NCBI GenBank assembly: GCA_021791875.1
Contig: JAJYVU010000004.1
Span: forward strand, 1-64,000
DNA length: 64,000 bases
Reading direction: 5' to 3'
Source of the DNA: Acidobacteriota bacterium
GTDB lineage: Bacteria; Acidobacteriota; Terriglobia; Terriglobales; Acidobacteriaceae
Below, one piece after another: positions 1 through 64,000 of the stretch (its first letter is position 1; each line of letters begins with the position of its first letter). The position numbers were made by a program, and so were the translations under genes. The notes under the pieces are model-generated. The model was not told where the DNA came from. It did no database searches and saw only the letters and a list, made by a program, of their open reading frames with translations.

Positions 1-2
1 TG

Positions 3-590
3 CTCGTCGCAGCCGGCTCCTACCGCAACGGCGGGCGCCAGTTCGACCTGGGCGACAAGATCGCCGCCCTCCACAAGCTCGAAGCTCTCGCCCTCCAGCT
101 CCTCACCCCGCGCAAGCCCCCAGCGCCGGCTGCAGCCGCAAAGTCAGCCCGCACAACCTCAAGAACCACCGCGAAGCACCAGGCGCATGCCTCGCACGCA
201 CGCAGGGCCAAAGCGCCGGCCAAATCTGCCCCCGCGCCGCCGCTTACCCTGACAGACGAGCGCTTCCACGCCTTCGAGCTCGACTGGGGCTCCGGTCCCG
301 TCTATGTCTTCTCCGCCCGCACCAGCGTGCCCGGCCAGACCACCACCTACATCACTCTCATCGCCAAGCCCGACTTCGCCGGCGGCCTCATCCCGCTCTA
401 CCAGAGCATCACCCCCGCCAACCTCCTCGACTACCAGCCGCGCATGCGCCTCATCGACGCCGTCGATGCCACCGGCAGCGGCCGCGCCGACCTGCTCTTC
501 GATCTAATCAGCACCTCCAGCCGCCACTTCGCCCTCTTCAGCGTCCAGGGTGGCCAGGCCCAGGAAGTCTTCCACACTGGCCAGCAGTAA
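3..590 (+). CDS. C-terminal part of an unrecognised protein (5' end outside window)
   Basis: The frame is open from base 3 to a TAA at 588-590, so the window cuts the gene and the start is not visible. About 195 residues are present. The first 35 look helical, residues of roughly 37-80 form an Ala/Lys/Pro-rich low-complexity linker, and the last 110 form a compact globular-looking domain rich in beta-type residues, ending in FHTGQQ. The only local motif I note is GSGRADLLFDL, which resembles segments of FG-GAP/VCBS-type proteins, but one segment is not enough to assign a family. The product is therefore left as hypothetical. It converges on the glucan phosphorylase gene, and a hairpin lies between the two. 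Confidence 0.6.
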   Translation, partial: LVAAGSYRNGGRQFDLGDKIAALHKLEALALQLLTPRKPPAPAAAAKSARTTSRTTAKHQAHASHARRAKAPAKSAPAPPLTLTDERFHAFELDWGSGPVYVFSARTSVPGQTTTYITLIAKPDFAGGLIPLYQSITPANLLDYQPRMRLIDAVDATGSGRADLLFDLISTSSRHFALFSVQGGQAQEVFHTGQQ

Positions 591-621
591 AAGCAAAACC
601 CCGGCGCTATTCACGCCGGGG
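591..621 (-). terminator. Intrinsic terminator of the glucan phosphorylase gene
   Basis: A perfect 8-bp stem CCCCGGCG/CGCCGGGG (599-606 and 614-621) encloses a 7-base loop. Read on the minus strand the stem is followed by TTTTGCTTTT, the layout of a Rho-independent terminator for the leftward gene ending at 651. Read on the plus strand no T-run follows. Confidence 0.8.
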
Positions 622-650
622 CCTGCCCAACTCCCTGCCAGCCGTCCGCC

Positions 651-2420
651 CTACCGCGTCAGTACCGGCTCCAGTGACTCGGCGGAAATATCCACCAGCT
701 GCTCCGGGAAATACGCATTCAGCAGATACTGCTCGATCATCCGTTGCGTGTTGAAGAACGACCCGTTCAGAGCAATCGCCGACCGCATGATCCGGTGCCA
801 CCGCTCATGCTCCTTGTAGTAGGTGGGCAGAATTTCCTGCTCCAGATGCTCATACAACGACGCCGCCTCACCACCCTCGTCCTCGCGGTCTTCAATCGCC
901 CATCCCGTCACGCCTTCTATCCAGCCTTCGATCCACCATCCGTCCAGAATGCTCAAACTCGGCACCCCGTTGATCGCCGCCTTCATGCCGCTCGTACCCG
1001 AGGCCTCATACGGACGCTTCGGCGTATTCAGCCACAGGTCCACGCCCTGCGTCAGCAGTGCGCCCAGCTCCCAGTTGTAATTTTCCAGGTAAACAATCTT
1101 CAACGTCTCCGACCCCAGCTCCCGCGCCAGCTCGATCACCCGCTTGATCTTCGCCTTCCCCGGAGCATCCGCCGGATGCGCCTTGCCGCTGTAAAGCACC
1201 TGCAGTCCGCCGTGATCCCGCGCCAGCCGCACCAGCCGCTCCGGATCGTGGAAGAACAGGTCCGCGCGTTTGTACGTAGCCGCGCGCCGTGCAAACCCGA
1301 TCGTGAAGATGTTCTCGTCCAGTTGCACGCCGCTGCGATCGGCCACCTCCTGGATCAGTCTCCGCTTGCTCGCCTGGTGCGCTTCGTGAATCTGTTCGCT
1401 GTCAATGTCAATCGCATACCGCAGCGTCACATTGTCCTGCCGCCACCGCGGCATGTGCTGGTCGAACACCGCCTGAATCGTCTCTGATGTCCATGTCCCG
1501 GCATGAATCCCGTTTGTGATCGCCGAAATCTGGTACTCCGGAAACATCGCCCGCGAAACCTTCCCGTGCTGCATCGCCACGCCGTTCACAAACCGTGAAA
1601 AGCGCAGCGCCACATACGTCATGTTCATCAGTCCGTCGTGGAAGCCCCCCACGCGCTCAATCAGGTTCGTCCGCTCCACGCCCAGAATCCGGTTCGACTG
1701 CTCCCGTGAGAAGCGGTCATGCCCCGCAGGCACCGGCGTGTGTGTTGTGAATACACACCGCTCGCGTACGGCCGAAACGTCGGCGTCGGTCGCCGAGTCC
1801 AGCGAACGTCCGGCCATCCGCTGCTCCAGCGCAGCTACCGTCAGCAAAGCCGCATGGCCCTCGTTCATGTGGAAGACCACTGGCTCATAGCCCAGCGCGT
1901 TCAAAATTCGCGGACCGCCCAGCCCCAGCACCGCTTCCTGCCGCAGCCGGTAATCGCCATCACCGCCGTAAAGGTGGTCCGTCAGGTTCCGGTCCTCTGG
2001 ATGATTCTCCTCAAGGTCGGTGTCCAGCATGTAGATCGGGACCGTGTGCCCTGTCGCACCGTGCACGTCAAAACGCCACGCGCGAATCGTCACCGTCCGG
2101 CCCTCAATCGCAATCGTCACCCGCGGATCTTCCGCCACTAGCTTCGCTTCCGGCGACCATGGCTGCGCCGACTCCGTCTGATTTCCCTCTGCGTCCAGAT
2201 GCTGGCTGTAGTAGCCCTTCCGGTGCACCAGCGTCACTCCGGCCATGTTCAGCGCCAGGTCCGCCGCGGAACGCAGCGTGTCGCCGGCCAGCACGCCCAG
2301 TCCGCCGCTGTACGTCGGCATATCGGGCCTTATTGCGATCTCCATCGAAAAATAAGCAACTGTACCCTCTTCGGGCAAACGCGCAAGGGGGGAGGTGGGT
2401 TGGCGATTCAGGGCTGTCAT
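651..2420 (-). CDS. glgP: Alpha-glucan (glycogen/maltodextrin) phosphorylase, GT35
   Basis: Cytoplasmic PLP enzyme that releases glucose-1-phosphate from alpha-1,4-glucans using phosphate. The 589-residue length matches the short bacterial/archaeal GT35 subfamily rather than the roughly 800-residue classical form. The PLP-lysine segment EASGTSGMKAAINGV is intact, with Lys480 as the expected Schiff-base lysine. The N-terminus carries the family's YFSMEIAI and YSGGLGVLAGD segments. An AGGAG ribosome site (2434-2438) supports ATG at 2420. Galactokinase lies upstream in the same direction with a 250-base gap, so co-transcription is possible but not shown. Together they would feed glucose-1-phosphate and galactose-1-phosphate into central sugar metabolism. 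Confidence 0.93.
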   Translation of the reverse strand: MTALNRQPTSPLARLPEEGTVAYFSMEIAIRPDMPTYSGGLGVLAGDTLRSAADLALNMAGVTLVHRKGYYSQHLDAEGNQTESAQPWSPEAKLVAEDPRVTIAIEGRTVTIRAWRFDVHGATGHTVPIYMLDTDLEENHPEDRNLTDHLYGGDGDYRLRQEAVLGLGGPRILNALGYEPVVFHMNEGHAALLTVAALEQRMAGRSLDSATDADVSAVRERCVFTTHTPVPAGHDRFSREQSNRILGVERTNLIERVGGFHDGLMNMTYVALRFSRFVNGVAMQHGKVSRAMFPEYQISAITNGIHAGTWTSETIQAVFDQHMPRWRQDNVTLRYAIDIDSEQIHEAHQASKRRLIQEVADRSGVQLDENIFTIGFARRAATYKRADLFFHDPERLVRLARDHGGLQVLYSGKAHPADAPGKAKIKRVIELARELGSETLKIVYLENYNWELGALLTQGVDLWLNTPKRPYEASGTSGMKAAINGVPSLSILDGWWIEGWIEGVTGWAIEDREDEGGEAASLYEHLEQEILPTYYKEHERWHRIMRSAIALNGSFFNTQRMIEQYLLNAYFPEQLVDISAESLEPVLTR

Positions 2421-2670
2421 GAAAAGAGCAAATCTCCTGCAGCCGGCTGTACGGACGTTCCCTGCTCAAACCGGCTCTTACATTAATCTATCCGACCTAC
2501 CGGCACCGGCCTTCTTCAGGCCCCGAAATCAATTCGATGCATCCGGCATCTCCGCCGCTGCCGACCGGTCTGTCTGTAGTTGAAGTCTGCATCTCTTTTA
2601 TCACCGCTCCCATCAGGATTCGAGCGCGTTCCGTCGTGCACATCTGTGGGAAATCCATTGCATTCCAGCG

Positions 2671-3822
2671 TCAAAGAGAATGTGCTCCGGCCGAAGCCCG
2701 GCACCGGTAAACCTCGGCGTCGATCCCGGTTTTGGCGAAATATCCACGTTGCAGACTGACGGCGAAGGCATCGGCATCTTCAGCGCGAACCAGGTTCAGG
2801 GTACACCCGCCAAATCCGCCTCCCGTCAGCCGGGCTCCGATGCACTCCGGCCGCTCCAGCGCAAGTTCCACTAAAATATCGGCTTCCGGGCAGCTCGCCT
2901 CAAAATCATCCCGGTAGCTTGCGTGCGCAGCCACCAGCAGCCGGCCAAATTCCTTCAGATTTCCCGCATCCAGCGCCGCTGCGGCAGCCGTCGTCCGCGT
3001 ATTCTCGCTGATGATGTGCCGGCAGCGCTTGTAGACGTTCTCCGGCATCTGCCCCTTCGCCCGCTCCAGGTCCTCCAGCGTCGCATCCCGCAGCGCCCGG
3101 ATCTCCGGCTTCATCCCATGCAAAACTTCCGTCCCTTCTGCCACTTCCGCCCGCCGGACTTTATAAGCCCCATCCGCATGCGCGTGCTTCACCATCGTGT
3201 TCACCAGCACAAACACCACTTCATGCGGCAGCGGCGCAAGGTGGTAGTCCAGGCTCCGGCAATCCAGCAGCAGCGCGTGGTCCTCGGCCCCGCACGCCGA
3301 AACAAACTGGTCCATGATCCCCACCGGCGCACCCACATACTCGTTCTCCGCCTTCTGGCAAAGCTTCGCAATCTCCGGACCCGTCATCGTCTTCCCTGAC
3401 AGGTGCAGCAGCGCCAGCGCCGTTGCCACTTCAATCGATGCGGACGAGCTCAAACCCGCACCCAGCGGTACATTCCCCGTGATGCTCATCGAAAAGCCGG
3501 GGACCTCAATCCCCGCCTGCCGCAACATCGCCAGCACGCCCAGCGGATAATCCTCCCACTGCCCGATGCCCCGCTCTGGAAGCTCCGCCGGGGCCACGCG
3601 CGCTTCCTTCTCGAAATTCGCCGAGTACAGAACCACCTGCCCATCTGCCCTCGGTGTCACCCCTACTGTCGTCGTCAGGTCAATCGCCGCGGGGAACACA
3701 AACCCCTCCGCATAATCGGTATGTTCGCCAATCAGGTTCACCCGGCCGGGTGCGGCAAATAGCGTGGGGCGTGCTCCAAACCGCTCCCGGTGGAGATCAA
3801 TGAATCCGTTTACATCGAGCAT
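2671..3822 (-). CDS. galK: Galactokinase (GHMP kinase)
   Basis: ATP-dependent phosphorylation of galactose, the first step of the Leloir pathway. The 383-residue length is typical. The galactokinase signature PGRVNLIGEHTDY is at residues 25-37, the GHMP ATP-binding motif PLGAGLSSSAS at 119-129, and the catalytic-base Asp171 lies in GIMDQF. The C-terminal GHMP motif is LTGGGFGGC. The start follows only a weak ribosome site. It lies 57 bases downstream of the PLP decarboxylase gene in the same direction, so the two may be co-transcribed. No galT or galE is visible in the window. Confidence 0.95.
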   Translation of the reverse strand: MLDVNGFIDLHRERFGARPTLFAAPGRVNLIGEHTDYAEGFVFPAAIDLTTTVGVTPRADGQVVLYSANFEKEARVAPAELPERGIGQWEDYPLGVLAMLRQAGIEVPGFSMSITGNVPLGAGLSSSASIEVATALALLHLSGKTMTGPEIAKLCQKAENEYVGAPVGIMDQFVSACGAEDHALLLDCRSLDYHLAPLPHEVVFVLVNTMVKHAHADGAYKVRRAEVAEGTEVLHGMKPEIRALRDATLEDLERAKGQMPENVYKRCRHIISENTRTTAAAAALDAGNLKEFGRLLVAAHASYRDDFEASCPEADILVELALERPECIGARLTGGGFGGCTLNLVRAEDADAFAVSLQRGYFAKTGIDAEVYRCRASAGAHSL

Positions 3823-3879
3823 CGCGACTCTCGGTTCCCCAATAAGTTTTCCTACGGTAAAACTTGATTCTACGGCTTT

Positions 3880-5268
3880 TTACGGCCTTTGCCCGCTCTT
3901 TTCCGCTGCCTTCCACATCGCACCTTCCAGGCGGGTCCAGATCTCATCCATCCACAGGCGATGCTCGGGCTTCATCAGCACGGAGCGCACGCATGTTACC
4001 ATCCCGCCTGCACGGCTCGCACCTGCTTCTTTCCACGGCTCCCCTTCAAACATCTCCACCGGCATCTGCACCAGTGCCAGGTGCAGATCGCGCTGTGCGG
4101 CATACTCAAACACAGCCCGCGCCCGCGCTGACGACTCCTCCACTGTCGCGCCCCGCATTGCCCACACCACGATGTCCAGTTCCGGTTCCAGCGGCGCAAT
4201 GGCATACTCGCTCTGTCGCAGCCGCCGATGCAGATCCAGCGCCGCCTCGCGCCCTGCTTCCAGTCCCGCGGCAAATTCCCCGCCCCTCACCAGTGGAAGC
4301 AGCCGTTGCGTCGTCCACAGTGCCACCGCCGCTGCACCGGCTCGCGAGCACTCCAGGCTGATCTCCCCCAGGTGCAGCTCGCTCGACGTGAAATATGTGT
4401 AAGGCGAATCATGCTTGTATAACCGCCCCACCGCCGGATCCCGAAACAGCACGCATCCACACCCGTACGGCTGCAACCCATGCTTGTGCGGATCGATCAC
4501 AATCGAGTCCGCCTCGCCCAGCGCGTCAAACGCGCGTCGCGCTTCCGATCCCAGATTGCCCGCCAGCGTAAAGTAGCCACCATATGCCGCGTCTACATGC
4601 ACGCGAAAACCATACCGCTTCCGCAGCTCCAGCACATCCGCCAAAGGATCGACCGCGCCCAGCGCAGTGGTCCCCAGCGTCACTACCACCGTGCCAACAT
4701 TGCCCTGTTGCAACCGCTCTTCCAGCGCGCCCATATCCATCCGGCCCCGCGCGTCCGCGGCAATCTCTGCAAACTCCAGCCCCAACACCGCGCTGATGCG
4801 GGGATGCGTGTAATGCGCCTGCGCCGACGCCCCAATCCGCTTCCCGGGCATCATCCGTCCTGCCACCCACAGCGCCTCCAGGTTCGCAAACGTACCCCCG
4901 CTCGTCAGGTGACCCAGAAATTCGCTCCACCCGAACATCCCCGCAATCTCGCGCACCGCCTCCATCTCCATGGCCGAGCTCGCACGCCCACCATCTCGCG
5001 CATGATTGTTCGGGTTCACCGCCATCGCCATCGAATACGCCGCGTGCGCCACCGGATGCGGCGGCTTCAGCATCTGCCCTGCATACAGCGGATGAAAGTA
5101 TGGGTAGTTATCCCCCATCCGCGCCGCAGCCTCGGCCAGCACTTCCCGCATGCGCTCGACACCCGGCACTCCCCTCGCCGGGCCCTCCGGCAAGGAGAAT
5201 CCGGCTGCCAGCTCGCGCAGAGCCCTGGCAATCAACTCCGACGCCAAATCAAAATCCGAGTGAGACAT
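3880..5268 (-). CDS. PLP-dependent group II amino-acid decarboxylase
   Basis: Fold-type I decarboxylase of the aspartate/glutamate/aromatic-L-amino-acid family, which releases CO2 from an amino acid in the cytoplasm. With ATG at 5268 the protein has 462 residues. PLP contacts are visible: His152 (cofactor stacking), Asp226 in HVDAAYGG, and Lys262 in DPHKHGLQPYG. An open frame continues 23 codons upstream to 5337, but that stretch does not look conserved, and GGGAAG stands just before the chosen ATG. The substrate cannot be assigned from sequence alone; aromatic amino acids, glutamate or aspartate are all possible. It leads a leftward set with galK. Confidence 0.88.
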   Translation of the reverse strand: MSHSDFDLASELIARALRELAAGFSLPEGPARGVPGVERMREVLAEAAARMGDNYPYFHPLYAGQMLKPPHPVAHAAYSMAMAVNPNNHARDGGRASSAMEMEAVREIAGMFGWSEFLGHLTSGGTFANLEALWVAGRMMPGKRIGASAQAHYTHPRISAVLGLEFAEIAADARGRMDMGALEERLQQGNVGTVVVTLGTTALGAVDPLADVLELRKRYGFRVHVDAAYGGYFTLAGNLGSEARRAFDALGEADSIVIDPHKHGLQPYGCGCVLFRDPAVGRLYKHDSPYTYFTSSELHLGEISLECSRAGAAAVALWTTQRLLPLVRGGEFAAGLEAGREAALDLHRRLRQSEYAIAPLEPELDIVVWAMRGATVEESSARARAVFEYAAQRDLHLALVQMPVEMFEGEPWKEAGASRAGGMVTCVRSVLMKPEHRLWMDEIWTRLEGAMWKAAEKSGQRP

Positions 5269-5677
5269 CGCTTCCCAGAATAGAGCAGTGCTCCGGATGA
5301 TGCTGAGGGGCGTGGAAGGCCCGCGTGGCCGTTCCAATAGAGAGCGGCTGCACTTGCCGAATCTCAGTCACTCCGTCAGATCAGGAAAACGGCTCGAATG
5401 GCTGATATCGCGAACCGCGATCCAGCCTGCAACCTCCCCATGCCGGCCGGCCTCCACAGCCCTTGCCCCCGATCCTTTCTAGGAAACGGCTTTGTTACTT
5501 TTTCGCAAATTGGATTGCTTGACACAGAACATCGATAACTGCATGAAAAAACTCTGCTAGACTTGCCTTGCGTTCGAACCGAACCGGGCAAACGCAGTTC
5601 TCGCCCACCTGTTGTGCAAAGTTCTGCCAGTAAGGCTCCGATTCACTCGTCGCAATTCATTCAGGAAAAGCAACACA
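5269..5677. other. Intergenic region with the cold-shock gene promoter and leader
   Basis: 409 bases between the decarboxylase start (leftward) and the cold-shock start (rightward). It holds a TTGACA box at 5519-5524 and an extended -10-like TGCTAGACT at 5555-5563. They are 33 bases apart and so cannot form one promoter. If the extended -10 is used, the cspA leader is about 108 bases, in line with the long leaders of cold-shock mRNAs. I see no convincing open reading frame. Confidence 0.5.
5555..5563 (+). promoter_or_regulatory. Extended -10 promoter element of the cold-shock gene
   Basis: TGC-TAGACT fits an extended -10 (TGN-TANNNT). Elements of the same shape precede the glycosidase (TGCTACAAT), tRNA-Pro (TGCTACACT) and EF-G-like (TGCTAGTAT) genes, which strengthens the reading. 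No good -35 is seen at 17 bases. Confidence 0.45.
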
Positions 5678-5878
5678 ATGGAACAAGGTACCGTGAAGTG
5701 GTTTAACGACGCGAAGGGCTTCGGCTTCATCTCGCGCCAGAACGGCGAAGATGTCTTCGTGCACTACTCAGCCATCACATCAAGTGGCTTCCGTAGTCTG
5801 CAGGAAGGTCAAGCCGTGCAATTCAACGTCGTGAAGGGGCCAAAAGGCTGGCAGGCGGCAGACGTTCAGCCTCTCTAA
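5678..5878 (+). CDS. cspA: Cold-shock domain protein (CspA family)
   Basis: 66-residue single-domain RNA chaperone that melts mRNA structure in the cytoplasm. RNP1 KGFGFI is at residues 13-18, RNP2 VFVHY at 26-30, and the N-terminus GTVKWF is the family hallmark. The open frame extends 22 codons further upstream, but family length and the conserved N-terminus fix the start at 5678. It stands alone with its own promoter-like element and terminator, so it is probably monocistronic. A long leader suggests post-transcriptional temperature control (inference). Confidence 0.95.
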
Positions 5879-5909
5879 TTGACGCAGACACATAAGAAGA
5901 AAAAAGATA

Positions 5910-5938
5910 AGAGCCGGCGCAGTCCGGCTCTTTTTCTT
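5910..5938 (+). terminator. Intrinsic terminator of the cold-shock gene
   Basis: Perfect 8-bp stem AGAGCCGG/CCGGCTCT (5910-5917 and 5924-5931) with a 6-base loop, followed by TTTTCTTT, 30 bases after the stop codon. Confidence 0.9.
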
Positions 5939-6032
5939 TCCCCCTCTGGCCTCTCCCCGCGTCATCTCCCACTCTTTGGTAACATGACTCCCGCCCTGCA
6001 CGCAGACCTTTACGCCAGCCCTCCCGTTTCAA

Positions 6033-6062
6033 TTGGAAAACGTTTTCAAGCACTGCTACAAT
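6033..6062 (+). promoter_or_regulatory. Promoter with overlapping LacI-type operator
   Basis: A 12-bp perfect palindrome GAAAACGTTTTC (6036-6047) has the central ACGT and A/T arms typical of LacI/GalR-family operators. It overlaps a possible -35 (TTGGAA, 6033-6038) that is spaced 18 bases from an extended -10 TGCTACAAT (TACAAT at 6057-6062). The placement predicts repression of the glycosidase gene until a sugar inducer binds. No LacI gene is in the window. Confidence 0.6.
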
Positions 6063-6071
6063 TCGGCCGTC

Positions 6072-7169
6072 ATGCATTCCCCTTTCTCACGCCGCCGTTT
6101 CCTCATCCAGAGCGCCTCCGCTCTCGCGCTTCCTGCCGCCTTTCCTGCCGCCCTCCATGCCGATCCAAATTCGCACCTCGCCACACCGCACAATCTCGAA
6201 ACACCCTATAAGTACGAAAAGCTTGTCCTCAGCGCCTCTCACAAACCAGGCGATTTCGACGAAAAATCCGTCGACTGCCCCTTCGTCTTCCTGCACAACG
6301 GCCGCTATCACATGACCTTCGTCGGCTTCGACGGCATCGGCTACCAGACCGGCCTCGCCACTTCCCATGACCTCGTCCACTGGGAAAAATACGGCTGCAT
6401 TCTCCACCGCAACCCCAAAGACCCCATCACCCGCTACAACGTCGCCATGATGTGGATCATGCGGGAAAACGGTGTCTTCTCGCCCGGAAGACTTCGCAAA
6501 GTCAATGGCCGCTATCTCGGCGCCTGGAACGCCTATCCACGTCCCGGCTATGAAGCCGGCCCTGCCGTCATCGGCCTCTGCTGGAGCGACGACCTGCATC
6601 ACTGGGAACTCGACCCTCCCTGCCTCCGCCCCGACGACCCCGATGCCCTGCCCTGGGAGCAGGGCGGCCTCTACAAAGCCTGCATCCTCGAGCACAACGG
6701 CCTCTATTACATCTTCTACAACGCCAAAACGAAGAACCTGCCCCGCAGCGAAGGCGGCGGATGGCACGAGCAAATCGGCGTCGCCTGGTCCCGGGACCTC
6801 AAAAAATGGCACCGCTGGCCCGATAACCCCCTCATCCGCAACGGCCCCAAAGGCTCCTGGGACGACCGCTTCGCCAGCGATCCCTGCGTCCTCCACGATG
6901 GCAAGCAGTGGGCCTTCTTCTATTACGGCCTCAGCTCAGACGGCAAGGCCCGCGACCTGCTCGCCCTCGGTGACGACCTCTTCCATCCGCGCAAGACCAA
7001 CTCCATCCTCATCGCCCCCGGCCCTCCCGGTACCGTCGACTCCACCTACTCCCACAAGCCCTCCATCATCGCCGCCCACGGCGACCTCTACCACTTCTAC
7101 TGCGCCGTCTCCGGCAGCTGGCCGCACGATGTCCGCGGCATCTCGGTCGCCCGCTCCAAACCGTTCTAA
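6072..7169 (+). CDS. Tat-exported five-bladed beta-propeller glycoside hydrolase (GH43/GH32-like)
   Basis: 365 residues. A twin-arginine signal (SRRRFLIQ at residues 6-13, hydrophobic stretch, ALHA cleavage near 30) directs folded export. The mature part repeats blade motifs such as SHDLVHWEKYG, SDDLHHWELD and SRDLKKWHRW, each following a Y/F-rich strand, as in GH43, GH32, GH117 and GH130 propellers. Acidic candidates lie in SVDCPFVF and ASDPCV. The exact family and substrate are not assignable by eye. ATG 6072 begins the Tat signal; an in-frame ATG at 6033 would lie inside the promoter/operator. The transcript may be nearly leaderless, because the -10 ends only 9 bases before the ATG. Confidence 0.75.
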   Translation: MHSPFSRRRFLIQSASALALPAAFPAALHADPNSHLATPHNLETPYKYEKLVLSASHKPGDFDEKSVDCPFVFLHNGRYHMTFVGFDGIGYQTGLATSHDLVHWEKYGCILHRNPKDPITRYNVAMMWIMRENGVFSPGRLRKVNGRYLGAWNAYPRPGYEAGPAVIGLCWSDDLHHWELDPPCLRPDDPDALPWEQGGLYKACILEHNGLYYIFYNAKTKNLPRSEGGGWHEQIGVAWSRDLKKWHRWPDNPLIRNGPKGSWDDRFASDPCVLHDGKQWAFFYYGLSSDGKARDLLALGDDLFHPRKTNSILIAPGPPGTVDSTYSHKPSIIAAHGDLYHFYCAVSGSWPHDVRGISVARSKPF

Positions 7170-7259
7170 GGCTACTGGCACTATCGTAACGGCCCAGACA
7201 AGACAAGGGCACTCTCTCGACACCCCCCTGGGGATAAATTGCCGCAATCGGCGAGTTAT

Positions 7260-7940
7260 TCAGAACTGAAAAAATACTCCGGCAACGGGCTCAGCATCCT
7301 GCGTGAACTTGTCCGTAGAAGTAAACTCCTCCGACAGACTCGCAGCCTTGTACACATTTCCGCGATATTGGAACCGCAACCCAATGTGCGGCAACACCAT
7401 CCAGTCCACCCCCGCACCATACTGGAATACGTCCTCCGTCTGTGTTCGCGTGGGTATGCTGCCGGTGGACGTCGTGCATGCGGCAGCCCCGACTGTAGAG
7501 CAAAGCGTCGTGGTCGCAGTCACATTCCCCGCCGCAGGTACATCAAGCAGCCACCCTCCCCCGACCAGCACAAACGGCCTCAAATTTGCCAGCCGGAAGG
7601 AACCTACCCAGTCTGCCGCGATCTCGTGCGCGTTCGTCGGAATCGAAGCGGCCACCGTATCTGTCGGCCCAGGAACGAGGAGCAGTTTCGTATAATCCTC
7701 GTCAGCGCGGTGGTAAGAGTATGAAATTTCAAGGCCCAGCAGCGGATTCCAGATATGCCGCAATTCCAGCAGCGCGCCTGCTGAGTTGGAAGGGTGTTGT
7801 GTAGTTTGATTCCCACTCGACGACGGCTGAAACGCCCCGTATACGCTGCCGGCCAGAGTTGTCTGCGCGCAAGCTATGGAAGCGCCAAAGCCCAGCACCA
7901 ACGCTATCACGACGACTGCTTTCCGCAAATTCTCAACCAT
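7260..7940 (-). CDS. Outer-membrane beta-barrel protein
   Basis: 226 residues with a clear signal peptide (MVENLRKAVVVIALVLGFG, cleavage near ACAQ). The mature chain has alternating hydrophobic/aromatic strands, many Gly/Tyr/Arg, and ends in Phe (GVFFQF), the usual C-terminal signature for outer-membrane insertion. A GGAGG ribosome site precedes ATG 7940. Proteins of this type are common in Acidobacteriota and usually annotated as hypothetical or porin-family; no ligand can be inferred. A 15-bp hairpin separates it from the kelch-like gene upstream, so it probably has its own promoter. Confidence 0.75.
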   Translation of the reverse strand: MVENLRKAVVVIALVLGFGASIACAQTTLAGSVYGAFQPSSSGNQTTQHPSNSAGALLELRHIWNPLLGLEISYSYHRADEDYTKLLLVPGPTDTVAASIPTNAHEIAADWVGSFRLANLRPFVLVGGGWLLDVPAAGNVTATTTLCSTVGAAACTTSTGSIPTRTQTEDVFQYGAGVDWMVLPHIGLRFQYRGNVYKAASLSEEFTSTDKFTQDAEPVAGVFFQF

Positions 7941-8005
7941 CTATATCCTCCATGGCGAACCGGTTTATTTACTTGCTTGGCTGCTGCCTATAAGCCAATT
8001 GGTTA

Positions 8006-8038
8006 GCGAATCAGTCGAATGAAATTCGACTGATTCGC
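8006..8038. repeat. Perfect 15-bp inverted repeat (strong hairpin)
   Basis: GCGAATCAGTCGAAT (8006-8020) and its exact complement (8024-8038) are separated by GAA. No T-run follows on either strand. It lies 118 bases beyond the stop of the kelch-like gene and 66 bases before the barrel gene start, so it may terminate or stabilise mRNA or bind a regulator. Confidence 0.75.
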
Positions 8039-8156
8039 GCATATCGTTCGCTGTGCTTGGTCTGCACGAACCCTGCTGAGGACGTTCTCGCTGCTGCTAG
8101 ATCTGCTTCTGGCGCCAATCCTCGACCAGCGCAATCAATTTCCAATCCACCAATTT

Positions 8157-10031
8157 CTAAAAATTGATGGCGACTGTTGGGCTCTGCGAATGCCCAGGGG
8201 CTGTTGCATACATAGTCCCGCTTGGATTGCAGTCAGAACCACTCTGATACACGAGGGTGAAACTTCCACCAGAGCCTATGGGGCTACTTCCGCTGACACT
8301 CCCCGCACAGCCGGGAACCGTCCAATAGATTTCAGCTCCCGGCGTGCTGTCATAGAGCATTTCGGTAAATGTAATAGTCGCGTTGGTCCCCCCGGAAGTC
8401 GAATAGCTGCTACTATTCGTGGGTGCTGCGGTTTGTAGAGGCGGATTTATGGTTACGCTTACGGGAGCGGAAGGAATCCCATTTGCCACCACATATAACT
8501 GCGAGGAGCCCGTCTCAATGTCGGATGGCAGGTCGAACTCTGTTGAGACTGTTGCATTGCCCGTTGCCACAGCCATCGTACTGGCGTTATGAGTTGAGGC
8601 ATAAAATACATCACCCGTACTGTCATTTACGATCCTAATGACGGGAAAGTTGGTAGCAGCTTGAGCATCATCACCATAGAATCCAGCTTGGGACAACCCT
8701 GTGAATTGGGTACCACTAATCACATTATTTGCGCTGCCAGCGTATAAGGTTGTCGAGATTGAAGTGACCGTTGGCTCCCAGGACGTTTGATAGCTGCCAC
8801 CCGGCGTAAATATTTCGATCTGATTGGATTGACTGGTGTACAGGACTTGTCCAGTGGGTAACACTAGCATTCCACCTACATAAGAGGCCTGACTTGCAGA
8901 ATTTGGTGGGTTAGGTACCGAGCTTATAGTAGTCCCATTAAACTCGAAAAACTGAGTTCCATCAGACACGCTATAGCATGGGGTCGCGGCGCTTGCAGAA
9001 AGCAAAACATTTCCGTTGGGAAGTAGTGCGGCTGGTCCATCATCCGTACCGAGTCCGCTTGGAAAACTTGGACCAGTTGACCAACTATTCGTTGCTGGAT
9101 CATATATCGCTGTCTGATTCAAGCCGCCCGTTGCGAACACATCGCCGTCCGGGAGGAGCACGGCTGGCCCAATTTCAGAGCATAAGGTATTGACTAGGTT
9201 GACTGGGGGATCTGGCAGGGTGTTCCACACTTGCGTAGACGTTGAAAATATTTGTGCCGTGTTCGGATTGTTGATTACATTTACGGTAAAGAGGTCACCA
9301 TTTGGCAATAGAGTCCACCCTTCTTCGCTAAAGTTGCCACCGCCGCTACCCACCGGATAACTCCAAGTCAAGTTCGAGGCGTTAAAAAAGGCGGCTCCGC
9401 TACTACAGCAACTGCCCAGCATGAAGGTTCCGCTCGGCAAGATTGCGCTCTCCGCATCGCCGATCTCTGAATCCCCAGAAGGCGAGCCTACTGCTGTCCA
9501 GGCATTCGTCGCTGGATTATAAATCGCCCCCAAGTTCGTTTCCGAGTATGAACAACTGCCCGACGGGCAATTGTACTCGCCGCCTTCGACAAGCACTCGG
9601 CCGTCGGGGAGCACCGCTGACGCAAAGTATGTGGGGGCGTATCCTGACGGCATGCTAGCGAGCTGCGTCCATGTCCCGTAGATATAATCCCCAGTGTTAT
9701 CTGGTGTCAGTTCCCACCAATTGTTCGTTTCGAACTGGTGAACCATTACATCGCCATTTGGCAGCAGCAGCGGGTTATCCGCCTTGAATGGCGGCTGGTT
9801 TACGAGCGCACTCCATTGCTGGCCGTAGAGCGGCATAGCAAGGTTGAGCAAGGCGCCCATAAACAGAACGACGCAGAGTTCTGTCCACGAGCTGACGATG
9901 CCGCGTACCCAGCCACTTAAACCCTCAAACGGGGGGGGGGGGGGCAACTGCGCAAAATCGCTCAAAGTAAAGCGATTTTCTTCTGACTTATAAAAATTCC
10001 CCATATCTAAAGCCAAGGCATCATCCTCCAA
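8157..10031 (-). CDS. Kelch/galactose-oxidase-like secreted beta-propeller protein with in-frame homopolymer tract
   Basis: 624 residues. Repeated units of the form LLPNGDVMVHQF, VLPDGRVLVEGG, LLPDGDVFATGG and LLPNGNVLLSAS, each paired with YNPATNAW-type strands, are kelch/galactose-oxidase propeller blades. Next comes a TIG/galactose-oxidase-C-like domain (about 420-530) and a C-terminal domain like chitobiase/CHB_HEX_C (about 540-624). The N-terminus is odd: 43 residues, including a five-proline run, precede a hydrophobic segment near 52-68 that would act as signal or anchor. The prolines come from 14 consecutive C on this strand (9931-9944). The copper/Tyr-Cys site of true galactose oxidase is not evident. 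The gene is visibly more AT-rich than its neighbours, suggesting transfer. Confidence 0.72.
   Translation of the reverse strand: MEDDALALDMGNFYKSEENRFTLSDFAQLPPPPPFEGLSGWVRGIVSSWTELCVVLFMGALLNLAMPLYGQQWSALVNQPPFKADNPLLLPNGDVMVHQFETNNWWELTPDNTGDYIYGTWTQLASMPSGYAPTYFASAVLPDGRVLVEGGEYNCPSGSCSYSETNLGAIYNPATNAWTAVGSPSGDSEIGDAESAILPSGTFMLGSCCSSGAAFFNASNLTWSYPVGSGGGNFSEEGWTLLPNGDLFTVNVINNPNTAQIFSTSTQVWNTLPDPPVNLVNTLCSEIGPAVLLPDGDVFATGGLNQTAIYDPATNSWSTGPSFPSGLGTDDGPAALLPNGNVLLSASAATPCYSVSDGTQFFEFNGTTISSVPNPPNSASQASYVGGMLVLPTGQVLYTSQSNQIEIFTPGGSYQTSWEPTVTSISTTLYAGSANNVISGTQFTGLSQAGFYGDDAQAATNFPVIRIVNDSTGDVFYASTHNASTMAVATGNATVSTEFDLPSDIETGSSQLYVVANGIPSAPVSVTINPPLQTAAPTNSSSYSTSGGTNATITFTEMLYDSTPGAEIYWTVPGCAGSVSGSSPIGSGGSFTLVYQSGSDCNPSGTMYATAPGHSQSPTVAINF
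9931..9944. repeat. 14-bp poly-G tract inside a coding sequence
   Basis: Fourteen consecutive G on the plus strand, read as five Pro codons (about residues 31-35) near the N-terminus of the kelch-like protein. Gain or loss of one base would shift the frame and end translation early. Tracts of this length are classic slipped-strand sites; a sequencing error is also possible. Confidence 0.9.
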
Positions 10032-10392
10032 TTTTGAGAACGTATTAAGGACGCGCTAGTCCGGGAGTTATGATGCACAGATAGATATCTAAATTCTTGC
10101 GGGGCGAATACTAAGAGAGCGCTCTACCGCCTGTCAAGTGAGGAATCCGCGAGGATCGCTACCTCCCTTCCAATGTCCGCCCGTCATGCACAATTTACGC
10201 GTTCCGCCAGTCCTGATCCCCCGCAGTCACAGACCCGGTCCTAGAACCGCACTCCCAGCCCCAGAAGCCCTCTGGCTCATTTCCCCTCTGAACTTCCCTA
10301 CCTCTGATCGCGTATCATCTTTCTTCCTGCTCGATTGGAAACTGAGAGTGTGTCATCCCCGCAGTTCGATGACACGCCCTGAAGGAGGACTG
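10032..10392. other. Divergent intergenic region
   Basis: 361 bases between the leftward kelch-like gene and the rightward M13 peptidase. It contains short palindromes AGATATCT (about 10083-10090) and AGAGCGCTCT (10116-10125), which may be operators. An open frame runs in from 10138 ahead of the peptidase signal peptide, but its composition and the strong ribosome site at 10381-10388 argue that translation starts at 10393. Confidence 0.4.
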
Positions 10393-12495
10393 ATGAAACG
10401 CAAATCAATCAACGCCGCCGCCGCGGCTCTGGTGGGCTTTGGACTCACCATCGGCGCCGCCGGCGCAGCGGCCCAACCACCGGCTTCTTCCACCGCAACC
10501 CCTGCCTCGGTCAAAATTCCCAAAGTCATCCCTGGGTTCGACGCCAGCGCCATGGACACCTCGGTCAACCCCTGCGACGACTTCTACCAGTTCGCGTGCG
10601 GCAACTACGCCAAAATGCACCCCATCCCGGCTGACCTGCCCGAGTACGACCAGTTCATCGCGCTCTACGAATACAACACCGCGGTGCTCCACAACCTGGT
10701 CGTCAAAGCCGAAAGCGCCGGCCCCGACCGCTCCGCCAACCAGCAGAAAATCGGCGACTACTACGAGTCCTGCATGGATACCTCGGCCATCAACAGCGAT
10801 GGCCTCAAGCCGCTCGAGCCCGCGCTCGACCGCATCCAGGATCTCAAGAGCAAGAAGGGTCTGCCTGCCCTCATCGCCTACCTCAATAAGCAGGACGTCG
10901 ACGTCTTCGTGAACTTCGGCTCCCAGCAGGACCTGAAGAATGCCACCAGGGAAATCGCCGTCATCGACCAGGGCGGCCTCGGCCTGCCCAATCGCGGTTA
11001 CTACCTCCGCACTGACCCGCGCAGCGTAAAGCTCCGCCAGCAGTATCAGCAGCACATCGCCAATGTGCTCCACCTGCTCGGTGACCCCGTGGCCAAGGCG
11101 CAGACAGAAGCCAAAAACGTCATGCAGTTTGAAACCGAGCTCGCCAGGGCTTCCATGGGCATCGTCGAACGGCGCGACCCCCACAAGACCTACCACATGG
11201 AAACCATTAAAGCCTTCGCGCCCACCGTTCCGGTTCTCGATGTCCCTGCATACCTCAAGGACATCGGTTCCCCAAAGGTCGCATCGCTCAACGTCGCCGT
11301 TCCCGGCTTCTTCACCGGCCTCAACAAAGCCATCGACGACACGCCGCTCTCGACCCTCAAGAGCTACATGCGCTTCCACCTGGCAGACTCCTATTCCATG
11401 CAGCTGCCCCACGCGTTCGACGCCGAAAGCTTCTCCTTCTACGGCCGTGACCTCACCGGAACACCCCAGCAGCAGCCCCGCTGGAAGCGTTGCGTCAATG
11501 CCACCAATCGCACCCTCGGCGACGCCCTCGGCCAGCTCTACGTGGCCCAGTACTTCACGCCCGGCATGAAGCATGAAGCCCTCACCATGGTCCACGGCAT
11601 CGAGACCGCCATGGGCAAGGACATCGAGCAGAGCGACTGGATGAGCCCCGCCACCAAGGCCAAGGCCATCGCAAAGCTGCACATGATCGCCGACAAAATC
11701 GGTTATCCCAACAAGTGGCGCAGCTACGCCAAACTTGAAATCAAACCCAACGACGCGCTCCCCAACTCCATGCGCGCCCGCGAGTTTGAAACCGCCTACC
11801 AGCTCAACAAAATCGGCAAGCCCGTGGACCGCAACGAGTGGTTCATGACTCCGCCCACCGTCAACGCCTACTACGATCCCAGCCAGAACAGCATCAACTT
11901 CCCGGCCGGCATCCTGCAGCCTCCGTTCTATGACAAAAACCAGCCCGCAGCCGTCAACTACGGCCACATCGGCGCCGTCGTTGGCCACGAGCTCACCCAC
12001 GGCTTTGACGACCAGGGCTCGCAGTTCGACGGCTACGGCAACCTTCACGACTGGTGGACCCCGCAGGACCGCGCCAACTTCGACAAGCGCACTGCCTGCA
12101 TCGTGAATGAGTACAGCAGCTTCACCGACGCCGGCCTGCACGTCAACGGCAAGCTCACCCTCGGCGAAGACACCGCCGACAACGGCGGCCTCCGTCTCGC
12201 CCTCATGGCGCTCATGGCCCGCGAAGCCATGGACGGTGGCCACATCGCCGGACCCGCGGCCAGCGCCGCCGCGGCCAAGTACACCACTCAGCAGCAGTTC
12301 TTCATCGCCTTCGCGCAGAACTGGTGCTCCAACATGCGCCCGCAATTCACCCGCATGCTCATTCAGTCTGACCCGCACGCCCCCGACGCCATCCGCGTCA
12401 AAGGCGTCATCGTCAATATGCCTCAGTTCGACAAGGCATTCTCCTGCCACGTCGGCCAGCCCATGGATCCGGCCCACAAGTGCCGCGTCTGGTAA
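10393..12495 (+). CDS. M13 (neprilysin/PepO-like) zinc metallopeptidase, exported
   Basis: 700 residues from ATG 10393, preceded by GAAGGAGG. A signal peptide (MKRKSINAAAAALVGFGLTI, cleavage near AAAQ) sends it to the periplasm or outside. N-terminal M13 domain segments NPCDDFYQFACGN are intact. Zinc site HELTH is at 532-536, the third ligand Glu592 with Asp596 lies in GEDTADNGG, and the substrate-binding stretch NAYYDPSQNSINFPAG precedes them. The chain ends in CRVW, the usual M13 terminus. It is expected to cleave oligopeptides on the N-side of hydrophobic residues. It appears monocistronic, with a terminator just downstream. Confidence 0.95.
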   Translation: MKRKSINAAAAALVGFGLTIGAAGAAAQPPASSTATPASVKIPKVIPGFDASAMDTSVNPCDDFYQFACGNYAKMHPIPADLPEYDQFIALYEYNTAVLHNLVVKAESAGPDRSANQQKIGDYYESCMDTSAINSDGLKPLEPALDRIQDLKSKKGLPALIAYLNKQDVDVFVNFGSQQDLKNATREIAVIDQGGLGLPNRGYYLRTDPRSVKLRQQYQQHIANVLHLLGDPVAKAQTEAKNVMQFETELARASMGIVERRDPHKTYHMETIKAFAPTVPVLDVPAYLKDIGSPKVASLNVAVPGFFTGLNKAIDDTPLSTLKSYMRFHLADSYSMQLPHAFDAESFSFYGRDLTGTPQQQPRWKRCVNATNRTLGDALGQLYVAQYFTPGMKHEALTMVHGIETAMGKDIEQSDWMSPATKAKAIAKLHMIADKIGYPNKWRSYAKLEIKPNDALPNSMRAREFETAYQLNKIGKPVDRNEWFMTPPTVNAYYDPSQNSINFPAGILQPPFYDKNQPAAVNYGHIGAVVGHELTHGFDDQGSQFDGYGNLHDWWTPQDRANFDKRTACIVNEYSSFTDAGLHVNGKLTLGEDTADNGGLRLALMALMAREAMDGGHIAGPAASAAAAKYTTQQQFFIAFAQNWCSNMRPQFTRMLIQSDPHAPDAIRVKGVIVNMPQFDKAFSCHVGQPMDPAHKCRVW

Positions 12496-12513
12496 TGCAA
12501 CCCATGCAGTTAC

Positions 12514-12543
12514 AAAAAGGAGCGCCGCACGGCGCTCCTTTTT
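12514..12543. terminator. Bidirectional intrinsic terminator after the M13 peptidase gene
   Basis: Perfect 13-bp stem AAAAAGGAGCGCC/GGCGCTCCTTTTT with loop GCAC. It is flanked by A-run and T-run, so it can act on both strands. Confidence 0.92.
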
Positions 12544-12733
12544 CCTGCTTCAGGATTGGATCCCGATATCCCCTGGCAGCGCCCGGCGGTGCTGCCCGCT
12601 CAAGCCTTTGCAGGACCGATCTGCTCCGCGCCACCATCCCCTCAGCAGCACCGGCACTTCCCCACTCGCGGGAACGCACAGCAACCAACGGCGCCCTTGC
12701 AATGCGCTCGAAATGAAACCACCGCAGCTACAA

Positions 12734-12763
12734 AAAAGGGAGCGCCGATTGGCACTCCCTTTT
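12734..12763. terminator. Second bidirectional terminator, related to the first
   Basis: Stem AAAAGGGAG/CTCCCTTTT, one mismatch, then GCC/GGC, loop GATT, followed by GTTGTTTT. It ends the FecR-domain gene leftward and resembles the terminator at 12514-12543 in both stem and left flank. Confidence 0.85.
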
Positions 12764-12785
12764 GTTGTTTTGGATTCTGTCTGAT

Positions 12786-13889
12786 TTAACGTCCGTGGCC
12801 GCCGCCGACGCTCGCATGGCCACCGCCGCCAAAGCCGCCAGCACCCAGGCTGACTCCGCCGCCGTGAAAGCCACCGCCCATTGCGCCGCCGCCGTGGAAA
12901 CCGCCGCCCGAGAACGCGCGCGCCGGCCCGCCCTGGAATCCACCGCTCCCTCGACCGAAGCTGCGGCTCTCAGCGAAATTCCGTCCTGCCAGCACCCGCC
13001 CACCGTTTCCGCCGTAGTTGCTGGCCACTCCATAGCCGTAGCCTCCGTAATACGGATAGCCATAGCTCATCCAGATCGGCGAATAGAAACCCCATCCAAA
13101 CGGATTCCAGAACATTCCGTATCCGGGCATCCACGTGTAGCCCATGCCCCACGGATCCCAGTACCATCCCGGCTCGAAGCCCGGATAGCCCGCATACTCA
13201 TAAGCAAGCTGCGCATTCGCCTGCGACAGGTATTTCGACCGCAGGCTGCTCCACACCACCAGCGAATCGGTATTCTCGACGCGCTTGCGGTCAAAGTGCT
13301 GCACTCGCAGTTTGTGCATCACGACCGGCACGTCGCCGCGCGACGCTTCCGCCGGCGGCAGCATCACCTGATGCGATGTCCGCACCACGGTCGCGCGCGT
13401 CGGATTCCCAAACACCAGGGCCCGCCCTTGGAAGGTTCGCACCAGGCCATCGTTCGCGTTGAACTCGTAAAACCCTTGCTTCACCAGCACGGTCATTACG
13501 CCGTCTTCGGCAATCTCAATATGGTTCTGCCTGTAGAGATAATCCACTTCCACGGTCGCCCGGCCGCTGGTCACCCGCAGTTGCGTCCTCAGCAGATCAG
13601 GCCGCACCATCTGCACCGCGCTGTTATGTCCAAGACGGAGAAAGACGCCCGGCGTCAGCAGAATCTCGGCGCGCCCGTCCACGGTCGAAAGCACCTGCCC
13701 CGCCTGCATTACCTTGTATCCCACAGCGCTGGTCGTCAGATGTTGCCCGTCCAGAGCAACCGCGCCTTCTACATAATTAAGTGTTCCCGGAGGCGCCTGC
13801 TGCGACGAACTCTGCGCGCTCTGCGCCATCACCGCCGGCACTGTCAGTGCGGCCAGCGAGAGGACAAGCATGATCCGAATCATTTTCAT
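12786..13889 (-). CDS. Exported FecR-domain protein with Tyr/Gly/Trp-rich C-terminus
   Basis: 367 residues. Signal peptide (about 1-22, cleavage after VMAQ). Residues of about 35-190 form a FecR-like beta domain (EGAVALDGQHLTTSAVG, LSTVDGRAEILLTPG, LRLGHNS, VTSGRATVEVD). The second half is a YGYPYYGGYGYG/PGYGMFW low-complexity region followed by Gly/His-rich repeats. FecR domains in iron-siderophore systems regulate a partner sigma factor, but many acidobacterial exported FecR proteins have unknown roles. Here an ECF sigma/LytTR gene set lies immediately upstream on the same strand, an arrangement that invites testing for a regulatory link. Transmembrane anchoring is not seen. Confidence 0.8.
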   Translation of the reverse strand: MKMIRIMLVLSLAALTVPAVMAQSAQSSSQQAPPGTLNYVEGAVALDGQHLTTSAVGYKVMQAGQVLSTVDGRAEILLTPGVFLRLGHNSAVQMVRPDLLRTQLRVTSGRATVEVDYLYRQNHIEIAEDGVMTVLVKQGFYEFNANDGLVRTFQGRALVFGNPTRATVVRTSHQVMLPPAEASRGDVPVVMHKLRVQHFDRKRVENTDSLVVWSSLRSKYLSQANAQLAYEYAGYPGFEPGWYWDPWGMGYTWMPGYGMFWNPFGWGFYSPIWMSYGYPYYGGYGYGVASNYGGNGGRVLAGRNFAESRSFGRGSGGFQGGPARAFSGGGFHGGGAMGGGFHGGGVSLGAGGFGGGGHASVGGGHGR

Positions 13890-14120
13890 GAAACTTACCC
13901 CGTTTTGTTAGATGGACGCGCAAAAATAAAGTTTCGCTGGCCGCGCCGAATAAATATTGACCCCGGCAAACAGTTCGTCCAAAACTAAGGCTATTCGCCT
14001 TTATTTACAGGTGCTTCACCGCTTTCGTCCATCGAATTCGGATAGCATCTTCCAGCTTGCCCAAATGACAGAAGAATGACGAAAAAGCATCCCAGAATAC
14101 TGACTTCCGCTCACTCCCAA

Positions 14121-14936
14121 CTACAGATTGAACAATTCTCGCAGCCGCTTCGTCTGCGCCCGGCTCACCGGAATCTCCGTATGCTTCCGGTCGTCCATCC
14201 GCAGCTGGTAGCTGCTTTTGAACCACGGCACCACTTCCTGAATATGGTTGATGTTCACCACGTACGACCGGTGCGCTCGCCAGAACAGGTGCGGGTCCAG
14301 TTGCTCCAGCAACTCCTCCAGCGTCCGGCACCGGGAATGCCCCTCAAACGTCTGCGTCGCCACCGTGATTGTGCCGTCATCAATCGATGCAAAACACAAA
14401 TCGTTCTGGTCCACCAGCAGCAGCCGGCTCTGCGCCTGGATCACAATCTTGCCCCGCGAAGTGCGCCCCGCCGGAGCCTGCTCAATCAGACGCAGCAGCG
14501 TCGCCAGCCTCGGATCGCCCTCGATTCCACCGCGGGCTTCACCACCGCTTTCCCCCGGAGCCAGTTCTTCCAGCCGCTTCCGCGCCCGCTCCACCGCCTG
14601 CAGCACACGCTGCCGGTCAAACGGTTTCAGCAGATAATCAATCGCGTTCACATCGAACGCCCGCACCGCGTATTGATCGAAGGCCGTTGCAAAAATGATC
14701 TGCGGAACCCGCTGCCCCGGCTCCAGCAGCTTCTTGATCACCGCAAAGCCATCCAGCCCGGGCATCTGCACGTCCAGAAACACCACATCCGGCTGGTGAT
14801 TCCGAATCAGCTCCACGGCCTCAATGCCGTTCGTGCCTTGGGCCAGCACTTCCACGTCGCCGTCGCCTTCGAGCAGGTACTGCAGCTCCTCGCGCGCCAG
14901 CTGTTCGTCATCGACAATGACCGCCGTGATCGACAT
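14121..14936 (-). CDS. LytTR-family response regulator without a neighbouring kinase
   Basis: 271 residues. Receiver domain 1-120: acidic Asp9/Asp10, phospho-acceptor Asp55 in FLDVQMPG, Thr84 and Lys104, all present. A variable linker (about 125-160) leads to a LytTR DNA-binding domain (about 165-268; FWRAHRSYVVNINHI is the signature). It acts in the cytoplasm as a transcription factor binding direct repeats. Most LytTR regulators are paired with a LytS/YehU-type kinase; none is adjacent. It is the last gene of a leftward set with an ECF sigma factor, a small membrane protein and a zinc-ribbon membrane protein, 52 bases after the latter. Confidence 0.92.
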   Translation of the reverse strand: MSITAVIVDDEQLAREELQYLLEGDGDVEVLAQGTNGIEAVELIRNHQPDVVFLDVQMPGLDGFAVIKKLLEPGQRVPQIIFATAFDQYAVRAFDVNAIDYLLKPFDRQRVLQAVERARKRLEELAPGESGGEARGGIEGDPRLATLLRLIEQAPAGRTSRGKIVIQAQSRLLLVDQNDLCFASIDDGTITVATQTFEGHSRCRTLEELLEQLDPHLFWRAHRSYVVNINHIQEVVPWFKSSYQLRMDDRKHTEIPVSRAQTKRLRELFNL

Positions 14937-14988
14937 CTTCCGTTTCCAGAGTATAGGAATCCCGGCGATTGCGGGTCAACGCGCTCCT

Positions 14989-15528
14989 TCACTTGCTCGC
15001 GAACGCCTGCAGCCGCTCCGGAGGATGATCGCTCGCCAGGTCATGCCCGCATCGCGTGCAGTAAAGATCCGTGATCCGCGTGCTCGCAAAACACCGCCCG
15101 CAGCAGCCCGACAACTGGTAGGAACACTGCGGGCAATAGTGATACTCGCTCTCCACGCTCATCCCGCACGACGGGCACGTCGCCAGCAGCGGCTGCCGCA
15201 GCAGAAAATACAACACCGCGCCAATCCCGCCCGGAATCACCACGCAGATCATCCACATCCGCACGTTCATCCCGCGTCGCGGCGCATCCTTCGTGATGTA
15301 CCCGATCATCAGGAAATACAAGGCCAGCAACGCCCCCAGCGATGTCGTCAGGTACAGGTGAAGAAGCGCCGGAATATGACTCGAAGCATGACGCACCGCC
15401 GGCAGAAACACCCAGAAGTAGTACTGCGCCGCCACAAAGGTCGCCAGCGCGCACACAATCGACCAGCGCGGAATCAGCCGCAGCTCATCCGTGATACGCG
15501 ATCCCAGCGGCGCCGTCTCCGCCCTCAT
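14989..15528 (-). CDS. Membrane protein with C-terminal double zinc ribbon
   Basis: 179 residues from ATG 15528, which follows GGAGGAG at 8 bases; a longer open frame reaches 15564. Three hydrophobic segments (about 23-43, 57-80, 98-118) span the membrane. The C-terminal cytosolic tail has two Cys4 ribbons: CPSC-CPQC and CGRC-CTRC. Function unknown; zinc-ribbon tails of this kind often mediate protein contacts or redox/zinc sensing. Its place between an ECF sigma/small membrane protein pair and an orphan LytTR regulator suggests a role in signal transmission at the membrane (inference). Confidence 0.7.
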   Translation of the reverse strand: MRAETAPLGSRITDELRLIPRWSIVCALATFVAAQYYFWVFLPAVRHASSHIPALLHLYLTTSLGALLALYFLMIGYITKDAPRRGMNVRMWMICVVIPGGIGAVLYFLLRQPLLATCPSCGMSVESEYHYCPQCSYQLSGCCGRCFASTRITDLYCTRCGHDLASDHPPERLQAFASK

Positions 15529-15596
15529 CGATTCCACTCCTCCATAGATTCTCGCCGTGAACACGCCTCGCCGGTGAGGTCCCGGCGGTCAGGCAG

Positions 15597-15947
15597 CTAC
15601 AGGCTCGTACGCCCTTTGCGTCCCCGGCCCAGCAATACGCCCATCGCCGTCGGCAGCAGCACAAGAAACGCCGTCAGCGTCAGAAGCGATATGTCTGTAA
15701 TCGTATTCTCGCTGAACGCCGCCTCGCTCAGGCCCCACAGCGCCGGGGTCGACAGCAGCAGGAACACCCCCAGCACCAGCAGCGCAATGCCCAGCCGCTG
15801 CCGGCTCTGCGCACGCACCTCCTGCATCCGCCGCGCCGTCTCCATCACCTGGCACCGCGTCCGCTGCACCACCGCCAGCGTCCGCCGCGAATTCAGCGCC
15901 TCCAGAGCCTCAAGCAACTCACGATTCTGTTCCTGCCGCTCGCTCAT
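15597..15947 (-). CDS. Small two-helix membrane protein coupled to the ECF sigma factor
   Basis: 116 residues: a charged, probably helical N-terminal half (1-50, rich in Glu/Arg/Gln) and two transmembrane helices (about 52-73 and 84-108). Its ATG overlaps the sigma-factor stop by 4 bases (ATGA), implying translational coupling. That position is where anti-sigma factors usually sit, and a cytosolic helical N-terminus plus membrane anchor would fit, but there is no zinc-binding HxxxCxxC motif, so the anti-sigma role is only a hypothesis. Confidence 0.7.
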   Translation of the reverse strand: MSERQEQNRELLEALEALNSRRTLAVVQRTRCQVMETARRMQEVRAQSRQRLGIALLVLGVFLLLSTPALWGLSEAAFSENTITDISLLTLTAFLVLLPTAMGVLLGRGRKGRTSL

Positions 15948-16552
15948 CGCCCGCTCCTTTCCTTCAGCGCGGCCACCCGCGGCCGCAGCGCCGCCAGCCC
16001 GCGATACAGCCTCGACTTCACTGTCGAAAGCGGCGCCATCGTCACCTGCGAAATCTCTTCGAGCGTCATCTCTTCCTGAAACCGCAGCACGATCGCCTCG
16101 CGGTGCAGCGGCTCCAGCTCCAGCAGCGCCTCAGCCACCAGCTGCCCGCTCTCAAGCCTCTGCAGCTGTTCAAACGGGGACTTCTCCGTGCTCACCGTAT
16201 CCAGCGAGCGCTCCATTCCACCAGCCTCGGTCAGCTCTTCCAGGCTCGCCATCTGGCGCTTCCGCCGCAGATCAATCACCAGGTTGCGCGCAATCGTAAA
16301 CAGCCAGGTATCGAATCGCGCCGCCCCGTTGTACTGCGCGCCCCGCAGCAGCACCCGCATCCAAACTTCCTGAAACAGGTCTTCCGCCTGCTCCCGGTTC
16401 CCCGTCAGATACAGCAGATACCGCAGCAGCCGGTGCTGGTAGCGCACAATCAGCTCGTCCAGCAGCTTCGGATCATGACGCCGCAAACCCTCTGCGACCG
16501 CAAGGTTCTCTTGCCGGGTTGCTTCCGCGAGTTGGACCGCCGCTGAACTCAT
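15944..16552 (-). CDS. ECF-type RNA polymerase sigma factor
   Basis: 202 residues from ATG 16552. Region 2 (YQHRLLRYLLYLTGNREQAE, then DLFQEVWMRVL and FDTWLFTIARNLVIDLRRKR) and region 4 (LLELEPLHREAIVLRF, EEISQVTMAPLSTVKSRLYRG) are complete. AAGGTGAG just upstream supports this start. A GTG at 16630 would give 228 residues and cannot be excluded. It directs RNA polymerase to a specific stress or envelope regulon. The gene begins a leftward set with a small membrane protein, a zinc-ribbon membrane protein and a LytTR regulator. Confidence 0.93.
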   Translation of the reverse strand: MSSAAVQLAEATRQENLAVAEGLRRHDPKLLDELIVRYQHRLLRYLLYLTGNREQAEDLFQEVWMRVLLRGAQYNGAARFDTWLFTIARNLVIDLRRKRQMASLEELTEAGGMERSLDTVSTEKSPFEQLQRLESGQLVAEALLELEPLHREAIVLRFQEEMTLEEISQVTMAPLSTVKSRLYRGLAALRPRVAALKERSGR

Positions 16553-16930
16553 CTCACCTTCAGAGACGTAGACCCCCTCGCCAAAGACGCTGTCCCGGCC
16601 AAGCTTTTTCAGCACACTCGAAAATTCCACGCCCAAACCCCTTTCTTTGGCGTCGCTTCTCCACGGTCTCCAATGGCAGCATCTATTATCGGCACCCGAA
16701 CTACCACCCGCAACCAACAAATTCAATACCGGTCAGCCATTGTCATCCCCAGACATCTTTATCAATTTCTTCCCGCGAAAACACCCGGGGGAGCCACCCT
16801 CGAACTGCTGGGTTGGGTTAGGCGTGCGAAGCACGCGATCGCGAGTGCGGCCGGCACCCCTGCGACCAGCACTGGTAGAATTTTCAAAGGGATACGCGAC
16901 ACATCGCCCCCAAACAGGCCTGCTGCCCGC
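16553..16930. other. Divergent intergenic region between sigma factor and cysS
   Basis: 378 bases. It holds an extended -10-like TGGTAGAAT (16873-16881), about 50 bases before the cysS start, and a small hairpin GCGTGC-GAA-GCACGC near 16825. The cysS frame is open further upstream, but that part lacks synthetase similarity. Nothing else is supported. Confidence 0.45.
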
Positions 16931-18406
16931 ATGATTCGACTCTTCAATACCCTCTCCGGCCAAATCGAACCCCTTTCCCCCGCCGACGGCAGCACCTTCC
17001 GCATGTACGCCTGCGGCCCCACCGTCTACGACTACGGCCACATCGGCAACTTCCGCACTTTCTGCCACGTCGACGTCCTCCGCCGCACCCTCCTGCTCGA
17101 AGGCCTTAACGTCCGCCACGTCATGAACATCACCGACGTCGACGACAAAATTATCCGCAACGCCGCCCAGGCTGGCCTGCCCATCTCCCAATACACCCAG
17201 AAATACGAGCGCGCATTCTTTGAAGACCTCGACGCCCTCACCGTCGCCCGGCCCGAGATCATTGCCCGCGCCACCGAGCACATCCCTTTCATGGTCTCGC
17301 TCATCCAGCGCCTGGCCGCGCAGGACATCGCCTACCAGACCGAAGACGGCTCCTGGTACTTCCGCATCTCCCGCTTCCCCGCTTACGGCAAGCTCTCCAA
17401 AAAGGACCTCACCGGCATCACCGACGGCGCACGCGTCGACGTCGACGAATACGAGAAAGACTCCGCACGCGACTTCGCCCTCTGGAAAGCCCCCAAGCCC
17501 GGCGAACACTTCTGGCAGACGGAACTCGGCCCCGGCCGTCCCGGCTGGCACATCGAGTGCTCCGCCATGGCCATGGAATACCTCGGCGAATCCATCGACC
17601 TTCACGCCGGCGGCGAAGACCTCATGTTCCCGCATCATGAGAACGAAATCGCCCAGTCCGAATGCGCCACTCATAAGCCCTTCGCGCGCCACTGGTTCCA
17701 TGTCCGCTTCCTGCTCGTCGAAGGCCGCAAAATGTCCAAGTCCGAAGGCAACTTCTTCACCCTCCGCGACCTGCTCCTCAAGGGCTACAAGGCCTCCGCC
17801 ATCCGCATGCTGCTCATCTCCGTACCCTACCGCCAGCAGCTGAACTTCACCTTTGAAGGTCTCGCAGCCGAGACGGCTGCCGTCGAGCGCCTGCGCGCCT
17901 TCCACCAGCGCATCCTCGCCGCGCCGCGCGCCGCCGAAACCAACTTCGAACTCCTCGCCGAGACTGAGGAATGCCGCATAGCCTTCCGCACCGGCCTTGA
18001 AAACGACCTCAACACTGCCGAAGCCCGCGCCGCCATCTTCGAACTCGTCCGCGCCGGCAACGCCGCCACGGACTCCGGTACCCTCAGCCAGGAAAACGCC
18101 GCTGCCATCCTCGACGCCCTCCGCGAATTCGACTCCGTTTTTGCCGTCCTCGAAGACCGCGACGCCGCGATCACGAAATTCGCCCTCGACTGGGCCGAGC
18201 ACGAAGGCCGCCTCGACCAGGCCGCGCCCGAAGTCCTCGCCCAGCGCGGACTCACCGATGACCAGATTCAATCCCTCGTCGACGAGCGCACCCAGGCCAA
18301 GCGCGCCCGCAACTTCGCCCGCGCCGACCAGATCCGCAACGACCTCGCCGCCAAAGGCATCCTCCTCGAAGACTCCAAAGACGGTGTCCGCTGGCGCCGC
18401 AAGTAA
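16931..18406 (+). CDS. cysS: Cysteinyl-tRNA synthetase
   Basis: 491-residue class Ia synthetase that charges tRNA-Cys. HIGN (the HIGH motif) is at 37-40 with Cys28 in MYACGPTVYD as a zinc ligand. Further zinc ligands lie in WHIECSAMAMEYLG and LMFPHHENEIAQSE. KMSKS is at 267-271. The DALR-type helical domain fills the C-terminal third. ATG 16931 starts exactly at the family N-terminus (MIRLFNTLSG). An extended -10-like element precedes it and a long imperfect hairpin repeat follows the stop. Confidence 0.96.
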   Translation: MIRLFNTLSGQIEPLSPADGSTFRMYACGPTVYDYGHIGNFRTFCHVDVLRRTLLLEGLNVRHVMNITDVDDKIIRNAAQAGLPISQYTQKYERAFFEDLDALTVARPEIIARATEHIPFMVSLIQRLAAQDIAYQTEDGSWYFRISRFPAYGKLSKKDLTGITDGARVDVDEYEKDSARDFALWKAPKPGEHFWQTELGPGRPGWHIECSAMAMEYLGESIDLHAGGEDLMFPHHENEIAQSECATHKPFARHWFHVRFLLVEGRKMSKSEGNFFTLRDLLLKGYKASAIRMLLISVPYRQQLNFTFEGLAAETAAVERLRAFHQRILAAPRAAETNFELLAETEECRIAFRTGLENDLNTAEARAAIFELVRAGNAATDSGTLSQENAAAILDALREFDSVFAVLEDRDAAITKFALDWAEHEGRLDQAAPEVLAQRGLTDDQIQSLVDERTQAKRARNFARADQIRNDLAAKGILLEDSKDGVRWRRK

Positions 18407-18419
18407 AACCCACAGTAAT

Positions 18420-18487
18420 CAGTTGTCAGTTGTCAGCAAAACCTGGTGACTGAGGACTGGGCACTGAGGACTGAAAACTGACAACTG
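18420..18487. repeat. Inverted repeat built from CAGTTGTCAGTT units
   Basis: Arms 18420-18436 (CAGTTGTCAGTTGTCAG) and 18471-18487 pair at 16 of 17 positions. The 34-base interior itself contains two copies of ACTGAGGACTG. It lies 13 bases after the cysS stop. Repeats of the ACTGA(A/G)(A/G)ACTG type recur between genes in several GC-rich phyla (recollection, not searched). It may act as a terminator hairpin for cysS and the EamA gene. Confidence 0.8.
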
Positions 18488-18504
18488 GGCCGGCGTGGCG
18501 GCCT

Positions 18505-19482
18505 TTACGCCTTGTCCTCAATCGGAGCCACTTCCAGCTCTGCCACCGTTTTGCCGCTCGTCATCTGGGACGACGTCACCAGCGCCACCGCGCACACCAC
18601 CGCCACCATCCCCACGTATTCGCTTGGGTGCGGATGCTCATTCAGAAACCCCATACCCAGAATCACCGCCACCACCGGATTCACGTACGCATACGTCGCC
18701 ACCTTGGCCACCGGAACGTGATGAATCAGCCAGATGTAGCAACTGAAGCCCAGAAGCGACCCAAAGAGGATCAGATAAGAAACTGCCGCAACACTGCGCT
18801 GATTCCAGATAGCGTGAGGCCATTGCCATGTGAGCGTGGCAACGAGCAGTTCGGATACACCAGCCGCCAGCATCTCCCATCCGGCCGCCACTAGCGGATG
18901 CACCGGCAGATGCATCCGCCGCGACAGCACCGAGCCGGAAGCAAAACTCAGCGCGCCCAGCAGCAGCACGACCGAAGCAATCATCTGCATCGTGGTTCCA
19001 TGCGTTGGCGCCCGCATGCTGGCAAGGAAGTCCCGCCACATGAGGGCCATCAGAGCAAAAAAGCCCAGCAGCAGCCCGATCACGCCGCGCTGCCGCAAAC
19101 GCTCGCCGCCCGGCAGCAGCGACTCAATCACGGCCACATAAAGCGGCGTCACGGCCACAATCAGCGCCGCCAGCCCACTGGCTACATACTTCTCGCTCCA
19201 CACCAGTCCAATATGGCCCGCAAACAACAGAATCACACCCAATAACCACAACCGCAGCATCACTCCGCGAGAGAAAAAGACTTGCCTTCCCGTGAAAAAA
19301 CAAAAAGCGAGCAAAATGCTTCCGCTGATCGACAAACGGGTACCCGCCAGAACAGTCGCCGGCAAGAGGCTCACACCGATGCTGTTGGCCGTGTATGTCG
19401 CGCCCCAGCAGACGTAAAGGCAGACAAATGCAAGCGCCACAGTAATCCGGGCTGGCTTTGATTGGGGTAACGGAGAACCCAT
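18505..19482 (-). CDS. EamA/DMT-family transporter
   Basis: 325 residues with ten hydrophobic segments arranged as two EamA repeats (first about 15-140, second about 165-300). The first contains CWGATYTANSIG near helix 1, and the second ends in PVVAVILGMGFLNEHP, a typical helix 9-10 segment. It is expected to export or import small metabolites across the inner membrane; substrate unknown. The start has no clear Shine-Dalgarno. The gene is divergent from the CPA2 antiporter and convergent with cysS. Confidence 0.88.
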   Translation of the reverse strand: MGSPLPQSKPARITVALAFVCLYVCWGATYTANSIGVSLLPATVLAGTRLSISGSILLAFCFFTGRQVFFSRGVMLRLWLLGVILLFAGHIGLVWSEKYVASGLAALIVAVTPLYVAVIESLLPGGERLRQRGVIGLLLGFFALMALMWRDFLASMRAPTHGTTMQMIASVVLLLGALSFASGSVLSRRMHLPVHPLVAAGWEMLAAGVSELLVATLTWQWPHAIWNQRSVAAVSYLILFGSLLGFSCYIWLIHHVPVAKVATYAYVNPVVAVILGMGFLNEHPHPSEYVGMVAVVCAVALVTSSQMTSGKTVAELEVAPIEDKA

Positions 19483-19816
19483 GGGCTATCAACATCCTAC
19501 CGTCTTGCCGAACATCGCAAAGCTCGCTGACCCAAATTCTTGCTCACAGAAACAACTCTTCTTTTCCCGGGACGTCCCATCGAACTTTTCATCCGCATGC
19601 GCTGAAGTGAACGAAATGCCATGCATCGGCCCGGATTCCACTGAATCCTCGACTCCTCTCTCTTCCAGCGGTCTCGTGACTTCCAGATGCTTGCATGGAA
19701 CCGCAGCGCCATGGCTCACAACCGGCCAATGGCTCTCAAGCAGATCGGTGGCCCCGGTGTTCGGTCACGATCCTTTGTGCTAGCCTACCCTCTCAACTCG
19801 CGCATCGAGGTTGGTC
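19483..19816. other. Intergenic region before the antiporter
   Basis: 334 bases between divergent genes. An extended -10-like TGCTAGCCT lies near 19778-19786, about 30 bases before the antiporter start. Short open frames here overlap one another and show no domain; I see no gene. Confidence 0.4.
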
Positions 19817-21046
19817 ATGTCCCTCATACAATCCCTTCTGCTCCTGTTACTCCTGTCCCGCGTCCTGGGTGAAATCGCTACGCGTTTCGGGCAGCCGGCC
19901 ATGCTGGGGGAAATTGCGGCAGGCATCATCCTCGGCCCGTCGTGCCTCGGCTACATCCACTACACCCCTGAGATCAAAGCCATCGCCGACATCGGCGTCC
20001 TGCTGCTCGTCTTCCTCGCAGGCATGGAGATGGATATCGACACCCTCCTCGCCTCGTTTCGTGGCCGCGCCGCATGGGTAAGCGCCGCAGGATTTCTTGT
20101 GCCGCTCATCGGTGGAATTTTGCTCGGCGCCATGTTTGGCCTCGATAACATGCGTACTACCTTCCTGGGCCTTTGCATCGCCATCACCGCTCTGCCCGTC
20201 AGCGTCCGTATCCTCATGGACCTGGGAAAGCTGCAAAGCGACATCGGTCAGCGAATTATCTCCGCATCTGTCGCCAACGATTTCGTATCGTTGCTGGTGC
20301 TCGGCGTAATCCTCGATCTTAAAAACGCGCCGGCAACCCTCCAGCAATTCCTCATTTCTATTAGCCAATCCCTCGGCAAGGCGCTGATTTTCATGGCCGT
20401 TTTTGCCATCGCTGCCCGGCTCGTCCGGCGATATTCTCCCGCCAGGCTCCTCAAATCCACCGGGCCCATCGAGAGGATACTCAGCAGCTTCAAGGGAGAT
20501 GAGGTACGCTTCGCCAGCATTCTGCTCTTCGTGATCGCCTTCGCCAGCTTTTCTGAGTTTCTCGGGCTTGATTTTGTTGTCGGCGCATTCTTCGGCTCCA
20601 TGCTCCTCAGTCATGAGGCCCTCGGTAAAAGCAATTTCAAGAAAATTGAACAAACCGCCTCCAGCGTGACCATGGGATTCGTCGGACCCGTCTTTTTTGC
20701 CGCCATCGGTCTTGAATTCAACGCCTCCAGCCTCAAAGACTGGACCCTGGTCACAGCCGTCCTGCTTGTTTCATTTGCAGGAAAAATCCTCGGTGGCTAC
20801 ATCGGAGGAAGACTCGCGAAGCTCGGGCACGCTGCAAGCTGGACTCTCGGCATGGGGTTAAACGGTCGCGGCGTCATGGAACTGGTCATTGCCAACATCG
20901 CCCTGTCCAGTGGACTCATCGGACCACAGTTGTTCACAACTCTTGTGCTCATGGCCGTCGTAACGACTTTTGCCACTCCTGTCCTCCTCAGGACGGGTTT
21001 CCAGTATCTGGAAAAAACGCAGCCCAAGCCCCTGGCTCCATCATGA
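19817..21046 (+). CDS. Cation:proton antiporter, CPA2 (Kef/NapA-like) family
   Basis: 409 residues with about 12 transmembrane helices. N-terminal segments GQPAMLGEIAAGIILGP and IADIGVLLLVFLAGMEMD are conserved CPA2 helices. SVSVRILMDLG-type and VANDFVSLLVLGV segments hold the unwound-helix/ND region, where Asn-Asp at VANDF would be the ion-binding pair. No cytosolic RCK (KTN) domain is attached, so it resembles NapA/GerN rather than full Kef channels. Likely role: Na+ or K+ exchange for H+ and pH homeostasis. ATG 19817 follows GAGG; a TTG at 19811 is less likely. Confidence 0.9.
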   Translation: MSLIQSLLLLLLLSRVLGEIATRFGQPAMLGEIAAGIILGPSCLGYIHYTPEIKAIADIGVLLLVFLAGMEMDIDTLLASFRGRAAWVSAAGFLVPLIGGILLGAMFGLDNMRTTFLGLCIAITALPVSVRILMDLGKLQSDIGQRIISASVANDFVSLLVLGVILDLKNAPATLQQFLISISQSLGKALIFMAVFAIAARLVRRYSPARLLKSTGPIERILSSFKGDEVRFASILLFVIAFASFSEFLGLDFVVGAFFGSMLLSHEALGKSNFKKIEQTASSVTMGFVGPVFFAAIGLEFNASSLKDWTLVTAVLLVSFAGKILGGYIGGRLAKLGHAASWTLGMGLNGRGVMELVIANIALSSGLIGPQLFTTLVLMAVVTTFATPVLLRTGFQYLEKTQPKPLAPS

Positions 21047-21615
21047 TTCGTTCACTGTCGGCGACCAACTCGGAGCATACGTCAGTACGATCCTCTTCCA
21101 GATTTCGCGAAGTGCATGCTACCCTGCTCTCAAGCGACTCCGTCGAGCAACTTCGCCCTCGGTCTGATCCCATGCGCAGCAAGCACATCCCGTATCCGGT
21201 CGCGTTCAGCCGCAAGAGCTGGACTGGTGCGTTTGTGCGCTCCATTGCTCCCCGGCGCCATCTTCGCGTGCTCCCCACTCTCACGCGACCTAGCCTCTTC
21301 GGCAGCGACTAAAACTGGTCTCATACCTCTGTCGCCTTTGGCGGTACTCACGTAGGAGACCCGCCATCGAAGCGGGGCTCAAGTCCTTCATCCAGGAAAA
21401 GGAGCTTTCCATGAGACCAGTTTTCTAGTCCCACCGCTGCCCCGCCGCATCCGCCCGGGCCTCATCGGCCCAAAAACTGGATCGGCTGGTGTGAAGTGGG
21501 ACCTCCCGCAATCACCTGCTTCGCTGCCCCGCTTTCACGGGCGGCCCAACGCTCTTTCGGGGATCCTGCCACTCGTGGCACCAACTAAATCCCCTGTCCG
21601 CAAGGAGAAACACAC
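21047..21615. other. 569-base gene-free region with structured element
   Basis: No convincing gene: the open frames here are Ser/Arg-rich and mutually overlapping. It contains the 14-bp inverted repeat at 21311-21424 described separately, a further AAAACTGG copy near 21473, and the leader of the class III aminotransferase with AAGGAG at 21604-21609. Confidence 0.5.
21311..21424. repeat. 14-bp perfect inverted repeat enclosing a possible structured RNA
   Basis: AAAACTGGTCTCAT (21311-21324) and its exact complement (21411-21424) flank 86 bases. Within them a second near-perfect 9-bp hairpin pairs GAGACCCGC (about 21356-21364) with GCGGGGCTC (about 21372-21380), one mismatch. The whole could fold as a two-stem RNA or mark the ends of a tiny decayed element. 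Confidence 0.65.
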
Positions 21616-23001
21616 ATGACGCCCATCGATACTCAGACCGAAGACCAGATCCGCCAGACCTACGGCCCCAAAATCAATACGCCACTCCCCGGCCCCAAGG
21701 CGCGCGCCGTCGTCGAAGCCGATGACCGCATCGTCTCGCCCAGCTACACCCGCTCCTATCCCATGGTCGCCAAACGTGGCCGCGGCCTGCGCATCGAAGA
21801 CGTCGACGGCAACACATTCCTCGACTTCGCCGCCGGTATCGCCGTCTGCTCCACCGGCCATTGCCATCCTGAAGTCGTCGCCGCCATCCAGAAGCAGGCC
21901 GCCGAGCTCATCCACATGTCCGGCACCGACTTCTACTACGAGCACATGGTCACCCTCGCCGAGCGCCTCTCCAAAGTCGCGCCCATGAAGGGGCCCCATC
22001 GCTTCTACTACGGCAACTCTGGCGCGGAAGCCATCGAGTGCGCTCTCAAGATCGCCCGCTACCACACCGGACGCCAGCACATCATTGCCTTCCTCGGCGC
22101 ATTCCATGGCCGCACCATGGGCGCTCTTTCGCTCACCGCTTCCAAGCCCCAGCAGCGGCGCCGGTTCTCGCCGCTCGTCCCCGGCGTCACCCACGTCCGC
22201 TACCCCTACGCCTATCGCGGCTGCGCCGGCGGCCCACAGGAAGTGGAAGCCTACGCGCTCGGCTGCGCCCGCTACATTGAGGACAAGCTCTTCAAGACCG
22301 TCCTCGCACCCGAAGAAGTCGCCGCCATCTTCGTCGAACCCATTCAGGGCGAAGGCGGCTACGTCCCCGCGCCCACCGTCTTCCTGCAGGAGCTCCGCCG
22401 CATCTGCGACAAGTACGGCATCCTTCTTGTCGCCGACGAAGTCCAGTCCGGCGCCGGCCGCACCGGTCAGTGGTGGGCCATTCAGGACTCCGGCGTCGAG
22501 CCCGACATCATCACCGTCGCCAAGGGCATCGCCTCCGGCATGCCCCTCAGCGTCTGCATGACCAGGGCCGAAATCATGGACTGGAAGCCCGGCTCCCATG
22601 CCTCCACCTTCGGCGGCAATCCTGTCTCCATCGCCGCCGCGCTTGCCACCATGGACATCCTCGAGCGCGAAGGCATCGCCAACGCCGCCAAAATCGGCGG
22701 CCAGATGCTCGACCGCCTCCGCACCTGGCTCAGCCGGCACCCCAATGTCGGCGATGTCCGCGGCCGCGGCCTCATGATCGGCGTCGAACTCGTCAAGGAT
22801 CAGGACACCCGCGAGCCTGTTCCCGCATTGCGCGATCGCGTCGTCGATCTCTGCTTCGAGAAGGGCCTGCTCATCCTCGGCTGCGGTGAAACCTCCATCC
22901 GCCTCGCTCCGCCGCTCATCGTCAATGAGCACGAAGCCGCCATTGCTCTCGACATCCTCGAAGAAAGCCTCACCCAGGCCGCCAAAGAAATGTCGAACTA
23001 A
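21616..23001 (+). CDS. Class III aminotransferase (GABA/acetylornithine type)
   Basis: 461-residue PLP aminotransferase. Glycine-rich YGNSGAEAIECALKIAR binds the cofactor phosphate, the GAFHGRTMGALSLT segment is typical, FVEPIQGEGGY and DEVQSGAGRTG (Asp of the PLP pyridine contact) are intact, and Lys303 in TVAKGIASGMPL is the Schiff-base lysine. Family members transfer amino groups from 4-aminobutyrate, acetylornithine or other omega-amino acids to 2-oxoglutarate. The long N-terminal extension (about 45 residues before YPMVAKRG) and the GHCHPEV segment fit the GabT-like branch better than ArgD. AAGGAG precedes the start. A strong terminator follows, so it is probably monocistronic. Confidence 0.9.
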   Translation: MTPIDTQTEDQIRQTYGPKINTPLPGPKARAVVEADDRIVSPSYTRSYPMVAKRGRGLRIEDVDGNTFLDFAAGIAVCSTGHCHPEVVAAIQKQAAELIHMSGTDFYYEHMVTLAERLSKVAPMKGPHRFYYGNSGAEAIECALKIARYHTGRQHIIAFLGAFHGRTMGALSLTASKPQQRRRFSPLVPGVTHVRYPYAYRGCAGGPQEVEAYALGCARYIEDKLFKTVLAPEEVAAIFVEPIQGEGGYVPAPTVFLQELRRICDKYGILLVADEVQSGAGRTGQWWAIQDSGVEPDIITVAKGIASGMPLSVCMTRAEIMDWKPGSHASTFGGNPVSIAAALATMDILEREGIANAAKIGGQMLDRLRTWLSRHPNVGDVRGRGLMIGVELVKDQDTREPVPALRDRVVDLCFEKGLLILGCGETSIRLAPPLIVNEHEAAIALDILEESLTQAAKEMSN

Positions 23002-23021
23002 CCCTATCCACGCACCAGAGC

Positions 23022-23052
23022 AAAAAGGGGGGATCATCGATCCCCCCTTTTT
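23022..23052 (+). terminator. Intrinsic terminator of the aminotransferase gene
   Basis: Perfect 14-bp stem AAAAAGGGGGGATC/GATCCCCCCTTTTT with a 3-base loop, 20 bases after the stop. Confidence 0.95.
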
Positions 23053-23144
23053 CCGCCTCTCCCCCAGATTCCGCGTAGGACGCGCACCACGCACAGGAAT
23101 TCACTCACAGATCCGAGCACCACAAAAGCTGGGAGCTGAAAGTT

Positions 23145-23259
23145 AGAGCATTTCCCCTGTTGGTATAGACCGAGGAGAGAATCTCAACGCAGCCTTTCTG
23201 TTAAGAAAAGCTGCGCTTGGTTGAATTCAGAAAGTTCACAGGAATAAGGGAAATGCTCT
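23145..23259. repeat. MITE-like repeat, copy 1 (115 bp)
   Basis: Terminal inverted repeats AGAGCATTTCCC/GGGAAATGCTCT are perfect over 12 bp. An internal CGCAGC...GCTGCG stem sits near the centre, so the whole unit can fold into one long hairpin. A second copy of identical length occurs at 39453-39567 with 96 of 115 matching bases and no gaps. It contains no open frame. Confidence 0.85.
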
Positions 23260-23268
23260 GATTCCCGC

Positions 23269-23604
23269 TCACCGCTGCTGCTTCCGTTCCTCTTCCCGCT
23301 TTTGCAGCCGCTCCAGCCGCCGCAGATACTGACGCCGAAACAGCATCCCGACAAACAGAAACGCCGCTGCAATCCCCGCCTGGGCAATTCCGCGCGCCAG
23401 CGCATGGTGGTGCATACTCAGGAGCGCGTCAAAGAACCAGACCGCCGCCCCGAAGAACCATATCCGGTAAAAAATCCGTCCCAGGTAGCCCACTTCTCTT
23501 GGGATGCAGTCTAACTCCGTCCCCCGTTCCCTGCAGTGTGCCCCACATCTCGAAGAGATCTGTCGACGCGCAACGCGCGCTCGCCCGGACGGCCATTCCC
23601 CCAT
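23269..23604 (-). CDS. Small membrane protein, unknown
   Basis: Up to 111 residues. The part from residue 38 looks genuine: two hydrophobic helices (about 46-62 and 71-88) followed by a strongly basic/acidic helical tail (RRQYLRRLERLQKREEERKQQR) that probably lies in the cytosol. The first 37 residues are Arg/Cys-rich, lack a ribosome site and may not be translated; a GTG at 23493 is an alternative start. It is divergent from the EF-G-like gene. No family recognised. Confidence 0.5.
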   Translation of the reverse strand: MGEWPSGRARVARRQISSRCGAHCRERGTELDCIPREVGYLGRIFYRIWFFGAAVWFFDALLSMHHHALARGIAQAGIAAAFLFVGMLFRRQYLRRLERLQKREEERKQQR

Positions 23605-23936
23605 GCCGCCAGCACCACTGACGACCCTGCATCCCGTGTGCTAGTATGCAAACCTTCTAAGAAGAAACACCGGTTCGCTGTCTGAACCAGAGCACAATTT
23701 TTGAGGCCTGCCCAACTTTCAGGGCAATCGACGCGGAGCTCTCTCATGACGTGGAGAACCGCAGCTTCGGCACGAGCACCACACAGACGCCTCTCGCGAC
23801 GCCTTCCAGCTATCCCTGTGCCCGCTCACCGCCGCCCCTCACTACATTTCTCGCAGCCGCTTTCCTCTCTTCGACCCTCCCTTCTTCCACCGGAGCGCCC
23901 TCGCCCCGGCCATGTCCATTCCCAAAGGAGTACACG

Positions 23937-26108
23937 ATGAAAACCTATCCCAGCTCGGAGATTCGCAACGTAACCCTAGCCGGGCATGCGCAGAGCGGAA
24001 AAACCACTCTCATTTCCGCCATGTTGCATGCCGCCCGAATGACCCAGAAACTCGGCCGCATGGAAGACGGCTCCGCCGTCACCGCGTATGACGAAGAAGA
24101 CGTCGCCCGCGGCACCACCATGCATGCCGCCGTCGCCTTTGCCGAATGGAATGGAATCAAGGTCAACCTCATCGACACCCCGGGCTTCCACATGTTCGCC
24201 CATGAGGCCCGCAGCGCCATGATGCCCGTCGAATCCGCTCTCATCGTCGTCCACGCCGTCAACGGCGTCGAGCCCATCACCGAGCGCGTCTGGAAGTTCG
24301 TCGAAGAATCCGCCATGCCCCACGCGGTCGTCATCAACCACATGGACCACGCCCGCGCCGAAGCCTCCTGGGAGGAAACCCTGGAAGCCCTCCGCGATCG
24401 CTACGGCCGCACCGTCGTGCCCGTTCAGGTCCCCTGGTATCGCGACGGCCTCTTCACCGGCATCGTCGACCTCGTCACCATGCAGGCTTTTGAATACGAG
24501 CCCATGGGCAGCGGCCAGGGCAAAATCGTCGAAATCCCCGCTTCGCTTGCCGACTCCGCCAAGGCCGCGCACGAAGCCCTCGTCGAGCTTGTCGCCGAAG
24601 GCAAAGACGAACTCATGGAAGAGTTCTTCTCCGTCGGAACGTTGCCCGAGCAGCACCTCATCACCGCGCTCCATGAGGCCATCCGCGAAGACCGCATCTT
24701 CCCTGTGCTCTTCACCAGCGCACTCGCCGAGGTTGCCGCCGACCACCTCCTTGACTTCCTCAAGGTCTACGCACCTACCCCGCTGGAGCGCCAGCCCGTC
24801 GCCGCCCGCGCCAAAGCCGCCGCGATTCACGCCGCCTCCAACGGCCACGCCTCTGAAGCCGAGGCCATTGCAGAAGCCGCCGACGGCGAAATCGTCATGC
24901 GCTCCGTCGACGACTCCGAGCCGCTTTCCATCTACGTCTTCAAAACCATGACCGACCCCTTCGCCGGCCGCATCAGTTTCTTTAAGGTCTTCTCCGGTTC
25001 GTTAAAGAGCGACGTCGCGGTTACAAATTACTCCCGCGGCTCAACCGAAAAGTTCGCCCATCTCTCCATCATGCAGGGCAACACCGCCGTCCCCGTCGAC
25101 GAACTCCACGCCGGCGACCTCGGCGCCGTCGCCAAACTCAAGGACACCGCCACCGGTGACACCCTCGGTGAAAAGGGCCACGAAATCTTCTTCGAGCCCG
25201 TCCCGCTGCCTGAACCTGCCATGACCTGGGCCATCGAGCCGAAGACCCGCTCCGACGAAGACAAGCTCGCCCCCGCAGTCCACAAGCTCATGGAAGAGGA
25301 TCTGCTCGTCCGCTTCTACCGCGACGCCACGACCAACGAATTCCTCATCGCCGCCGCCGGCCAGCCACACATCGAGTCGCTCGTCTCCAAGCTCCGCAAG
25401 CGCTACCACACTGAGGTCACGCTCAAAGCGCCCAAGGTCCCCTACCGCGAAACCATCCGTGGGCGCGCCGAGGCCCAGGGGCGCCACAAAAAGCAGACCG
25501 GCGGACACGGCCAGTTCGGCGACTGCAAGATTCGTATCGAACCTCTGGCGCGCGGCGGCGGCTTCGAGTTTGAGAACGACATCTTCGGTGGCGCTATCCC
25601 ACGCCAGTTCATCCCCGCCGTCGAAAAAGGCATTCAGGAGTCCGCCGCTCGCGGCTACCTCGCCGGCTTCCCCGTCGTCGACTTCAAGGTCACTCTCTTC
25701 GACGGTAGCTATCACGACGTCGACTCCAACGAACTCTCCTTCAAGATGGCCGGCCGTCTCGCCTTCCGAAAATGCATGGAGCAGGCCAAGCCCGTCCTGC
25801 TCGAACCCATCATGACCGTCGAAATCGAGGCCCCCAATGACTTCGCCGGAACGCTCATGGGCGACCTCAACCAGCGCCGCGGGCGAGTCCAGGGCCAGCT
25901 CCAGAAACCCGGCGGCCAGAACCTGGTCATCCAGGCCCAGGTCCCCATGGCGGAAATGCTCGACTACGGCCAATCCCTCACCGCGCTCACCCAGGGCCGC
26001 GGCAGCTTCCACATGGAAATGGACCATTACGACATCGTTCCCAATTCCATCGCGGAGAAAATCATCGCCACAGCCAAGAAACCCTCCGAGGACGACGAAG
26101 CAGCCTGA
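23937..26108 (+). CDS. Elongation factor G-like GTPase (EF-G paralogue)
   Basis: 723 residues. G1 motif GHAQSGKT (16-23), G3 in NLIDTPGFHMF and G4 NHMD (in place of NKxD) mark a translational GTPase. EF-G domains II-V follow, with a domain IV start at GGHGQFGDCKIRIEP. Differences from canonical EF-G are clear: G4 reads NHMD, and an Ala/Glu-rich insertion lies at about 281-305. This fits the EF-G2/FusA2 group, whose precise role (stress translation, recycling) differs between species. AAAGGAG at 23924-23930 fixes ATG 23937; the frame is open back to 23751 without conservation. An extended -10-like TGCTAGTAT lies near 23638. It is not in an str operon, which also argues for a paralogue. Confidence 0.9.
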   Translation: MKTYPSSEIRNVTLAGHAQSGKTTLISAMLHAARMTQKLGRMEDGSAVTAYDEEDVARGTTMHAAVAFAEWNGIKVNLIDTPGFHMFAHEARSAMMPVESALIVVHAVNGVEPITERVWKFVEESAMPHAVVINHMDHARAEASWEETLEALRDRYGRTVVPVQVPWYRDGLFTGIVDLVTMQAFEYEPMGSGQGKIVEIPASLADSAKAAHEALVELVAEGKDELMEEFFSVGTLPEQHLITALHEAIREDRIFPVLFTSALAEVAADHLLDFLKVYAPTPLERQPVAARAKAAAIHAASNGHASEAEAIAEAADGEIVMRSVDDSEPLSIYVFKTMTDPFAGRISFFKVFSGSLKSDVAVTNYSRGSTEKFAHLSIMQGNTAVPVDELHAGDLGAVAKLKDTATGDTLGEKGHEIFFEPVPLPEPAMTWAIEPKTRSDEDKLAPAVHKLMEEDLLVRFYRDATTNEFLIAAAGQPHIESLVSKLRKRYHTEVTLKAPKVPYRETIRGRAEAQGRHKKQTGGHGQFGDCKIRIEPLARGGGFEFENDIFGGAIPRQFIPAVEKGIQESAARGYLAGFPVVDFKVTLFDGSYHDVDSNELSFKMAGRLAFRKCMEQAKPVLLEPIMTVEIEAPNDFAGTLMGDLNQRRGRVQGQLQKPGGQNLVIQAQVPMAEMLDYGQSLTALTQGRGSFHMEMDHYDIVPNSIAEKIIATAKKPSEDDEAA

Positions 26109-26123
26109 ACCTTCCTCACCCGG

Positions 26124-26161
26124 AACGGCGCGGCAACTCGCACTGCCGCGCCGTTCGTTTC
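26124..26161 (+). terminator. Terminator hairpin after the EF-G-like gene
   Basis: Perfect 12-bp stem AACGGCGCGGCA/TGCCGCGCCGTT (26124-26135 and 26144-26155), loop of 8, followed by CGTTTCTCC. The T-run is weak but the stem is strong and lies 15 bases after the stop. Confidence 0.75.
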
Positions 26162-26200
26162 TCCTGCGGAAATTCCCGGCCGTCGATCCAATTTTCACGG

Positions 26201-26249
26201 CATGCATGTGACTCTTTTCCGGCGTCCGCGCATCAAAGTTACATGCATG
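26201..26249. promoter_or_regulatory. Inverted repeat upstream of the TetR gene (candidate operator)
   Basis: CATGCATGTGACT (26201-26213) and AGTTACATGCATG (26237-26249) are complementary at 12 of 13 positions, and each contains the self-palindrome CATGCATG. About 95 bases before the TetR start, this could be an autoregulatory operator pair. A TTTATAA element follows at about 26254. Confidence 0.5.
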
Positions 26250-26344
26250 TATGTTTATAAAGAGGGCGCAGCCGGTATACCGGTACCCCCTCGCAACACC
26301 TTCCGGAATCGCACCTCCCAGCCGGTCCCGGAAACGCGCGAACC

Positions 26345-26983
26345 ATGAAGCCAACATCCCAGAACGCCGCCAGCGAACCCCGAATCTCCCGCCAGTCCCT
26401 CCGCAGCGAGGCCACGCGCAAGGCCCTCCTCGCCGCGGCCCGCAAAGTCTTCGCGCGCGACGGTTTCGAAGCGGCCCGCATTGAAGATATCGCCGCCGAG
26501 GCTGGCCGCAGCCGAGGCGCCTTTTATGCCAATTTCGCCAACAAGGAATCCGCCTTCTTCGCGCTCCGCGAACAGGCCATCGCCGAGTACAAGGCCGAAA
26601 TGCAGCGCCTTCAGCAGTCCGAGCTTCCGCCCGAAAAACAGCGCGAAGTCTTCCAGGAATGGCTCGCCGCGCGCATCCCCGAAGCCAGCCAGATCCTGCT
26701 GCAGCTTGAGTTCAAGCTCTATGCCCTGCGCCACCCGGAGACGCGCCGCCAACTGCTGGAGCAACACCTCAGCCGCTTCACCAAACCCGAGCTCAGTTGC
26801 ACCACAGGGGCACACCCCGCTGCAACCCCAGAGGAACAGAAGCGAATGCTGCTCATCGAAGCCGTCATGGAAGGCCTCGCCCTGAACCATCGCTTTAGCC
26901 CCGAGCTGCTCACCCGCGACGCCCTCCGCGACGCCGTCCGCACGCTCTTCAGCGCGTTTCTGCCTCCGGTTGAGCAGCGGTAA
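26345..26983 (+). CDS. TetR-family transcriptional regulator
   Basis: 212 residues. The N-terminal helix-turn-helix (about 22-68: TRKALLAAARKVFARDGFEA, IEDIAAEAGRSRGAFYANFANKESAF) is a textbook TetR domain. The C-terminal ligand-binding part is all-helical and not assignable. The protein is cytoplasmic, usually a repressor released by a small hydrophobic ligand. No transporter or enzyme gene is adjacent in the same direction; an inverted repeat upstream suggests autoregulation. The EF-G-like gene upstream is separated by a terminator. Confidence 0.93.
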   Translation: MKPTSQNAASEPRISRQSLRSEATRKALLAAARKVFARDGFEAARIEDIAAEAGRSRGAFYANFANKESAFFALREQAIAEYKAEMQRLQQSELPPEKQREVFQEWLAARIPEASQILLQLEFKLYALRHPETRRQLLEQHLSRFTKPELSCTTGAHPAATPEEQKRMLLIEAVMEGLALNHRFSPELLTRDALRDAVRTLFSAFLPPVEQR

Positions 26984-27142
26984 AGCATTCCTCATGAAGA
27001 TCTGGAGGAGAAGCGAACGAAACACCCCGCGCGTCCGTTCCACCCAGGAACGGCCACATCGAATCCATCCAATCCACTCCATAAAATGAGGAGAAATGTG
27101 CTCTCCAGCGCCGCGCAGGTCGGCTGGGTGAATCCCCAGGGC

Positions 27143-28186
27143 TCACTGCGCGGCGCCAGGTCCGAGTTTCGCTGTCTGCGTCAGCGGAGGCGTTGGCGGT
27201 AGCTCAAAAATCACCTGATGCTGCGGAACGTCGAAGATCACCCATCGATAATTTCCCAGCACGGTCGTCCCTAGTACGCCGGAAATCTTGTGCCGCGTCA
27301 CGGCCGGGCTCGTCTGCATCATGAACGCCGTAAACCGGCCCACCAGCATGTTTCCCATCGTCATCGAGGCAAACTCGGCCGGCAGCACCGGGAAGCACCC
27401 GCCGAGACCGTAACCCTCCGCTGGCTTGAGCTTCGTATTCTGGGTGAAGAACACTTCGTCAATGTGGACGTGGTGCGCGTATCTCGGGTACAGCAACAGG
27501 CTCGCATCGCTTCCGGTATCAATCTCCACCAGGGCGCGCCGCGTCTTGCTGTTCAGCGTGCTCATCGTCACGGGAATCGCCGGCACACGATCCCGCTGCT
27601 GCACCAGCGTCATCACGTCTCCTCCGCCGTGGTAGTGGAAGCCGCGCGCCGGCCACAGTGTCAGCTCATCCGTCTCAAAATTGATCCCCACCACGAACTT
27701 CCGCAGCAGCGGATACCCCAGAATCCCGTCAAGCCGATGATTCATCGCCAGCGCCAGCCCGCGCAGGTCCACGATCGCCGCCGAATCTCCAATCAGAACG
27801 GACTGCATTCGCAAAGCCAGATGCCGCGCCCCGGCCATGGAAACCCTGCCGCTTCCCAATCCCATGTCTTTCGCGTGCGTAATCTTCTCGATCGGGATAC
27901 CCAGTTCGTGCGAATCGCCCAGGTCGAGAATATTCACACTGGTCCCGCTGTCCAGCAGGAACTCGAAGCCTGGCTTGCCGTCCACGCTCACCTGCAGAAA
28001 AATATGCCCCTTCACGTACTCAAAGGGAATCTGGACTCCAGCGGATTCGCTTTGGAAATGACGCACTGGCCAGGGATCAGGCGCGGACCGCAACGATGCG
28101 GCAGACGCAAGCGAGGGGAAAAGACCAGCAAGGATCAGAACTGCCGCTGCCATAAGCAGCCGGCGAAGGTAGATGCGTCGCAACAC
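27143..28186 (-). CDS. Exported retropepsin-like aspartic protease
   Basis: 347 residues from GTG 28186, chosen because GGAGG lies 8 bases before it; the frame also opens at a GTG at 28195, which overlaps that ribosome site. A signal peptide (LLMAAAVLILAGLFPSLASA) precedes two pepsin-fold halves, each with a catalytic Asp: LLDSGTS (Asp79) and EIDTGSD (Asp223). Each is followed by a hydrophobic-hydrophobic-Gly element (LDGILGYPLL, ISGVLGTTVLG). Duplicated single-chain architecture with DSG/DTG is common in the PF13650/PF13975-type acidobacterial proteins. Substrate unknown; acid-stable periplasmic proteolysis is likely. Confidence 0.85.
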   Translation of the reverse strand: MLRRIYLRRLLMAAAVLILAGLFPSLASAASLRSAPDPWPVRHFQSESAGVQIPFEYVKGHIFLQVSVDGKPGFEFLLDSGTSVNILDLGDSHELGIPIEKITHAKDMGLGSGRVSMAGARHLALRMQSVLIGDSAAIVDLRGLALAMNHRLDGILGYPLLRKFVVGINFETDELTLWPARGFHYHGGGDVMTLVQQRDRVPAIPVTMSTLNSKTRRALVEIDTGSDASLLLYPRYAHHVHIDEVFFTQNTKLKPAEGYGLGGCFPVLPAEFASMTMGNMLVGRFTAFMMQTSPAVTRHKISGVLGTTVLGNYRWVIFDVPQHQVIFELPPTPPLTQTAKLGPGAAQ

Positions 28187-28445
28187 ATCTCTCACCTCCG
28201 CGTGGGTGGCACATATGCCTCAAGTCCACGCTGGCGCAGGTCAGCAAACGATGCAGCATCACATTTCCATGTCACAGGCCGCCATCCTATCGGTGAACGG
28301 CGGTTTGTAGCGCATTGTCCAGCAACTTTACGGCCTTACGGCATCTGCTGATCTGCTGTTGCCGCTATTCTGTGCCTCTGCCAGCCCAATAGCAAGCAAT
28401 TCCGCAAAAATCCTTGCGATTGCGCCCATCGGCCAGTCCCCGGCT

Positions 28446-28922
28446 TCACGGCCCTACATAAAGCTCGATCGGGGAGAATCCAATCTCTTTCGAGGCGTCA
28501 TCCACCCGCAGAAAGATCGGTGTTGAACCCCCATTGATGTCCACGCCCATGATCACGCCGTTTCCCACCCGCTTGGCCACAATAATCTTGTGGCTCTTGA
28601 TCACGCCGTAGTCGCTCTGCGGGCCCCAGTCGCGCATGAACGAGTTAAAGTCGTACAGCTTGTAGCGATCCGGATGCTGCTCCCAGTTCGGATCGTTGTT
28701 CCACTCCGCATACGCCTTCTTCATGTGCCCGGCTTCGATCTCGCTCAGAAATACGTTCACGCGGTGGTCTGAGGGCCAGTTCCATAGCTGCCAGGGAAAG
28801 TCCAGCGTGTAGAGAATCGTCCCGAAAAAGGTGGCGCACACCAGTACAACCGCGAAAATCGAAATGCCGCGGATTAGTTTCGCGCGCCGCGCATCAAAGG
28901 GCGGTGCATCCAGTAAAGTCAT
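28446..28922 (-). CDS. Single-pass membrane protein, unknown
   Basis: 158 residues: a short cytosolic N-terminus (1-15), one transmembrane helix (about 18-40, ISIFAVVLVCATFFGTILYTL), then an extracytoplasmic alpha/beta domain (about 50-158). That domain has segments NVFLSEIEAGHMKKAYAEW and YDFNSFMRDWGPQSDYG, which resemble the fold of small NTF2/DUF4864-like domains, but I cannot name the family. AGGAGCG about 10 bases upstream supports the start. It follows ddl on the same strand at about 140 bases from the latter's stop... that is, downstream of ddl, so co-transcription is possible. Confidence 0.72.
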   Translation of the reverse strand: MTLLDAPPFDARRAKLIRGISIFAVVLVCATFFGTILYTLDFPWQLWNWPSDHRVNVFLSEIEAGHMKKAYAEWNNDPNWEQHPDRYKLYDFNSFMRDWGPQSDYGVIKSHKIIVAKRVGNGVIMGVDINGGSTPIFLRVDDASKEIGFSPIELYVGP

Positions 28923-29061
28923 GCTCGAGTTCGCTCCTGGCGAAGCTGAAATTGATGGAACCTGCGACGGGAAGAAGCCGACTTTCTCCCCTTACCTCAG
29001 ACACCACAACCAGCCGAATGGTTTCTTCCTGGCCGCTTCTTTCACTCCTATACATCTGCCA

Positions 29062-30273
29062 CTACAAGCTGTACTGGTTCCTGTCCTGCTCTGCGCGTCG
29101 CTCCCGGGCCAGCGCAATCAGCCGGTCAATCAGCCGCGGCAGCGGCAATCCACTGGCTTCCCACAGCTTAGGGTACATGCTGATCGAAGTAAACCCGGGC
29201 AGCGTATTCACCTCGTTCAGATAGATCCGCCCCTTCGGCCCCGGCTCCTTCAAAAAATCCACCCGCGCCATCCCCGCGCACTCGCAGGCCTGAAACGCCC
29301 GCACCGCCATCTCCCGAATCTGCTTCTGCTCCTCGCGCGTCAGCTTGGCCGGAATCACCGCCACCGACCCCTCGCTCAGGTACTTCGCCTCGTAGTCGTA
29401 AAACTCCTTCGATGGAATAATCTCGCCCACCACGGAAGCTTCCGGCGCATCGTTCCCCAGAACCGCCACTTCCAGCTCCCGGGCCTTGCCGCTCTTGCCG
29501 CGTCCGCCCACGCCCTGCTCCACCAGGATCTTCCGGTCGTACTTTGCCGCCAGCTCGATCGCCGTGCGCAGCTCTTTCCGGTCACGCGCCTTTGAAATCC
29601 CCACCGAAGACCCCAGATTCGCCGGCTTCACAAACACCGGATACCGCACCCCGGCCTCGATTCTCTGCACGATCTTCCGCGGGCTTGTTTCCCACTCCTG
29701 CCGCAAAATGGTCACGTGCTTCACCAGCGGCAGCTTCGCCGAGGCAAACAGCCGCTTCATCACATCCTTGTCCATGCCTGCCGCCGATCCCAGTACGCCG
29801 GACCCCACGTATGCGATCCCCGCCAACTCCAGCAGCCCCTGAATCGTCCCGTCCTCGCCAAACGTCCCGTGCAGCACCGGAAACACCACGTCCAGCTTCA
29901 GCAGATGCTGTCCCGCATCCGGCGCCAGCGCTCGCGCATCGGTCTGAAACGGCGCCAGAACGCCCGCCCCCGACTTCGTCTTTGCCGGAACCGGCGGTAT
30001 GATCACGCCTTCCCCCGTCGCCAGCATCGCTGCCGCGGCCGTACTCGCCGGATCCCCGGCCCGCAGGTGCGCTTCCGGCTCTATCGTCCGGCTCGTCAGC
30101 AGATTCTCGGCAGCTCCCGCCGTCACCCACTGCCCGTCCTTGGTAATCCCTATCGGAACCACCTCATACTTCTTCCGGTCCAGCGCCTTCAGCACCGACG
30201 CCGCCGACAGAAGCGAAACCTCGTGCTCCCCGCTCCGCCCGCCAAACAACACACCCACTCGAGTCTTTTTCAT
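29062..30273 (-). CDS. ddl: D-alanine--D-alanine ligase
   Basis: 403-residue ATP-grasp ligase making the D-Ala-D-Ala dipeptide for peptidoglycan in the cytoplasm. [17 protein letters not shown] at the N-terminus and [31 protein letters not shown] in the middle (shown here in part) are family hallmarks; [15 protein letters not shown] binds ATP, and [17 protein letters not shown] carries the metal ligands. Extra residues in the middle (about 60-105) make it slightly longer than the E. coli enzymes. GAAGTGAAG precedes ATG 30273. It is not in an mur cluster. Confidence 0.95.
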
Positions 30274-30551
30274 CGCTTCACTTCAGAAACTCCAGAATAC
30301 CCACACCTCCTGCACCTCCGTAATAGCGAACCCGGAACACCACCACCGCCGCTGCATTTTCACAAGACCCGTTGACCGGCCGGACGACGAGCACACCACT
30401 TTCAACTCACTCGCAAATCCCTCCGCCGGCCCAGATCGCAGGCGATCGAAGAAACGGCACTGCACCGCAAAAGGAAGAGACAGGTTTCACCGGCAGGCAG
30501 TGGGCGCACCACCCCTCTCGCACCTGATCCTTGAGGCGCACGTCGCGAAAT

Positions 30552-32846
30552 TTATCTGGCAGCTATCGTCGCCAATTCTCGCGCGTTGGGGGAGGCGATA
30601 TCCTGTGCTCCCACCACCGCGATGGTCGCTATGTCGACGACTTCCTCCACTTCCGCTCCGAACGAAAGCAGATGAACCGGTCGCGCCATCCCCATGAGGA
30701 TGGGACCGACGGATTCTGCTCCACCCACGCTGGCGAGGAGCTTGGACGCGATATTCGACGATTCAAGATCCGGGAAAATCAGAACGTTCGCGCCGCCTTT
30801 GAGGGGTGAGAACGGGAAGATCCTCTCAAGTTTTGATCCATTGACCGCTATGTCGCCCTGGATTTCCCCATCGACGATGAGCGTAGGATCGGCGGCCCTG
30901 ACAAGCTCTGTGGCGCGGCGCATCTTTTCGCACAGCGGGTGCCGCGTGCTGCCGAAGGTCGAGAACGAGAGCATGCCCACCCGTGGCTCCACGTTGAAGC
31001 GACGGGCCTCTTCGGCGGCGCACAGAGCAATTTCCGCCAGATCTTCCGCGCTCGGCTCAATGTTCACTGTGGCATCGGCCAGGAAGTACAGATCCCCCTT
31101 GCGGGTGATGATGAGGTACATGCCCGAGACCTTGTGAATGCCCTCGCGCACGCCGATCACCTGCAGGGCAGGGCGCATGATGTCGGGATAGTTCTGACTG
31201 ACGCCGCCGACCAGCGCGTCGGCATCGCCCATGCGCACCATCATGGCGCCGAAGATGTTGTGGTCCTTCATCAGCTCGCCGGCCATGCCGCGAGTCACGC
31301 CGCGGCGCTGCCGCAGATGGTAGAACTCGTCGACGTACGCTTGCCGTCGCGGCGCGGTTTCCGGCTCAACGATGCTGACACCGTCCAGGGGTAGCCCCAG
31401 CTCCTGCGCTCTCCGGCGAATCTCATCAGCGCTGCCCAGCAGCACCGGAATGGCGATCTTCTCCTGCAACAGCCTGTGGCAGGCGCGCAGGATCTTCGGA
31501 TGCGTGCCCTCGGGGAAAACCACGCGCCTCGGGTCCGCCACGGCCTTGCGCACCATCATCCGCATGATTCCGTGCGCCTTGCCGCGCTGCTTTTCCAGCT
31601 GTTCGCGATACTCGTCAAGGTCCACCGGGCGCTGCGCGACGCCGGTATCCATGGCCGCCTTGGCCACGGCTGCCGACTCCCAGACCAGCACCCGCGGATC
31701 GAACGCTTTGGGAATGATGTAGTCCGGCCCGAACCTCAGACATTCCACGCCGTACGCTCGGCAGACAGAGTCCGGCACATCTTCCTTGGCCAGCGAGGCC
31801 AGCGCATGCGTGGCCGCGAGCTTCATCTCCTCATTGATGGCGGTCGCGTGCACATCGAGCGCGCCGCGAAAGATAAACGGGAATCCGAGGACATTGTTCA
31901 CCTGGTTGGGGTCGTCCGAGCGACCCGTGGCCATGATGATGTCGTCGCGGACGGCCTTCGCCTCCTCGTAGCTGATTTCAGGATCGGGATTCGCCATGGC
32001 GAAGACGATGGGCCGAGGCGCCATCGAGGCAATCATTTCCGGAGTAAATGCGCCTTGCGAGGAAAGACCCAGAAGTACGTCCGCGCCGTGGACCGCTTCG
32101 GCCAGGGTGCACACGGGCACGTCCTTGGCAAACCGCTCTTTGTAGGGATTCATCCCTTCTTTGCGGCCTTTGTAGATCATGCCCTTGGTATCGAACATCG
32201 TGATGTTTTCGCGTTTGACGCCCAGATGAATGTAGTGCTCAGCGCAGGCAATTCCCGATGCGCCCGCTCCATTGACGACCAACTTGACCTCATCGATCCG
32301 TTTGCCCGCCAACTCCAGCGCGTTCACCAGCGCAGCGCCGGAGATGATCGCGGTGCCATGCTGGTCGTCGTGGAAGACAGGGATTTTCATGGTGCGGCGC
32401 AGCGTTTCCTCGATGTAGAAGCATTCCGGCGCCTTGATGTCCTCAAGGTTGATGCCGCCAAAGGTGGGCTCCAGCAATTGACAGGTGCGGATGATCTCGT
32501 CGGGATTATGCGTGTCGAGTTCGATATCGAAGACGTCGATGTCCGCGAATCTCTTGAAGAGGATGCCTTTGCCCTCCATCACCGGCTTGCCGGCGATCGC
32601 TCCGATGTCGCCCAGTCCGAGCACCGCTGTTCCATTGCTGACCACAGCCACAAGGTTGCCCTTCGCGGTGTACTGGAATGCCTTTTGCGGGTCTTTTTCG
32701 ATCTCGAGGCAAGGCACAGCCACGCCCGGAGTGTAAGCCAGGCTGAGATCGCGCTGGGTGACGCACGGTTTGGTGGGAACCACTTCCACCTTTCCCGGTC
32801 GTGACCCATTGTGATATTCAAGAGCATCCTGTTTGGTGATGAGCAT
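30552..32846 (-). CDS. maeB: NADP-dependent malic enzyme with C-terminal phosphotransacetylase-like domain
   Basis: 764 residues, the usual MaeB length. The N-terminal malic enzyme part (about 1-425) decarboxylates malate to pyruvate with NADP+; [23 protein letters not shown]-type [15 protein letters not shown] and the Rossmann segment [12 protein letters not shown] are present. The C-terminal part (about 430-764) is a PTA_PTB domain that in MaeB is regulatory (acetyl-CoA sensing) rather than catalytic. GGAGGAGG 5 bases before ATG 32846 fixes the start; a further 10 codons upstream are open. Monocistronic by context. It supplies NADPH and pyruvate. Confidence 0.95.
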
Positions 32847-33108
32847 GGCGACCTCCTCCGAAACGACCGCAGACACTGGATGCGGCGATTCCCGGCAGTC
32901 CCGTTTTCACCGCCTGGATGGGGCAGTGGAAACTGGAACAAAATTCGGGAGAAATTCCCTCCGGGCACTTAACATATGCCTCGGCCCTTGACGGGTGCAA
33001 TGTCTGTGACGGGGAACACAGATTGGTGATCTGCCCAGGCTGTTCCCATCTTTTGCTGCGCGTAGGATGGGGCAGCGTGCGGAATGGCGAGCGGAAAGGA
33101 CGTTGAGG

Positions 33109-34731
33109 ATGAAAAGTGCTCTGTTGCGCTGGGTTGCGGGAGGAGCGATGGCGCTGGCCTTGTCGGCATCTGCGCGCGGCGCGACGGCGAAGGTAGAGAC
33201 TGCGCCGGAAGTGAAGATCGCAAGCGGCCTGGTGCGCGGCAAGAGCATGGCCGCCCTGCCGGAGGGCGGCGGGTTTCTGGGCATTCCCTATGCGGCCCAG
33301 CCTGTGGGAAAGTTACGCTGGCGGGCGCCCCAACCGGCTCCGCACTGGAACGGCGTTCGCGAAGCGACGCATTGGGGGCCGGCGTGTCCGCAGAAACCGA
33401 GCGGCTGGTTGCCGGAGATGCTGGGGATTCGGGCAATGCCCACGAGCGAAGCCTGCCTGTATGTGAACGTCTGGACGCCGCAGCTCCATCCGGCGAAGAA
33501 GCTGCCGGTGCTGGTGTGGATTCACGGCGGCGGGAATGTGGAGGGCTCCGGAGAGTGGCCGCCGCTGGGACCGACGCTGGCGAAAACCGGGATCGTCGTG
33601 GTGAGCCTGAACTATCGGCTGGGGGCGTTTGGGTTCTTTGCCTACAAGCCGCTGGATGGCGAGTCGCGCGAGGATGTTTCGGGAAACTACGGGAACCTGG
33701 ATCAAATTGCGGTGCTGAGATGGGTGCGGCGCAATATCGCGGCCTTCGGGGGCGATCCGGGGAGGGTGACGATCGCGGGCCAGTCGTCGGGTTCGGAGGA
33801 CGTGTGCATTCTGATGGCGTCGCCGCTGGCGCGAGGTTTGTTTGAGGGCGCGGTGCTCGAGAGCGGGACATGCGTGGATTCGGTCTACCCGAAGCTCCCG
33901 ACAGAGGAAACAAGCGGCGAGCGGCTGGCGCTGGATCTGGGCGTGAAACCCGGTCCGCATGCGCTGAAGAAGCTGAGAGCGATTCCAGCGGAACGTATTT
34001 TGAATGCGGCGGCCAGGGACGGAGATGTGGATCTGGAGCCGACCATCGATGGCTGGATGCTGCGGCAGCAGCCCGGCATCACGTTTGCCCACGGGCAGCA
34101 GGCGCCGGTTGCCGTCTTGGTAGGGACGAATGAGGATGAGGTGTCGATCTTTGCCAGCCCACTCGTGCACGGGACCGCATACCGGCCGAAGACGCTGGTA
34201 GAGTACCGCAAATGGCTACAGGACGAGTTCGGGAGCAAATTTGCCGGGCGGGTGTTCGCGGCGTATCCGGCGCATGAGGACAGCCAGGTGCCGGGTGTCT
34301 TTCGGACCATGTTCAGCGATTACGATTTTGCCTTCAGCGCGTGGCTGCTGGCGAAGGATACCGCGCTCACGGGCCGAGAAGCTTATTTGTATCGCTTCAC
34401 CTATGTGGGAGCAGGGCCATTTGCGAAGTTGGGAGCATTCCACACCGAAGAGCTGATGTTCCTGAGCCGGCATTACTGGACCACATGGGTTCGGCAGCCG
34501 GGAGATGCGGCTTTGTCGCGAACGCTCGTAGGCTACTGGAGCCGTTTTGTGAAAACTGGGAATCCCAATGGCCCGGCATTGCCGGAATGGCCGGTCTTCC
34601 GGAGCCGCGAGAACGATTGCCAGGAGCTGGGCCGGCGGGTGGGGCCGGAACGAGTGCCAAGGGTAAAGAAAATGGCCATCTTCTACGAATATCTGCGCAC
34701 GCGTCTCAAGGGTTTGCCCGCGAACCCATAA
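33109..34731 (+). CDS. Exported type-B carboxylesterase
   Basis: 540 residues. A signal peptide (MKSALLRWVAGGAMALALSA) is followed by an alpha/beta hydrolase of the carboxylesterase/para-nitrobenzyl esterase family. FLGIPYAAQPVGKLRW and SEACLYVNVWTP are the family signatures, VLVWIHGGGN is the oxyanion loop, and the nucleophile elbow is GQSSG (usual GESAG). The acid Glu is in GTNEDEV and the His in FHTEELMF. It hydrolyses esters outside the cytoplasm; substrate unknown. ATG 33109 with AAGGA upstream was chosen over the open frame from 33067. Codon style in this gene is G-ending rather than C-ending compared with neighbours. Confidence 0.92.
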   Translation: MKSALLRWVAGGAMALALSASARGATAKVETAPEVKIASGLVRGKSMAALPEGGGFLGIPYAAQPVGKLRWRAPQPAPHWNGVREATHWGPACPQKPSGWLPEMLGIRAMPTSEACLYVNVWTPQLHPAKKLPVLVWIHGGGNVEGSGEWPPLGPTLAKTGIVVVSLNYRLGAFGFFAYKPLDGESREDVSGNYGNLDQIAVLRWVRRNIAAFGGDPGRVTIAGQSSGSEDVCILMASPLARGLFEGAVLESGTCVDSVYPKLPTEETSGERLALDLGVKPGPHALKKLRAIPAERILNAAARDGDVDLEPTIDGWMLRQQPGITFAHGQQAPVAVLVGTNEDEVSIFASPLVHGTAYRPKTLVEYRKWLQDEFGSKFAGRVFAAYPAHEDSQVPGVFRTMFSDYDFAFSAWLLAKDTALTGREAYLYRFTYVGAGPFAKLGAFHTEELMFLSRHYWTTWVRQPGDAALSRTLVGYWSRFVKTGNPNGPALPEWPVFRSRENDCQELGRRVGPERVPRVKKMAIFYEYLRTRLKGLPANP

Positions 34732-35093
34732 CCACCCCGTCGCCGGATCGTTGCGTCAGCTCTTTGCTCTGGATTTGTCGTCGCCACCAGGGCCTGTTAA
34801 CGCCCTCGTCATGCGCTCGCGTAAATTCCGGACCTCAACCTCCATTACCCGGGTGCCTTGCAAGCCGATCCGAGGCGCTTGCCCCGTTACCGGACCGTGA
34901 ATCACCCTGAAGACCCCTCCACCGCGCACAACCCCCTCACAACACCGCACTTATCCCCGCCGGCCGGCGCCTCGGCCACCCCGGCTCAACGCCCCTTGCC
35001 ACCCTCCCGTATAATGGGAAAAACCGAGACGGTAGCCCGGCCATCGCCGTTTCTTGAGCGGCCCGTCGCCATGTGCCGCTGTGATGGATTTCT
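34732..35093. other. Intergenic region before greA
   Basis: 362 bases. A perfect -10 TATAAT stands at 35010-35015, about 80 bases before the greA start, with no clear -35. A small hairpin AGGGC...GCCCT near 34792 may end the esterase transcript. No gene seen. Confidence 0.5.
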
Positions 35094-35594
35094 ATGCCCG
35101 AACATATTAAGAAAAAACTCCTGGAAGAGATCAAGCAACTGGAGCACGAGCTCGCTCATGAGCTTCCAGCCGAGATTAAGAAAGCCGCTGCCCTCGGCGA
35201 TCTCAGCGAAAATGCCGAATATCACATGGCCAAGCAGCGCCAGGAATTCGTCAACGCCCGCCTCGGTCAGCTCAAGCGCCGCATGGCCGAGCTTTCCCTC
35301 GTCAATCTGTCGAATATCCCCCATGACCGCATCGCCTTCGGCTCCACCGTCGAAGTCTTCGACACCTCCAAGGACGAAAAAATCGAGTACAAGCTCGTCA
35401 CCAGCGAAGAATCCGACGTCACCAACGGCCTCATCTCCACCACTTCGCCCATTGGCCGGGCCCTCATCGGCAAGCAGGTTGGCGACATCGCTACCGTCGT
35501 GACGCCCAGCGGCAAGCGCGAACTCGAAATCCTCAAACTCACGACCATTCACGACGAAGCGGCCACCGCGACCGCCGACTCCACCGAACAGTAA
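35094..35594 (+). CDS. greA: Transcription elongation factor GreA
   Basis: 166 residues: N-terminal coiled coil (about 1-75; GDLSENAEYHMAKQRQEF carries the acidic Asp/Glu tip, here D36 and E39 region, that triggers RNA cleavage in stalled polymerase) and a C-terminal FKBP-like domain (GKQVGDIATVVTPSGKRELEI). It is slightly longer than usual, with an Ala/Thr-rich tail. A TATAAT -10 lies about 80 bases upstream. The CDP-alcohol phosphatidyltransferase gene starts 10 bases after the stop, so the two probably form an operon. Confidence 0.95.
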   Translation: MPEHIKKKLLEEIKQLEHELAHELPAEIKKAAALGDLSENAEYHMAKQRQEFVNARLGQLKRRMAELSLVNLSNIPHDRIAFGSTVEVFDTSKDEKIEYKLVTSEESDVTNGLISTTSPIGRALIGKQVGDIATVVTPSGKRELEILKLTTIHDEAATATADSTEQ

Positions 35595-35604
35595 GTACCT
35601 CAGG

Positions 35605-36384
35605 GTGACAGCATTGCCCACGCAGGATTCCCGAATCGACTCGCAGCGTTCCCCGCAGGGTGCGGCGCCTCGCACCCACTCACGCTCCTGGACGCTCGCC
35701 TTCGGCAGAGCCTGCGGCGTGCTGCTTCAGGCCATCGTCAACGGTCTCGCGCTCACCCGCATCTCGCCCAACACCCTTACCTTTATTGGTCTGCTCATCA
35801 ACACGGTCGCCGCCGTCCTCTTCGGCTTCGCCAACTCACGCAACTACGTCAGCATGTTCCTCTACGCCGGCCTCGTCATCATTGGCGCCGGCATCTTTGA
35901 CATGGTCGACGGACGCGTCGCCCGCCAGACCCAGCAGGTCACCGTCTTCGGGGCATTCTTTGACTCCGTCATCGACCGCTACTCTGATGTTGTCCTCTTC
36001 TTCGGGCTCCTTGTCTTCTACGCCCGCGGCAATCGCCTCTTTTACGTCGACCTCACCGCCTTTGTCATGGTCACCTCGCTCATGGTCAGCTACACTCGCG
36101 CCCGCGCCGAGGCCCTCATCGGAAAATGCAAGGTCGGCTTCATGGAACGCCCTGAGCGCGTCGTCCTCATCATTCTTGGCGCACTCTTCATGCGCTGGGA
36201 CGCCATGGCACCCGTGCTCTGGGTCCTCGCCGCACTCTCGACGCTCACCGTCATCCACCGCATCCGCTACACCTTCGAGCAAACCCGCCACATCGCCCCG
36301 CTCAAGGCCGGCGAACCCATGCCGTCGCCCAACCGGGCGTCCATCGAACCAGCGCCCGCGCCCGTCACCACCCGCAACGCATAG
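35605..36384 (+). CDS. CDP-alcohol phosphatidyltransferase family protein
   Basis: 259 residues with about six transmembrane helices. The family motif D-x2-DG-x2-AR-x8-G-x3-D-x3-D is complete (DMVDGRVARQ, then GAFFDSVIDR), so an active Mg-dependent phosphoalcohol transferase of phospholipid synthesis is expected at the inner membrane. The acceptor (glycerol-3-phosphate, inositol phosphate, serine) cannot be told apart by eye. The start is GTG at 35605, 10 bases after greA. The Pro/Ala-rich tail is poorly conserved-looking. Confidence 0.88.
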   Translation: MTALPTQDSRIDSQRSPQGAAPRTHSRSWTLAFGRACGVLLQAIVNGLALTRISPNTLTFIGLLINTVAAVLFGFANSRNYVSMFLYAGLVIIGAGIFDMVDGRVARQTQQVTVFGAFFDSVIDRYSDVVLFFGLLVFYARGNRLFYVDLTAFVMVTSLMVSYTRARAEALIGKCKVGFMERPERVVLIILGALFMRWDAMAPVLWVLAALSTLTVIHRIRYTFEQTRHIAPLKAGEPMPSPNRASIEPAPAPVTTRNA

Positions 36385-36473
36385 AGCAGCGCTCCTTTCC
36401 AGCGGATCCAGTCACCGCCCATCCTCCTTGAACCACCATCCGATACACTGGTCGCGTCACCGGAGGTCTACGC

Positions 36474-37304
36474 ATGCCCGCACCCACCCGCCATCCCACG
36501 CTCGCCCGCGCCTTTGGCGGCAAATGGGCCCTCGTCACCGGAGCCAGCGCTGGCCTCGGCGAACAGATCGCCCTTGACCTCGCCGCATCCGGCGCAAACC
36601 TCGTCCTCACCGCCCGCCGCGCCGACCGCCTCGAAGCCCTCGCCGACGATATCCACAGCCAATACTCCGTCGAAACTCGCGTCATCCCCGCCGATCTCTC
36701 CCTGCCAGAAACCCCGCAGCAGCTCTACGACGCCACCGAAGCCGCCGGCCTTCCCATCGACATCCTCATCAACAACGCAGGCTTCGGCTTCCTCGGCAAG
36801 TTCCAGACCGGAACCCCCGAATGGGACCGCCAGATGGTCACCGTCAACTGTGCCGCCGTCGTCCACCTCACCCATCTCTTCCTGCCCCGCATGATCGAGC
36901 GCCGCCGCGGATTCATCATGATGCTCGCCTCTGCCGCATCCTTCCAGCCCATCCCCTACATGTCCACTTACGCCGCCACCAAGGCCTTTGACCGTTTCCT
37001 CGGCGAAGCCCTCGACGCCGAAGTCCGCCAGTACGGCATCCGCGTCAGCTCCCTCTGCCCCGGCCCCACCGAATCCGAATTCGGTCAGGTCGCCGGCATG
37101 AACTCCAGCGCCTTCCGCCGCGTCCAGCCCGCCCAACCCGTTGTCCGCTGCGGCCTCCTCGACCTCGCCGGCGGAAAACCCACCTCCTACCCACCCGGCT
37201 CCGGAGCCTTTTTCTTCTTCCTCGAGCGCTTCCTGCCCCGCACCCTCGTCACCCGCGTCCTCGAACGCGGCCTCCGCTCCGCCATCCCCAATCGCCCCGA
37301 ATAG
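36474..37304 (+). CDS. Short-chain dehydrogenase/reductase
   Basis: 276 residues. Cofactor motif TGASAGLG (about 22-29), ILINNAG, catalytic Ser in SAASFQP and YAATK (Tyr/Lys) are intact, giving a classical NAD(P)-dependent SDR. Arg residues after the second strand (TARRADR) favour NADP. The C-terminal extension with GSGAFFFFLERFLPRTLVTRVL could attach to the membrane, as in the DltE/YqjQ-like ketoreductase group. Substrate unknown. It lies 89 bases after the phosphatidyltransferase gene on the same strand, possibly the same transcript. Confidence 0.9.
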   Translation: MPAPTRHPTLARAFGGKWALVTGASAGLGEQIALDLAASGANLVLTARRADRLEALADDIHSQYSVETRVIPADLSLPETPQQLYDATEAAGLPIDILINNAGFGFLGKFQTGTPEWDRQMVTVNCAAVVHLTHLFLPRMIERRRGFIMMLASAASFQPIPYMSTYAATKAFDRFLGEALDAEVRQYGIRVSSLCPGPTESEFGQVAGMNSSAFRRVQPAQPVVRCGLLDLAGGKPTSYPPGSGAFFFFLERFLPRTLVTRVLERGLRSAIPNRPE

Positions 37305-37954
37305 AGGGAATTTGCTGTAGGCGCATCTCGCAGCCATAAATCCATCCAAGGCTTCTCCATCCGGCAAAGCCGCACCTGCACAGCCTCGACAGGACACAGC
37401 AACTGTAACTTCCCTCTAACTTCCCCTGTCGATAGCCTGCTCGCAGGACTTATCAAAACCCCTCATTCGCTGTTACCTGACTGTAAGTAAAAAGACTGCG
37501 TTCACTTGTGACGATTCAAGCGCAGTAGCTCACTCTCAGCGAGAAATCAACACTTCCACGCGATGAAAGAAACCCATCATCCAATCAAAAATCCCTCTCT
37601 CGCTTCTTCTCTCAGGGGCTTCGGTGTTACAACAGGCAAACCCTCCGCATCCGCTCTAGACGGGGTTCCCACATATCATCTGTGCCCCGCATCCTGGCAA
37701 ATTCGTACCCCTCGAAGCGCCTCCACCCCTGTGCGCACCCCATCTGAGTCAACCTCAGCGCACGGTTACTAGCAAGGATTACTTCGGAGTGCACTCCAAA
37801 ATTAATTCCTTGACTTGTGCCTGCGCCCGGAATACCTTTGCTGACAATTCACGCCTGCCCACATGACCGCTCTGGAGCAGGCGTATTTGTCAGGCCGAAA
37901 CGCTTCGAACGCAAATCTTGTCTCGCCAAATATCAAGTAATGAGGAAATTTTGT
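37305..37954. other. 650-base region upstream of the exported HExxE protein
   Basis: No convincing gene; a 69-codon frame at 37563-37772 has no supporting feature. A 12-bp perfect palindrome GGAGTGCACTCC (37786-37797) followed by the A/T-rich AAATTAATT suggests an operator next to a promoter. The coding frame of the downstream gene is open back to 37817 but becomes conserved-looking only at its signal peptide. Confidence 0.45.
37786..37797. promoter_or_regulatory. 12-bp palindrome, candidate operator
   Basis: GGAGTGCACTCC is self-complementary; outer bases TT and AA continue the symmetry after one mismatch. It is 158 bases before the chosen start of the exported protein. The regulator is unknown. 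Confidence 0.4.
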
Positions 37955-38992
37955 ATGAGCAATAAAGGGTTTTCTCCTCGGTTCGCCGTGTCCCTTCTCG
38001 CATGCTGTATCGCCGGCACATTCTGCACCTTCCAGGCGCAGGCGCAATCATCAAACGCCAACGCAGCAGCCGGAGGTCTTCGCTACCTCACACCCGGCCA
38101 GCCACCGGTCATGATTCACCCAACTGTCGGCGCCTCTGAGGCTGCCCGCGAGGCCAAGGGCTCTCACGGTGGTCACGGCGGTGGTGGCGGCGGTTCCACC
38201 AGCGTCAACCTCTATTACCACGGCGGCGTAGGCGGCATCGGTGTGGAAACCGCTCCCGTGGTTTACGTCGTCTTTTGGGGCTCCCAGTGGAACAATAATG
38301 ACCCCAGCGGCGAAGCCACCATCGTCGAAAACTTCCTCAAATCAGTGGGCGGAAGCACCTGGTCCGCTGACAATACCCAGTACTGCCAGGGCGTAGCCAG
38401 CGGCACCTACTTCTGCAACGGAACAGGTCAGGCCGCGGGCAACAACATAGTCTACGGTGGCGCGTGGTACGACAATGCCTCCGCCGCGCCCAGCCGGCCC
38501 TCCCAGTCGCAGCTCGCGGCGGAGGCCGTCCGCGCCGAAGCCTTCTTTGCAAGTCTCGGCTCCATCAACACACAGACGGCCCAGTTCGTCGTCGCGACTG
38601 CCCACGGAGACAATCCTCAGGGCTTCGGCACACAATACTGCGCATGGCATAGCTACACCAGTTCCACTGCCGGCAACATTGCCTACACCAACCTGCCCTA
38701 CATCACGGACGCCGGCACAAGCTGCGGCGCCAACTTCAACGGTCTCGGAGCCAACGCCGGCATCACCATCGTCGAAGGTCACGAGATGTCTGAAACCATT
38801 ACCGACCAGTTCCCCAGCGGGGGCTGGCTCGACTCCAGCGGCTATGAAACCGGCGACAAGTGCGCCTGGATCTCCTCCGGCCAGGGCGCTTCGGCGGACG
38901 TCACCTTCCCCGATGGCCAGACCTTCCCCGTCCAGTCCCTCTGGAGCAACGCCTTCAACAACAATGCTGGCGGCTGCGTCATCAAATATTAG
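37955..38992 (+). CDS. Exported HExxE protein, EXORDIUM/PHI-1-like
   Basis: 345 residues from ATG 37955, which has GAGGAAA 6-7 bases upstream. A signal peptide (cleavage near QAQA) is followed by a Gly/His-rich linker (about 66-80) and a domain of about 260 residues. VETAPVVYVVFWGSQWN, FVVATAHGD, CAWHSY and especially VEGHEMSETITDQ with a later SGYETGDKCAW match the pattern of EXORDIUM/phosphate-induced protein 1 family members, in which an HExxE-like helix and a downstream Glu resemble a zincin active site. Catalytic activity is unproven for the family. A strong terminator follows. Confidence 0.68.
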   Translation: MSNKGFSPRFAVSLLACCIAGTFCTFQAQAQSSNANAAAGGLRYLTPGQPPVMIHPTVGASEAAREAKGSHGGHGGGGGGSTSVNLYYHGGVGGIGVETAPVVYVVFWGSQWNNNDPSGEATIVENFLKSVGGSTWSADNTQYCQGVASGTYFCNGTGQAAGNNIVYGGAWYDNASAAPSRPSQSQLAAEAVRAEAFFASLGSINTQTAQFVVATAHGDNPQGFGTQYCAWHSYTSSTAGNIAYTNLPYITDAGTSCGANFNGLGANAGITIVEGHEMSETITDQFPSGGWLDSSGYETGDKCAWISSGQGASADVTFPDGQTFPVQSLWSNAFNNNAGGCVIKY

Positions 38993-39033
38993 CCTTCATC
39001 ACCGCTGACTCTCCGTCAGCGTCCAACTCTCGA

Positions 39034-39064
39034 AGAGCGGCCACCCGGCCGCTCTTTCTGTTTT
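39034..39064 (+). terminator. Intrinsic terminator
   Basis: Perfect 9-bp stem AGAGCGGCC/GGCCGCTCT (39034-39042 and 39047-39055), loop ACCC, then TTCTGTTTT, about 40 bases after the HExxE gene. Confidence 0.9.
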
Positions 39065-39238
39065 CGTTCCTCCGTCCTGCCGAGTACGCCGTGCTGAATC
39101 CCCTGCCTCTATGTCGAAGCCTGAAAGCAGCCGCTCCCCGTGCGCGGAGCTCGATCGCAACGCTGTGACGCATCTCACGGCTATCCGCCTGCTACCTATT
39201 CCAACCTTTCCTGTATGGCGGTACCGGCGGAGGACATC

Positions 39239-39454
39239 ATGGCGGAAAAAACGGAACCTGCGCAGGCAGCACCCAAAGGATCTACCCCTGCGTCCAGAAT
39301 CAGAATCGAGAATCACACCTTTGTCGGCTCCTTCTGGTGCGCCGCATGGCTGTTCACCATCGGATACCTGCACCTGAGCTTTTGGAAGGGCTTCTTTGCG
39401 ATCCTCTTGTGGCCTTATTACATCGGCCAGCATGTCAGCGCAATCCTGCATTAG
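39239..39454 (+). CDS. Small two-helix membrane protein
   Basis: 71 residues from ATG 39239, preceded by GGAGG at 5 bases; an upstream ATG at 39215 is also in frame. A Lys/Ala/Pro-rich soluble head (1-24) is followed by two closely spaced hydrophobic helices (about 30-47 and 50-66). Unknown function. The TAG stop codon (39452-39454) includes the first bases of MITE-like copy 2, so the element may have created or replaced the original C-terminus. Confidence 0.6.
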   Translation: MAEKTEPAQAAPKGSTPASRIRIENHTFVGSFWCAAWLFTIGYLHLSFWKGFFAILLWPYYIGQHVSAILH

Positions 39455-39567
39455 AGCACTTCCCCTATCGGTATCGTCCGAAGCAAGAATCTCAACGCAG
39501 CTTTTCCGGTAAGAAATGCTAGGCTTGGTGGAATTCAGAAAGTTCACAGGAATTGGGGAAATAGTCT
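39453..39567. repeat. MITE-like repeat, copy 2 (115 bp)
   Basis: Same length as copy 1 at 23145-23259 and colinear without gaps (96 of 115 bases). Its right end has drifted (AGTCT in place of GCTCT), so the terminal repeats no longer pair perfectly. The central block GAATTCAGAAAGTTCACAGG is identical in both. Confidence 0.85.
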
Positions 39568-39819
39568 AGTCCACCTTTTAGATTCAATAAGATCCCCACA
39601 AAAACACCGTGGGTTTACCAGTGAATAACGGGTACCCGATTCAATAAAATCAACCACTTCTCCGCAAAAACGAGGGGAGTCGTCAAACCTTTCAAAATCC
39701 GCTCCGGCAACGAAAATTTGCGCGTAACCCTCTGAAAACACGCGAAGTGTTACTTCGTTGCGGCGAAGCTGCGCATTCCTGGACAGCGCGTCCCCGCGCG
39801 GCCAGCCCTGGGTTGCTTC

Positions 39820-40743
39820 TCAGCTGACCCGCTGACTGGCCGACTCACTGACCGCCCGGATATGTCCTGGACCCGTTCGGCAGCACCCGCCCACCGCCTG
39901 CGCGCCTGTCGCATACCACCCCCGGGCCATCGCCCCAAAGCGCGCCTCCTCGGCCGCCGGCTCACCGCGTCCGTGCCAGCTCCGGGTCGCAGCGTCCCAT
40001 GTCTCGCCCGAGTTGGGATAAACGACCACCGGCTTTTTCGTCCCCGCGCGCGCTTCGCCGATCAATACCTTTATATAGTCTGGCCGCGTGCAGTTGATCC
40101 CCACTCCCAGCACCTGCTCTGCTCCGTCGACCATCCGCGCGCACTCTCGCAACAGCTCGCCGTGAGCCACATGCAGCTCATCCCGGCAGGTGAACGAAAC
40201 CCATCCCGCCGCACCCGGTGTCTCAGCCAGCGCCACCACAATCGCCTGAGCCTCTTCGAGCGACGGAACCGTCTCCACAGCCACCAAATCAGCTGCCGTT
40301 TCCGCCGCCATCGCCAGCCGCTCCCGGTGGAAGCTCACCAGTTCCTCAAACCCAACCCCATACCGCCCGTGAAACTCGGCGCCGTTGTGCAGCGCCGCCC
40401 CGAACGGTCCCAGCGAAACCGCAACCCAGACCCTCCGCCCGTCCTCGCGCGCATACTCGCGCCGCGCCTCCTCGGCCAGCTCAACGGACTGACGCATCGC
40501 CCGCGCCCAGTCCTCGCGCCCAAGTTCCCGATAACCCAGCGCCGAAATCTGGTAGCTCGCCGTCTCGATGCAATCCGCCCCGGCGCGCAAATAGTCCAGG
40601 TGAACTGCGACAATCTCCTCTGGAGCCTCATCCAGCACGTGGGCCGACCACAGCGGCCCGCTCAGGTCGAACCCGCGCCGCTCCAGTTCCGTCGCCATGC
40701 CGCCATCCAGCACTCGAATGCCGGCAAACTCACTCGCGGTCAT
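39820..40743 (-). CDS. mmuM: Homocysteine S-methyltransferase
   Basis: 307 residues from ATG 40743 (an in-frame GTG lies three codons earlier). A zinc-dependent TIM barrel that methylates homocysteine to methionine using S-methylmethionine or SAM. Zinc ligands are visible: the Cys in GVGINCTRP and the adjacent pair in AVGGCCRTGP. The N-terminal LDGGMATELERRG and the ETASYQIS segments are typical. Length matches MmuM, not the large MetH/BHMT forms. No SAM riboswitch is seen upstream. It is divergent from the tRNA-Pro gene. Confidence 0.92.
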   Translation of the reverse strand: MTASEFAGIRVLDGGMATELERRGFDLSGPLWSAHVLDEAPEEIVAVHLDYLRAGADCIETASYQISALGYRELGREDWARAMRQSVELAEEARREYAREDGRRVWVAVSLGPFGAALHNGAEFHGRYGVGFEELVSFHRERLAMAAETAADLVAVETVPSLEEAQAIVVALAETPGAAGWVSFTCRDELHVAHGELLRECARMVDGAEQVLGVGINCTRPDYIKVLIGEARAGTKKPVVVYPNSGETWDAATRSWHGRGEPAAEEARFGAMARGWYATGAQAVGGCCRTGPGHIRAVSESASQRVS

Positions 40744-40869
40744 CGTTCTCACTCACCCAGTCTCGCTCGCAACCACGAGCCCCGCAACCGCGCCCGCGTC
40801 ATCGCGATTCCCACCGCCGCAACCGCGCATGGGATCGGCGCTCGCAGCCCTCTGCCAAGCCCCACTTTC

Positions 40870-40878
40870 TGCTACACT
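40870..40878 (+). promoter_or_regulatory. Extended -10 element before tRNA-Pro
   Basis: TGC-TACACT, about 72 bases before the tRNA 5' end, has the same TGCTANNNT shape as elements before other genes in the window. No -35 is evident. Confidence 0.4.
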
Positions 40879-40950
40879 AACCAAAGCCTGCCACACACCG
40901 CGGACGCGATCACCAGGACACCCCGCCGGCAGGTCCACCGCAACACCAAT

Positions 40951-41027
<77 letters not shown>

Positions 41028-41152
41028 TTGTCCTTGGAATATGGGCCGTATGGCTGCTTTTGAAGCCGAGGCCTAAGGCGCGTAGTCCATTCGCAACTGA
41101 ATTCCTTCTCTTTTGTGCTTGGTTCACGCCAGGCAGGCACTCCAGCGCGCGA

Positions 41153-42145
41153 TCAACGAGCAACGTTGCTCGGAGCACTCGCGGCTCCCACCGGCTCCGG
41201 TTCCGCCTGCTGCCGTGACCCAAATGCTGGGACCAGCCATTTCCGGTACGTCTGAAGATTTCCACGCACCGCCTCAAAATACAACCGGCGCATCTCGCCC
41301 GTGACTGCTCCGATGACCCCGTCTTTCACCGGCCGGTGATCCACACGCACCACCGGTGAAATGCCCACGGCAGTCCCCGTCAGGAACAGTTCATCGCAAA
41401 TGTACAGTTCACTGCGGTCGATCGCCCGCTCTGCAACCGCCAGCCCCATCTCGTGCTGCGCCAGCTCCATCACCGAATCCCGCGTGATTCCCTCCAGCAC
41501 ATTTTCTGTAACCGATGGTGTGACGAGTTTGCCCCTGCGCATCATGAATATGTTGCAGGTTGCACCTTCAGAGACCTGCCCGTTTTCATTCAGAAACAAG
41601 GCCTCATCGTATCCCGCGCGCCGCGCGTCGTCGGTGGCCAATGCGCTGTTCACATAGGCGCCGCAGATCTTGCCCCGCGCCGGAATCGAATTGTCTTCGA
41701 GCCGCCGCCAGGAGCTGACTCCTACGTGCAGCCCTTTGTCCGGCAGGTATTGGCCGAAGGGCAGCGCCACCACTGCAAAGGCATCCTGGTCGTCGGTGGC
41801 TACGCCCACGCGCTCCGCGGATTTGTATGCAAGCGGCCGGACGTAGATGTCGGTGCGAAGCGAATTCCTCCGCACCAGCTCAGCCGTGATCTCGCACAAC
41901 TGCTCCGCCGATGCGGGCACGTCGATGCGCAGAATCCCGCAGTTCTGCTTCCAGCGCTGGTAGTGTTCGACTGGCCTCACCAGAAAGAGCTGCTGTTCCG
42001 TGTCATTCCAATACCCTCGGATCCCCTCAAAAACGCCCGTCCCGTAATGCAGCGCGTGGGTCAGGATCCCGACCTGAGCTTCGCGCAGCGGTACGTACTC
42101 TCCACCGAAATACACAATCAGATTCGGATCAGCCTCAGCCTTCAT
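41153..42145 (-). CDS. ilvE: Branched-chain amino-acid aminotransferase
   Basis: 330-residue class IV PLP enzyme interconverting valine, leucine and isoleucine with their 2-oxo acids. HYGTGVFEGIRGYW near the N-terminus, YVRPLAYKS, Lys159 in RGKICGAYVNS (PLP Schiff base) and the GQVSEGATCNIF loop are intact. AAGGAGGTG 5 bases before ATG 42145 fixes the start. Its first codons overlap the 3' end of the oxidoreductase beta-gamma gene by 11 bases, so the two are translationally coupled. It is the last gene of the five-gene leftward operon and would supply 2-oxoisovalerate to the oxidoreductase, or use it in the reverse, biosynthetic direction. Confidence 0.95.
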   Translation of the reverse strand: MKAEADPNLIVYFGGEYVPLREAQVGILTHALHYGTGVFEGIRGYWNDTEQQLFLVRPVEHYQRWKQNCGILRIDVPASAEQLCEITAELVRRNSLRTDIYVRPLAYKSAERVGVATDDQDAFAVVALPFGQYLPDKGLHVGVSSWRRLEDNSIPARGKICGAYVNSALATDDARRAGYDEALFLNENGQVSEGATCNIFMMRRGKLVTPSVTENVLEGITRDSVMELAQHEMGLAVAERAIDRSELYICDELFLTGTAVGISPVVRVDHRPVKDGVIGAVTGEMRRLYFEAVRGNLQTYRKWLVPAFGSRQQAEPEPVGAASAPSNVAR

Positions 42146-43607
42146 GACACACCTCCTTGAGCGACTCCCGCAGAAGCTCACGCCCCTGCGCAAGCGCCCG
42201 TTTATCCAGTTCCAGCCACTTCGCGTTCTTCACCATCCGCCCCAGCGCCTTGTCGATGGTCTCCTGCGATAGCGCGCCGGTGCACTCCAGCAGAGCGCCT
42301 AACATCACCATGTTCCCGGCCCGCCGGTCACCCAGTTGATTCGCAATTTGCATAAATGGCCGCGCCAGCACCTGGAGATCGGAGCGATCGCAGCCCTCCG
42401 GCATCGCATCGCCGTTGTACAGCACCCATCCGCCCGGACGCACGCTCTCGTAGAACTTATGCAACGACGGCTCATTCATCGCCACCAGCACATCCGGACG
42501 CACGACCAGCGGCGAGTCGATCGCCTCGTCCGATAACCGCACATGGCAGTTCGAGGTGCCGGAACGCATCTCGGGCCCGTACGATGGCAGCCAGGAAACC
42601 TCCAACCCGGCATCGAGCCCCGCTTCAGCCAGCACTTCACCCAGCAGCAGCACGCCCTGCCCGCCGAAACCGGCAACGCGCACCTGCAGGTTCGTGGTCT
42701 TTGGCCTGACAAAAGGAGCCGCATGTGATTCCGCTGGCCCTTCATGCTCAATTCCAAGAAGCTGCGGGATCTCACTCGTGCTCACTGCGGCTTCCGGCAT
42801 CTTTCGCGGCTGCGCTTCCTTGGTGCGGTCGCGAATCACGCCCAGCGGAAAGGTCTTCTCCATCACGTCGCGCACCCAGTGCTGCGCGTCCACTGCCGAC
42901 ATCTTCCAGATCGTCGGACACGGCGACAGAATTTCGACCAGTGAAAAGCCCAGGCCGCGCACCTGATTTTCCAGCGCCTTGCGTACCGCTCGATACGCCT
43001 GTGCAATCTGCTTGTTATCGCCCAGACCCGCGCGCTCGATGTACACGGGGGCTTCCAGCGCGCCCAGCAATTCGCTCACATGCAGCGGATAACCCTCATT
43101 CTCTGCTTTCCGCCCGCCGGGAGTGGTCGTGCTCCACTGCCCCAGCAGTGTGGTCGGAGCGACTTGCCCGCCCGTCATGCTGTAGATGGCGTTGTTGACA
43201 AAAATAACGCTGATGTTTTCTCCGCGATTCGCCGCGTGAAGAATCTCCGCCGAGCCAATCGCCGACAAATCTCCGTCGCCCTGGTAACTCACCACGATGC
43301 TGCCCGGCCGGCTGCGCTTCACCGCCGTCCCCACGGCAGGCGCGCGTCCATGCGCCGCCTGAACGTTGCCCACGTCGAAGTAGTAGTAGGCGAACACCGA
43401 GCAGCCCACTGGGCTGATCAGTATGGTGCGGTTCTGGATGCCCAGCTCATCGATCGCGCGCGCCACCATCTTGTGAATGATGCCGTGCCCGCAGCCCGGA
43501 CAATAGTGCGTCTGGTGCTGAAGCTCGTCCTTCCGATCAAAGTTCGCGTAGAACGTCTTTGACCGCGACTGCGCCAACTCGTATTGCATTTCCACTTCGT
43601 CAGACAT
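42135..43607 (-). CDS. vorB: 2-oxoacid:ferredoxin oxidoreductase, fused beta (TPP) and gamma subunits
   Basis: 490 residues. The beta part (1-270) binds thiamine diphosphate: YCPGCGHG (35-42), the GDGD motif at 110-113 and [11 protein letters not shown] at 138-147. The gamma part (about 306-490) has GFGGQG (313-318), where acyl-CoA chemistry takes place in POR/VOR/KOR enzymes. In Thermococcus VOR these are separate proteins; fusion is known in some bacteria. ATG 43607 overlaps the alpha stop by 8 bases. With the alpha and delta subunits it converts a branched 2-oxo acid plus CoA into acyl-CoA, CO2 and reduced ferredoxin. The VOR assignment rests on the ilvE neighbour; KOR or IOR activity is possible. 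Confidence 0.9.
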
Positions 43608-44679
43608 GGGCCACCTGCTCGCTTTCCGCGCAGCATCGCGCTTGGGCCTGCACAAAGGCCAGAACCTCCTCATGCGACGGAACGTTCCCGCCTACTCGGC
43701 TCAGGAACTCCACCGGCCGCGCACCATTCAGCGCCAGCCGCACATCTTCCAGCAGTTGGCCGTTGCTCATCTCCACCACAATGAAAACCTTCGCCCGCTT
43801 CGCGGCTTTCTTGAAATGGAGCGTCGGAAATGGAAACAGTGTGATGGGCCGCAGCACGCCAACACGCAACCCCTCCGCGCGCGCTTCCGCAGCCACGGCT
43901 TTCAGAATGCGGGCCACGATCCCGTAACCGACCAGCACCACATCTGCGTCTTCCATGTACAGCTCTTCAGCGCGAGTCTCGCGCTGACGGGCGATTTCGT
44001 ACTTGGCCTCCAGCTGCCGCACGTGGGCCTCCAGCTCGTCGCTGTTCAGATAAATTGAGCTGATGAGATTCCCGCGTGTCTCTTCCGTCCCGGCCACCGC
44101 CCACTTGGGAAGCCTCGGCCCGACTGCCGCTTGCGGAAACTCGACCGGCTCCATCATCTGCCCGATGAATCCGTCGGTCATCAGCACCACCGGATTCCGA
44201 TAGCGGTCGGCGAGCTCAAAAGCCAGCGCCGTCAGGTCGGCCATTTCCTGCACTGAATGCGGCGCCAGCACCAGCGTGCGGTAGTTGCCATGGCCGCCGC
44301 CTTTCACCACCTGGTGGTAATCGCTCTGCTCCGACGTAATGTTCCCCAGCCCCGGACCTGCGCGCGTAATGTCGGCCACTACGCAGGGCAGTTCCGCGCC
44401 TGCCATGTAACTGATCCCTTCCTGCATCAGACTGATGCCCGGACCGCTCGACGCCGTCATCACGCGCACACCGGCTGAGGCCGCGCCATACAGCATGTTG
44501 ATCGCCGCCACTTCGCTCTCCGCCTGCAGAAAGGTTCCTCCCACACGCGGCAGATACGCGGCGGCCGCTTCGGTGATTTCGCTCGCGGGCGTGATCGGAT
44601 ACCCATAGAAGCCGCGGCAGCCTGCAAGAACAGCGGCCTTCACGATTGCTTCGTTTCCCTTGATCAATTGCCGGCTCAT
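43600..44679 (-). CDS. vorA: 2-oxoacid:ferredoxin oxidoreductase, alpha subunit
   Basis: 359 residues, typical for PorA/Vor[29 protein letters not shown] is the family N-terminus (cited in part), [17 protein letters not shown] and [14 protein letters not shown] form the TPP pyrimidine site, and a transketolase-C-like domain with GYGIVARI follows. Its ATG overlaps the delta-subunit stop by 4 bases (ATGA), and its own stop overlaps the beta-gamma gene by 8, so the three subunits are made in coupled fashion. Cytoplasmic enzyme, oxygen-sensitive in known relatives. Confidence 0.93.
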
Positions 44680-44960
44680 CGTCCCACTCCCTCACTCATC
44701 TCTGCTTTGGCTGCGCTGCTGCCTGCATGGGCCAGGCGAAGCACGGTAATCGCTCCCGGCTCCGGACACGCCAGGAAGCAGATGCCGCATCCGGTGCAGC
44801 CCGCTCCCACGTAGGTCGCCGTTGGATAACCATAATGATTCAGCTCGTCGCTCAAATGAATCACCTTGGGCGGGCAGGCTTCGACGCAGAGCCCGCAGCC
44901 TTTGCACTCATCCGTGTCGATCCTCAGAGATCCTCGATCTCGTTTTCCCGTGTCCGCCAT
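44676..44960 (-). CDS. vorD: 2-oxoacid:ferredoxin oxidoreductase, delta (2[4Fe-4S] ferredoxin) subunit
   Basis: 94 residues with two full [4Fe-4S] motifs: Cys19/22/25/29 ([12 protein letters not shown]) and Cys55/58/61/65 ([12 protein letters not shown]). It passes electrons from the TPP site to ferredoxin. The Ala/Glu-rich tail (74-94) is unconserved. GGAGG precedes the start, and its stop is coupled to the alpha subunit (ATGA). The CoA-transferase gene lies 26 bases upstream on the same strand. Confidence 0.95.
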
Positions 44961-44986
44961 TGTGTCCTCCTTCTGCCCACCGCCGG

Positions 44987-46309
44987 TTAGGCCACTGCTC
45001 CTGCCGGTTTGCGTTCCAGATAATGCGCGCGCACGGCAAAGTCCTCAAGCTCCGCCTGGAACCGCGGATCGGCAATCGCAATCAATGCCTCGGCCCGCTC
45101 GCGTAGTGTCTTGCCGTGAAGATAGGCAATTCCGTGCTCCGTAATGACGTAGTGCACATCCGCGCGAGAGGTTACAACGCCCGCGCCCGGCTCCAGCACC
45201 GGCACGATTCTTGATAACTGTCCGCCACGCGCCGTCGCAGGCAGTGCAATAATCGGCACCCCGCCTTTCGAGCGCGCTGCGCCGCGGATGAAATCCACCT
45301 GGCCGCCGAAGCCGCTGTATGGCTTTGTTCCAATCGAATCGGAACATACCTGTCCGGTCAGGTCCACCTGCAACGCGGAGTTGATCGCAACCATGCGATC
45401 GTTCTGCGCCACCACATACGGATCGTTCGTGTAGCAGATAGGCCGGAACTCAAAGCCGGGATTGTCATGGATAAAATCGAAGAGCCGCTTCGTTCCCAGA
45501 ACGAATGCCGCGACCGCCTTGCCTCTATGCAACGATTTCCGGTCGCCGTTGATGATCCCGGCCTCGATCAGATCGATCACCGTATCGCCAATCAGCTCGG
45601 TGTGTATGCCCAGGTCGCGCTTATCGCCGAGGCACGTTAGCACCGCTTCCGGGATACCGCCAATGCCGGTCTGCAGCGTGGCGCCATCGGGAATCAGGGA
45701 GGCGACGTTGCGCGCCACTCCCAGATGAACCTCGGTAAACTTCTCGGCGTGCAGTTCCAGCAAGGGCCGGGATGTCTCCACCACAGAAGTAATGTGGCTC
45801 ACATGGATAAATGTGTCGCCATGCGTGCGCGGCATCTGGTCGTTCACCTCGGCGATGATGATCCGGGCATGGCGACTGGCGGTCAGCGTGGAATCCACCG
45901 TCGTACCCAGGCTGACAAAGCCATGCGCGTCCGGAGGAGAAACTTGCATCAGCACCACATCCAGTGGCAACGCACCGCTCACAAAGAGTCCTTCAATTTC
46001 GCCGAGAAAGATCGGCGTGTAATCGGCGCGTCCAGCAGCCACCGCGTCGCGGGTATTCGCTCCCAAAAATAAGCCCCGATGGCGGAATCGCCCCTCGTAT
46101 TCGGGCTTCGTGTAGTCGGCGCTGCCCAGCGTCATCATGTGCACGACCTCCACGTCATGCAGTTCGCCGGCCCGCGCGACCAGGGCATGCACAAGTGTCG
46201 ACGGTGTGCCCACGCCCGACTGGATCCAGACACGCTCGCCCGAACGCACGGCTCCCAGGGCCTCGGCCGCCGTCATCCGCTTGCTCTTAAAATCCTCTTT
46301 CCAGCTCAT
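44987..46309 (-). CDS. Acetyl-CoA hydrolase/CoA-transferase (4-hydroxybutyrate CoA-transferase-like)
   Basis: 440 residues, the length of AbfT/Cat2-type class I CoA-transferases. [12 protein letters not shown]-like [12 protein letters not shown] (212-223) binds CoA, and the catalytic glutamate is Glu238 in IHTELIGD, where the CoA thioester anhydride forms. [18 protein letters not shown] is the conserved C-terminal motif. It moves CoA between acyl groups such as isobutyryl and acetate, so here it can release the branched acid while conserving the thioester. First gene of the leftward operon, 26 bases before the ferredoxin subunit. Its promoter must lie in the 664-base gap shared with the ArsR operon. 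Confidence 0.9.
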
Positions 46310-46973
46310 TCAGATCCCATCCCCCTTGGCCTGCCCGCTCCAGCGGTGCGTCCCGTTGTTCGCTGCCACAGCGCCTTCGCTTCAAGCCGTTCCAGTCGGA
46401 CGCTGCTCCGTGGCCTTTCCCTTGAGAAAAGGCCGCTCTGAGTTCACCCAGGTCGTCCTCGGATCAGGCAAAAACGCCCTAACCCAAGCAGAATCAATCG
46501 TCCGCAAAATAGCCACACGAGTACGGACCCTCTGCGGGGTATCCGCCTCCAAAACCGATATACGCTACGCTCCTTCCCGCGGTGTTCGAAGTGACGACCA
46601 TCACGTCAGTCAGTCGATTTCCTCCCGCCTCATCTGGCGCGCCTGTCACCACTCGCAATGCGATCTGGGCAAGCGGACTGGTGTGCGCGGGTCGCCTCCG
46701 CTCGCTGGCACCGCAATGCTCCGTGGCTATCCCGCCCACGCTGCAATTACAACAATGCAGCCCATGCGCCCTCATCACGCAAAGATCCACCGTCGGCCCC
46801 GGAGGCGCCACCGGCAAAGCGAACACTCCATGATTCCTGTGCCGCGCATCACACTATGTTGGCCATGCGCAGATGCGTGACCGGCGTCACAGATGTGTAA
46901 CTCCCGCTCTCGTACTATTTGCGTAGTTAATGAAATACGCAAATAAGCGGTATCGAAGAAGGGGGAGTATGCA
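46310..46973. other. 664-base divergent control region
   Basis: It separates the CoA-transferase/VOR operon (leftward) from the ArsR/Qmo-like operon (rightward). The right end holds the ArsR-type operator (46917-46944) and the ribosome site GGGGGAG before ArsR. A leftward 110-codon frame at 46494-46826 has a somewhat protein-like end (VTSNTAGRSVAYIGFGGGY) but no start signal or family; it could be a gene remnant. A palindromic GAGAAAAGGCCG-type stretch near 46424 was also noted. The length leaves room for more than one regulator. Confidence 0.5.
46917..46944. promoter_or_regulatory. ArsR/SmtB-type operator
   Basis: 12-4-12 inverted repeat: ATTTGCGTAGTT, AATG, AAATACGCAAAT, with 11 of 12 pairs matching. 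Position 30 bases before the ArsR start codon fits autorepression of the whole rightward operon. The symmetry and size match ArsR/SmtB dimer sites. Confidence 0.8.
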
Positions 46974-47339
46974 ATGCGAGCTGTGACAGATGCATCCTGT
47001 GAATTGCTGGGCGAGTTCTTCGCCACCTTCGCGCATACCACCCGCATGCGAATCCTCTGCGCTCTGCAGCGCGGGCCTCGATCCGTCACCGAGATCGCGC
47101 TCAGCGCCCGCATCTCGATCCCGAACGCCTCGCAGCACCTGCGCCTCATGCGCGATCGGGGAGCGGTGATCTCCGACAAGCACGCCCAGAGCGTTTATTA
47201 CGAAATTGCTGATCCAAGGATCATCGAAGCAATGGCGATGATCCGCATCTCCCTGTCCGACCATCTGCAGCGGAATGCGAAGCGGGCCTCGGCTCGCCCT
47301 GCATCACGCGGCGGACGCAACCACCTCCAACCCGCCTGA
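46974..47339 (+). CDS. ArsR-family transcriptional regulator
   Basis: 121 residues with a winged helix: TTRMRILCALQRGPRSVTEI, then recognition helix PNASQHLRLMRDRGAV, and wing SVYYEI. The metal motif ELCVCDL of classical ArsR is missing. Two cysteines (Cys9 and Cys29) are spaced so that they could form a disulfide or polysulfide link, as in the sulfane-sulfur sensors SqrR/BigR, although those use different positions. Given the TusA and DsrE2 genes downstream, a persulfide or redox signal is the best guess. GGGGGAG precedes ATG 46974. The operator sits directly upstream. The C-terminal tail is basic. Confidence 0.92.
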   Translation: MRAVTDASCELLGEFFATFAHTTRMRILCALQRGPRSVTEIALSARISIPNASQHLRLMRDRGAVISDKHAQSVYYEIADPRIIEAMAMIRISLSDHLQRNAKRASARPASRGGRNHLQPA

Positions 47340-47381
47340 CGGCGGTCAGTCTTCATCTGGAGTCTATTCAGGAGTATTCAT

Positions 47382-47633
47382 ATGAGCGAAGCGATTGCAG
47401 CCATCACAGCCGACAAAGTCATTGACGCGCGCGGAACCGCATGTCCCGGCCCGCTGCTCGAAGCCAAGAAAGGTATCGGCCAGGTGAAGGTCGGACAAAT
47501 TATTGAGATCAAATCCAACGATAAAGGATCGCGCAAGGACATCGCTGCATGGGCAGGAAAGGTAGGCCATGAGTTCCTGGGCTTCGTCGAAGCCGATGGA
47601 CACGACCGCATCATGGTGCGCCGTAAAAAGTAA
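47382..47633 (+). CDS. tusA: TusA-family sulfurtransferase/sulfur carrier
   Basis: 83 residues. The TusA signature CPxP is at 21-24 (TACPGPLLEAKK) with Cys21 as the persulfide-carrying residue. The rest follows the TusA two-layer fold (VIDARG, VGQIIEIKSNDKGSRKDIAAWAGKVGHEFLG). TusA proteins shuttle sulfane sulfur to tRNA thiolation, molybdenum cofactor or sulfur-oxidation (sHdr, Dsr) systems. It is the second gene of the operon, 42 bases after ArsR, with CAGGAG upstream. The lack of tusBCDE nearby and the DsrE2-like gene in the same operon favour a dissimilatory sulfur role. Confidence 0.95.
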   Translation: MSEAIAAITADKVIDARGTACPGPLLEAKKGIGQVKVGQIIEIKSNDKGSRKDIAAWAGKVGHEFLGFVEADGHDRIMVRRKK

Positions 47634-47663
47634 TCACTAAAATTACGTTTTTGTTTGAAACCC

Positions 47664-47687
47664 GTGCCGGTCCGGCAGGGCCGGCAC
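47664..47687 (+). promoter_or_regulatory. Hairpin between tusA and the MvhD-like gene
   Basis: GTGCCGG and CCGGCAC arms (47664-47670 and 47681-47687) with a 10-base interior; no T-run follows. It may attenuate or protect the downstream message so that TusA is made in excess. Confidence 0.35.
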
Positions 47688-47732
47688 CCACTCCATCGAT
47701 CCTTTGCGAGACGATGGTTGCGGGAGATGGAC

Positions 47733-48233
47733 ATGAGTGACCCGTTCGTTCCCAAGATCCTGGTTCTGGCTACTGACAAGTGCGCTTATCCAGGAGCCGA
47801 CGCAGTCGGCAAAGCGCATCAGGAATATCCCTCCAACGTATATATTCTCCGCGTACTTTCCCCGGTGCTCTTCCCGGAAGACTTTTACCTGCGCGCCTAC
47901 AGCCAGGGCATTGACGGCATCCTCATTGCCGCCTGCGGCTCCGACTGCCCCTATCATGGCGCCTACGACCGGCTGGCGGTGCGTATCGATGAACTCACCT
48001 CCCGCATGAAGTCCGGCGGGCTTGAGATCGAGCGCATTCGGATCACCGCCATCTGCACTGTCTGTATCAAGGCTTTTCTGAAAGAGATCGCGCAGATGAG
48101 CGATCACCTCTATCAACTCGGCCCCGTGAATCGCGAACTGGCTGAGCAACTGCGTCGCGAATCGGTGGAGCGCATGCAGGCGAAGGCCCGTTTCCCCCGC
48201 CTTGCTCCCGCACTCCAGGGAGGCCTGGGATGA
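47733..48233 (+). CDS. MvhD-family iron-sulfur electron-transfer protein
   Basis: 166 residues from ATG 47733 with GGGAG 6 bases upstream (ATG 47727 is too close to the ribosome site). Family pattern: KILVLATDKCAYPGAD, YPSNVYILRVLSP, GIDGILIAACGSDCPYHGAYD. Cysteines 17, 68, 72, 108 and 111 are candidates for the [2Fe-2S] cluster. MvhD links hydrogenase or formate dehydrogenase to HdrA in methanogens; in sulfate reducers the same domain is fused to the end of QmoB. Here it stands alone and overlaps the first HdrA-like gene by 4 bases (ATGA), so it very likely docks on that flavoprotein. Confidence 0.85.
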   Translation: MSDPFVPKILVLATDKCAYPGADAVGKAHQEYPSNVYILRVLSPVLFPEDFYLRAYSQGIDGILIAACGSDCPYHGAYDRLAVRIDELTSRMKSGGLEIERIRITAICTVCIKAFLKEIAQMSDHLYQLGPVNRELAEQLRRESVERMQAKARFPRLAPALQGGLG

Positions 48234-49558
48234 ATACACAAATCAACTCAGATTATGTTCCGGATGTGTTGGTGATTGGCGGCGGCATTGCAGGCCTGCA
48301 GTCCGCCCTCGATCTCGCCGATCAGGACCTCCGGGTTCTCGTCGTCGAACGCAACTCGAGCATCGGCGGCCGCATGATCGGCCTCAGCAAGGTCTTCCCC
48401 ACGCTCGATTGCGCCAGTTGCATCACCACGCCCAAAATGTCCGCTGCGGCGCACCATCCCAACATTCAGATCCTCACCAATACCGAGGTGCAGGCCATGG
48501 AGACGCGCAACGGCATACACAGCGTGCGCTTGCTCCAGAAACCCACCTACGTGAACTTCGACAAATGCATTGGTTGCCGGCTCTGCGAATACGCATGCGA
48601 CACGGAATATCCTGACCCGTTTGAAGAGGGACTGGGTTCCGTCCGCGCCATCGCAGTTCCCTTCACCAACGCCATTCCGCAGAAGGCGGTGCTCGATGCC
48701 GAACATTGCGCCACCTGTGGCGTCTGCGCGCGGGTTTGCCCCACCGACGCCATTGAGTTCGATCAGCAGCCCCGTACGCTCACTATCCATACTGACTCCG
48801 TGATCGTCGCATCGGGATTCAACCTGAATGCGGTCACGGTGAAGCCGCAATACAACGCGGCACGCAGCAGCAACATCATCCCTCCAACCATGATGGAGCG
48901 GCTGCTTGCCCCGCATGGTCCTTACGGCCGCGTCCTGCGCCCCTCCGACGGCAAAATCCCCTCCTCGGTGGCATTTGTTCAGTGCGCAGGTTCCCGCGAC
49001 GAATCCATCGGCGTACCCTACTGCTCTCGCGTCTGCTGCATGTATGCCATCAAGCAGGCGATGCTGCTCTCCGGGGCGCTGCCGCTGGCCGACATCACCA
49101 TCTACTACATGGATATTCGCGCCTTCGGCAAAGGCTACGAGCAGTTCTTCCAGAATGCCAGAGCGATGGGCATCAACTTCGTGCGTGGCAAAGTCGCGCG
49201 CGTCGATCCCATCGAAGATGGCGACCTGCGCCTGCATGTGGAAACCACCGATGATGCGGAGAACCCTCTGCAGGAGCATCGTCACGACCTCGTCGTCCTG
49301 GCGCAGGGCATGATTCCCGCATGGAACCCGGCAGCAACAACGCCCGTCGCCTGCGCAAGTGACGGCTTTGTAGCCACGCCCTCGCTCACCGACCCTACAG
49401 CCACATCCGCCCCTGGAATCTTCGTGGCGGGTGCGGCGGCCGGGCCAAAGGACATTGTCGACACCATTGCGGAGGCCGGCGCTGCTGCCATGCAGGTCAG
49501 CCGGTATCTCCATGAAAAGCGGGCAGCAGTGCTGGTCGGCCAGGCCGTGCACGGATAA
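48230..49558 (+). CDS. qmoA: HdrA-like flavoprotein 1 (QmoA-like)
   Basis: 442 residues. FAD-binding GGGIAG at 17-22, then a Cys pair (Cys61/64 in DCASC), then an inserted 2[4Fe-4S] ferredoxin domain (Cys113/116/119/123 and Cys160/163/166/170), then the HdrA-type FVQCAGSRDE and YCSRVCCMYAIKQ segments. It lacks the N-terminal HdrA extension, as QmoA does. In known systems HdrA/QmoA takes or gives two electrons and routes them between iron-sulfur carriers; HdrA can bifurcate. GGGAGG precedes ATG 48230. It is coupled to the MvhD-like gene upstream and 18 bases from the second HdrA-like gene. Confidence 0.88.
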   Translation: MNTQINSDYVPDVLVIGGGIAGLQSALDLADQDLRVLVVERNSSIGGRMIGLSKVFPTLDCASCITTPKMSAAAHHPNIQILTNTEVQAMETRNGIHSVRLLQKPTYVNFDKCIGCRLCEYACDTEYPDPFEEGLGSVRAIAVPFTNAIPQKAVLDAEHCATCGVCARVCPTDAIEFDQQPRTLTIHTDSVIVASGFNLNAVTVKPQYNAARSSNIIPPTMMERLLAPHGPYGRVLRPSDGKIPSSVAFVQCAGSRDESIGVPYCSRVCCMYAIKQAMLLSGALPLADITIYYMDIRAFGKGYEQFFQNARAMGINFVRGKVARVDPIEDGDLRLHVETTDDAENPLQEHRHDLVVLAQGMIPAWNPAATTPVACASDGFVATPSLTDPTATSAPGIFVAGAAAGPKDIVDTIAEAGAAAMQVSRYLHEKRAAVLVGQAVHG

Positions 49559-49576
49559 CGGCTCACGGAGGAAACC

Positions 49577-51475
49577 ATGAGCGAGCATAACCAACAGGTG
49601 CAACCCCAGAAGAACAAACCGATGCAGAATGAGCGTGCCGCAGACGCCCCCTTGCGCATCGGCGTCTACATCTGCCGCTGCGGCGGCAACATCTCTGACG
49701 TGGTCGATGTTGACCGCGTCGCCGAAACCGTAAAGCTGCTGCCCGACGTTGTGACGGCAAAGGTTCACACCTTTGCCTGCTCCGACCCCGGCCAGCAGAC
49801 CATCACCAACGACATTCTCGAGCAGAATCTGGACCGCGTCGTCGTTGCCTCCTGCACACCCTTTCTGCACGAGCAGACATTTCGTGGCGCCGTCTCACGC
49901 GGCGGACTGAATCCTTATCTCTACGAGCATGTGAATATTCGCGAGCAGGCCTCGTGGGCTCATAAGCATGACCCCGAAGGCGCAACCATCAAGGCGATCC
50001 GCATGATCGCAGCCGCGGTGGGCAAGCTCCATCACGTGGAGCCGCTCGAACAGATCAAGCTGCCCAATCATCGCCGCGCGCTGGTCGTCGGTGGCGGCAT
50101 TGCCGGCATGAAGGCCGCCTCAGAGCTCGCCGGGCGAGGCATCAAGGTACTGCTTGTCGAAAGCTCGCAGCGGCTTGGCGGTCAGCTCAACGACCGTGGA
50201 CGAGTCTATCCAACCGAGCGTGACGCCAAAGAACTGGTCGAGGAACTCGCGCGTCGCGTGCGCACGCACAGCAACATCGAGATTCTCATGCAAAGCAATG
50301 TCACGGCAGTCAGCGGTTTCATTGGCAACTTCAAAGTCGCCATCCGCACAGAGGCCGCAGGCATCCCTGTCACTGAAACCACGGTGGGCGCCATCATCAT
50401 GGCCACCGGCTTCCGGCCCTATGTTCCGCAGGATGGCGAATTTCTATACCGCACCGAGCCCGGCGTCGTCACCATGCCGGAGTTTCTGCAACTCCTGCGC
50501 TCCACTCCCGATGCTGCCCGAAAGCTCACCTGGAATGGACGTGTCATTCGCAATATCGCATTCTTGCACTGCGTCGGCAGCCGTCAGTTGGACGGCGTGC
50601 ACGAGCCGCCGCCGAACGGACGCCTCAACACCTACTGCTCGCGAACCTGCTGCACCACCATTCTCCAGCAGGCGCTTGAAGTGCGCCATCGCTTCCCGTC
50701 GGTCGGTGTCTTTGACTTCTATCGCGACATCCGTACCTACGGGCGCGGCGAAGAAAACTATTACTCCGCCGCGAGCAGAGCGGGAGTCACCTTCTTCCGC
50801 TATAACGGTGAAGAGCCGCCAAGGGTCGAGCTCACTCCTCGCGCCCGCGCCAAAGAGGGTGTGCTCTCAGTCACGCTGAACGACACTCTCACCTGGGGAA
50901 CAGAGCTCTCCGTGCCCGTCGACATGGTCGTGCTCGGAACGGGCATGATGCCGGGAGAAATTGCGGATCTCATCGAACAGATGAAACTCGCCACCGGCGA
51001 GGACGGTTTCCTGCAGGAAGTACACCCCAAGCTGCGCCCCGTCGAAGTCTCCGTCAACGGCATCTTGCTTGCCGGAACCGCGCAAGGACCCATGAACATT
51101 CAGGAGACGCTCGCCGCTGCCGGAGCTGCTGCCGTCAAGGCCGCGGCCATGTTTGCCAGGGAAGACGTCGAGTTGAATCCATACGTCGCCGAGGTCGATC
51201 TTTCGCGCTGCTGCGGCGAAGCCTTGTGCGTCACGCAATGCGACTATGAAGGCGCCCTCCAAATGGTGTCCATGGAAGTCGAGGGCGCAACCGTGGAGCG
51301 CGCGCAGGTCAACGCGGGGCTTTGTGTCGGTTGCGGCGCATGCGTCGCGGTCTGCCCGAATCGCGCCATCGATGTCAATGGCTGGCGGCTCGATCAGTTC
51401 GAAGCCATGGTGGATGGCATCGCGGCCGCTATCCCCGGCCAGGAATGCACGCCTGAGCTTGTCAACATTCACTAA
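49577..51475 (+). CDS. qmoB: HdrA-like flavoprotein 2 (QmoB-like, without MvhD domain)
   Basis: 632 residues. The N-terminal domain (about 27-150) has HdrA segments IGVYICRCGGNISDVVDV, FACSDPGQQ, VVVASCTPFLHEQTFR and NIREQASW. FAD motif GGGIAG lies at 172-177, and FLHCVGSRQ and YCSRTCCTTILQQ follow. The C-terminal ferredoxin part has one normal cluster (Cys583/586/589/593, CVGCGACVAVCP), but the first site reads CCGEALCVTQC: the second canonical Cys is Glu548 and an extra Cys546 is next to Cys545. QmoB of sulfate reducers ends in an MvhD domain, here encoded separately at 47733. GGAGG precedes the start. Confidence 0.88.
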   Translation: MSEHNQQVQPQKNKPMQNERAADAPLRIGVYICRCGGNISDVVDVDRVAETVKLLPDVVTAKVHTFACSDPGQQTITNDILEQNLDRVVVASCTPFLHEQTFRGAVSRGGLNPYLYEHVNIREQASWAHKHDPEGATIKAIRMIAAAVGKLHHVEPLEQIKLPNHRRALVVGGGIAGMKAASELAGRGIKVLLVESSQRLGGQLNDRGRVYPTERDAKELVEELARRVRTHSNIEILMQSNVTAVSGFIGNFKVAIRTEAAGIPVTETTVGAIIMATGFRPYVPQDGEFLYRTEPGVVTMPEFLQLLRSTPDAARKLTWNGRVIRNIAFLHCVGSRQLDGVHEPPPNGRLNTYCSRTCCTTILQQALEVRHRFPSVGVFDFYRDIRTYGRGEENYYSAASRAGVTFFRYNGEEPPRVELTPRARAKEGVLSVTLNDTLTWGTELSVPVDMVVLGTGMMPGEIADLIEQMKLATGEDGFLQEVHPKLRPVEVSVNGILLAGTAQGPMNIQETLAAAGAAAVKAAAMFAREDVELNPYVAEVDLSRCCGEALCVTQCDYEGALQMVSMEVEGATVERAQVNAGLCVGCGACVAVCPNRAIDVNGWRLDQFEAMVDGIAAAIPGQECTPELVNIH

Positions 51476-51495
51476 CGCCGCAAAGGAAAACTGCG

Positions 51496-51828
51496 ATGGC
51501 AATGAAAACTCTCACCGCGGAACAAAAGAAGGCGCTGGCCGCATTGCGCGAAAGCATCGGCGGAATCAGCGATGAAAAGCGCCAGAAGCAAAAGCACCTG
51601 CTGACAACGCGCAAGGCTCTCATGAAGTTCCTTGAGCAGCAGCCCGCCACCGTGCCGCAAATCGCCGAGGCCCTGCAGATATCCGCCGACGAAGCATTGT
51701 GGCACGTCACCGGCATGCGCAAGTACGGCAAGATCGCCGAATCCGGCGAGGATGGCGACTATCCGCTGTATGCGCTGGCGGCCCTTGAAGAGAAAGCACA
51801 CTCCGGCAGCCAGGAGGTGAAGCCATGA
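51496..51828 (+). CDS. Small winged-helix protein inside the Qmo-like operon
   Basis: 110 residues: a helical, Lys/Gln-rich N-terminus (1-35) and a winged-helix-like domain (about 38-95; TRKALMKFLEQQPATVPQIA, EALQISADEALWHVTGMRKYG, YPLYAL as wing). No metal or ligand motif. It overlaps the QmoC-like gene by 4 bases (ATGA) and follows the second HdrA-like gene by 20 bases, so it is produced together with the complex subunits. It may be a second regulator or a structural/assembly subunit; the sequence does not decide. Confidence 0.75.
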   Translation: MAMKTLTAEQKKALAALRESIGGISDEKRQKQKHLLTTRKALMKFLEQQPATVPQIAEALQISADEALWHVTGMRKYGKIAESGEDGDYPLYALAALEEKAHSGSQEVKP

Positions 51829-53000
51829 CCCACGTCGTAGACCGTTCGCTGTTGCGGAAAATCAAACGGCACGGAGCGGGCAGCAAGCTGGATGTCGACG
51901 CCTGCTTTCAGTGCGGCAACTGCACCGCCGTCTGCCCGCTGGCAGAGGACTCCGGAGGCTTTCCGCGGCGCCTGATTCGGATGGCGCAATTGGGCATGGA
52001 AAAGGAGTTACTGGCCAGCGAAGATATCTGGCGCTGTTATGCGTGCGGTGAATGTACGCAGACCTGCCCACGGCAGGCTGATCCTGCCGAGTTCATGGCC
52101 GCGACGCGCAGTTATGCCATCTCGCGTTACGACTTCACGGGGCTGGCGGCGCTGGCCAATCGCTCGGTGCTCGGCAACTTGGCGGTCTTCGCCCTGTTCT
52201 CGATCGTCTTCGGGCTGCTGCTCGCCAGCGCGCAAGCTCCTGTGAGCCCGCAGGCTCCGCTCTTCGACTTTATTCCCGGCTGGTGGATCCACGCCATCGG
52301 CGTCGCGCTGTTTGTCGTCGTTGGTATCAGTGCGGCACTGGGAATGTTTGCCATGTTCGCCCGCTTCGTCATGGGACAGCGACGCAAGGGAGTGCCGTTA
52401 CGCCTCGGCGCATTGCCCGGCGCCATCGCCTCCGCAGTCACCGATGCCCTGATGCATCGCCGCTTCCAGCGTTGCGACTCGGGCCAGGCCACGCCACCGC
52501 CGCCGGTTGAGCCGTGGTACCTGCGTGCGTGGGTCGTGCATGCCGCGGTCATGGGCGGCTTCCTCACCATGCTCCTGGCAACCACTCTCGATTTTCTCTT
52601 CAAGCCCATCGGCTCCCCGGTACCACCGTGGTATCCCATGCGCATCCTCGGACTCGTCGGCGGCCTTACGTGCCTCTACGGGCTCGCCATCATCTTCCTG
52701 CGCCGCATCCGCGCAGCCCAGCCGCCCTGGCGCAAGAGCGCATTCTCTGACTGGTTTTTCCCGTCGCTTCTGGCGGCAACCGTGCTCACGGGACTGGCCA
52801 CGGAAGTCTCCGTCTATGCGCCGCTCGGCAGCGTCGGCCACGGAATCTTCTTCACTCACGTCGTGTTGGCGATGGATCTGGTTGCGATGCTGCCTCTCAC
52901 CAAGTTTGCTCATGTGCTCTACCGTACCCTGGCGCTCACGCTCTTCGCATGGCGTCACGCACCCGCCCGCGAACACGTCACCGTGGATGCACAGATATAG
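51825..53000 (+). CDS. qmoC: HdrC-cytochrome b fusion (QmoC-like membrane subunit)
   Basis: 391 residues. HdrC-like N-terminus with two [4Fe-4S] motifs: Cys27/30/33/37 (CFQCGNCTAVCP) and Cys71/74/77/81 (CYACGECTQTCP). Then a membrane part with about six helices from residue 115. Histidines in WWIHAIG, WVVHAAV, FFTHVVL and KFAHVLY are placed in the helices as expected for two b-type hemes (NarI/HdrE-like). This HdrC+HdrE fusion is the defining feature of QmoC, which connects the soluble flavoproteins to menaquinone. GGAGGTGA precedes the start. HdrB (CCG domain) is absent, so heterodisulfide reduction as in methanogens is not expected. Confidence 0.9.
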   Translation: MTHVVDRSLLRKIKRHGAGSKLDVDACFQCGNCTAVCPLAEDSGGFPRRLIRMAQLGMEKELLASEDIWRCYACGECTQTCPRQADPAEFMAATRSYAISRYDFTGLAALANRSVLGNLAVFALFSIVFGLLLASAQAPVSPQAPLFDFIPGWWIHAIGVALFVVVGISAALGMFAMFARFVMGQRRKGVPLRLGALPGAIASAVTDALMHRRFQRCDSGQATPPPPVEPWYLRAWVVHAAVMGGFLTMLLATTLDFLFKPIGSPVPPWYPMRILGLVGGLTCLYGLAIIFLRRIRAAQPPWRKSAFSDWFFPSLLAATVLTGLATEVSVYAPLGSVGHGIFFTHVVLAMDLVAMLPLTKFAHVLYRTLALTLFAWRHAPAREHVTVDAQI

Positions 53001-53033
53001 TTCTTTGACTTTTCCTCCGAAAGGATGTGCCCG

Positions 53034-53594
53034 ATGAACAACACCGCTACGGAAACAGATATCCGCCAGACGTTGGAAGAGCTGACCGCACGCGTCAACG
53101 CCCTCGAACAGTCCGCGGGCAACGACCGTCTCTCCATTGGCGTGATGAGCGGCAATCTCGATACCACCATCGCTGCTTTCATCATTGCCCTGGGCGCGGT
53201 TGCCTATGACATGCAAGTCGACATGTTCTTCACCTTCTGGGCGACAGCCGCATTGCGCGACCCCAGAAAATCACCTCCCAAGGGACTGCTCGACAGGATG
53301 TTCGGCTGGATGCTGCCGCGCAGTTCCCATGCATTGCCGCTTTCAAAAATGCAGATGGCCGGCATCGGCCCCAAAATGATTCGCTCCGTCATGAAGCAGC
53401 GCGGCGTCAAATCTCTGGAACAGCTCATGAAAGAAGCAGCCGAGTTTGGCGTCCGAATCCACGTGTGCGAAATGTCGATGGGCGTCATGGGCCTGAAGGA
53501 AGAAGAGATGATCGACTATCCCGGCATTGATTATGTCGGCGTAGGCTCCTTCATCCAGATGATCGGAGAATCGAAACAGGTCATCTTTCTCTAA
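53034..53594 (+). CDS. DsrE/DsrF-like (DsrE2 group) sulfur-transfer protein
   Basis: 186 residues from ATG 53034 (AAAGGA 8 bases upstream; ATG 53025 is too close). A short coiled coil (about 10-27) precedes a DsrE fold: LSIGVMSGNLDTTIAAFIIALGAVAYDMQVDMFFTFWA (cited only as residues 33-70) with a hydrophobic second helix typical of DsrE2, and the conserved Cys145 in HVCEMSMGVMG. DsrE2-type proteins bind or mobilise sulfane sulfur and are regular partners of TusA in sulfur oxidisers. Last gene of the operon, 33 bases after the QmoC-like gene. Confidence 0.88.
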   Translation: MNNTATETDIRQTLEELTARVNALEQSAGNDRLSIGVMSGNLDTTIAAFIIALGAVAYDMQVDMFFTFWATAALRDPRKSPPKGLLDRMFGWMLPRSSHALPLSKMQMAGIGPKMIRSVMKQRGVKSLEQLMKEAAEFGVRIHVCEMSMGVMGLKEEEMIDYPGIDYVGVGSFIQMIGESKQVIFL

Positions 53595-53631
53595 GGGCAT
53601 CTGTTCAGCAGGGGCGTTCTCGAAGAGACCT

Positions 53632-53656
53632 CCGGCCGTGCAGGAAGCATGGCCGG
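53632..53656. terminator. Hairpin between convergent genes
   Basis: 10-bp stem CCGGCCGTGC/GCATGGCCGG with one G-T pair and loop AGGAA. No T-run follows, so it is only a possible terminator for the DsrE2-like gene and the opposite barrel gene. Confidence 0.45.
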
Positions 53657-53711
53657 TCACCGCCTCGCAAATTCGACGATCCGGTCTTGCCTTGTCTCCG
53701 CGGCTGAATCA

Positions 53712-54323
53712 TCAGGGCAGTCGCCAGACCACACCCGTCGCGATGCGAAAATCATTCTGCGTCGAATCACCCGCGTTCGGAATCTCCGAGTAGACGTAGT
53801 CCAGTTCAATCAGCCGCAGGCCAAAGTGCCGTGTGAACCACAAATTGGCCCCACCGCCAGTCTGGAATCCAAATGATGTCGCGCTGCTGGTCGTGCCCGT
53901 GCTGGTTGGAATCACTGTTCCGTAGGCATGCACGCCGCCCGCCAGAAATTCTCCGAAAATCGACGGCCGGTATCCGCGTTTCCGGCGGGAAGGTTGCCAG
54001 GTGTAGCGCGGCCCAAACAGGAAATTGACCTTCTTGATGCCGACATCGGGAGCAATGTTGGAGGCATGGCCCCCATTCACCTGCGCGGCAATGCCAACGC
54101 CATTCCAGATCCTCCAGTTGGCGTCAATTCCCGCGCCCGGAATCCAGAAACAGTTGCACCCGCTGGAAACGGTCTTCGCCCGTTCCGCGTTATAGGTGAC
54201 CGCAATGCTAGTGGGAATGAAGATGGTCCGCAGAGCCATCTTCTTCTGCGGGGCATTTTGCGCCGCCGCCACGCCAAGGGAAAGTGTGATCAGGAGCCAT
54301 GCACCGGCGATTTGTCTCAGCAT
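53712..54323 (-). CDS. Outer-membrane beta-barrel protein
   Basis: 203 residues from ATG 54323, where the signal peptide (MLRQIAGAWLLITLSLGVAAAQ) begins; the frame is open further upstream into the neighbouring gene. The mature chain has alternating-strand pattern with aromatic ends (NFLFGPRYTW, YRPSIFGEFLAGG, FGFQTGGGANLW, FGLRLIELDYVYSE), typical of OmpA/opacity-type eight-stranded barrels. It starts 14 bases after the NHL/Ig gene, so it probably shares that transcript and may help in its export or anchoring. Confidence 0.75.
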   Translation of the reverse strand: MLRQIAGAWLLITLSLGVAAAQNAPQKKMALRTIFIPTSIAVTYNAERAKTVSSGCNCFWIPGAGIDANWRIWNGVGIAAQVNGGHASNIAPDVGIKKVNFLFGPRYTWQPSRRKRGYRPSIFGEFLAGGVHAYGTVIPTSTGTTSSATSFGFQTGGGANLWFTRHFGLRLIELDYVYSEIPNAGDSTQNDFRIATGVVWRLP

Positions 54324-54337
54324 TCCGCAGTTTCCCT

Positions 54338-56659
54338 CTACTTGACGTTGAGTTGCACGGTCGTCGAGTGCGACAGTGCTCCAGCCGTGCCCGTAATGGT
54401 GACCGTGTAGTTCTGCGATGCATTCCCGAAGAATCCGCTCCTCGATCCGCATCCGGTAATCCCTGCAAAAGCCGCCACCGAGAGTGCCGCCATCAGCAGC
54501 AACATCCGCCACCTGCGCGGCCGCCTCTGCTTCGCATCGCACTCTCCGTGTTCGGCTCTGCGGCTGCGTCTGATATCTGCGAAGGGCAGCAGAACCAGTC
54601 CCAGGGAAAGCGGCGCCGGATCATGCCCGAATTCGGGAGTGACAAGCGCTGCGGTCGTATTCGGCGTCTGGATCGTCAGCGTGATCGTTGTCGTGCCTGC
54701 TCCAGCAGAGATCGTAGCCGGGCTGAAGGTTGCAACCGCGCCGGATGGCAGACCGCTCGCCGAAAGGTGGATGGCCTCCGGGAAGGTCTTGGCCCCTATT
54801 GGGTTGATCACCAAGGTGTAAGTCGCCGTACCGCCGGGCGCCACGGAATCCGAAGTGACGCTGCCGGTCGCCAGGTTCAGACTGAAGTTTTCCACCAGCT
54901 CCGAAACTGCGGCACTGGTGACCGATGTGAAAGCCGCACTGCCGCTGTAAATCGCAGTGATGTTGTTCGTGCCCGCCGCAAGCGTACTATCGGTGATCGT
55001 GGCCATGCCGGCGTTCAGTGGTGCGCTGCCGATTGCGGTCGTGCCGTCCAGGAACGTAACCGTCCCGGTCGGAGTAATACCTCCGGAAGACACCATGGCG
55101 GTCAGGGTCACAGGATTATCCAGGAGCACGGCTGAGGGTGATGTCTGCAGCGTAATGGATGGCGTCCCCTGCGAGGCCGTTCCCGCCAGCAGAATAGTCT
55201 GCGGAACAACTCCGCTGCCGCCAACCACAAGGCTGCCCTGCGAGCCTCCGGAAGCCATGGGCTCGAAGACAACGGCCTCGGTGCAACTTTGTCCAGCGCC
55301 CAGCGTAATCGGCAGTGCGGGGCACGTACCTCCGCTGGCGGTCGCAAAACTACCGGTGACGTTGAGCGATTGCACCGTGAGCGTGCCGCTGCCGGAATTC
55401 GCAATGGTTACATCCTGCGGGCTGCTCGTGATCCCAACCGCTTGCGAACCATAAGTCAGGGTCGGCAGATTCACGCCGCGAACACGCTCATTCAGGGCAT
55501 CGGCAATCACAACTCCACCGGCGGAGTTGATCGCTGCATCGTTCGGATTATTCAGGACGGCATTAGCTGCCGCGCCGCCGTCGCCCCCATAGCCCTGCAC
55601 GCCGGTCCCGGCCACAGTGGATATCCCGCCGTTCCCCACCTCGCGCAAACGATTGTTATTCGTGTCGGCGATATAGATATCACCGGCCGCATCTATCGCA
55701 ACCCCCGTGGGTCTGGCAAGTTGTGCCGCGGTGGCGCTGCCGCCGTCGCCGCTGTAGCCGCCCGAGAACGTCACCGGCCCGCTGCCGGCAACCGTGTTGA
55801 TGGTGCCGTGGCTCACTTCGCGAATCCGGTTGTTGTGCGAGTCTGCGATATAGATGTTGCCACTCGTATCCACGGCAACACCCATCGGCGTGTCCAGCTC
55901 CGCGCTGGTCGCCGCGCCGCCATCGCCACCGAAACCCTGCTCGCCATTGCCCGCGATGGTCGTAATCTTTCCGCCGCTCACTTCGCGAATGCGCTGGTTG
56001 TCTGTGTCGGCGATGTACAGGTTTCCCGTCGCATCCACCGCAACCGCCGTTGGCAGATCCAGTTCCGCGCTCGTCGCCGAGCCACCGTCTCCGGCATAGC
56101 CCGCGATTCCATTGCCCGCCACGGTCGTGATGATGCCATTGCTGACCTCGCGAATGCGGTTGTTCTGCGAATCCGCAATATAGAGGTTGCCGCTGGAGTC
56201 GATCGCGATTCCCGTCGGAGCATTCAGTTCCGCGCTGGTCGCCGCACCCCCATCACCGCTGAAGCCCTGCTCGCCATTGCCCGCGATGGTCGTTACAACA
56301 CCGGTGACTGAAACCTCGCGGATGACATTGTTGTTCGTATCGGCAATGAAGAGATCGCCCTTCGAGTCGTAGGCGACTGCGCTCGGCGAAGCAAAAGTAG
56401 CGCTCGTTGCCGCTCCGTTGTTCCCGGAGTAGCCGGCCACGCCCGTCCCGGCCACCGTGCTGGCCGTTGCCGTGGGTGTGACCTTGAGAATCGCCTGCCC
56501 AAGCGCCGCCGGTGCAAAAGCCAGCAAGACTCCGGCTCCGGCCGCCATTGCCATGGCGTGGATAGCCCCATATCTGCCCCTGCCCGTAGCGAGTCTGCGG
56601 AGCTTCATCAGGCCCTCAGAAGCGCGATTTTCCCGTTGGAACCCTGGCTCTTTGCTCAT
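54338..56659 (-). CDS. Exported NHL-repeat/Ig-like surface protein
   Basis: 773 residues. A long N-region with a signal peptide (about 29-54, cleavage near LGQA) is followed by five to six NHL propeller blades (about 65-385), each near 55 residues and of the form P-GIAIDSSGNLYIADSQNNRIREV plus TVAGNG-GYAGDGG. At DNA level the blades are near-copies (55560-56470). Then come an ASPM/SPD-2-like segment (about 390-490) and Ig-like domains (about 495-690). Near the C-terminus a basic patch and hydrophobic helix (MLLLMAALSVAAFAGITGCG) are unusual and might anchor the protein. ATG 56659 overlaps the GNAT gene stop (ATGA). Such proteins are frequent in Acidobacteriota, with unknown ligands. Confidence 0.8.
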   Translation of the reverse strand: MSKEPGFQRENRASEGLMKLRRLATGRGRYGAIHAMAMAAGAGVLLAFAPAALGQAILKVTPTATASTVAGTGVAGYSGNNGAATSATFASPSAVAYDSKGDLFIADTNNNVIREVSVTGVVTTIAGNGEQGFSGDGGAATSAELNAPTGIAIDSSGNLYIADSQNNRIREVSNGIITTVAGNGIAGYAGDGGSATSAELDLPTAVAVDATGNLYIADTDNQRIREVSGGKITTIAGNGEQGFGGDGGAATSAELDTPMGVAVDTSGNIYIADSHNNRIREVSHGTINTVAGSGPVTFSGGYSGDGGSATAAQLARPTGVAIDAAGDIYIADTNNNRLREVGNGGISTVAGTGVQGYGGDGGAAANAVLNNPNDAAINSAGGVVIADALNERVRGVNLPTLTYGSQAVGITSSPQDVTIANSGSGTLTVQSLNVTGSFATASGGTCPALPITLGAGQSCTEAVVFEPMASGGSQGSLVVGGSGVVPQTILLAGTASQGTPSITLQTSPSAVLLDNPVTLTAMVSSGGITPTGTVTFLDGTTAIGSAPLNAGMATITDSTLAAGTNNITAIYSGSAAFTSVTSAAVSELVENFSLNLATGSVTSDSVAPGGTATYTLVINPIGAKTFPEAIHLSASGLPSGAVATFSPATISAGAGTTTITLTIQTPNTTAALVTPEFGHDPAPLSLGLVLLPFADIRRSRRAEHGECDAKQRRPRRWRMLLLMAALSVAAFAGITGCGSRSGFFGNASQNYTVTITGTAGALSHSTTVQLNVK
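55560..56470. repeat. Tandem NHL-blade coding repeats (about 165 bp each)
   Basis: Segments such as CCCTGCTCGCCATTGCCCGC recur at about 55938 and 56261, and ATTCCATTGCCCGCC-like stretches recur between them, in register with the 55-residue protein blades. High identity suggests recent duplication or gene conversion, and the number may vary between strains. Confidence 0.65.
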
Positions 56660-57720
56660 GCGTGCGCCTGCAATGCACAGTCGGCGTCATCTGCTTCCTG
56701 TGTGTCAAAAGACTCTTCCCGCAGCCACCGAAGCATCCGTGGATATATCGAAGGTTGCCCTGCCCGCGGCTGTGTCGTCATGCCAATCCACCACAGGTAC
56801 GGCAGTCCGACGGCTCTTCCATGCGCATAATCATGCAGCAGTTGGCTCGCCTGGCCGCGGTATCCGTGCTCGTGAAAAACCACTTCAGCAGAAATACCAA
56901 GGTGCAAGGCCGCGGCATAAGACCATGCCAGCGCACCCATCTCTTCCGCTGCATCCGAATTAGTCAGCGGCTCCATTGCTCTCTGCCGTGGCATCCTCAC
57001 CGCAAGATGCCCCGCCTCATGCAGCAAATCGCCGGGGTAGAGCAGCGCATCCACATCGATGCGCAGCCCGTTGGGAATCGTTTGAATGCCGGGCAGAAAA
57101 TCACCGGAAGTAATCGCGCCGAACTCAATCGCAAGCCCAATCTCTTTCAGGAAAGTCACCACGCGGCAGACAATCTCGTCGTGATCAGCGCGGCGCACCA
57201 TGTCATGCTGCTCGGCGCCGGATGGATTCACGGACGCTTCTGCCCGCACAGGCTGCCATTCCATCTCCATCGAGAGGGCATCGCTTGAGATACTTGCAAA
57301 TCCAAGCCTCTGATACAGACGCCCGGCTCCGCTCTCTTTCATCACGCGCAACCGGACTGGCAGCGAAGCCTTCTGAGCCGCCAGCTGTACCCGCTCCAGG
57401 GCTTGCGTTCCGATGCCGCGATTCCGGTAGTTCGCGAGCACCGCTACATCCATCACGCGAATGCAATCCAACCGCCGGTCAACTAGAATCCTACCCACCC
57501 TCGTACCGTCGCTCAGGCAAAGAATTTCGTCAGCCAGATTCGCCGCAGCCTGCGAATAGCTGAATTCCCGGCCGCGATATTGCATCTCCAGCAGTGGCTG
57601 CAACTGATCGGCAGACAGGCCCAGCGGCGCAAGTTCCGCTGCTTTCTCCTCGGCAAAAAGCGCGAAGAGCACCCGAGCATCTGCTGGTGTTGCGGGCCGG
57701 ATTGTGATGCGGTCATCCAT
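56656..57720 (-). CDS. GNAT acetyltransferase fused to a zincin-like HEAGH domain
   Basis: 354 residues from ATG 57720. The GNAT domain (about 1-155) has VMDVAVLANYRNRGIGTQAL, with the acetyl-CoA loop RNRGIG at 99-104, and the AGRLYQRLGF terminus. Residues of about 175-354 form a second domain with DLLHEAGHLAV (HEAGH at 234-238) and a further EMGALAWSYAAALHLG helix, which looks like a gluzincin core with a possible third ligand Glu. Such fusions are unusual. The tail-collar gene lies upstream beyond a 10-bp hairpin; GNAT genes beside microcystin-dependent/tail-collar proteins are a recurring pairing (recollection). The stop overlaps the NHL/Ig gene start by 4 bases. Confidence 0.75.
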   Translation of the reverse strand: MDDRITIRPATPADARVLFALFAEEKAAELAPLGLSADQLQPLLEMQYRGREFSYSQAAANLADEILCLSDGTRVGRILVDRRLDCIRVMDVAVLANYRNRGIGTQALERVQLAAQKASLPVRLRVMKESGAGRLYQRLGFASISSDALSMEMEWQPVRAEASVNPSGAEQHDMVRRADHDEIVCRVVTFLKEIGLAIEFGAITSGDFLPGIQTIPNGLRIDVDALLYPGDLLHEAGHLAVRMPRQRAMEPLTNSDAAEEMGALAWSYAAALHLGISAEVVFHEHGYRGQASQLLHDYAHGRAVGLPYLWWIGMTTQPRAGQPSIYPRMLRWLREESFDTQEADDADCALQAHA

Positions 57721-57733
57721 GCAAATAAGTGTT

Positions 57734-57758
57734 CGGCCGGTGGCGAAACCACCGGCCG
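57734..57758 (-). terminator. Strong hairpin between tail-collar and GNAT-zincin genes
   Basis: Perfect 10-bp stem CGGCCGGTGG/CCACCGGCCG with loop CGAAA, just before the GNAT start codon. On the minus strand only AACACTTATTTGC follows, a weak T stretch. It may partly terminate or attenuate. Confidence 0.6.
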
Positions 57759-57766
57759 GTCGATGA

Positions 57767-58324
57767 TTATTGGCGGCTCGGGAAAATGCCCTGTAATGCA
57801 ATGATGAAGTTGAGCACAAGGTAGGGCGGCTCGATCGACAGAGGAACGCTGCCACCGGTATAGCCCGTCTGATATGCGCCCCCGGTTTGCCCTTGAGTTG
57901 GGCTGGCAGCATACGACATCGTGGTGGCAGCCGACCGATCCGGAAGAGTGGTTACATCCACTGCGGGATAGCCGTTTACTGGGCTCGAAGATGTTCCGTT
58001 CGCATTCGACACTGGCGGAGCCACGGGATGGTTATGCGGCGGAAGGTTGGCCGCAGTCAACGAGACATTCGTCTGACCGCCGATTTGTCCTTGCGCATAG
58101 AACGGCAGACCGGGTCCTTGTCCAAAATTGATGGGCGCGCGCCCACGCAGGTCAGGCAGGGCAAAGGTCCGCACGCCGTCGCCTCCGTACGTTGTTCCCA
58201 GAAGCGCAAACAACGGTTGATATGACGAAATCTGCAATAGCTGCCCGTTGCACAACGCCCACCCCTGCGGGGCAAAGTTAAATCCAACCATCTTGATCTC
58301 GCCGATAAAAGGATCCATGCTCAT
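57767..58324 (-). CDS. Phage tail-collar domain protein (microcystin-dependent protein-like)
   Basis: 185 residues from ATG 58324. The collar domain (about 5-65; FIGEIKMVGFNFAPQGWALCNGQLLQI quoted only in part as GFNFAPQGWALCNGQ, then LFALLGTTYGGDG and FALPDLRGRAP) is followed by a Gly/Ser/Thr-rich stalk with PPHNHPV and a C-terminal hydrophobic PYLVLNFIIALQGIFPS. This is the MdpB/tail-fibre-like family found in bacterial chromosomes outside prophages. No other phage genes are present. Role unknown; surface display or contractile-system tips have been proposed for relatives. The reading frame is open upstream to 58465 but without similarity. Confidence 0.88.
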   Translation of the reverse strand: MSMDPFIGEIKMVGFNFAPQGWALCNGQLLQISSYQPLFALLGTTYGGDGVRTFALPDLRGRAPINFGQGPGLPFYAQGQIGGQTNVSLTAANLPPHNHPVAPPVSNANGTSSSPVNGYPAVDVTTLPDRSAATTMSYAASPTQGQTGGAYQTGYTGGSVPLSIEPPYLVLNFIIALQGIFPSRQ

Positions 58325-58530
58325 TGCGCTTTCTCTGCCCTGTAGGGCAGGGTGGTCGCTTTCTCGCGACTGTTTCAATCTGTAGAGCGGAAACGTCCAC
58401 TCTGTTCCATATCGTTTAGCGGGCTCTTGATGCCCTGCAATAACGCCATATCGCAAAAGGAACACATCTCATCACTCAGCCGGTCTGAGCGCCGGCTTTC
58501 AACTTTTCCAGGCAATCATTTCTTGCGGCA

Positions 58531-60261
58531 TTACTGACACACCAACTGCGTGCTGAAAAGAACAGCCGGCGTGCCGTTTGTCTGATTGAACTGAAACTCA
58601 AGCGTATCTCCGGCGGAGACTGCAAACGTATGCTTGGTGTCCGAACAGCTTGCCACCCCGCTTGGTCCAGCGATTCCAGGGTTGTTGACCATGCAGGTCA
58701 TGTTAGTTGGGTTGTCGTTCAAAAAGACCGTAAAAACCGCACTGTCGGATCCCACAAGTGACGTATCTGTTTCTTCACCCCTTACGTAGAGGCCGGTAAC
58801 GGTGCAAGCGGAGGGGACACGCACATCCCCTGCGCCTGGGACTTCATCCAGGGTCGCGTTCGGGACGTAAACGCCAATAGGCGGTACATAATACATAAGT
58901 GCATTGGTGGGACTCGTGATCTGCGCCGTAAACGTGATCGGCTCGGCTGGTCCGGTTGGTCCGGTCGGCCCTGTTGGTCCGGTCGGCCCTTGCGGCCCGG
59001 CCACACCCTGTAGGCCTTGGGCCCCGGTCGCGCCCGTCGCGCCTTCCGCCGCCACTTCGATCCAGGGCTGGCCGCTGCCGTTGTGAGATGAGGGGTCAGT
59101 CCCAGCCGGGGTTGCCGTGGCCAGGTAATAGCTGGAGCCATTCGTACCGCAGGTGCTTACACAGGAGACGATCTGCCCCACGGTATAGGTGGTTGCCGAG
59201 TTGTATTCGGTCACCGAGGAGAATGTGCCCGCGGCACCTGTGGCTCCGGTCGCGCCGGTGGCTCCCGTCGGCCCCGTAACACCGGTGGCTCCGGTCGCGC
59301 CAGTCGCGCCAGTAGCTCCCGTCGGCCCCTGCAGTCCTTGTGGTCCCTGCGGTCCTGCTGGTCCTATCGGTCCCATGGGCCCCATCGGTCCCGCGGAACC
59401 CGCAGCGCCGGTGGCTCCCGTCGCGCCCGTCGCGCCTTCCTGCGCCAGCAGCGCCCAAACCGTGGAATCAGAGGGTGGCGTGACGTTGAGGTTTCCTTGC
59501 AGCGCGATGTAGCTGCTCCCGTTGTAGTAGACAGCATCGCCAAGCTGGTAGGTGGCAGTACTGTTCCAGGTGCCCTGGAAGGTGAGCGGCGGGCCGGCCG
59601 CGCCCGTTGCACCGGTGGCTCCTGTCACACCTGGAAGGCCCTGAACGCCGGTTGCCCCCGTCGCTCCGGTAGGTCCTGGCGGTCCCATCGGCCCTTGGGG
59701 CCCCTGATTCACCAGTGTCAAATCCAGGATCGCCGGATGCGCCGTCTGATCGTTCTCCTTGCTGTCCAGAACAACATTCGCCCCGGAAGACGTGAGCGCG
59801 AACCCGTAATTCGACGCAGGCGTCGTCACCCACGACTGCACCTGCGACGTAACATCCACGGCTACATATTCCCCCGCCGCGCTCACCGCGAACGAGCCAA
59901 TCGACGCCCCCATCGAGGGCATGGAATTGTACGTCACCCCCGACTCGCTCCAGCTGCTCGTGATCGGCGACACGGAAACCGTGCCCCCCGCGTTCACGCG
60001 ATTCACAAACACAAACAGCGTCGCGCTTTCCACCTGCGCCGCCGTCGTTCCGGCAGGCAAAGAGGCAAGACTGAACTGCAGCAGCGAGGTGTTGCCGTTG
60101 CCAACGTACAGGTTGCTCAGCGAGCCCAGGTTTGTACTCGGACGGCTGGAATCGACGGAGGCGTCTCCGGTCACTGGCAACTGCGCAGCGCGTGCAAACG
60201 GGACCAATACCGCCACGCACAGCACCGCCACAAGGGCTTGAAAGGCGAAGTTTTGCTTCAC
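58531..60261 (-). CDS. Exported collagen-like protein with N-terminal DNRLRE domain
   Basis: 576 residues. Signal peptide (1-25, cleavage at ARAA). Residues 26-185 form a DNRLRE-type beta-sandwich (ASVDSSRPSTNLGSLSNLYVG, VTSQVQSWV). Then three blocks of Gly-X-Y collagen triplets, mostly GATGAT and GPTGPT, interrupted by two carbohydrate-binding-like modules with the pattern W-STATYQLGDAVYYNGSSYIAL. The C-terminal 120 residues are a globular head. It should trimerise into a filament on or outside the cell, like Bacillus BclA or phage fibres. The triplet DNA (about 58930-59040, 59220-59420, 59590-59710) is highly repetitive and prone to length change. Confidence 0.85.
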   Translation of the reverse strand: MKQNFAFQALVAVLCVAVLVPFARAAQLPVTGDASVDSSRPSTNLGSLSNLYVGNGNTSLLQFSLASLPAGTTAAQVESATLFVFVNRVNAGGTVSVSPITSSWSESGVTYNSMPSMGASIGSFAVSAAGEYVAVDVTSQVQSWVTTPASNYGFALTSSGANVVLDSKENDQTAHPAILDLTLVNQGPQGPMGPPGPTGATGATGVQGLPGVTGATGATGAAGPPLTFQGTWNSTATYQLGDAVYYNGSSYIALQGNLNVTPPSDSTVWALLAQEGATGATGATGAAGSAGPMGPMGPIGPAGPQGPQGLQGPTGATGATGATGATGVTGPTGATGATGATGAAGTFSSVTEYNSATTYTVGQIVSCVSTCGTNGSSYYLATATPAGTDPSSHNGSGQPWIEVAAEGATGATGAQGLQGVAGPQGPTGPTGPTGPTGPAEPITFTAQITSPTNALMYYVPPIGVYVPNATLDEVPGAGDVRVPSACTVTGLYVRGEETDTSLVGSDSAVFTVFLNDNPTNMTCMVNNPGIAGPSGVASCSDTKHTFAVSAGDTLEFQFNQTNGTPAVLFSTQLVCQ

Positions 60262-60533
60262 GGAGAGCCTCCACGAACGGGCCGGCTGGAATATTTCCAG
60301 CAGAGAAGAGCAGAAACGGCAATGAGAAAAGCACCTGAACGATCGTCAGGCTCACTAAATTTACGGCTTCCTCAAGTTAGTGGAGACCTTATGGAAAGTC
60401 AAAACAATTATTCGTCACCTTCCTGCGGATCCAACTGGCTTGCGGCAATAGCCCGAATAGGGTCGCCCGCTTCAACTGCGCCTGCGCAGGTGTAAACTCA
60501 CCGTGAGCCCGATTTGCCGTGAAGAGAAAAGAA

Positions 60534-62789
60534 ATGCAATTTGCTACAGCGGCTATTACCTTAGTGCTGTCTGTTTGGCTCGCTTACATTAACTCGTTCG
60601 ACAATGGATTCCATTTCGACGACTACCACACCATTGTCAATAACCCGGCGATCCGGAGCCTCGGCAACATTCCCCGCTTCTTTACCGACGCAAGAACCTT
60701 CAGCATCCTCCCCGCCAACCAGACCTATCGGCCTATCGTCTCCACCACGCTCGCCTTCGATTACTGGATGGGCCATGGCCTCAATCCCTTCTACTTCCAC
60801 ATCGGGACATTTCTCATCTACCTGCTGCAATTGGTCGTAATGCTGCTGCTTTTCCGCATCATCCTGAACCGCACGCGTCCCGAAAAGGATCACCTCGTCC
60901 TGGCGACCGTCGCGGCCGCGTGGTACGGGCTCCATCCCGCCATGGCGGAAACGGTAAATTACATCATCCAGCGCGGCGATGTGTACGCAGCCTGCGGCGT
61001 GGTCTGTGCCCTGGTCCTGTACGTCGCCCTGCCCCGCTGGCGGCGCTACGGGCTTTACCTCCTGCCCTTTGTGCTCGCGCTGCTGAGCAAGCCCCCCGCG
61101 ATCGTCTTTCCGGCCTTGCTGTTTGCTTACCTCGCGATGTTTGAGGCGCCGCCGGACACGCGCTATCGTTATGCCGCCGGGCGAACTCTTCCGTCCTTCA
61201 TCCTCGGCGCTCTCGTGATGGCCTTGGAAGCGGCAATGACGCCGAAGAGCTTCACCCCCTCCGCGCTGTCGAGCTTCTCCTGGTACATCACGCAGCCCTA
61301 TGTGCTGCTCCGCAACTTCCTCACGTTTTTCCTCCCGCTCCATCTCAATGTCGACACAGACCTCCGGGCCTTCCCCCACCTCAACGCCGCGGCTTTCGCA
61401 GGTTTCGCTTTCCTCATCGCCCTGGTATCGACCATTGCCCTGCTCGCAATGTCGAAGGAGTTGCGCCCCATCTCCTTCGGACTGCTCTGGTTCCTGGTTG
61501 GTTCCCTGCCGACGGCGCTCTACAAGCTTTCAGAAGTAAATAACGACCACCGGCTCTTTCTCCCCTTCATCGGCATGGCGCTGGCCTGCACCTGGACAGC
61601 CTATTTGGGCGTCGGCTGGCTCGCTCAACGCGCAAAATCCCCGTGGATATGGAAAACCGCGACCGCCTGCGCGTTCCTCCTCTTGGTCGCTTATGGCTGG
61701 GCCGCGCATATTCGTAACCGCGTCTGGCATAGTAATCTTTCCCTCTGGTACGACGACGTCCTCAAATGCCCGCACAACGGCCGCGGCCTCATGAACTACG
61801 GCCTTGCGCAGATGGACCTGGGGCATGACGAGATTGCCCTCCACTACTTCCGCCAGGCTCTCAAGTACACGCCCAACTATCCCACTCTCGAAATCAATCT
61901 CGGCATCGTGAACGGGCTCCTTGCCGATCAGGGGCAGCCGGGCCGCGCCGTACAGGCCCAGCAGCATTTTCTGCGAGCCATCGCGCTCGCGCCGGCCGAC
62001 GCCTCCACCCATGCCTACTATGGACGCTGGCTCATGTTTCACGGCCACGCCCGGCAGGCGATTCAGCAATTGAGTCTTGCCGTCGGCCTGAATCCTCAGG
62101 ACCTCATGCAGCGCGATCTGCTCATGGACGCGCAAATGCGCGCCGGCGACAACGCCGCGGCTCGTCAACTCGCCCTCGCCACGTTGCGCATCGCACCTGG
62201 CGATGCAGTCGCCAGAAATGCCCTACGGCCTCCACCGCAGACAGCAGCCTTCTGGATCAACCAGTCGCTCGCCGAGTACCGCAAAGGGCAATTCCTGCTG
62301 GCCATCGCATCCGCGCAGCACGCGCTCACAATTGATCCGCATTCTGCCGCGGCCTACAACAACATTGGCGCAAGCTACGGGGCAATGCGCCAGTGGAAGC
62401 CGGCCATTCAAAACGAGAAGCTCGCCCTGCAATACGATCCAAAGTTGACTATTGCAAGAAATAACCTCGCGCTGTTCCTGAAAGAGAAGACGCCGGGAGG
62501 CACACCGAACTCAGTCCCCATCGCAACAGCAGCGCTCATCAATTTATCGTTGAGCGAGTACCGGGACGGTCATTATCAGGACTGCATCAGAACCGCCAGC
62601 GGAGCGCTGCGCCTCGACCCTCGCTCTGCCGACGCATGGAATAACATCGCCGCCGCCTATGCCGCCATGCATCAGTGGAGTGCGGCGGTACGCGCCGCAA
62701 ACAAGGCGCTCGCCCTCAATCCGCACTTTACGCTTGCCCGCAATAATCTCGCGTGGGCGGAATCCCACCTGCAAACCGGCAGACCCTGA
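60534..62789 (+). CDS. TMTC-like polytopic membrane protein with C-terminal TPR repeats
   Basis: 751 residues from ATG 60534 (AAGAGAAAAG just upstream); a GTG at 60519 is also in frame. About 10-11 transmembrane helices occupy residues 5-400. FHFDDYHTIVNNPAI is the acidic first loop seen in GT39/TMTC O-mannosyltransferase-like proteins, and NNDHRLFLPFIG the later luminal motif. Two TPR sets (about 420-550 and 580-745) follow. Eukaryotic TMTCs O-mannosylate proteins; bacterial homologues are uncharacterised. A GT2 dolichyl-phosphate-mannose-synthase-like gene lies directly downstream on the opposite strand, which would fit lipid-linked sugar donor use. Confidence 0.82.
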   Translation: MQFATAAITLVLSVWLAYINSFDNGFHFDDYHTIVNNPAIRSLGNIPRFFTDARTFSILPANQTYRPIVSTTLAFDYWMGHGLNPFYFHIGTFLIYLLQLVVMLLLFRIILNRTRPEKDHLVLATVAAAWYGLHPAMAETVNYIIQRGDVYAACGVVCALVLYVALPRWRRYGLYLLPFVLALLSKPPAIVFPALLFAYLAMFEAPPDTRYRYAAGRTLPSFILGALVMALEAAMTPKSFTPSALSSFSWYITQPYVLLRNFLTFFLPLHLNVDTDLRAFPHLNAAAFAGFAFLIALVSTIALLAMSKELRPISFGLLWFLVGSLPTALYKLSEVNNDHRLFLPFIGMALACTWTAYLGVGWLAQRAKSPWIWKTATACAFLLLVAYGWAAHIRNRVWHSNLSLWYDDVLKCPHNGRGLMNYGLAQMDLGHDEIALHYFRQALKYTPNYPTLEINLGIVNGLLADQGQPGRAVQAQQHFLRAIALAPADASTHAYYGRWLMFHGHARQAIQQLSLAVGLNPQDLMQRDLLMDAQMRAGDNAAARQLALATLRIAPGDAVARNALRPPPQTAAFWINQSLAEYRKGQFLLAIASAQHALTIDPHSAAAYNNIGASYGAMRQWKPAIQNEKLALQYDPKLTIARNNLALFLKEKTPGGTPNSVPIATAALINLSLSEYRDGHYQDCIRTASGALRLDPRSADAWNNIAAAYAAMHQWSAAVRAANKALALNPHFTLARNNLAWAESHLQTGRP

Positions 62790-62846
62790 CCCTCCGATGC
62801 CGGCAGTTCAGCTCGGAATTCGAGGCTGCGGCAACTGCCCCTCCGT

Positions 62847-63644
62847 TCAGCTGATCTTGCTCCCTGGCATCAAACGCTCCTGTGCGTCGCGCCCCAATCT
62901 TATCCGGCGAGATACACAGGACCGCACCAGCACCCGATAAATCTCCAGCGAGTCTCTGATCGGATGAAAGTGTGATGACCGGTTGCCCTCCGTATAGATC
63001 GTGCGAATGGAAACCTCAACCGGCGTTCGCCCCGAGCGACAGCAGTGGAGCAGGACAGCCATCTCGTATTCGTAGCGCGCCCCGGCGAGCGTCAACAGCT
63101 CCGGTACCAGGCTGCGCGGAAATCCTCGCAGCCCCGTCTGCGTGTCGGTCACCTTTGTACCCGTTACAGCACGGAATACTCGGCGTGTCAGCGTGTTTCC
63201 AAAGCGGCTGCGCAAGGGCATTTGCAAAATCTTTTGCCGCGAGCCCAGGACCAGCCTCGTCGGTTCTTCCACCATGGCTGTCGCAACGCGCGCAATGTCA
63301 TCCACGGCATGCTGGCCGTCGGCATCAGCGGTCACCACCCCCGCATACTCCGCCAAGTCGGAAAGAAAATAGCCCAGGCCGGTCTTCAGCGCACAGCCTT
63401 TGCCTCTGTTATTCGAGTGCCTCAACAAGTGGACGGCGGGCATCCTTTGCAGCGCCTGAAACAGTTCCTGATACTCACTGCTGCTGCCGTCGTCGACTAC
63501 CACGATGGCGTCGCAGCCCAGTGCTGCCAGCCTGCCGGCAACAGACAGCAGCTCCTGCGGCGGCTGCCACGCGGGAATCACCACGGCAACCCGCGCGGGG
63601 AAGTGCGAAGCCTGCATCATCTCTTTAGGCTGAAGAGTCTCCAT
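62847..63644 (-). CDS. GT2 glycosyltransferase (dolichyl-phosphate mannose synthase-like)
   Basis: 265 residues. VAVVIPAWQPPQEL, IVVVDDGSSSE, GKGCALKTGL and the DxD metal site in TADADGQH mark a GT-A fold family 2 enzyme. The GNTLTRRVFRAVTGTKVTDTQTGLRGF segment (cited in part as VTDTQTGLRGF) is typical of polyprenyl-phosphate sugar synthases. It has no C-terminal membrane helices and so may be soluble or peripheral. It probably loads a sugar from a nucleotide onto undecaprenyl phosphate. It is convergent with the TMTC-like gene, 57 bases apart. Confidence 0.9.
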   Translation of the reverse strand: METLQPKEMMQASHFPARVAVVIPAWQPPQELLSVAGRLAALGCDAIVVVDDGSSSEYQELFQALQRMPAVHLLRHSNNRGKGCALKTGLGYFLSDLAEYAGVVTADADGQHAVDDIARVATAMVEEPTRLVLGSRQKILQMPLRSRFGNTLTRRVFRAVTGTKVTDTQTGLRGFPRSLVPELLTLAGARYEYEMAVLLHCCRSGRTPVEVSIRTIYTEGNRSSHFHPIRDSLEIYRVLVRSCVSRRIRLGRDAQERLMPGSKIS

Positions 63645-63872
63645 CGTCCGATGCCTTCAATCCAACGGTGTGCGCCGCATGTTGCCGTATCCCGCGCACT
63701 GCCCACTCTATGCGATCCCACTCATTCTTGCACGCCAAATCAATGGGCCCTCCGCAGACAACGGCGCCCGAAAATCTCTCTGAAAAGAATCGCCCACTGA
63801 TCCCCGACCTCGCACGCTACGGCTACCAGCGAAGCGTGGCTGCCCCTGAGGCTTAATATTTTCACCATCTGG

Positions 63873-64000
63873 TCAAGGCGTCGCCATCGTGATGCGATAA
63901 ACATACGCAATGTCATTCGGCTTCACTGCCGGAAGATGAATCACCAGCCCATCCGGCGTCTGGCTCCACCGAAGATGCGCGTTGGAACCAAGCAACGAAA
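63873..64000 (-). CDS. Alpha-L-fucosidase, C-terminal end (gene continues beyond window)
   Basis: The last 41 codons of a leftward gene: ...LLGSNAHLRWSQTPDGL, then VIHLPAVKPNDIAYVYRI and a TGA at 63873-63875. This pattern (LLGS, then W-QT-DGL-V-LP, then P-D-AY-I) is the C-terminal beta-sandwich of GH29 alpha-L-fucosidases. Catalytic residues lie outside the window, so activity cannot be judged. It is on the same strand as the GT2 gene, 228 bases upstream of it. Confidence 0.7.
   Translation of the reverse strand, partial: SLLGSNAHLRWSQTPDGLVIHLPAVKPNDIAYVYRITMATP

Follow-up and report, generated by a model that had tools for sequence, protein, structure and literature searches.

A Qmo-like membrane electron-transfer complex inherited together with its own TusA and DsrE sulfur carriers

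Within a 64,000-nucleotide stretch of an Acidobacteriota genome (contig JAJYVU010000004.1; hereafter the window), an operon encodes Qmo-like electron-transfer subunits together with sulfur carriers of the TusA and DsrE types, which raises the question of what partner such a membrane complex would exchange electrons with in a genome where Apr, Dsr and HdrB were not found. A sequence-only reading of this DNA had described eight tightly spaced genes, and we confirmed all eight open reading frames at 46974-53594 on the plus strand, with neighbors either separated by short gaps or overlapping by 4 bp (Table 1). The start of mvhD is most likely the one listed rather than an upstream TTG; the gene overlaps the qmoA-like gene by 4 bp. 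Upstream of the operon, at 41153-46309, lie divergent genes for a 2-oxoacid:ferredoxin oxidoreductase; such genes adjoin the operon in loci L075 and L089 and not in the other loci, and we regard this enzyme as a weak candidate for the partner.

Table 1. Genes of the operon and upstream elements, with positions in the window.
Feature	Position	Strand	Support
CRP-like palindrome GTGA-N6-TCAC	46877..46890		sequence; 5' of arsR
Probable ArsR operator, perfect 10-bp inverted repeat TATTTGCGTA-N10-TACGCAAATA	46916..46945		ends 28 bp 5' of arsR
ArsR/SmtB-type regulator, 121 aa	46974..47339	+	NCBIfam HTH_metalloreg 68 bits, above cut-off
TusA sulfur carrier, 83 aa, CPGP motif	47382..47633	+	Pfam 70.9 bits, cut-off 28.6
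MvhD/FlpD-type protein, 166 aa	47733..48233	+	Pfam FlpD 72.1 bits, above cut-off
QmoA-like HdrA paralogue, 442 aa	48230..49558	+	NCBIfam HdrA2 451 bits, cut-off 1100
QmoB-like HdrA paralogue, 632 aa	49577..51475	+	NCBIfam HdrA2 481 bits, cut-off 1100
Small winged-helix protein, 110 aa	51496..51828	+	conserved operon component; predicted ArsR/SmtB-like fold
QmoC-like HdrC-cytochrome b fusion, 391 aa	51825..53000	+	NCBIfam qmoC 196.5 bits, cut-off 300
DsrE-superfamily (DrsE_2) sulfur-transfer protein, 189 aa	53025..53594	+	Pfam DrsE_2 148 bits, above cut-off

The earlier family assignments of ArsR, TusA, MvhD, two HdrA-like proteins and an HdrC-cytochrome b protein were borne out; the DsrE2-like assignment was recovered at the level of the broad DrsE_2 family but not with the curated NCBIfam SulfCarrDsrE2 model (60.7 bits, below the cut-off of 210). 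The carriers keep their candidate working residues, with the CPGP cysteine (Cys21) retained in 70/70 operon-linked TusA proteins and Cys148 in 55/55 of the DsrE-type proteins; the operon copy is the sole TusA of the genome. In the QmoC-like protein, an HdrC domain with two CxxCxxCxxxC motifs is joined to a cytochrome b-type membrane domain in which H239, H345 and H363 are invariant, and this protein would be the subunit on the quinone side.

Could the operon encode a canonical (type I) QmoABC serving an APS reductase encoded elsewhere or lost? The three subunit types are the same, comprising HdrA-like A and B and an HdrC-cytochrome b C, and the membrane subunit matches the qmoC family best, but with a score under the family cut-off. 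In phylogenetic trees, all TusA-linked QmoA (41/41, SH-aLRT 100) and QmoB (41/41, SH-aLRT 99) proteins fell into one clade each, separate from Apr-linked Qmo and methanogen HdrA, with Apr-linked QmoA and QmoB in clades of their own and Apr-linked QmoC set off by a branch of 1.68 (SH-aLRT 100); all three operon subunits thus lie in other clades than the canonical ones. Genome-wide searches of this genome, which is 93% complete, gave a best aprA match of 32.5 bits vs. a cut-off of 641.75, nothing over the cut-off for dsrA, and no canonical QmoC, the operon copy being the sole QmoC; aprA is also missing from genomes G439 and G326 and, at E<=1e-60, from 40/50 named operon genomes, and genome G397 encodes both Qmo types. 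Furthermore, canonical QmoB carries MvhD fused at its C-terminus and canonical QmoABC has Apr as its partner, whereas MvhD is separate and altered in this operon and the Apr partner is absent. With trees and gene content largely refuting it, we dropped the canonical identity as extremely unlikely.

As for sHdr systems, their loci harbor TusA/DsrE-type carriers and an ArsR-type regulator, all of which recur in the operon. A variant of sHdr, with TusA handing over sulfane sulfur for oxidation to sulfite, would account for these shared genes, but the membrane QmoC and the HdrA pair are foreign to sHdr, and no HdrB-type subunit was found in this 93% complete genome, where a CCG-domain (HdrB-like) search recovered a single locus, a LutA/LutB-type lactate-utilisation pair. 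We rejected the sHdr identity, set apart by gene content, because the genome lacks HdrB, and consider the variant quite improbable. The lack of Apr, Dsr and HdrB noted from the operon alone thus holds genome-wide, and the trees and genome searches revealed neither subunits placed inside Apr-linked Qmo with aprBA in the genome nor a linked HdrB. What had been taken for a mixture of Qmo and sHdr appears instead to be a separate clade, with paired HdrA-type subunits, its own TusA and DsrE, an altered MvhD and a winged-helix gene.

The closest published notion is that of "type II" QmoABC, noted in 2023 in Vulcanisaeta moutnovskia and Ammonifex degensii (Neukirchen et al., PMC10504309), a likeness that we draw from the published description and not from a tree. 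According to the passages of that paper on type II QmoABC, it occurs with or without Dsr/Apr, it has a QmoC membrane subunit with QmoA/B closer to HdrA than to canonical Qmo, and its function was left open by the authors; these passages do not mention TusA, DsrE, a stand-alone MvhD or a winged-helix gene as partners. In our tree, the grouping of QmoA with HdrA was weak (support 47), and blastp gave 33% between the QmoA of the window and the Apr-linked QmoA of locus L056. Of 18 apr loci inspected for a type II Qmo beside aprBA (15 from the archaeal phylum; several of the contigs short), none was adjoined by a TusA-type Qmo. Among searchable open-licence papers, type II Qmo was not tied to TusA/DsrE, and the operon was not found described in the open-licence literature on Qmo/HdrA with TusA, DsrE, MvhD or NfnB. 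The earlier claim of a partner not yet described is accordingly narrowed: HdrA-like type II Qmo was already on record in the passages cited, but its link to TusA/DsrE was not found in the papers searched.

The domain composition of the two HdrA-like subunits gives some insight into how they may fit together. QmoA has an FAD core with an inserted two-cluster ferredoxin domain and a Cys64 equivalent to HdrA Cys197, and lacks the N-terminal HdrA domain; QmoB comprises the N-terminal HdrA domain (C33, C35, C68, C93), an FAD core and a C-terminal ferredoxin domain, and has neither a counterpart of Cys197 nor the MvhD domain that canonical QmoB carries at its C-terminus. This complementary pattern, with one subunit having the N-terminal domain but no Cys197 and the other the reverse, is that of ANME HdrA5/6 and HdrA12/13, where it was interpreted as a heterodimer (PMC9012536), and by sequence QmoA and QmoB are likewise a complementary HdrA-type pair. 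QmoA proteins from a different branch of the family carry a GltD/NfnB-like NAD(P)H domain within their ferredoxin domain, similar to the NfnB-type insertion of ANME HdrA9-11 (PMC9012536); the text of that study mentions neither Qmo nor TusA nor DsrE. The fold of MvhD is supported (AF2 pLDDT 91.4; match to 5odh_D, TM 0.88 by target), but the canonical cysteine set (CxxC, C, GC..C) is not present, with the first CxxC gone, and a C108-x2-C111 motif missing from canonical MvhD is invariant (52/52). In solved complexes, donor modules are joined to HdrA via MvhD (PMC12350162); genes for a hydrogenase, a formate dehydrogenase or Elp proteins are missing from the corresponding place here. Compared with methanogen HdrABC-MvhD and its ElpABC/FdhAB variants (PMC12350162), the operon shares the HdrA domains, the cluster cysteines, the MvhD fold and MvhD as connector, but differs as follows: 1) HdrA is apparently split as a heterodimer; 2) a quinone-reactive membrane domain replaces HdrB; 3) the MvhD cysteine set is different; 4) TusA/DsrE are found in the operon instead of a donor module.

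Conservation of gene order, a check that the sequence-only reading had proposed, extends far outside this genome: dozens of unrelated loci share the order, and they represent about 10 phyla of bacteria as well as several archaea. The grouping therefore exceeds chance. Among 57 named loci with sufficient upstream sequence, TusA was present in 54, MvhD in 56 and the winged-helix gene in 49, and a DsrE-family gene was found at 62/64 TusA-bearing loci, named and unnamed. TusA occurred in 4/4 family members with the operon vs. 0/36 sampled members without it, an association with a chance of 1 in 91,390 if independence is assumed, which related species do not satisfy. Distances for TusA (r 0.75), MvhD (r 0.87) and DsrE (r 0.74) correlated with those for QmoA, with 0/300 permutations as high. 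A membrane electron-transfer complex is thus inherited together with its own TusA/DsrE sulfur carriers. All of the best 80 named loci originated from metagenome-assembled genomes, which may account for the system being overlooked; a plasmid search for relatives returned just two distant HdrA-type matches.

Because TusA and DsrE are inherited alongside the complex, our best reading, with a probability of about 0.58, is an oxidoreductase that is linked to quinone, depends on TusA/DsrE and would exchange electrons with the sulfane sulfur bound to these carriers; it is distinct from the known sulfate-reduction complex and probably couples protein-bound sulfur to respiration by an undescribed route. 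We postulate that QmoA and QmoB pair in the HdrA manner, the heterodimer holding two FADs and a [4Fe-4S] cluster between the subunits; that MvhD binds at QmoB, where electrons would enter or leave and where TusA is likely met; and that the HdrC domain of QmoC passes electrons to haem b and on to the quinone pool. The substrate would be a protein persulfide on TusA, with DsrE as a relay, so that the complex may convert between quinone and the sulfane sulfur on TusA (or a couple of thiol and persulfide). Of the persulfide or ferredoxin partner suggested previously, co-inheritance of TusA/DsrE thus argues for the former, as persulfide or sulfane sulfur, while a ferredoxin partner is weakly indicated. 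Counted against our reading are: 1) without an HdrB-type active site, the sulfur chemistry has no evident site; 2) DsrE and TusA could supply sulfur to another enzyme; 3) the winged-helix gene and the cysteine change in MvhD are not accounted for.

With respect to direction, we slightly favor electron flow from sulfur to quinone in this organism, in the context of its haem-copper oxidases; such oxidases are encoded in 42/61 operon-bearing genomes and missing from the others, which does not fix the direction. The reverse, a persulfide reductase driven by quinol (or by ferredoxin or NAD(P)H) and releasing sulfide, would have an identical anatomy and could draw on the GltD/NfnB-like domain in the other QmoA branch, the thioredoxin genes beside TusA in loci L116 and L143, and the operon genomes lacking a haem-copper oxidase. 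Nevertheless, reducing persulfide with quinol is uphill at standard potentials and would require coupling, and close relatives of the window also encode haem-copper oxidases; we find this direction rather unlikely. We also hold as unlikely a flavin-based bifurcation, in which electrons from TusA-bound sulfide/persulfide would go to menaquinone and to a low-potential carrier, i.e. ferredoxin in the branch of the window and NAD(P)+ in the branch with the GltD/NfnB-like insertion in QmoA, an insertion that sits in exactly the HdrA domain thought to be the exit of low-potential electrons. With approximate potentials near -75 mV for menaquinone, -250 mV for persulfide/sulfide and -340 mV for NADP, bifurcation to NAD(P) would be feasible but the ferredoxin version uphill.

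The upstream region bears on regulation. The inverted repeat at the probable ArsR operator was matched in quality by 0/60 shuffles, most orthologous loci have a TTGCG...CGCAA palindrome of shorter spacing about 20-30 bp 5' of arsR, and upstream comparison showed a similar CRP-like palindrome in the matching region of L044, L068, L071, L072 and L076. Cys9 and Cys29 of ArsR, retained by every ArsR within the clade of the window, may constitute a thiol switch. Together, the two-cysteine ArsR, the conserved palindrome and the winged-helix gene suggest that reactive sulfur is the regulatory signal, as would befit a module for sulfur trafficking or persulfide detoxification, with the Qmo-like complex merely keeping the carriers reduced or sensing redox state. 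We deem such a module very unlikely, given that a costly multi-subunit FAD/Fe-S/haem complex is conserved through bacteria and archaea and that the regulatory gene is variable, with ArsR in 19/57 named loci.

For orphan HdrA-like Qmo complexes, these data provide a concrete candidate partner, namely a dedicated TusA/DsrE set of sulfane-sulfur carriers, conserved with the complex in both bacteria and archaea. If our quinone-linked reading is true, the complex would constitute a third route, besides Dsr and sHdr, from cytoplasmic sulfur to the quinone pool, and this route would be present in Acidobacteriota, Chloroflexota, Propionibacteriaceae and Bacteroidota, groups whose sulfur metabolism is usually judged from apr, dsr, sox or sHdr alone.

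The open reading frames and family scans of the window proteins bore out both the gene set proposed by the sequence-only reading and, at the level of broad family or type, each family name, placing arsR, tusA, an mvhD-type gene, two hdrA-type genes (qmoA- and qmoB-like), a winged-helix gene, an hdrC-cytochrome b fusion (qmoC-like) and a dsrE-type gene on one strand. As the gaps are small (~100 bp after tusA, thereafter -4 to 24 bp), the run from tusA to dsrE is likely a single operon. The genome (G000; 4.17 Mb, 165 contigs, 93% complete), whose contig C22 supplies the window as its bases 1-64000, carries QmoC once and TusA once, the latter inside the operon. The proposed lack of aprA, dsrA and HdrB also held genome-wide, with neither aprA nor dsrA above cut-off, albeit the ~7% of missing sequence could hide a gene; aprA and dsrA were likewise not above cut-off in G439 and G326, the searched relatives with the closest operons. 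The sole CCG-domain locus was rejected as HdrB, since its neighbour scores as LutB over cut-off, identifying a lactate-utilisation pair. Among 50 named operon-bearing genomes (threshold E<=1e-60), aprA was found in 10, dsrA in 13 and neither in 36, so the complex does not need Apr or Dsr.

In trees, the window-type QmoA, QmoB and QmoC split from the Apr-linked subunits of canonical Qmo. In the QmoC tree, 8 rows, Apr-linked QmoC with its neighbours, stood apart from the remaining 100 on a branch 1.68 changes per column long (SH-aLRT 100). When QmoA and QmoB were placed in one tree with four HdrA sequences of solved structure, TusA-linked QmoA (41/41, support 100) and TusA-linked QmoB (41/41, support 99) each fell in one group, with Apr-linked QmoA and QmoB in separate groups of their own. 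Both trees come from a quick method and were drawn from the midpoint; support is weak (47) at the deepest joins, those that would show which group is nearest to HdrA. One relative, G397, carries both Apr-linked and TusA-linked Qmo. Six loci without TusA (L058, L062, L131, L139, L141, L147) fell outside both TusA groups; all of these except L147 show a further Qmo-like layout of QmoC, an HdrA pair and MvhD, L139 being from Methanoperedens.

A close QmoC was present only in G000 among 61 relatives, the nearest across 396 genomes of the phylum being those of G439 (68%), G326 (63%) and G169 (43%). A scan of named genomes, with a pattern built on QmoC rather than TusA but from loci known to carry TusA, yielded 80 loci, every one in a metagenome assembly. 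The recurring order, tusA-mvhD-(dsrE)-qmoA-qmoB-winged helix-qmoC-(dsrE), is conserved in other Acidobacteriota and far outside the phylum, in Planctomycetota, Chloroflexota, Actinomycetota, Bacillota, Bacteroidota, Myxococcota, Armatimonadota, Verrucomicrobiota and FCPU426 as well as in the archaeal Archaeoglobales, Thermoplasmatota and Nitrososphaerota, a list possibly inflated somewhat by binning errors. Where at least 6.2 kb lay upstream of qmoC, 54 of the 57 named loci held TusA and 56 held MvhD, while a winged-helix gene was present in 49, a DsrE2-type gene in 40 and ArsR in 19; among TusA-bearing loci of this kind, named and unnamed (n=64), 49 had a DsrE2-type gene and 13 of the remaining 15 another DsrE-family gene.

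TusA was present in 37/37 operon-bearing genomes tested, in exactly one copy in 25. Within the window's family it occurred in 4/4 sampled operon genomes (G000, G439, G326, G397) and was absent from 36/36 genomes without the operon, including two of the same genus and G010, whose canonical apr-qmo and dsr come without TusA; the chance of such a split is 1 in 91,390 if the 40 genomes are independent, which related species are not. Pairwise distances correlated for QmoA-QmoB (r 0.91), MvhD-QmoA (0.87), TusA-QmoA (0.75) and DsrE2-QmoA (0.74), values reached by 0/300 permutations; because the permutation ignores shared ancestry, this shows co-inheritance, not contact.

QmoA aligns to HdrA residues 143-556, with the inserted ferredoxin domain and the equivalents of HdrA Cys194/Cys197 (C61, C64) kept; a lower count for C61-C123 (29/41) is probably due to a large insertion there in 12 rows. 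A complementary HdrA domain and cysteine pattern, as seen here between QmoA and QmoB, has been taken as a heterodimer sign in ANME archaea (PMC9012536). One branch, not the window's, has a ~430-residue QmoA insertion related to GltD, the NADPH-dependent glutamate synthase small subunit, resembling the NfnB insertion of ANME-1 HdrA9-11 (PMC9012536). QmoC keeps two cubane-cluster motifs, and H239, H345 and H363 are invariant, likewise in Apr-linked QmoC. In contrast to canonical MvhD (CxxC, C, GC...C), the operon MvhD has its first CxxC reduced to C17 or lost, S or C at position 43, and C108-x2-C111 in 52/52, a motif that canonical MvhD lacks. Its predicted structure (pLDDT 91.4) adopts the fold of MvhD, as in 5odh_D (TM 0.88, scaled to the target length). 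C17, position 43, C68/C72 and C108/C111 all come where one of strands 1 to 4 has ended, and may thus form a single re-modelled site. The winged-helix model is ArsR/SmtB-like (pLDDT 89.5; best match 1smt, TM about 0.5); as its gene lies between qmoB and qmoC, the protein may belong to the complex or help to assemble it.

Palindromes related to the perfect inverted repeat at 46916-46945 lie 20-30 bp upstream of arsR in most orthologous loci, and ArsR Cys9 and Cys29 are kept throughout the window's clade. As for neighbouring genes, L075 and L089 likewise have 2-oxoacid oxidoreductase genes beside the operon; a thioredoxin gene directly precedes tusA in two Verrucomicrobiota loci, L116 and L143; and genes related to the CoA-disulfide reductase-like one of L074 occur in L115 and L144. 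FadL/OmpP1-type outer-membrane porin genes adjoin the operon in two separate branches (upstream in L045, L070, L073, L074, L075; downstream in L047); they might serve to take up some hydrophobic sulfur compound.

Features at and around the qmo-like operon and comparable loci
Feature	Position	Strand	Remark
Palindrome GTGA-N6-TCAC	46877-46890		common to several loci
Perfect inverted repeat	46916-46945		28 bp before arsR
Branched-chain aminotransferase, 2-oxoacid:ferredoxin oxidoreductase subunits, acetyl-CoA hydrolase/transferase family gene	41153-46309	-	divergent from operon
GC skew change	32001-36000		climbs from about -0.2 to near zero; weaker once more from 44 kb on
Haem-copper oxidase-family gene (L061)	G000:C22:75435-76775	-	outside window, ~22 kb downstream of operon; 783-aa open frame
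Multihaem cytochrome c gene	L070:13559-15496		downstream of operon, Acidobacteriaceae MAG; Cytochrome_C7, MtrC/MtrF-like match
Thioredoxin gene	L116:3954-4337		directly 5' of tusA, Verrucomicrobiota
CoA-disulfide reductase-like flavoprotein	L074:10906-12678		directly 3' of dsrE; 451 bits vs cut-off 578.8

In solved Hdr complexes, MvhD passes electrons from hydrogenase, formate dehydrogenase or an Elp module to HdrA, and HdrC hands one electron branch to HdrB (PMC12350162); in the window operon, by contrast, a quinone-side membrane domain takes the place of HdrB, and TusA and DsrE that of the donor module. The sequence-only reading had proposed a membrane complex with a persulfide or ferredoxin partner not yet described. 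No paper found in the open-licence literature ties such a complex to TusA, DsrE, an altered MvhD or a winged-helix gene, but related complexes are already known; we thus rate it as not categorically new. Haem-copper oxidase-family genes occur in 42/61 operon-bearing genomes, with two in G000. The 783-aa frame downstream of the operon may encode a quinol-dependent NO reductase. The simplest reading is that the complex would exchange electrons between TusA-carried sulfane sulfur and quinone, with candidate bifurcation to ferredoxin or NAD(P) possible. Electrons could also run in reverse, reducing a sulfur substrate, a direction we favour less; since the window's organism can probably respire oxygen, we favour sulfur oxidation through this TusA-to-quinone exchange.
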